From a virus, in IMG/VR virus record IMGVR_UViG_3300027881_000083, positions 1 through 23,290 of that record: DNA of 23,290 bases. One strand, 5' to 3'. A program made the translations under genes and the position numbers. Of the stretch, positions 1 to 23,290 are shown piece by piece (the stretch's first letter is position 1; every line of letters starts with the position of its first letter). Under the pieces are notes generated by a model. It did no database searches and was not told the DNA's origin. It saw only the letters and a list, made by a program, of their open reading frames with translations.

Positions 1-830
1 CATTGCCCTGGATCCGGATGTTGAACACGATGGCTGATACGATACTCCGGGCAGCTATGAAGCAAACAGATCCGCCAATCGCCGTACCGGATAGCGGATT
101 CTTAGCGCCAATGAACTTCAACCCTAGAGCGCAGAATTATTACAAAAAGGGAAAGCTTGATCCAACGAAAGATATTGCTCCGATAGGAAACTATGGGAAG
201 ATCAACATCGGGTTTGAAACGCTGGAGTATTATTCTGATAAGGCCGGATCCATGATGTTCAAGGATGCCTTTATCAACTTCTCCAATGTAACAAAGCAAA
301 TGACAGTACCGGAAGTTATGCAGCGAGCCAATGAGCAAATGACATTGCTCGGCCCGGCAGTTGGCCGGTACATGAGCGATGTATTGCAGCCGATGGTTGA
401 GCGCACAATCTCAATGCTATGGAGAAAGAATAAATTACCGCCTATTCCGGATGAGATGATTCTGAATCCGGAGTATGATGTAAAGTTTGTAGGCCGGTTA
501 GCACAGGCACAAAAACAATCCGAGATGAATAATCTAACAAATGCCTTGTCGATAGCCGGCCAGATTGCCCAATTCAAACCGGAAGCGCTTGATAAGATCA
601 ACGCTGATGAAACAATCGATGAATTGTGGGGTATTACCAATGCTCCGGCACGAATGATCTATGACAACAAGGAAGTTGCAGAGATCCGGATGGCCAGAGC
701 AGAGCAGCAAGAGCAGATCGAACAGATGCAAACAGCAGCAACGGCGGCCCAGGTTGGCAAGGATGCAACGCAAGCCGATAAGAATATCGCTGAAGCTGGA
801 GCAACCGAACAGGCGGCCAACTTAAAATGA
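1..830 (+). CDS. Portal (head-tail connector) protein, C-terminal part
   Basis: This is the 3' end of a portal gene; the start lies upstream of the window, and the reading frame is open from position 3 (TTG there is an internal codon, not a start). The portal is the ring at one capsid vertex through which DNA is packaged and to which the tail attaches. The visible 275 residues match the C-terminal part of the T7 gp8-like head-to-tail connector family: a stretch with Thr-Val-Pro-Glu-Val-Met, then LLGPAVGRYMSDVLQPMVER, then a proline-rich LPPIPDEM segment. The C-terminus is a glutamine- and alanine-rich tail, probably helical. A Bbp19-like gene, a scaffold and a capsid gene follow directly, which is the usual podovirus order. 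It ends in TGA overlapping the next start by 4 nt (ATGA), suggesting coupled translation. The family call is from motif recognition, not a search. Confidence 0.88.
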   Translation, partial: LPWIRMLNTMADTILRAAMKQTDPPIAVPDSGFLAPMNFNPRAQNYYKKGKLDPTKDIAPIGNYGKINIGFETLEYYSDKAGSMMFKDAFINFSNVTKQMTVPEVMQRANEQMTLLGPAVGRYMSDVLQPMVERTISMLWRKNKLPPIPDEMILNPEYDVKFVGRLAQAQKQSEMNNLTNALSIAGQIAQFKPEALDKINADETIDELWGITNAPARMIYDNKEVAEIRMARAEQQEQIEQMQTAATAAQVGKDATQADKNIAEAGATEQAANLK

Positions 831-1087
831 TCGATCTAACGGATCCAAAACAAATAGGAGCGCTGAAACAATGCCTTGATTATTCATTTAAAGGGCCTAT
901 GGGAGAGAGGACAATGGAGTTTCTTGAGCAGTTTTGCGGATTCTACAACGGCGGCCCTAGAGAGGATATTAACCGGTTGCAGTACGAAGCCGGAAAACGA
1001 GATGTGATACTCACACTCAAAACAATAACCCATCCGGATTGGACACCGGAACAGATCGCAGAGATCTACAAAAGACAGGAGAAATAA
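827..1087 (+). CDS. Bbp19-like small phage protein
   Basis: A small 86-residue protein starting at an ATG that overlaps the portal stop by 4 nt. No good ribosome binding site precedes it, so it probably depends on translational coupling. The core (GERTMEFLEQFCGFYNGG, then a short gap and YEAGKRDVILTLKTI) matches the pattern of the Bbp19 family, small proteins coded between portal and scaffold in BPP-1-like and other podophages: a short helix, a Cys-Gly-Phe turn, then an E/N-x-G-[KR]-R-[DS]-V helix. The function of the family is unknown; its constant place suggests a role in head assembly or at the portal. It carries no membrane segment or signal peptide. The gene itself is well supported by its context and tight packing; the family name is moderately sure. 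Confidence 0.7.
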   Translation: MIDLTDPKQIGALKQCLDYSFKGPMGERTMEFLEQFCGFYNGGPREDINRLQYEAGKRDVILTLKTITHPDWTPEQIAEIYKRQEK

Positions 1088-1090
1088 ACA

Positions 1091-2176
1091 ATGGATACCA
1101 TAAGCCGATTCATTCGACACCTTATGCCCAAAATGTTAAATAACAACCGGGGAGAGGTTGCAACAGGAGCGGATCCAGCAGCAGCAGATCCTAATCCATC
1201 ATCGCCGCCACCGGGAACGCCACCAGCCGGAGATCCATCCTTGCATGATCCAGCGCCTATTGCGCCAGGAAATACCGGAGATCCAGCGCCAGCCGCAGAT
1301 CCAAATGCTGATCCGGCTCCAGCTGATCCTAAACCAGCGGATCCAAAGCCAGCAGCAGCAAAGAATTGGTATGATGGATTGAGCGATGATCTAAAGAACA
1401 ATCCAACAGTACAGAAGTACAAAAGCCAGGATGAGATGGTTAAAGGCCATCTTGAATTGCAGAAGCTTTTAGGAAACGATAAGGTTGCATTGCCTAAAGA
1501 TGAGAACGATACAGTTGCCATCGAAGCGCTGCATCGGGCATTGGGCGTACCGGTTGAAGCTAAAGATTACGATCTTCCAGCGCCGGATCCAATCGAGGGT
1601 ATGGAAGCAGTTACCTTTGGAACGGATGAGTTTAAGGCATTAGCGCACAAGCACAATCTCACACCGGCCCAGGCAGCCGGGATCCAAACGGATTATGTTG
1701 AGATGCTTACCGGCATCAAAACAAAAGCGGAAGCTGATTACCTTGCAGTTGTTACGCAATCCAAAACAGATCTCAACAAGGAATGGGGATTGGCGTATGA
1801 TCAAAAGGTTAAGCTGGCTCAATCCGTTATGAATAAGTTTGCCGGATCAAAAGAAAACTTTGATTACATCAACGCTAAGATCGGAGCGGATCCGATAGCG
1901 CTGAAGTTTCTGGCAGAAGTTGGCGGCCAATTTTCCGAGGGATCATTAGGGGAAATGGGAGAGTTTACATCTAAGTTTACAAAAACGCCGGCGGAAGCTA
2001 AGATTGAATATGAAACTATTATGAGCGATGCCAATGATGATTATTGGGCCGGAGTACGGAATAAGAAAGTTATCCCGGAATCGCAGCGCAAAGCAAGAGT
2101 TTCGTATGTTGAAGATCTATTAAGGATGCAGAATCCATCGATACCTTTAAGAGCCGATGGATCTGATCAGAAGTAA
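1091..2176 (+). CDS. Capsid assembly scaffold-like protein
   Basis: A 361-residue protein between portal and major capsid genes, the position of T7 gp9 scaffold. An AGGAG site at about 1078 precedes the ATG. Residues about 26-92 form a low-complexity Ala/Asp/Pro linker with nine Asp-Pro dipeptides. After this comes a segment with Trp-Tyr-Asp-Gly-Leu, then the pattern (K-S-Q-D-E-M-V-K-G-H-L-E-L-Q-K-L-L-G) followed by a Leu-Pro-x-Asp motif, which is common in podovirus scaffold-like proteins. The rest is charged and mostly helical, with segments like EFKALAHKHNLTPAQAAGIQ. A scaffold co-assembles with capsid protein and leaves before or during packaging. No protease motif was seen. The call rests on position and composition as well as motifs; the exact family is not certain. 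Confidence 0.72.
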   Translation: MDTISRFIRHLMPKMLNNNRGEVATGADPAAADPNPSSPPPGTPPAGDPSLHDPAPIAPGNTGDPAPAADPNADPAPADPKPADPKPAAAKNWYDGLSDDLKNNPTVQKYKSQDEMVKGHLELQKLLGNDKVALPKDENDTVAIEALHRALGVPVEAKDYDLPAPDPIEGMEAVTFGTDEFKALAHKHNLTPAQAAGIQTDYVEMLTGIKTKAEADYLAVVTQSKTDLNKEWGLAYDQKVKLAQSVMNKFAGSKENFDYINAKIGADPIALKFLAEVGGQFSEGSLGEMGEFTSKFTKTPAEAKIEYETIMSDANDDYWAGVRNKKVIPESQRKARVSYVEDLLRMQNPSIPLRADGSDQK

Positions 2177-2289
2177 AAGTTGTCCAGATACTCTGTAAAG
2201 ACCTGGAAAATCTTATCGCAGAGTTGGCCCTTTTAGGATACCCAACTAAGCAATTCAGTTAAGTTTAATTTCTTAAAAGGAGCCGAACA
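2177..2289 (+). promoter_or_regulatory. 113-nt leader of the capsid gene
   Basis: This gap sits between the scaffold stop and the capsid start. It holds a strong ribosome binding site (AAAAGGAG, about 2274-2281) and a 6-bp inverted repeat, AGTTGG at 2222-2227 with CCAACT at 2242-2247, without a following T run. The gap is AT-rich before the ribosome site. A late promoter or mRNA-processing site would be expected before such a highly expressed gene, but no convincing -35/-10 pair or T7-type promoter was recognised. Confidence 0.3.
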
Positions 2290-3165
2290 ATGGCAACAGA
2301 ACTCGATATTAGAGCGCAACAGTTTTCACGCAATGTTGTACCTCTAGCACAGCAAACATATTCCAAGATGTATTCTACTGTAATGCAGAAGAGCGATGTA
2401 AACGCTAAAAGCTTTTCGCAAGATCAGATCGGTACATGGAGTATGAGCGCAAAGGGCGGATTGAATGTTGATACGCCTGAGAACGATCCAAATCTGCAAC
2501 GCCGATGGGCATATATCAGTACCTATGCCGATGCTCGCCTGTTAGACCGATCCATAAATCTTCAGATTCTTTCTGATCCCAAAAGCGAAATGACTATCAA
2601 CGCAGCCAGAGCGATTGGCCGCCAGATTGACGATAACATTTACGCTGCATCATTGGGTACAGCTCAATCCGGAGAAAATGGCGGAACAGCCAACACCTTA
2701 CCAGCTGGGCAGATTGTTGATGCCGGCGGCGCTTCTGCGCTTACGATTGACAAGATCCGGACAGCCGGGCAGATCCTTGACGAGAATGATGTTGATGAAT
2801 GGGATCGTTATGCTTGGGTTACACCGGCAAGCATCCAGCAGTTGTTGGGAGATACACAGGCCACATCAACGGATTACATGAATGTTAAAAATCTGTTGAA
2901 CGGAACAATCGATACTTTCTATGGCTTCAAGATCCTTTGGAGTACAAGGGTATCGGCGCAGAATGTGGGAGCTATATCTCAAACAGTTTTCTTTCAAAAG
3001 AGCGGCATCTGTTGTGGTACTCCGGAAATGCTTTACATCCGGACAGATGAAAGATCCGATAAATCTTATTCATGGCAAGTTTACTATGAATTGAATATCG
3101 GAACAGTACGGCTTGAAGAAGAGAAAGTTGTTAGAGTTGATTGTGATGATTCAGTTGTTGTATAA
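2290..3165 (+). CDS. Major capsid protein
   Basis: A 291-residue major capsid protein, presumably with the HK97 fold, forming the icosahedral shell. Visible landmarks are typical of the podovirus and BPP-1-like capsid group: RAIGRQIDDNIYAASLGTA in the middle, an LTIDKIRTAGQILDENDVDE helix, then Ala-Trp-Val-Thr-Pro before QQLLGDTQATSTDYMN, GFKILWSTRV, and RTDERSDKSYSWQVYYELNI near the C-terminus with a final Glu-rich strand (VRLEEEKVV). There is a Cys-Cys pair (GICCGTPEM) and one further Cys near the C-terminus. A strong AAAAGGAG site and an AT-rich leader fit high expression. It lies between scaffold and a small head protein. Motif-based recognition; the sub-family is less sure than the role. 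Confidence 0.88.
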   Translation: MATELDIRAQQFSRNVVPLAQQTYSKMYSTVMQKSDVNAKSFSQDQIGTWSMSAKGGLNVDTPENDPNLQRRWAYISTYADARLLDRSINLQILSDPKSEMTINAARAIGRQIDDNIYAASLGTAQSGENGGTANTLPAGQIVDAGGASALTIDKIRTAGQILDENDVDEWDRYAWVTPASIQQLLGDTQATSTDYMNVKNLLNGTIDTFYGFKILWSTRVSAQNVGAISQTVFFQKSGICCGTPEMLYIRTDERSDKSYSWQVYYELNIGTVRLEEEKVVRVDCDDSVVV

Positions 3166-3293
3166 GGGATCGGCGCTCTTATAAATCCATGCCGTAAAAA
3201 GTCGAGTGGAAAGGCAACGAATATGTAAAAACTTTTTCCAACAAATCTTACTAACCCTTTTAACCTATCAACGATAGGAAGAGGAGAAAAACA
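3166..3293 (+). promoter_or_regulatory. 128-nt gap with compact hairpin before the decoration gene
   Basis: This gap separates the capsid gene from the next head gene. It contains a tight inverted repeat, CCTATC at 3264-3269 and GATAGG at 3273-3278 with a 3-nt loop, just upstream of the GAGGAG ribosome site (about 3281). A looser pair, AAAAAGT at 3196-3202 and ACTTTTT at 3231-3237, encloses 28 nt. A TATAAA at about 3180 lacks a good -35 partner. The hairpin may protect or process the mRNA, but this is only inferred from its place. Confidence 0.3.
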
Positions 3294-3716
3294 ATGGCAG
3301 AAGTCAATGGAGTAAATGTAACAAAGTACGATGCTGGAACGAGTGATACAACCTGGATCGATCAAGGGTTGATCAAATCAAGTATTAAAATCTGGAGCGA
3401 TGTATATGAAGCGGTTGCAGTTAATATCGCCGATACAATCGTTATGGCAGTTTTACCAGCTGGCGCAGTTATCCATGATATTCTTTTACAACAGGATGCT
3501 CTTGGAGCCGCAACAGTATCCATCGGGGATGCCAACACAGCCGGGCTGTATGCGGCTGGCGTAGATGTTTCGACCACGCTTGCCACGAGTGGATTGTTGC
3601 CGGATGGCGCTCAGTATGTTATTGGCACAAACGCTGACGATGAGCGTATTCTCTTGACAGTTGCCGGAGCAGCAATTACCGGAACGATCAAGATGGCTGT
3701 ACTCTATACCAACTAA
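3294..3716 (+). CDS. Small head protein, probable capsid decoration protein
   Basis: A 140-residue protein directly after the major capsid gene, with a good ribosome site (GAGGAG) ahead of its ATG. The pattern of an N-terminal Asn-Gly-Val-Asn-Val-Thr-Lys, then LPAGAVIHDILLQQDALGAA with TVSIGDANTAGLY, and a terminal hydrophobic strand (GTIKMAVLYTN) recurs in small structural proteins coded after the capsid gene in many phages. It is rich in Ala, Thr and Val, predicts as beta-rich, and has no cysteine and no signal peptide. The likely role is to decorate or stabilise the capsid shell, or to act as a minor head protein; this is inferred from position and composition. Confidence 0.6.
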   Translation: MAEVNGVNVTKYDAGTSDTTWIDQGLIKSSIKIWSDVYEAVAVNIADTIVMAVLPAGAVIHDILLQQDALGAATVSIGDANTAGLYAAGVDVSTTLATSGLLPDGAQYVIGTNADDERILLTVAGAAITGTIKMAVLYTN

Positions 3717-3732
3717 GAATCGGTTTATAATC

Positions 3733-3765
3733 TATTCCCGGCTGGCCTTGCGCTGGCCGGGAGTA
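3733..3765 (+). terminator. Strong hairpin after the capsid and decoration genes
   Basis: A long hairpin lies in the 62-nt gap before the tail tubular A gene. The perfect inner part pairs CCCGGC (3737-3742) with GCCGGG (3756-3761). Pairing continues inward with two G-T wobbles to a 5-nt loop (3747-3751) and outward to about 3733 and 3765, about 14 pairs in all. There is no T run after it, so it is not a classic intrinsic terminator. It ends a few bases before the AAGGAG site of the next gene. It could reduce read-through after the abundant capsid mRNAs, be an RNase III processing site as in T7 late mRNAs, or protect 3' ends. A perfect TATAAT sits just upstream (3726-3731) without a recognisable -35. 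Confidence 0.5.
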
Positions 3766-3778
3766 TCTAAGGAGAATT

Positions 3779-4387
3779 ATGGCCGATCAAACAACTATCG
3801 TTAATCGAGCATTAACATTGCTCGGAGCGGAGCCAATAAATAACTTAACGGATAATACTCCGGAAGCGCAGATTGCTAACCGGGTTTATGAGGAAGCCAG
3901 AAGATCGATCCTTAGTGAATGTTTATGGAACTTTGCAACCAAACGCATTGTACTGAATCAAGTTGTAGGCACACCGGCCTGGAGCTTGGATCAAGTAAAT
4001 AATATATTTCAGCTGCCAAGCGGTATAATCCGGATCTTCGGAATATCGAGTAACGCCGCAACCTGGCGCATCGAACAGGATAAGCTGATCACAGATGTAA
4101 GCGATATAGGGATAATCTATGTATTCAACTTAACGGATACATCAAAGTTTTCTTCATCGTTTACAGATGCGTTTGCGGATAAGCTGGCTGCTGATATGTG
4201 CTATGCTATCCTCAATTCCAATACAGAAGCTAAGTTATTGCTTGAGAAGTACGATGGCGAAAGCTTGCCTAAAGCAATGAGCGAGAACTCGCAAGAGGGA
4301 ACGCCGCCGCAAGTACAAGACGATCTATGGGTTTACGCTAAGTATGGCTACACTCCGGTAAATAGATCGGGGATATTCATTGCCTAA
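3779..4387 (+). CDS. Tail tubular protein A (T7 gp11-like)
   Basis: A 202-residue protein that matches the gp11-like gatekeeper or adaptor of short-tailed phages, a ring bound under the portal that links head and tail. The N-terminus carries the family pattern: Ile-Val-Asn-Arg-Ala-Leu, then Leu-Leu-Gly-Ala-Glu-Pro-Ile, then ANRVYEEARRSILSECLWNF, in which the Tyr/Ala-Arg/Cys-Trp-Asn-Phe residues are typical. The middle and C-terminal part includes FADKLAADMCYAI and a closing Tyr/Pro stretch. Length is normal for the family (T7 gp11 is about 196 residues). An AAGGAG site stands 6 nt before the ATG. It overlaps the next gene by 8 nt and is followed by the gp12-like gene, as in T7. Confidence 0.88.
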   Translation: MADQTTIVNRALTLLGAEPINNLTDNTPEAQIANRVYEEARRSILSECLWNFATKRIVLNQVVGTPAWSLDQVNNIFQLPSGIIRIFGISSNAATWRIEQDKLITDVSDIGIIYVFNLTDTSKFSSSFTDAFADKLAADMCYAILNSNTEAKLLLEKYDGESLPKAMSENSQEGTPPQVQDDLWVYAKYGYTPVNRSGIFIA

Positions 4388-6839
4388 AGCAGCTCCTATT
4401 TCAGCAACATTCGCATCCGGCGAAGTTTCTCCGTTGATGTATGGCCGGGTTGATCTTCAGCAGTATTACAATGGCCTGGAGATTGCGGAGAATTGCCTGG
4501 TTAGGCCCTATGGCCTTATCATGAACAGGCCCGGATCAGAGTTTATAGCTCCGGTAAAGTATCCAGATAAGGATACTCGATTGCTGGAGTTTGTCTTTAA
4601 TGAATCGGATGCTTTCATCATTGAGTTTGGAGAGTTTTATTTCCGATTCTTCACACTAGGCGCAGCTGTAACTGAGCCATCCAAAGCAATAACAGCCGCA
4701 ACACAAGCCAATCCATGCCAGCTTACCATTACCGGCCATGCCTATTCCGTCAATGATGAGATCGTTATCTCCGGCGTTGTAGGAATGACAGAGCTTAACG
4801 GCAATCGATACCGGGTTAATACAGTTGTTGATCCGAACAACATCACGATCAAAGATCTCGATGGTACGCCAATCGATTCAACCGGATACACATTGTACAT
4901 CTCCGGCGGAATCTCCAAAAAAATATATGAAGTTGCCCACACTTATACAGAAGCGCAGCTCTTTGATGTGCATTATGCTCAGATCAACGATGTTGTGAAT
5001 CTCACGCATGGAGCGCACAGGCCAGCGGAGCTTATCCGTATGGCTGCGGATAGCTGGACACTTGTGGATATTGATTTCATTGGCGGCCCGGTACAAGATA
5101 TAAATATCACGCCGGTAACGATCACGCCATCAGCTGATACCGGATTAGGGATCACACTTACAGCATCAGCCGCAACATTCTTAGCCGGCCATGTTGATTC
5201 AGTTTGGAAGATCAAAGATGGATATGTAACGATTACGGCTTTTGGATCAACCACATCCGTAACAGCCGATGTGCAAGGAACGGATAACTTAGGCACAGGC
5301 CCAGGCGCTACAACCGAATGGAGCGAAGCATCCTGGAGCGATGTGGCCGGATGGCCGGCAACAGTTACTTACCATGAGCGCCGGCGATGGTATGCCCGGA
5401 CAACAAACCAGCCGCAAACCCAATGGGCGAGCAAACCTTTTATATACGATGATTTCGATACCGGAACAGGCAACGATGATGATGCGCTTGATCTAACGCT
5501 CAACACAGAGAAAGCGAATGATATTAAGTGGATGAGCAGCGGCACAACTTTGGCAACCGGAACATTCGGCGGAGAGTTTATATCTTCATCCGGAACGAAT
5601 GGGATCTCTTTAACTCCGGACAATGCCAACGCTGTACGGCAAACCGGCTGGGGATCCTTAAACATTCAGCCGCAGAAGATCGCAAACTTTATTTATTATA
5701 TTCAAAGAGCATCCCGGAAAGTTAGGGAGCTATTTTATTATTGGGATCTCGATACTTATAAATCTGTTGATATGACGATCCTAAGTGAACACATAACGGA
5801 ATCCGGTATTATAAATATGACATATCAGCAGAATCCGGATACAACTCTTTGGTGTGTTAGAGAAGATGGGGAGATCTGTACGCTGGTTAGAGAAGAAGAT
5901 CAGCAAGTAAAGGCATGGACACGACAAGTAACCGATGGATTCTATAAATCAGTTGCAGCTATCCCATCTTTTCTAGGGCCGTATGATGAGGTATGGATCA
6001 TCGCCGAGAGAACTATTAACGGAATAACTAGGAAGTACATTGAGCGCTTTGAAGATCCACAAGTGCCGGATCGCCAGGAAGAATGTTTTTATGTTGATTC
6101 CGGATTAAAGTTTTCAAGCTATGATCAAACTACCGGGATCTCTTTATCGCTATCCGCATTAACCGGAGCGATCACAGCAACGGCATCCGGATCTTATTTC
6201 AATGCCGGAGATGTTGGCCAGAGGATCCGAGGAATAGATGCGGATGGAGAGTTTGTTGGAGAGATGATCATTACAGGATATACATCTCCAACGATTGTAA
6301 CCGGTACATCCACATTCGATTTTGATGGCACAGCTTATGCAGCGAATCTTTGGGGATTGAGCGTTACAACACTTTCTGGCCTTGATTACCTGGAAGCTAA
6401 AACAGTTTCGATCTTAGGCGATGGCGCTGTTCAAACGCAAAAGGTTGTGGCATCCGGCGATGTTGTTATGGAGCGAGATGCTTTTGAGATCTCCATTGGA
6501 TTGCCGTACACATCAATAATGAAAACATTATCAATCGAATCCGGATCAGCAACCGGAACGGCCCAGGGCAAGCTCAAGAGATTGTATCAGCTGGGCCTTA
6601 GAGTTTACAAAACATTAGGAATCAAAGTTGGCGGATCGGTGGACAAGGTTTTCAATGTAACCTTGAGAGAGCCGGTTGTTGAAATGGGCCGGCCAATACC
6701 TTTGGTTTCAGATACTATCCCTAACATCCGCTTTACCGGCGGATGGGTTTACGAGGGTAAGGTTGTGATCGTACAAGATACTCCATTACCAATGCACATA
6801 TTGGATATAATGCCGCTTCTTAAAACAAGCGATAAATAA
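4380..6839 (+). CDS. Tail tubular protein B (T7 gp12-like)
   Basis: An 819-residue tail nozzle protein. It starts at TTG (4380), 8 nt inside the gp11-like gene, with GGGGA at 4369-4373 as a possible ribosome site; the next in-frame ATG would cut away the conserved N-terminus, so TTG is preferred. The start matches the family: FASGEVSPLMYGRVDLQQYY, then MNRPGSEF and a FNESDAFIIEFGEFYFRF strand. Residues about 104-180 hold a small beta domain (ANPCQLTITGHAYSVNDEIV with GMTELNGNRY) of the type databases often label E1 FCCH-like, found in phage tail proteins. A second beta insert lies at about residues 580-660. The C-terminal part has the usual VVEMGRPIPLVSDTIPNIRF-type ending. Six such proteins would form the tail tube in known relatives. 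Confidence 0.87.
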   Translation: MPKAAPISATFASGEVSPLMYGRVDLQQYYNGLEIAENCLVRPYGLIMNRPGSEFIAPVKYPDKDTRLLEFVFNESDAFIIEFGEFYFRFFTLGAAVTEPSKAITAATQANPCQLTITGHAYSVNDEIVISGVVGMTELNGNRYRVNTVVDPNNITIKDLDGTPIDSTGYTLYISGGISKKIYEVAHTYTEAQLFDVHYAQINDVVNLTHGAHRPAELIRMAADSWTLVDIDFIGGPVQDINITPVTITPSADTGLGITLTASAATFLAGHVDSVWKIKDGYVTITAFGSTTSVTADVQGTDNLGTGPGATTEWSEASWSDVAGWPATVTYHERRRWYARTTNQPQTQWASKPFIYDDFDTGTGNDDDALDLTLNTEKANDIKWMSSGTTLATGTFGGEFISSSGTNGISLTPDNANAVRQTGWGSLNIQPQKIANFIYYIQRASRKVRELFYYWDLDTYKSVDMTILSEHITESGIINMTYQQNPDTTLWCVREDGEICTLVREEDQQVKAWTRQVTDGFYKSVAAIPSFLGPYDEVWIIAERTINGITRKYIERFEDPQVPDRQEECFYVDSGLKFSSYDQTTGISLSLSALTGAITATASGSYFNAGDVGQRIRGIDADGEFVGEMIITGYTSPTIVTGTSTFDFDGTAYAANLWGLSVTTLSGLDYLEAKTVSILGDGAVQTQKVVASGDVVMERDAFEISIGLPYTSIMKTLSIESGSATGTAQGKLKRLYQLGLRVYKTLGIKVGGSVDKVFNVTLREPVVEMGRPIPLVSDTIPNIRFTGGWVYEGKVVIVQDTPLPMHILDIMPLLKTSDK

Positions 6840-6850
6840 GGGAATTACAA

Positions 6851-7393
6851 ATGGGCGCATTTACAACAGCATTACTCGCAGCCGGTACAGTTATGAAAGT
6901 TGTTGGCGGCATCAAGGCCGGGCAAGATGCTCAAGCTGCCGCTGAGTACAATGCGGCTGTTTACAGGCAACAATCAGAAGCCATCGATGTTAAGAAACGA
7001 ATATCCGGAAAGCGATGGGATCGTGTAATCCGGCAGCTGGGCGGAAAGCTTACAAGCGCCGTTGCATCCAGCGGCTATGATTATGCCGGATCCTTTCTGA
7101 AAGTGATCAATGATCGCATGACCGAAGCATATCTGGATAAGCAAGTTGAGAATTATAATCTTGAATTGAGCAAATCTCAATCATTAAGCGCCGCAGAAGA
7201 AGCGCAGAGAGCCGGATCTAGGGCGAGAACAGCATCCCTATTCGATGCCGGCGGCACGATCTTAACTGAGGGCAACGAATGGTACAGCAAATATGGGCGT
7301 AGCAGCGATAATCCAACAGGCGATTTTAGCAAAACAACGCCAACAGAATTAGCAGCCGGGCAAAGCTTATTGCCAAAATATCGTAAGGGATAA
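6851..7393 (+). CDS. Internal virion protein, T7 gp14-like
   Basis: A 180-residue protein in the place of T7 gp14, the first of the core proteins ejected into the host, where it is thought to form a pore in the outer membrane. Its N-terminus is small-residue-rich and hydrophobic (FTTALLAAGTVMKVVGGIKA), followed by an Ala- and Gln-rich helix (AQAAAEYNAAVYRQQSEAID), which is the common pattern for this family. The C-terminal half is polar with a Gly/Ala-rich stretch. The start is supported by an AAGGG site before the ATG. It lies 11 nt after the tail tubular B gene and 5 nt before the next core gene. Function is by family likeness and place. Confidence 0.7.
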   Translation: MGAFTTALLAAGTVMKVVGGIKAGQDAQAAAEYNAAVYRQQSEAIDVKKRISGKRWDRVIRQLGGKLTSAVASSGYDYAGSFLKVINDRMTEAYLDKQVENYNLELSKSQSLSAAEEAQRAGSRARTASLFDAGGTILTEGNEWYSKYGRSSDNPTGDFSKTTPTELAAGQSLLPKYRKG

Positions 7394-7398
7394 ATAAA

Positions 7399-8973
7399 AT
7401 GGCAAAATTACCAGGATATGATTCAAGCAAAGTTATGAGTACCGAGCCATCGGTACAGATGAAAGATATGGCTCAAGAGCAGCAGATGGGCAAGAATATC
7501 CAATCTTTAGGTAAAGTTGCCAGGGATCTTGCAACTGTATGGCAAGATGCGGAAGATGCGGCCCAAACTCTTGAGGGCCAGAATAAGATTGATCTAGGCC
7601 AGGCCGATGTATTTGATCGAGCCGCAAAGGATCCGAAATATGATAACTCCGAGGAATACCACGATGATCTAGAGAAGATCAGAGAGGGATCGCTTGAGAA
7701 CTTTACCAATGACCAGGCCAGGCAGAAGTTTGCGATCACAGCAAACAATCAAACGGCAGCGGCCAGGATAAAGGTTGATGGAGTATTCCGTACAAAGTTT
7801 CAAGATCATTACAAAGGCCAGATCATTACATCGCATGAAAAGAATAAGCGAGAGTATATTTCAACCGGAGATGAAGCGGCAATGGATAAGCAGCGGCTCG
7901 CTGTTGGCATCGCTTTAGAGAAAGGCGCTGTTAGCGAGGTATTTGTTGCGAATGAAGAGGTAAAGATCCAGGATTGGAATCATCTCCGGTATCTTCAGAT
8001 GGCTCAGAATGGCCAGGTTGAGGAAGCGCTGAAGATGATTGATGAATCCGATATGCAACCATCGGAGAAAAATGCAGCCAAAGCAAGCATTATGACAATG
8101 GCCAGGCAAGGCGCTATCATCTCACAGATCGAGCAGATCAACGCAGAGCAACAGATGTTTGCTGAATCAGATGCCTTTATTGATGATCCGGATAAGAGCT
8201 ATGTTGAAAAACTTGATTTCCTTGAACAGCAAAAGAAGTTTGGCTTATCAGCAGCAGATTATACTAAATTGCTAGGATCCTTGACAAGTGCCAATAAAAT
8301 TGCCGCTGAGAGCCACGCTGAAGCCAACGCAGATATTGCATTGAGTATTGCTAGGATGGATGGCGGCATTACTCAAAAGAAAGACGGCATGAGAGATATT
8401 GGAGAATATCTTAGAAGCTTAAAGAAAACAAGAGAGTTGATAACGGATAAACACGCTCAAGGAGTTATAACCAGGGCGGAAAAAACAGATTTCATTGCGG
8501 ATCTGAATAAGATCGTTGAAGAGGAAGAGAACATTGCAACCAATAAAATAAAAAAGAAAACATTGGCTGCGCCTGGATTCGGATTATTTACATACGGCTA
8601 CGATGATGCTTATAAGGATATGCAAGAAAACCTTGAAGCTCCGGGCCTTATTGATAAAGCTTTCCTTGATTTCTATTACGAGAACATCCGGCAAAGACAA
8701 GGCCCAGGAACATTAAAGCAAGGTATGTTGGAGAAAGATCGGAAAGCATCGGTTATAAGGATCATTGACCGGTACAATGAAAAGCTAGTATCAGAGATCA
8801 AAGAAGAAATGAGGGCGAGAACAGGATTAAGACCAAAGGCGGTAACGCCGGTTGAAGAGATATTGAAGAAGAGCGGCGCAACGATGGCCAATGTAGAAGC
8901 TGCGGCAAAGAAGCATGGAGTTACAACGGATGAAGTTATTAGGAGAATGAGAGCGGAACATGGCAAACCTTGA
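7399..8973 (+). CDS. Internal virion protein, T7 gp15-like position
   Basis: A 524-residue, highly charged and mainly helical protein, long enough to form the extended helical repeats seen in T7 gp15, which is about 747 residues. It begins with a Lys-Leu-Pro-Gly-Tyr segment followed by a Gln- and Met-rich helix. Several segments look like coiled coil or helical repeats (for example NGQVEEALKMIDESDMQPSE). No lytic transglycosylase motif and no signal peptide were seen. Between the gp14-like and giant core genes, the place is that of gp15, which with gp16 builds the ejection channel across the periplasm. It overlaps the next gene by 14 nt. The family call rests mostly on position and general form. 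Confidence 0.66.
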   Translation: MAKLPGYDSSKVMSTEPSVQMKDMAQEQQMGKNIQSLGKVARDLATVWQDAEDAAQTLEGQNKIDLGQADVFDRAAKDPKYDNSEEYHDDLEKIREGSLENFTNDQARQKFAITANNQTAAARIKVDGVFRTKFQDHYKGQIITSHEKNKREYISTGDEAAMDKQRLAVGIALEKGAVSEVFVANEEVKIQDWNHLRYLQMAQNGQVEEALKMIDESDMQPSEKNAAKASIMTMARQGAIISQIEQINAEQQMFAESDAFIDDPDKSYVEKLDFLEQQKKFGLSAADYTKLLGSLTSANKIAAESHAEANADIALSIARMDGGITQKKDGMRDIGEYLRSLKKTRELITDKHAQGVITRAEKTDFIADLNKIVEEEENIATNKIKKKTLAAPGFGLFTYGYDDAYKDMQENLEAPGLIDKAFLDFYYENIRQRQGPGTLKQGMLEKDRKASVIRIIDRYNEKLVSEIKEEMRARTGLRPKAVTPVEEILKKSGATMANVEAAAKKHGVTTDEVIRRMRAEHGKP

Positions 8974-11900
8974 TCATCTATTTACGGAAACTGAAAAGAA
9001 AGATCCGGCAGTTGCAACGGCAGAGCCGGCAGAGAAGCTGGATTATCTTTTTAGCGAAGAGAACGAGTTTACAAGCGATCTCGATTATCTCTTTGATACG
9101 AATCTGAATTACGCAACCAGGAAGCCATCAGCCAGGGATATGATGCTTCAAGATGGCGAAATGAGCGTATTCTCTGAAGATGAGCGCAAAGCTTTAAGGG
9201 ATCAAGGCCCGATAGGTATCGGAGAAGCGTTTGATCGCCAGAAGAAATTGGAGCTGATCCCATTTTCTCCAACAGGCGTGATGGATGCCTGGAGTGTGCA
9301 TAGCTCAGTTACCCGGCTTCAAAAAGACGAATATGGAGATGATTGGCTTTCCCGGCAAAAGGATGAGGAGAATGTTTTGCAGTTTATGAGATCGCTGGAA
9401 GAGGAACAGATCCGGGGTTTCACATGGGGATCCAATGTGTATCGTGTAGCGAGCCAGATGCCGGCGTTTATGGTAGAGTTTATGGCAACCGGGGGGATGG
9501 CATCACTTGCCAAAAAAGGCATACAGAAAGGCGCTATAAGCGTTGCTAAAGGGGTTGCTAAAGCCGGAGCCGGGAGAATGGCCCGGAAATTGGCCAGAAC
9601 AGGGTTTAAGTACGGCGCAGAGGTATCCTTGAGAACGCCTATGATGTACAACCTTTATTGGAAAAAGTACCATGAGAATCAGATCTTTGCGAATATAGCG
9701 CTCACAGATAAAGGCGTACAGATCCTTGAAGCGCCTATGGAGAGCAAGGCCATATCGTTTGTTAGGGCCTATGGAGATGCTTTCATCGAGGTTGGATCAG
9801 AACTTTTAGGATCTAAGATATTCAAACCATCGGGCCGGATGATCGGCGGCAAGCTACAACCATTCAAAAAGGGCCTAGCAGCGAAGCTATCTCCAGAGGT
9901 TAAGGCCGGTATTACGAAGTTTATGAAATGGGTATCGGCGGATGGCAAGATCACAAGAGCTTTCCAAAAGGGCGGATTCGATGGGATCATTGAGGAAATC
10001 GGAGAGGAAGTTGTTGGCGATCAGCTGAGAGCGGCCTTTGGCGTTGAGGATTTTGGAGAGGATAACATCATCGATTCAATGAGAGCGGCTGTACCCGGAT
10101 GGGATGATCTGAGCGTTATGGCCGGAGCATTTTCGATCCCTGGCGTTACATCGTACTCCAGCCAGAGATTGTACAATAAATTGATCAAAAGAGGGGTTGA
10201 GAAGAGCAAGGCCCAGCAGATTATTGATCTAGCATCGCAAACTGATAAGGAGCGGATGCTCACAGATTTTATGAAAGAAGAGAATGAGTGGCTGAGAACG
10301 GCTGTTACAAAGGCGCTGGCTGGCGATGAGCTGACAGATGATGAGCGGTTTGGCTTAAATGAGAAGTTTTATGAGTACATGGATTCCGGAGATATTACTG
10401 TAACGGAAACGGAAGCCGGGCAGATACCGGGCCGGGAGAAAGGCGAAGTTGCTGATATTGAAAAAGCCAAAGCGATCCAGGCCGTTGAAAAGAAAAACAT
10501 CTCTTCCTTTATCGCTGAGAAGCATGAAGCTTTTAAATCCAATCTCCGGTATGTTGCATCAACAGAGCTGGCGGATGAAGTACCGGCTGATAAGGCAATG
10601 AGCGTACTGAAGAAACAGCTATCCAAAGAAGAGCTTGATTATACCGGCATTGCAGATTTCCTTAAAACCAAAACCATGTTTACCCGGCAAGAGATCATTG
10701 ATTACATCGATGCGCATAAGGTTAAGGTTGAGGTTGTTTTCAAGGGCGGCGAAGCGGAAGATCTTGAGCCATTAAGAGCGGAATCTGAAAAGATCACAAC
10801 TAGGGTTGAAGAGCTAAATAAGAAGTTTGGGGATGTTACCGGAAAAGATCTTAGGGATTATGTGTATCCGGGAATTGAAGATACTGAGCTTTATGCAGAG
10901 CTTTCAGATGAGGGCCAGGCGATATTGAATGAGCGGCAAGAGATTCTGGATAAAAGGATTGAGATAAATAGGAGATTAAAAGAAGCTTATCAGAGAGGGC
11001 AAGAAACCCGGCATGATTCCGCAAATCTTGTTTTACCCGGCGGCGAGAATTATATGGAGATCCTTGTTACATTGCCGGTTGCGGAAAAGAAAGAAAGTTT
11101 TACTGTTAAGAAGCTCGCTGGCAATTTGTTTGGAGTATATGACAAAGATGGAAATGAGTTAGCCACAGGATCAACAGAGGAGATAGCAGTTACAGCGGCT
11201 AGAAACTTGGGTAGATTAAGAACTCCTAGAGATAAATTAGGCGGAGTACCGGTACAGTTGGATGTTAATGATGAAAACAGCGATGATCTGGAGCTTGCAA
11301 CAAATAAAGATTCCGTAGAATTATCAAGAGATGGAGTTGATTATATCTTGCAATATGAATCTGGAGAGATCATATACCACAGCACACAGGGGGAGTTTCA
11401 AGCAGAGGTTGGAGTTGATCATTTTATTAACCCGGTATTAACTGATGTTGAGCAATGGCTGGTTGATAATCTTGATACCGAGGAGCTACAAGGATTCCAG
11501 GATCTCGCTCCGGCACAAACAGATGATTACAGATCTCCGCATTGGGAAGAGAAAAATGTACTCGCATGGATCCGGGTAAACTTCCGGACAGATGCCGATG
11601 GCAACAAGGTACTCTTTATCGAAGAGATGCAAAGTGATTGGCATAAAGAGGGCCGGAAGAGAGGTTATCGGAAAGAGTTGCTGAAAGAATTGCCGGATGG
11701 ATTCAGAGTGTTTAAGGATGGGGATGGATACAGGGTACATTCGCCGTTGCCGCCGCAAGGAAATAATGCGCTTGTTGCTACCGGGAGAACAGAAGAGGAA
11801 GCAACGAAAAATGCTCTTGAAGCTTTAGGCAGAGGATTCAGAGCTGAAGAAGCCGCTCCGCCAGATGCTCCATTCAAGAAATCTTGGCAAGAGCTGATGA

Positions 11901-14900
11901 TCAAGCAAGCGATCAAAACAGCTATTGATAACGGCGCAACAAAGGTTGCATGGATCAGCGGCGAGCAATCATCGGATCGGTATGGCTTAGAAAAATATCT
12001 TGAGTTTCTGCGGTATTACAAGAATGAAGATGGATCTTATGAGCTGGAGTTTATGGAAAAGGGATCTCGGTACTCACAGAGAAAACCCATAAAGGATGAA
12101 AAAGAATTAGAGGATTATGTTGGCGCAGAGAATGTTGCGAAGATGAAAGCTGGAGAGGGAGCGTTCAGCGATAAGAATGAAGATATATCGGTTGTTAAGA
12201 GAGGTAAGGCGGTAAGGATATTCCAGAAGAAATATACAGTTAAAGAAAAGATGTTTGAGTTTAAGAGGGAAGATGGCACAACCGGGAAACACAAAAGATT
12301 TATGATCCTTGTAGATGGGAAGCTTATACCTGGAGAGCAGCACGAAACAGAGAATCAAGCAAGGAACAGGATCACATGGATTGGCGCTGATCATTGGTTT
12401 GTTGAGTTTGCGGATGGAACAATAAGCACAACGCCTTTACTAGACAAACAAGCAGCCGAAGATCTTATGCGCCGGGCAAATTACCGGGTTAAGAATCCGG
12501 TTATGGAGTTATCCGGCGAGGGATTGAAAGTTGGCGGCGCAAAGCATAAAAAGTTTTATGATCAGATGCTTCCTGACATTGTTAATAAGTACATCAAGAA
12601 ATGGGGAAGCAAGGTTGAGATGATTCCAATCCAGGGTATTGCGGAATATGTATCAGCTGAAGAAGCCAGAAAAGCTTATGAATCCGGATTGGGTGTTGTT
12701 GCTGATCGCCGGGATGGATCAGATTCAGAAGTACAATCAAAGGAAGAGCTTGAAGATGAGATTGAATCCGGAAGTAATTTATGGATTGATGGTGGAGAAT
12801 ACGGCCCGAAGAAACAGATGGGTTTTGAGATTACTCCCATGATGAAGATCGAGGTTTCCGAGATCGGCCAGCCGTTATTCGGATCGAAACTTGCTGGCGG
12901 AGTTACCGGAGCGGATGCGATTGAAGTACCACAGATCGTTGAAGAGATCTTGGTTAAAGCTTTTCATGGAACAATGACGAAGTTTAAACAATTTTCAAAA
13001 GAGAAAGCCGGGATTGAGAGCGATTTTGGAGCTGGAATATATTTTAGCGATAGCGAGTACGATGTTGAAAGCAACTATGCGGATGAAGAGGGCGGCCCGG
13101 ATATGAAGCTCCGGGTTGAAGCTTTGGCTGATCGTTATGCGAATGAGATGGAAGATGATCCAAAGTATGCTCATCTATCAACTGCCGGCAAGTATGAGGT
13201 TGCCAAAGATCGAGCCAGGGAAGAGGTTGCTCCAGGCCAGGCACGAATGATCGAGGTAAAACTGAAGATCAAGAATCCGGTTATTGTTGGCGGAGAGAAA
13301 GAAACTCAGTTTACCTATGAAGAGGATTACAACGAGGAAACAGAAGAGTACGGCGAGCCAACCGGTACGCTAGTTGATTTCATCGAAGCATTTAAAGACG
13401 CAGCCAGCGGTTATGGAGATCCCGGTTATATTCAAGACGCTGTTAATAAATTATTTGAAGCCGGGATGGATCTATCAGTATCGGCTCAAGAGTTAGTTAA
13501 GATTGTCAAGAATAGCGAAGCGATGTATCTTGAGGATCCGGAAACCGGATCGCTTGCAATCAGCGAGATCATCCGGCAAACCTTTGAAGATATGGGATAC
13601 GATTCGATCATAGATCACACAGTAGATCAGAAGTTTCAAAATATGCCCAATATCCAGGGCGCAACGCATTACATCGTATTCGATCCTAATATGGTTGAGA
13701 TGGTTGATACCGGCCTTGATGAGCCAACAACGAAAAAGGGCAGAGCTGATAAGTACCGGGAGATGGCGGAGCGGATCTCTGAGATCGTTAAATCAAAGGA
13801 AGATCTTAAAGACAAGAAATCCCAGGCCAGAGAGATGCTTGATTTCTTTAAAGAAGAGCGGATGCAATGGAAGAATAAGATCCAGCGGTACGATGATGGC
13901 GTTATGGATGAAGAGTTTAATGAGCTTCCGGTATATTACCGGGCCAAAGATGGCCAGAAGCTTGATAGCGCAGCAAGCGAAGCTAAGAATGATGCCAACA
14001 GCTCTTTCCAGGGCGAGGGCGATATGGAGTTTAGGGATTTTCTGATCCAGCTGGAGAGCGATTACCAGAGGGCAAAAGATGAGCTTAAAGATATTAACGA
14101 CCAGATCCGCATGGAAGCTGAGAAGAAAGAGATCCAGAGTGAGATCTCTTCCTTACGACAGCGATTATCTGATTTTAAAGCTGGCATTGCAGAAGCAACT
14201 AAGGAAGCAAAGGCGATGTTTAAAACAAAGGTCGCTCAAGATAAGCAGATTGCTAGGGAAGAGAAGAAGCTCCTGGATGCGGCAAAGGCGGAAGTTAAGC
14301 GCACAGCTAGATCTTTATTGCCGGCCCAGGGTAAGAGATATTTCAACAAGATCATTACGGCGATTGATTCCGTTAAAAAGGTTGAGGATGCGCCAGCTGC
14401 CATTGCGATCATCGTTGATAACTATGAGCAGTATTTAGATCGATGGGCCAGGGCGAAAGCGGTTAAGCAGATCTTAAAGAAGTACAAACGGCCACAAAAT
14501 GTATTGGATGTTAAATACCGGGAGCAGATCAAATCGATCTTATCTCAATACGGCGAGAAGAGAGCGGAGCAGCGCAAAGCTCTAAGCCAGATGAATACCG
14601 ATGAGCTGGTTGATCTAGCCAGGGAAGTATCCCTGTTAATTGAAGAGGGCAAACTATCTCTGGCCCGGAAGAATGAGATGAAGATCATGGCAAGCGAGAT
14701 CATGCGTGGAGCCGGGATCGTTGCAGCCGGCGGAAGAGTTGATATTGAAGCCATTGGATCCTTAGAAGAGATCCGTAAAGCCGGATTGAATCCTATGAAA
14801 CAAAAGGCGCTCAAGTGGAAATATGGATTTGCAAGGCCGCTGAGAATGATCCGATCCATCTTTGGAAAGTACGGCGAGAGAATGTTTTATGATGTGATCG

Positions 14901-16699
14901 AGAAAGCTGAAACATTAGCGCAGCATTTAAAGATCAAGCGCCTTACCCGGATGGATGAGGTAATGAAAAAGCATAATGTTAAAACATTCGATCTCGGCAA
15001 AACAGTAACCATTGATGGCCACACATTCCAGGTTAATAACATTATGACAATGTTGGCGCAGCAGAACAACAAAGAGGGCCGGGCCGCCATTATTCATGGT
15101 AATAAGATAAGCGAGGAAACCTATGAAAAGTTTATCTCCTATCTCAAAAAGGAATATCCCGGAGCGGCGGCGGCAGTTTCAGAGATCAAGGTTATTGTTG
15201 GGGAGAGATACGAAGATCTGCGGAAAACTATGGCGGATTCATTTAATGTATCTCTGGCCAAAGTGGATGATTATTTCCCTATATCGAGGGCGAGGTTTGA
15301 CCGGAAAGATGAAAAGGATCCGGATGCGATAATGGGGATGGATGTTGTTGGCGAAGCCGTAATGAAAAAAGGGCATGGCGTTAATTATACGGCGGTTGAA
15401 AAAGGATTATCTATAACCCGGAAACAGATCTCAGATCGTAATCAGCTTCCGATCAGCTTAAACTTTATGGAAGATGCGGCCAGGGCCATTGACAGCCAGG
15501 AGCATCTGATCCATTTCGCCGGAATCCAGAAGATGTATAACACAACCAAAACGGATAAGGATCTCCGGGATGCGGTTGTTTACAATCATGGGATGCAAGC
15601 TTGGGAAAGTTTTGATAAGTGGATGAATGAAGCGATCAATCCACGCATCGGGTATCAAGGATTAGGAACATTCGGGCAGATGGCGAAACAGGCCCGGAGA
15701 TCTTTGGGCGTATTCTATTTAGGGTTTAATGTTATTACGGCTATGAAGCAGTTTCCATCAGCACATCTGGCCCTTAAATATACATCGTTTGGGCAACTTT
15801 ACAAAAGCATGGCAAAGGTATTCGATCCAGCTCTTCAAAAGAAGATCATGGAATTGGATCCATCAATCGCACATAGGATCGTTGAGCGTGAAATTGGGGA
15901 GATCATGCAAGGAGCCAGCAAATTAAATCAAAATGATTTTCTCCGGCAAGCTCAATTAGCGGAGCAATGGCTCGGACAGAAATCAATGAAAATGATCCTA
16001 AATATGGATCGCTGGGCCGTTATGAGTGTGTTTGATGCGGTGTATGAGAGCAATAAAAAAGAGCTTGGCCATGATGCAGCGGTTAATCTCGCTCACAAAG
16101 CATTGCTTGAAACGCAGCCACAGGGCCGCCGCATCGATCTCCCGGAAGAATACCGGAGCAATGATCAGCTATGGCGCATGATGTTGATGTTCACTAACCA
16201 GCTGAATCAGATTTACAATATGATGGCGTTTGATGCCACGACAGAATGGAAAGGCGGCCAGAAGAAAGAAGCCATGATAACTATCGCATCGATCATGCTA
16301 TCCAATCTGATGATCTATGGCGTATCACATGGCGGATGGGATTGGCCAGAAGATGAAGAAGAGCAATGGAAAGCATGGGTTGAAGCCACGATGGGATCAG
16401 CAATTTCTTCAATACCTATTGCCGGTAACTTGGCCATGAGCGCAATAAGAGGTTATTCGCCGCAGCTTTTGGTTGCCGGATCGGTTATTGATAACTACGC
16501 ATGGAATGTTAAAAAGTTTCAAAATGAAGAGTATGCGCAAGCAACTTTTGATATAATGGTAGATACAGCTGTACTTGCTGGCGTTAAAATACCTTACGGC
16601 GCTATAAAAAGATCTATCAAGGGAATCAAGGATGTTAGCGAGGGAGAAACCGAAGATTTAAGAAGATTGATCTGGAGCAAATCGGCTCTGTACGAATAA
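8960..16699 (+). CDS. Giant internal virion (ejection) protein with polyvalent and ADP-ribosyltransferase-like domains
   Basis: A 2579-residue protein, about twice the length of T7 gp16, starting inside the previous gene with a distant AGGAG (8941-8945). Residues 1-45 hold three LD[HY]LF repeats. Residues about 150-400 are partly hydrophobic and carry GFDGIIEEIGEEVVGDQLRA, a motif of large phage core proteins. Residues about 859-1311 match a polyvalent-protein module: SPHWEEKNVLAW, FIEEMQSDWHKEGRKRGY, PFKKSWQELMIKQAIKTA, LKVGGAKHKKFYDQMLP and QPLFGSKL, the last near the PLxRFG motif. Residues about 1333-1584 resemble an ART-PolyVal ADP-ribosyltransferase: KAFHGTMTKF (His1336), FGAGIYFSD (Tyr1361) and a terminal YIVFDP strand. 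Residues about 1588-1915 are coiled coil. Hydrophobic helices lie at about 2439-2500, as expected for a membrane channel. No lytic transglycosylase was seen. Ejection is known for gp16; ART activity is inferred. Confidence 0.8.
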   Translation: MANLDHLFTETEKKDPAVATAEPAEKLDYLFSEENEFTSDLDYLFDTNLNYATRKPSARDMMLQDGEMSVFSEDERKALRDQGPIGIGEAFDRQKKLELIPFSPTGVMDAWSVHSSVTRLQKDEYGDDWLSRQKDEENVLQFMRSLEEEQIRGFTWGSNVYRVASQMPAFMVEFMATGGMASLAKKGIQKGAISVAKGVAKAGAGRMARKLARTGFKYGAEVSLRTPMMYNLYWKKYHENQIFANIALTDKGVQILEAPMESKAISFVRAYGDAFIEVGSELLGSKIFKPSGRMIGGKLQPFKKGLAAKLSPEVKAGITKFMKWVSADGKITRAFQKGGFDGIIEEIGEEVVGDQLRAAFGVEDFGEDNIIDSMRAAVPGWDDLSVMAGAFSIPGVTSYSSQRLYNKLIKRGVEKSKAQQIIDLASQTDKERMLTDFMKEENEWLRTAVTKALAGDELTDDERFGLNEKFYEYMDSGDITVTETEAGQIPGREKGEVADIEKAKAIQAVEKKNISSFIAEKHEAFKSNLRYVASTELADEVPADKAMSVLKKQLSKEELDYTGIADFLKTKTMFTRQEIIDYIDAHKVKVEVVFKGGEAEDLEPLRAESEKITTRVEELNKKFGDVTGKDLRDYVYPGIEDTELYAELSDEGQAILNERQEILDKRIEINRRLKEAYQRGQETRHDSANLVLPGGENYMEILVTLPVAEKKESFTVKKLAGNLFGVYDKDGNELATGSTEEIAVTAARNLGRLRTPRDKLGGVPVQLDVNDENSDDLELATNKDSVELSRDGVDYILQYESGEIIYHSTQGEFQAEVGVDHFINPVLTDVEQWLVDNLDTEELQGFQDLAPAQTDDYRSPHWEEKNVLAWIRVNFRTDADGNKVLFIEEMQSDWHKEGRKRGYRKELLKELPDGFRVFKDGDGYRVHSPLPPQGNNALVATGRTEEEATKNALEALGRGFRAEEAAPPDAPFKKSWQELMIKQAIKTAIDNGATKVAWISGEQSSDRYGLEKYLEFLRYYKNEDGSYELEFMEKGSRYSQRKPIKDEKELEDYVGAENVAKMKAGEGAFSDKNEDISVVKRGKAVRIFQKKYTVKEKMFEFKREDGTTGKHKRFMILVDGKLIPGEQHETENQARNRITWIGADHWFVEFADGTISTTPLLDKQAAEDLMRRANYRVKNPVMELSGEGLKVGGAKHKKFYDQMLPDIVNKYIKKWGSKVEMIPIQGIAEYVSAEEARKAYESGLGVVADRRDGSDSEVQSKEELEDEIESGSNLWIDGGEYGPKKQMGFEITPMMKIEVSEIGQPLFGSKLAGGVTGADAIEVPQIVEEILVKAFHGTMTKFKQFSKEKAGIESDFGAGIYFSDSEYDVESNYADEEGGPDMKLRVEALADRYANEMEDDPKYAHLSTAGKYEVAKDRAREEVAPGQARMIEVKLKIKNPVIVGGEKETQFTYEEDYNEETEEYGEPTGTLVDFIEAFKDAASGYGDPGYIQDAVNKLFEAGMDLSVSAQELVKIVKNSEAMYLEDPETGSLAISEIIRQTFEDMGYDSIIDHTVDQKFQNMPNIQGATHYIVFDPNMVEMVDTGLDEPTTKKGRADKYREMAERISEIVKSKEDLKDKKSQAREMLDFFKEERMQWKNKIQRYDDGVMDEEFNELPVYYRAKDGQKLDSAASEAKNDANSSFQGEGDMEFRDFLIQLESDYQRAKDELKDINDQIRMEAEKKEIQSEISSLRQRLSDFKAGIAEATKEAKAMFKTKVAQDKQIAREEKKLLDAAKAEVKRTARSLLPAQGKRYFNKIITAIDSVKKVEDAPAAIAIIVDNYEQYLDRWARAKAVKQILKKYKRPQNVLDVKYREQIKSILSQYGEKRAEQRKALSQMNTDELVDLAREVSLLIEEGKLSLARKNEMKIMASEIMRGAGIVAAGGRVDIEAIGSLEEIRKAGLNPMKQKALKWKYGFARPLRMIRSIFGKYGERMFYDVIEKAETLAQHLKIKRLTRMDEVMKKHNVKTFDLGKTVTIDGHTFQVNNIMTMLAQQNNKEGRAAIIHGNKISEETYEKFISYLKKEYPGAAAAVSEIKVIVGERYEDLRKTMADSFNVSLAKVDDYFPISRARFDRKDEKDPDAIMGMDVVGEAVMKKGHGVNYTAVEKGLSITRKQISDRNQLPISLNFMEDAARAIDSQEHLIHFAGIQKMYNTTKTDKDLRDAVVYNHGMQAWESFDKWMNEAINPRIGYQGLGTFGQMAKQARRSLGVFYLGFNVITAMKQFPSAHLALKYTSFGQLYKSMAKVFDPALQKKIMELDPSIAHRIVEREIGEIMQGASKLNQNDFLRQAQLAEQWLGQKSMKMILNMDRWAVMSVFDAVYESNKKELGHDAAVNLAHKALLETQPQGRRIDLPEEYRSNDQLWRMMLMFTNQLNQIYNMMAFDATTEWKGGQKKEAMITIASIMLSNLMIYGVSHGGWDWPEDEEEQWKAWVEATMGSAISSIPIAGNLAMSAIRGYSPQLLVAGSVIDNYAWNVKKFQNEEYAQATFDIMVDTAVLAGVKIPYGAIKRSIKGIKDVSEGETEDLRRLIWSKSALYE

Positions 16700-16712
16700 A
16701 AGGAGAAATATA

Positions 16713-19595
16713 ATGACAGTAACTAATACATCAAGCAAACAAGCCGCTCAAGCAATGGATGGAGTTGCAACTCAATTCTTCTTTACATTCCAGGCGTTGC
16801 CGGAGAAGCCAGAGGGCATATTAGCATCGATAGTTGATACCACAACCGACATTCAAACTGATCTTATCTACAACGATGGCGGCGTTGATGGATATACAGT
16901 ATCAGTTGATGATGATGGGGATGGCGGATCGATCACAGTAAACGATGCGAGATCAGCTGATTATGAATTAACAATTTTCCGGGAGTATGAAGAGTTACAG
17001 GAAACAAACTATGCGGATTACAATGCTTTCCCGGCGGAAACAGTTGAAGATAACCAGGATCTCTTAACATTTATTACGCAGCAGCTTTCAGAAACGCTAT
17101 CGAGAGCTATGGTTTTACCGATTACTGTTACCGGAGTTGATACAACATTGCCTGTACCGGAAGCCGGAGCGCCTATCGGATGGAATGATACAGCGGATGG
17201 CCTTACCAACAACCCGGATCTTATCAATCAAGTACAAATTGATACTGCGGCAAACCCGGATTATATTGGCGCTGGCGCTGGCGATGGAGTGTTGAGAACA
17301 GGAGCCGGGATAACCTATACTGATGGCGGAGATTTCGTTACTCTTACAGCGGATCCATCGACCATTGATCACGATGCTCTGCTCAATTTCGTGGCCCTTG
17401 AGCATATTGATCATAGCGCTGTATCAGTTATTGCTGGCACAGGATTGAGCGGCGGCGGAACAATACAAACGGATCGCACTTTAGATGTATCAGCTGATTA
17501 TGCAGTTATTACAGCCAACGATGGCGCAACAGATGTTACGGCAGTTGAGCTAGAAACCTTAACGGATGGATCCAATGCCGATGCGCTTCATGTTCACGCT
17601 AGTATCACAAACGATCAAGTTAAAGTTGATGCAGCGGCAACAAGAGATTACATCGGAGCAACGGCAGCGGATGGAGTTATCCGAGCCGGAAGCTCAATAG
17701 CGGTTGCAGATGGCGGAGATTTTATAACGCTAACTGTTAGCGAGGGTAATGTTGATCACGATTCACTATTGAATTATGTTGCTAACGATCATGTGGATCA
17801 TAGCACAGTTGATATTGCAACGGCTGTTAATACATCTGGCCTGGCCGGCGGCGGAGATATAACGGCAACGAGAAACCTTGTGGTTGATATTCCTAATACC
17901 ACAGCCGGAACAGTAGCATCGCTTGATGAGGTATTGATTGCTGATGTTGATGATGCGGATAATCTAAAGAGAGTAACGGCTCAATCCATTGCCGATCTAG
18001 GCGCTGGCGGCGGAGCGGTAGCAATAGAAGATGAGGGAGTGCCGCTTACAGCAGCAGTTTCTCTAATTGATTTCGTTGGAGCCGGAGTAACGGCAACCAA
18101 TGTTGGGAGCGTTGTAACAGTTACGATCCCTGGCGGTGGTGGCGGAGCAACGCTTGAGCTGGATGTTACCCAGGGCAACGCTTTTTCTGTTGGAGAATGG
18201 ATCTATCACAACGGCACAATTTATGTTTTGGCCGATGCTTCAGCGCCGGGTACAGCGGAATCTATTGGCGTTGTTACGGCAGCAACCGGAGCAGATTTCA
18301 CAGTACAATTCGGCGGCAGAATAACCGGCCTTTCTGGATTGACAGCCGGGGAAGCTCACTTTTTATCTGAAACAGCTGGAGCGATCACAGCCACAGCGCC
18401 ATCAACAGAGGGCGCAGTTATTAAACCGGTACTGATCGCAGATAGCACAACAACCGGATTCATCTTTAATATGCGAGGGATCGGAGTTACCAGCACAACT
18501 TCTTTCTATCAAACATTCCAAAATGCAGCCGGCTTAACTCCGCAATTCACACATAATCTAGGGCATAAGTATTGCATCGTACAAGTTTACGATAACAATG
18601 ACGATCTTATCCAGCCAGATGATATTACTCTGGATGATAATGATAATTTAACAGTTGATCTTACTTCTTACGGAACACGCACAGGCGATTGGAATGTTGT
18701 TATCTTGGATATTGGTACAACGGCAACCAATGGATCAACCTTGCAATCGGCTTTTGATAATGGCCGGACAATATCAAATAGCTCAACAGCAACAGGAATT
18801 ACTTTAACGCAAGCAGCGGCATTGGCAGCAAGCCAATGGGCCTTTTATCTTTATACTAGCGTTAATCAAGTAAATGGAGCAGAGTTATTTCGGGTTTGGA
18901 ATAATGGTACAGGATCAACTGATAATGCGGCTCAAATAAGAAATGATGGAACAGGATCAACATTATTACTTACAAACGCATCATCAACGCAACTCGCAAC
19001 CGGCAAGCATCTTCTTCATGTTACAGATGGAGCCGGGGTAGCGCATACCAACGCTGATTCCGCTTTTGTAAAGATCCAATCGGATCATGCCGGAACAACG
19101 GAGCCAGCTCTTGAGATTGCACAAACCGGATCCGGCCCGGCGCTTCAAATGAACGCTCCGATGATTAACTCAGGGCAACCTGCGTTTTGTGTTGGTTGTG
19201 AACTTATGACAAACCTTATTGTTGGAACAACAACTATTAAGTTTAGTAATGCTCGGTTCAATAGAGGAAGCCATTTTAATACAGGGACGTATACGTTTAC
19301 TGCACCCGTAACAGGGTTGTATAAGTTTGATGTAATGTTTATGCTTTATCAAGTTGATTCTAGTGCTACATATTTTGATTTAAACCTTGAAACCACAGCA
19401 AAGAGGTATTGGACAAGATTGGACCCAAATGGTCTTGACCAAGATTTAACATTGGGATTTCCGTTGCATATAAATATACTAGCGGATATGACAGCCGCCG
19501 ATACGGCGTATGTTACATATTTTCAATCAGGTGGAGCAGCACAATCAGATACAGCCGTAAATGAAAGTTGGTTTAGCGGATTCTTAGTCGCATAA
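16713..19595 (+). CDS. Tail fibre protein with T7 gp17-like N-terminus and C1q-like C-terminal head
   Basis: A 960-residue fibre, started by a strong AAAAGGAG site. Residues 1-140 match the T7 gp17 N-terminal domain that fixes the fibre to the tail: an early Phe-Phe-Phe-Thr-Phe strand, a TIFREYEELQETNYADYNAF segment, and FITQQLSETLSRAMVLP. Two repeats of about 90 residues follow (173-259 and 302-393), each with DHD[AS]LLN[FY]VA, [IV]DHS and GL[SA]GGG motifs. Residues about 395-595 are Gly/Thr/Val-rich beta linkers. Residues about 597-673 contain THNLGHKYCIVQVYDNN and a Pro-Asp-Asp turn. Residues about 675-820 begin with LQSAFDNGRTI and are repeat-like. Residues about 822-960 are a C1q/TNF-like head (QPAF, FTAPVTGLYKFD, YWTRLDPNG, SGFLVA). 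It should bind the receptor; the receptor is unknown. The head segment differs in base composition. Confidence 0.88.
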   Translation: MTVTNTSSKQAAQAMDGVATQFFFTFQALPEKPEGILASIVDTTTDIQTDLIYNDGGVDGYTVSVDDDGDGGSITVNDARSADYELTIFREYEELQETNYADYNAFPAETVEDNQDLLTFITQQLSETLSRAMVLPITVTGVDTTLPVPEAGAPIGWNDTADGLTNNPDLINQVQIDTAANPDYIGAGAGDGVLRTGAGITYTDGGDFVTLTADPSTIDHDALLNFVALEHIDHSAVSVIAGTGLSGGGTIQTDRTLDVSADYAVITANDGATDVTAVELETLTDGSNADALHVHASITNDQVKVDAAATRDYIGATAADGVIRAGSSIAVADGGDFITLTVSEGNVDHDSLLNYVANDHVDHSTVDIATAVNTSGLAGGGDITATRNLVVDIPNTTAGTVASLDEVLIADVDDADNLKRVTAQSIADLGAGGGAVAIEDEGVPLTAAVSLIDFVGAGVTATNVGSVVTVTIPGGGGGATLELDVTQGNAFSVGEWIYHNGTIYVLADASAPGTAESIGVVTAATGADFTVQFGGRITGLSGLTAGEAHFLSETAGAITATAPSTEGAVIKPVLIADSTTTGFIFNMRGIGVTSTTSFYQTFQNAAGLTPQFTHNLGHKYCIVQVYDNNDDLIQPDDITLDDNDNLTVDLTSYGTRTGDWNVVILDIGTTATNGSTLQSAFDNGRTISNSSTATGITLTQAAALAASQWAFYLYTSVNQVNGAELFRVWNNGTGSTDNAAQIRNDGTGSTLLLTNASSTQLATGKHLLHVTDGAGVAHTNADSAFVKIQSDHAGTTEPALEIAQTGSGPALQMNAPMINSGQPAFCVGCELMTNLIVGTTTIKFSNARFNRGSHFNTGTYTFTAPVTGLYKFDVMFMLYQVDSSATYFDLNLETTAKRYWTRLDPNGLDQDLTLGFPLHINILADMTAADTAYVTYFQSGGAAQSDTAVNESWFSGFLVA
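17229..17891 (+). repeat. Two imperfect repeats in the tail fibre shaft
   Basis: Copy A spans 17229-17489 and copy B 17616-17891 of the fibre gene. Both begin Gln-Val-[QK]-[IV]-Asp, share DYIGA, DGV[LI]R, DGGDF[VI]TLT, DHD[AS]LLN[FY]VA and [IV]DHS, and end with GL[SA]GGG followed by Arg-[TN]-Leu. They are diverged at the DNA level, so the duplication is old or the two were shuffled in separately. Such modules recur in phage fibres and probably form trimeric shaft segments. Confidence 0.8.
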
Positions 19596-19609
19596 AAAGG
19601 AGATCAATT

Positions 19610-20101
19610 ATGAAAGAGGGAAATGTTGATGGACAAGGGCAGCAAACATTGGCTAAACAGCCAGCTTTCGGAGCTACATTTTCAACAGATCAAGTAAACA
19701 TATTGCCCGGCACATCTGTCGCAACATTTTTTGATGTAGCTACCTATGACACTACCGGAGATTATGATACAGTAAATTATAGATACGAAGTTCCTGTTAC
19801 CGGGTTTTATCAAATCAATATGACAGTTCTTCTTGCGAATGTTGATACAGCAGCGAATTACTATGCAATATATGTAGGTACTTCCTTGGGATTTCCTTTA
19901 GCGGCAAGCATAGATCCTACAAAGTATTCTGCTGATGTATCTTGGCTTCCTGTTTGCTTATCCGGCGTGCTATATGCAGCAGTCGGAGAAACAATAAGAG
20001 GTACATATCTTCAAAATGGGGGAGCGGCACAAACAGATATTTTGAAAGATGGAAATGCTGGGGGATTCGGCTCGTACTTTTCAGGTATCTTAATAGCATA
20101 A
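19610..20101 (+). CDS. Free-standing C1q-like head protein
   Basis: A 163-residue protein that consists almost wholly of a C1q/TNF-like jelly-roll module, with a short polar N-terminal stretch of about 16 residues before QPAF. Landmarks shared with the fibre head are VPVTGFYQINM, the Asp-Pro at the SIDPTKY segment, NGGAAQTDI and the closing SGILIA. A strong AAAAGGAG site precedes the ATG. It carries no anchoring domain, signal peptide or membrane segment, so it must join the virion through another protein, or be secreted by lysis. C1q-like modules usually form trimers, so it could mix with, cap or replace the fibre head; this is inference. The gene is real by its coding pattern, ribosome site and homology to its neighbours. 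Confidence 0.78.
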   Translation: MKEGNVDGQGQQTLAKQPAFGATFSTDQVNILPGTSVATFFDVATYDTTGDYDTVNYRYEVPVTGFYQINMTVLLANVDTAANYYAIYVGTSLGFPLAASIDPTKYSADVSWLPVCLSGVLYAAVGETIRGTYLQNGGAAQTDILKDGNAGGFGSYFSGILIA

Positions 20102-20113
20102 AGGAGAAACATT

Positions 20114-20938
20114 ATGGGAAACTCAGCGATCACAGGAATCAATCTAGGTGTACCGGCCTATATCCAAACATTCGATAGTGGCGATGGCGCATCGGTTGCC
20201 TTGAATCATAATCTTAACAGCCAATATGTTTCGGTAACTGTTTATGATAATACCGGAAAGATCATTATCCCGGATGATGTAACGGCCACAAGTACCACAG
20301 TTGCCACGCTGGATATGACAAGTTACAATCCTGTTAGCGGAACATGGCGAGCCGTTGTTGTTGATACCGGAGCAACCGCATATATAGATGGCAATGTAAT
20401 TACATCATCTGGAATAATAACAGATAATGCAGTACCAAGAGGGGATGGCGGATCAAGAGGGGTACAAGATAGTACGCTTTTAATCAGCGATAATAATGAA
20501 GTTACCAACGCTAATCAGCCGGCGTTTCTTGCAAGAAACAATGCGGCGCAGAACAATATGGCAGTTGGCTCTTCCGTTGATATTGTTTTTGGAGCAGAAG
20601 TTTTTGATAGAGGGAGCAATTTTGCTTCCAATGTTTTTACCGCTCCTGTTACCGGGCTATATCATTTAGAGTTTTCTCTAAATCTAACAAACATAGATTC
20701 AGCAGCAACAAGTTATAATATCCAGATATTCACAACGGCCAGATCTTATAGGTTTGTTTTAGATCCAAGACAGTTTGCGGGAGATATTGTTGGTAAATAT
20801 GCTATTAGCAATTCTGTTTTAGCTGATATGACAGCTACCGATACCGCAAAGATAACTTTTGATCAGGCCGGCGGATCTGCACAAACAGATATTGTGGATA
20901 ATAACGATGCAACATTTTCTGGATATTTGGTAGCATAA
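20114..20938 (+). CDS. Short tail fibre-like protein with C1q-like head
   Basis: A 274-residue protein that resembles a shortened copy of the distal fibre. Residues about 15-90 match fibre residues about 597-673: NHNL, then VSVTVYDN, I-I-P-D-D-V, a [ML]TSY segment and Gly-x-Trp-x-x-Val-Val. Residues about 90-130 are a linker with TDNAVPRGDGGS and VQDSTLLISDNN, a pattern common in phage fibres. Residues 135-274 are the third C1q-like head (QPAF, TAPVTGLYHLEF, VLDPRQF, GGSAQTDI, SGYLVA). It lacks the gp17-like tail-binding domain. AAAGGAG stands before the ATG. It may be a second receptor-binding protein attached to another fibre part, or a tip protein; the sequence does not say which. Confidence 0.78.
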   Translation: MGNSAITGINLGVPAYIQTFDSGDGASVALNHNLNSQYVSVTVYDNTGKIIIPDDVTATSTTVATLDMTSYNPVSGTWRAVVVDTGATAYIDGNVITSSGIITDNAVPRGDGGSRGVQDSTLLISDNNEVTNANQPAFLARNNAAQNNMAVGSSVDIVFGAEVFDRGSNFASNVFTAPVTGLYHLEFSLNLTNIDSAATSYNIQIFTTARSYRFVLDPRQFAGDIVGKYAISNSVLADMTATDTAKITFDQAGGSAQTDIVDNNDATFSGYLVA

Positions 20939-20951
20939 AAAGGAGATCATT

Positions 20952-21365
20952 ATGGTTAAAGTAGGAGATTTAACAAAAACAAATCTATCAGTAACTTCTC
21001 CATCGCCGTATCTTGGCAGCTTTCAAAGAGATATGACGGCTGCAAGCGGAGATCAAGAAATAGATATTGGGTTCAAACCTAACTTGATTATATTTAGCTG
21101 GGGGATAGATGGTTCTCCTGATTCAAGGAGAGGGATTAGTTTTGTGCAAGGAACCACAAGAGGGTATTACTCTATTTTCCCTGGATCTATGAGTTTTACG
21201 AAAGCACAAACAAGCGGAAATTATATTATAGCGTACGAAACCGGCTCAATACTTCAAGCCGGGGATCCTATTGTTTCTGATGATGATGGGTTTACTGTAA
21301 CTTGGACAAAAATAGGCGCTACTTCCGCCGGAACATTGTTTATAAACTTTGTAGCATTTCAGTAA
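20952..21365 (+). CDS. Putative tail tip or tail fibre-associated protein
   Basis: A 137-residue protein in the fibre cluster with a strong AAAAGGAG site. It is beta-rich and contains a GFKPNLIIFSWGIDG strand and ends DDGFTVTW, ATSAGTLFINFVAFQ. This GFKP...DGF...FVAF layout is seen in C-terminal domains of many phage tail fibre or tail-tip proteins. It is not a C1q module and has no QPAF motif. It probably takes part in receptor binding or caps a fibre; the exact family was not identified. Its leader closely resembles that of the free-standing C1q gene, so the gene may have joined this array by the same kind of exchange. Confidence 0.6.
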   Translation: MVKVGDLTKTNLSVTSPSPYLGSFQRDMTAASGDQEIDIGFKPNLIIFSWGIDGSPDSRRGISFVQGTTRGYYSIFPGSMSFTKAQTSGNYIIAYETGSILQAGDPIVSDDDGFTVTWTKIGATSAGTLFINFVAFQ

Positions 21366-21397
21366 ACATAAAAACCCTTATTAAAAGGAGATAGCAG

Positions 21398-21847
21398 ATG
21401 AAAGATTTACTTATTAAAGCACAGGGCCTAGTGGATGATTTAAACCGGGAGCTTTCAGAAGCAAAGCAAGCCAACGCTGAAGCTAACCAGGCAGCAGCAA
21501 GCGCAAGGATCCTAAAGAATAGTTTGGATGCTCAATCGATAGAGCTTGCGGATCGGGAAATATCGCTTGCACAAGGCGAGAAGCCGATCAAAGCGGCGGT
21601 GGAAGCCAGGCGGATAAGCGGAGAGAATGTATTATTATCCGGGAAGATCGAGGAATCAAGGCAAGATCTTGAGAATAAGAAGAGAGAGTTTGCGGCGGAT
21701 ATTGCAAAGCAGAGAGCGGATCTGAAGTTGGAACAGGATGAGGTTGCTAATACAAGGGCCAATTTTAAGGTACAGGCGGATGCTTTAAAGGACAAGGAAA
21801 AGAAACTTGAGGAAAAACTTAAAGCATTAGGGTTGAAACTAGCGTAA
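21398..21847 (+). CDS. Coiled-coil hypothetical protein
   Basis: A 149-residue protein, almost wholly charged and helical, with heptad-like spacing over most of its length (for example ESRQDLENKKREFAADIAKQ). The AAAAGGAG site at about 21384 supports the ATG start. It has no signal peptide, lipobox or membrane segment, so it is not an obvious spanin. The family was not recognised. It may be a structural rod or a fibre chaperone, given its place after the fibre genes, but no motif shows this. Its TAA overlaps the next ATG by one base (TAATG), suggesting coupled translation. Confidence 0.68.
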   Translation: MKDLLIKAQGLVDDLNRELSEAKQANAEANQAAASARILKNSLDAQSIELADREISLAQGEKPIKAAVEARRISGENVLLSGKIEESRQDLENKKREFAADIAKQRADLKLEQDEVANTRANFKVQADALKDKEKKLEEKLKALGLKLA

Positions 21848-22167
21848 TGGGCCAGATACTCACAAACAGCCAGAGAATAAAGCTTACCAGGGATGGAACA
21901 GCTGATTTTCAATCCATCCGGGATGATAACGGAGTTGATCCGGAATACCATGCCTTTATGACCTTTGGCCGGCAATCGGATGGCGAGCAAGCTGTTTATA
22001 TGATCGTTAAGATTGATGATCCATCCGGAGAATCAGTTTTAACTTATCACTTTAATTGGAACAGCGCAAAGGCCGGAGCCGTTGAGTTTGAAACGGCCTG
22101 GACAAACCGGGCAGCATTAACCTATGTACGATATGATAAAGTATTATTGGAGTTTTTTACAGCATGA
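21847..22167 (+). CDS. Hypothetical protein, likely virion-associated
   Basis: A 106-residue protein of unrecognised family, starting at an ATG that shares one base with the previous stop, so translation is probably coupled. It has alternating polar and hydrophobic residues that suggest beta strands (QAVYMIVKIDD, VLTYHFNW) and a hydrophobic end (KVLLEFFTA). No signal peptide, cysteine or catalytic motif is seen. It overlaps the next gene by 4 nt (ATGA). It sits between fibre genes and another structural-type gene, so a tail-associated role is possible, but nothing in the sequence proves it. Confidence 0.6.
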   Translation: MGQILTNSQRIKLTRDGTADFQSIRDDNGVDPEYHAFMTFGRQSDGEQAVYMIVKIDDPSGESVLTYHFNWNSAKAGAVEFETAWTNRAALTYVRYDKVLLEFFTA

Positions 22168-22574
22168 CAGTTGAGCTAAGAAGAGTTGTATCACAGCCGC
22201 CGGTAACAGGAACGCCGTTAGATCCGCTATATGTGGTTGTGCAAGGGATCTCGATCATCACTTTTAACAAGCCGGGATCTGTTGCGGCGGTAGCGCCATC
22301 TGTAAAAACAACTATTGTTTCTCAAGTTTATGTGGCCAGCACGATTGAAAATGTGCCATTGATTTCAGTATCCGGTACGAATTATGCAAAATGGTTTTTT
22401 GCGATCAACGGATCAGATATTGACATACGGCGTACCGGGCCGGATCTCAACCTTGATTTTAACTTTACCGGCGCTCCATTCTCTTTAACACCGGGGGATG
22501 TTGTGGATGTTAAGGTTGAACACTTTAACGCTGGCGCAGAAGATTTTGAAGCCACGATATATGGATACGCATAA
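22164..22574 (+). CDS. Hypothetical beta-rich protein
   Basis: A 136-residue protein, family not recognised. Its C-terminal 90 residues look like a small beta sandwich: TIENVPLISVSGTNYAKWFF, a GPDLNLDFNF strand, then LTPGDVVDVKVEHFN and a final EATIYGYA strand. Such folds are common in phage tail accessory proteins. The start overlaps the previous stop by 4 nt and the TAA shares one base with the next ATG. No signal peptide or membrane segment. A structural role is a guess from composition and place. Confidence 0.6.
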   Translation: MTVELRRVVSQPPVTGTPLDPLYVVVQGISIITFNKPGSVAAVAPSVKTTIVSQVYVASTIENVPLISVSGTNYAKWFFAINGSDIDIRRTGPDLNLDFNFTGAPFSLTPGDVVDVKVEHFNAGAEDFEATIYGYA

Positions 22575-22837
22575 TGGCTGATATGGGGATGCACTTAGTA
22601 CCGGCGGATAATACAGCAAAGCTGTATGATCTTGAGATGCTGCTGGAGAGCAAGAAATCCCAGCTGGTACGCATAGAGCAAGATATTAAGGATATTACAA
22701 ACATCGCTCTAAAGGCGAAAGAGCGAGAGCGGCACATGACGAGTAAGGATATTGAAGAATGTAAGCGCAAGATTGCATTGCTTCAGAAAATAAAAATGCA
22801 ATCAAACGATGAAATCATAGATGTAACAAACAAGTAA
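22574..22837 (+). CDS. Small helical hypothetical protein
   Basis: An 87-residue charged helical protein that probably forms one long coiled coil (LYDLEMLLESKKSQLVRIEQ). The ATG shares one base with the stop before it and no strong ribosome site precedes it, so expression is likely coupled. No transmembrane segment is seen, which argues against a holin. The family was not recognised. With the 149-residue coiled-coil protein it flanks two beta-rich proteins in an overlapping four-gene unit. Confidence 0.58.
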   Translation: MADMGMHLVPADNTAKLYDLEMLLESKKSQLVRIEQDIKDITNIALKAKERERHMTSKDIEECKRKIALLQKIKMQSNDEIIDVTNK

Positions 22838-22849
22838 AGGAGAAATAAA

Positions 22850-23290
22850 ATGGCAGATTCGGCTTTCAAAACCCAGGTATCGAAAGATGAAAACGCCAAC
22901 GCAGTAACTAATCAAATGTTTGTGCAGCTTACAGATGGCACAAGCGGCGTTACAGTTACCGGTAACAAGTTGGATGTAAACGCATCAGTAACACTTGAAA
23001 CGGCCTATGTCGATGATAGCGCTTTCACTATCGGCACAGATAAGGTTAATGCTCAAGGTTTTCTTGCGGATGAAACAGCAACGGATTCTGTTGATGAGGG
23101 CGATATTGGTTTAGCTCGCATGACACTTGATCGCCGCATGATCACATCATCGGAACAATCCGGAACATGGGATATTGGCACAGTAACAACTTTGACAGGC
23201 ATTACCAATGATGTAAACATCGCTGATGGTGGAAACACGATCACAGTAGATGGAACAGTTGCAGCAACCCAATCGGGTACATGGAACATC
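22850..23290 (+). CDS. Repeat-containing phage structural protein, N-terminal part
   Basis: This gene runs off the window end; 147 codons are visible and the frame is open throughout. It starts at an ATG after AAAGGAG. The N-terminal part has FTIGTDKVNAQGFLADETAT and GLARMTLDRRMIT, a pattern seen in phage structural proteins that carry many short repeats. Two QSGTW[DN]I units occur at 23156-23176 and 23270-23290, 38 residues apart, with Thr-Val and Asp-Gly rich strands between, suggesting a repetitive beta structure that continues past the window. It probably is a further tail or head fibre component. The product name is inferred. Confidence 0.62.
   Translation, partial: MADSAFKTQVSKDENANAVTNQMFVQLTDGTSGVTVTGNKLDVNASVTLETAYVDDSAFTIGTDKVNAQGFLADETATDSVDEGDIGLARMTLDRRMITSSEQSGTWDIGTVTTLTGITNDVNIADGGNTITVDGTVAATQSGTWNI

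Follow-up and report, generated by a model that had tools for sequence, protein, structure and literature searches.

A putative receptor-binding cassette with exchangeable adhesin heads in the tail module of an HTVC010P-like podovirus

The distal tail fibre gene of an uncultured podovirus and the three small genes that follow it appear to form a receptor-binding cassette with exchangeable adhesin heads, a reading to which we assign a probability of roughly 0.6. Such a cassette would comprise at least four slots in one operon, each consisting of a conserved N-terminal mount followed by an exchangeable C-terminal head. The mounts would be of two kinds: an 85-residue connector in the fibre and in ORF3, and short starts of the MxxG[DN] type in ORF2 and ORF4. 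Each product is most likely a homotrimeric adhesin. On the tail, either the fibre head or the separate heads would be on display, and the surfaces open to the phage would depend on the set of heads it carries. A switch of host range could then come from recombination where mount and head meet, with the tail-binding part left unchanged. The features are listed in Table 1.

Table 1. Features of the putative cassette and its downstream flank (window coordinates).
Feature	Position	Strand	Description
Tail fibre, slot A	16713..19595	+	960 aa: tail-binding region aa 1-136, shaft, connector, C1q head
Fibre connector domain	18465..18722	+	aa 585-670, connector HMM; last part common with L084
C1q head A, fibre C terminus	19167..19592	+	aa 819-960, PF00386 and head HMM
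ORF2, slot B	19610..20101	+	163 aa: short N terminus MKEGNVDG..., C1q head B at residues 15-163
ORF3, slot C	20114..20938	+	274 aa: connector aa 1-88, C1q head aa 132-274
ORF3 connector domain	20114..20377	+	kept in L084 and L086; paralogous to fibre connector
C1q head C	20510..20935	+	head pLDDT 92-98; Z 16.1 to Caprin-2 C1q
ORF4, slot D	20952..21365	+	137 aa: short N terminus MVKVGDL..., beta-sandwich head of "GFKP" type
Conserved flank	21365..22837	+	coiled-coil protein and 106-, 136- and 87-aa proteins; L084 homology resumes, 57-89% aa identity

The window, by which we mean the whole stretch of DNA analysed, corresponds to a full IMG/VR record (23,290 bases). It comes from an uncultured contig, is an incomplete genome, and represents the structural half of a podovirus: part of the portal, the major head protein, tail tubular proteins A and B, internal virion proteins, the fibre, and the run of small genes. 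What kind of phage is this? Its tail tubular protein B shows 34-39% identity to that of the Pelagibacter phages HTVC010P, HTVC034P, and their relatives, and the phage is an HTVC010P-like podovirus. Its G+C content is 45%, against 32-34% in the HTVC010P-type pelagiphages compared, so the host is probably not Pelagibacter. Outside the cassette, a single 2,579-aa internal virion protein (8960-16699) takes up one third of the window, its middle part being poorly conserved at the DNA level in L084, and residues 119-180 of tail tubular protein B (4380-6839) give a near-threshold match to PF16190 (E1_FCCH).

Do the heads really belong to the C1q family? The preliminary description of this DNA had placed three C1q-like modules at the C termini of the fibre, ORF2, and ORF3, and profile and pairwise scores find them there. 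Searching the window with the ORF3 head returns exactly the other two, at 43% (E=1e-27) and 33% (E=2e-15) identity. Pairwise alignment scores among the three top all 500 shuffles (z 21-41); in the same test, ORF4 shows no similarity to any of them (z about 0). A head HMM trained on 91 heads from other contigs and on no window sequence detects ORF3 (5e-47), the fibre (6e-38), and ORF2 (4e-29). With the Pfam C1q model PF00386, the fibre passes the cutoff (E=1e-8), while ORF3 (5e-4) and ORF2 (0.97) fall below it. A 72-row profile headed by ORF3 picks up C1q chains of known structure (5kca, E=3e-21), and the AlphaFold2 model of ORF3 superposes on Caprin-2 C1q with a Z score of 16.1 and an rmsd of 2.2 over 125 residues. 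The top Foldseek row for ORF3 is a cyanophage A4 portal-tail chain (9k09_A), for which the two-domain superposition has an rmsd of 33. The ORF3 model thus has the fold that had been proposed, no C terminus of the three was placed in a different one, and the fibre and ORF2 heads are assigned by sequence, ORF3 being the one of the three that was modelled. A C1q/TNF-fold head forms the C terminus of each of the three proteins. As had been reported, all three share QPAF, [LI]DP, GG[AS]AQ[ST]D, and SG[FIY]L[VI]A; a further pattern, [TP]xPVTG[LF]Y, was slightly off, as ORF2 reads EVPVTGFY. Two of the heads do sit on separate short proteins, although ORF3 is a connector domain plus a head rather than a bare head.

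Could the three heads simply be copies of one another? They were described as tandem, and they do stand three in a row. They do not look like recent copies, however: the ORF3 head shares 58% of its residues with a head from an unrelated contig, more than with either of its window neighbours. A simple duplication in tandem of a single fibre head, serving no particular purpose, would explain three related heads in a row and agrees with the AU test, which does not reject a clade of the three. That reading is nonetheless highly improbable, given the 58% match elsewhere against 42% and 32% to the neighbours, and given that the slots occupied by the heads differ between sister genomes (described below). 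A tree of 95 heads is too poorly resolved to establish a single-duplication origin, and because of this poor resolution and the retained clade, we do not claim that the window heads were acquired independently.

C1q heads occur on long fibre-like proteins, on proteins of 300-400 aa, and on short proteins of 160-180 aa. The initial scans with heads and fibres yielded 81 loci, and in at least 18 of these the retrieved stretch encodes more than one C1q protein. A scan of viral contigs with the three-row head alignment gave 351 matches; the same kind of scan with the patterns of the ORF3 head alone found no relative, and ORF3 had no match among phage records. Positions 16700-22900 of this incomplete genome contain no near-identical long repeats of the DGR template/variable type.

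That the heads are exchangeable is indicated by two sister contigs, L084 and L086, the only two found with an ORF3-type mount, so that the slot comparison covers three genomes. L084 is close to the window (81% identity over fibre residues 1-670 and 83% in tail tubular protein B); L086 is more distant, with tail tubular protein B about 29-35% identical. The run of the fibre and small downstream genes is common to all three, and in the window an AAGGAG-like ribosome-binding site precedes each cassette gene, with intergenic gaps of 12-14 bases. By blastn, homology between the window and L084 spans 14561-18721 and breaks off within the fibre where its connector ends. Between 18721 and 21365, only 20101-20376, the ORF3 connector, is conserved, and homology is back at 21365. 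Along ORF3 itself, identity to L084 is 67-90% in the connector and 13-40% in the head.

Which heads sit on which mounts? In slot A, the window fibre ends in a C1q head, the L084 fibre in a head of another, non-C1q kind, and the L086 fibre in none: it is 546 aa long, has its connector at 460-545, and stops at GTWNLIVIG. Slot B holds a C1q head in the window and in L084 and a non-C1q head in L086. Slot C holds C1q in the window, a diverged C1q in L084, and the GFKP type in L086. Slot D holds the GFKP type in the window and in L086, and the ORF4 counterpart in L084 carries a C1q head. Across four slots and three genomes, the N-terminal mounts are thus kept while the heads are of at least three types, and the same type can fill different slots in related phages. 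Slots B and D, whose shared starts are short and weakly conserved, are equated mainly by gene order. The third head type unites the L084 fibre head with the head in slot B of L086 on a pairwise match of E=0.004 only, and may be two types. The modular system suspected earlier is therefore visible as heads exchanged on conserved mounts, and in the window phage its role is probably receptor binding. The ORF3 mount is 69% identical between the window and L086, against about 29-35% for the tail tubular proteins, which suggests transfer of the mount-head unit itself from phage to phage.

Two parts of the cassette had been missed before: the ORF3 connector, and ORF4 as a fourth slot with an unrelated head. 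The GFKP-type head family of ORF4 was found at 15 loci. No family is assigned to ORF4 from its fold, as the model has a pLDDT of 81 and its matches are weak, the best being a Klebsiella phage baseplate entry (Z 7.5), followed by T4 gp9 (7.0). ORF2 matches phrog_15750 (1.6e-6) and has an AAGGAG ribosome-binding site upstream. At the other end of the cassette, fibre residues 1-136 match phrog_1640, annotated as a tail protein (E=5e-11). The fibre is 26% identical to HTVC010P gp22, and the Pfam T7 fibre model gave no match to it.

The ORF3 connector is 80% identical in amino acids to that of L084, 69% to that of L086, and about 32% to the domain that the connector HMM also finds in the fibre at residues 585-670. 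A scan of genome contigs with the fibre connector region returned one weak shaft match only. The ORF3 mount has a dN/dS of about 0.2, and this purifying selection argues that ORF3 is an expressed, functional protein. One could suppose that ORF2 and ORF3 are instead a store of reserve heads, acting only by recombining into the fibre gene, and heads are indeed exchanged between relatives. It is scarcely credible that they do nothing else, with frames intact, ribosome-binding sites present, and a mount conserved under purifying selection. The DNA coding for the window heads also reaches no more than 72% and 61% over the best 72 nt, a divergence beyond what ordinary homologous recombination tolerates, and cultured relatives have fibres without a C1q head together with separate heads.

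Where on the virion would the small proteins dock? In the main rival to the exchangeable cassette, the small proteins would be successive trimeric beads or a cap, stacked end to end on the fibre connector, and the last one alone would bind the receptor. The fibre and ORF3 connectors are paralogous, the L086 fibre stops at its connector, and there is a precedent in the gp82-gp81-gp80 neck fibre of phage A-1(L), in which trimeric gp81 beads, separate proteins, dock via N-terminal hairpins (PMC10966104). We still consider this stacking unlikely, as all four heads vary between sisters where inner beads would be expected to stay constant, and ORF2 and ORF4 carry no connector. Alternatively, the small proteins might serve as head fibres on the capsid or neck. 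The ORF3 connector does have a weak match to a PHROG family whose annotation is virion structural, head and packaging, and marine viral contigs commonly encode short C1q proteins next to proteins of several different architectures. Against this, the tail fibre itself has the same connector and the small genes come directly after it, which leaves a place on the head distinctly improbable.

A bolder form of the cassette reading can be offered tentatively, and we think it more doubtful than the basic one. Here the four slots would form a turret displaying several adhesins at once on conserved docking tags that accept unrelated head folds, a fibre could work headless because its heads would come from separate proteins, and phages would retool by swapping heads between slots and genomes. 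It is conceivable that the small heads cap the fibre head or form mixed trimers with it, as the preliminary description suggested, since the chains of mammalian C1q assemble as a heterotrimer although their identity is modest; the data here do not favour mixed trimers over homotrimers. Why would such a layout matter? In the annotation of many abundant marine phages, receptor-binding proteins appear as hypothetical, and a constant mount with interchangeable heads would give a rule for finding them. It would also predict where recombination changes host range, and it would open to testing whether a small podovirus shows more than one adhesin at a time and whether a headless fibre can be served by separate C1q heads.

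Heads with the C1q fold are found on both fibres and spikes of phages. Among systems with separate tips, the small gp38 protein of T-even phages is the receptor-binding tip of the fibre and is not known to have the C1q fold; we set it beside the cassette for its way of working and not for any similarity of sequence or fold. A structural relative is the short fibre of the Anabaena phage A-1(L), whose stem and cell-wall-binding domain bind host cells (PMC10966104). The ORF3 head model matches that cell-wall-binding domain (gp33; 8ke9) with a Z score of 13.8 (143 residues), and that domain lies distally on a trimeric host-binding fibre, as the window head may; A-1(L), however, is a myophage with one fibre protein, and identity is 14%. 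The branched tailspikes of Ackermannviridae likewise bring several receptor-binding proteins from neighbouring genes together on one virion (PMC11414711). Neither a T4gp10-like branching domain nor a tailspike beta-helix was matched by Pfam in the window fibre or in ORF2-ORF4.

The preliminary description did not know of this arrangement as a described one, a statement that has to be revised: a short C1q gene beside the fibre was reported in 2014, and pelagiphages in culture encode as many as four C1q proteins. Mizuno et al. described, in metaviromic islands, a hypervariable C1q gene adjoining an HTVC010P-like fibre as a putative receptor-binding protein, the binding apparently being inferred from variability; the C1q head under-recruits metavirome reads and the N-terminal end does not (PMC3909814). 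Those phages resemble the window phage in having a related tail module, a C1q gene near the fibre, and a conserved N terminus with a variable head. They differ in that their C1q genes lie beside the fibre, whereas the window fibre is itself also C1q headed, and in that the window cassette fills several slots, with other head types replacing C1q in the same slot. A variable C1q gene also lies downstream of the fibre in a cryoconite Mu-like phage (PMC7468147). The arrangement is not new in kind. Multislot exchange of unrelated heads on conserved mounts and a connector common to the fibre and ORF3 are the parts for which we found no description in the open-access literature searched, and a search for virion proteomics or binding data on the window phage or its sisters found none.

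As mentioned, cultured pelagiphages also have C1q-headed proteins downstream of the fibre: four in HTVC115P (gp57, gp58, gp59, and gp64), two in HTVC203P (gp41 and gp42), two in HTVC019P, and one in HTVC010P (gp27, the domain continuing into gp28). In the deposited HTVC010P record, the domain is split between gp27 and gp28 (L089, 19876-20699), as if by a frameshift or sequencing error. Unlike the window fibre, their fibres lack a C1q head and have an ALAIALG-like end, and their mounts mostly belong to other types (MAYIG/MPFIG, for instance) rather than being the window connector. Fibres or fibre-adjacent proteins without a C1q head in these cultured phages end in a common short sequence resembling ALAIALG or AIAMAIAL (L089, 18002-18538; L122, 2338-3720; L123, 2334-3809; L121, 890-3148), and this tail is perhaps a docking site for separate heads. 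Another family of short proteins also lies downstream of the fibre: HTVC010P gp30, gp31, and gp32 and three HTVC019P genes are tandem paralogues with 47-57% identity (L089, 21026-22984; L123, 6855-8690). Finally, small XkdW-like or similar short genes stand between head genes (L084, 12064-12351; L089, 19579-19872 and 20708-21022; L122, 5432-5761). The one in L084 matches PF09636 (E=1.5e-16), and these small genes may encode dedicated assembly factors.
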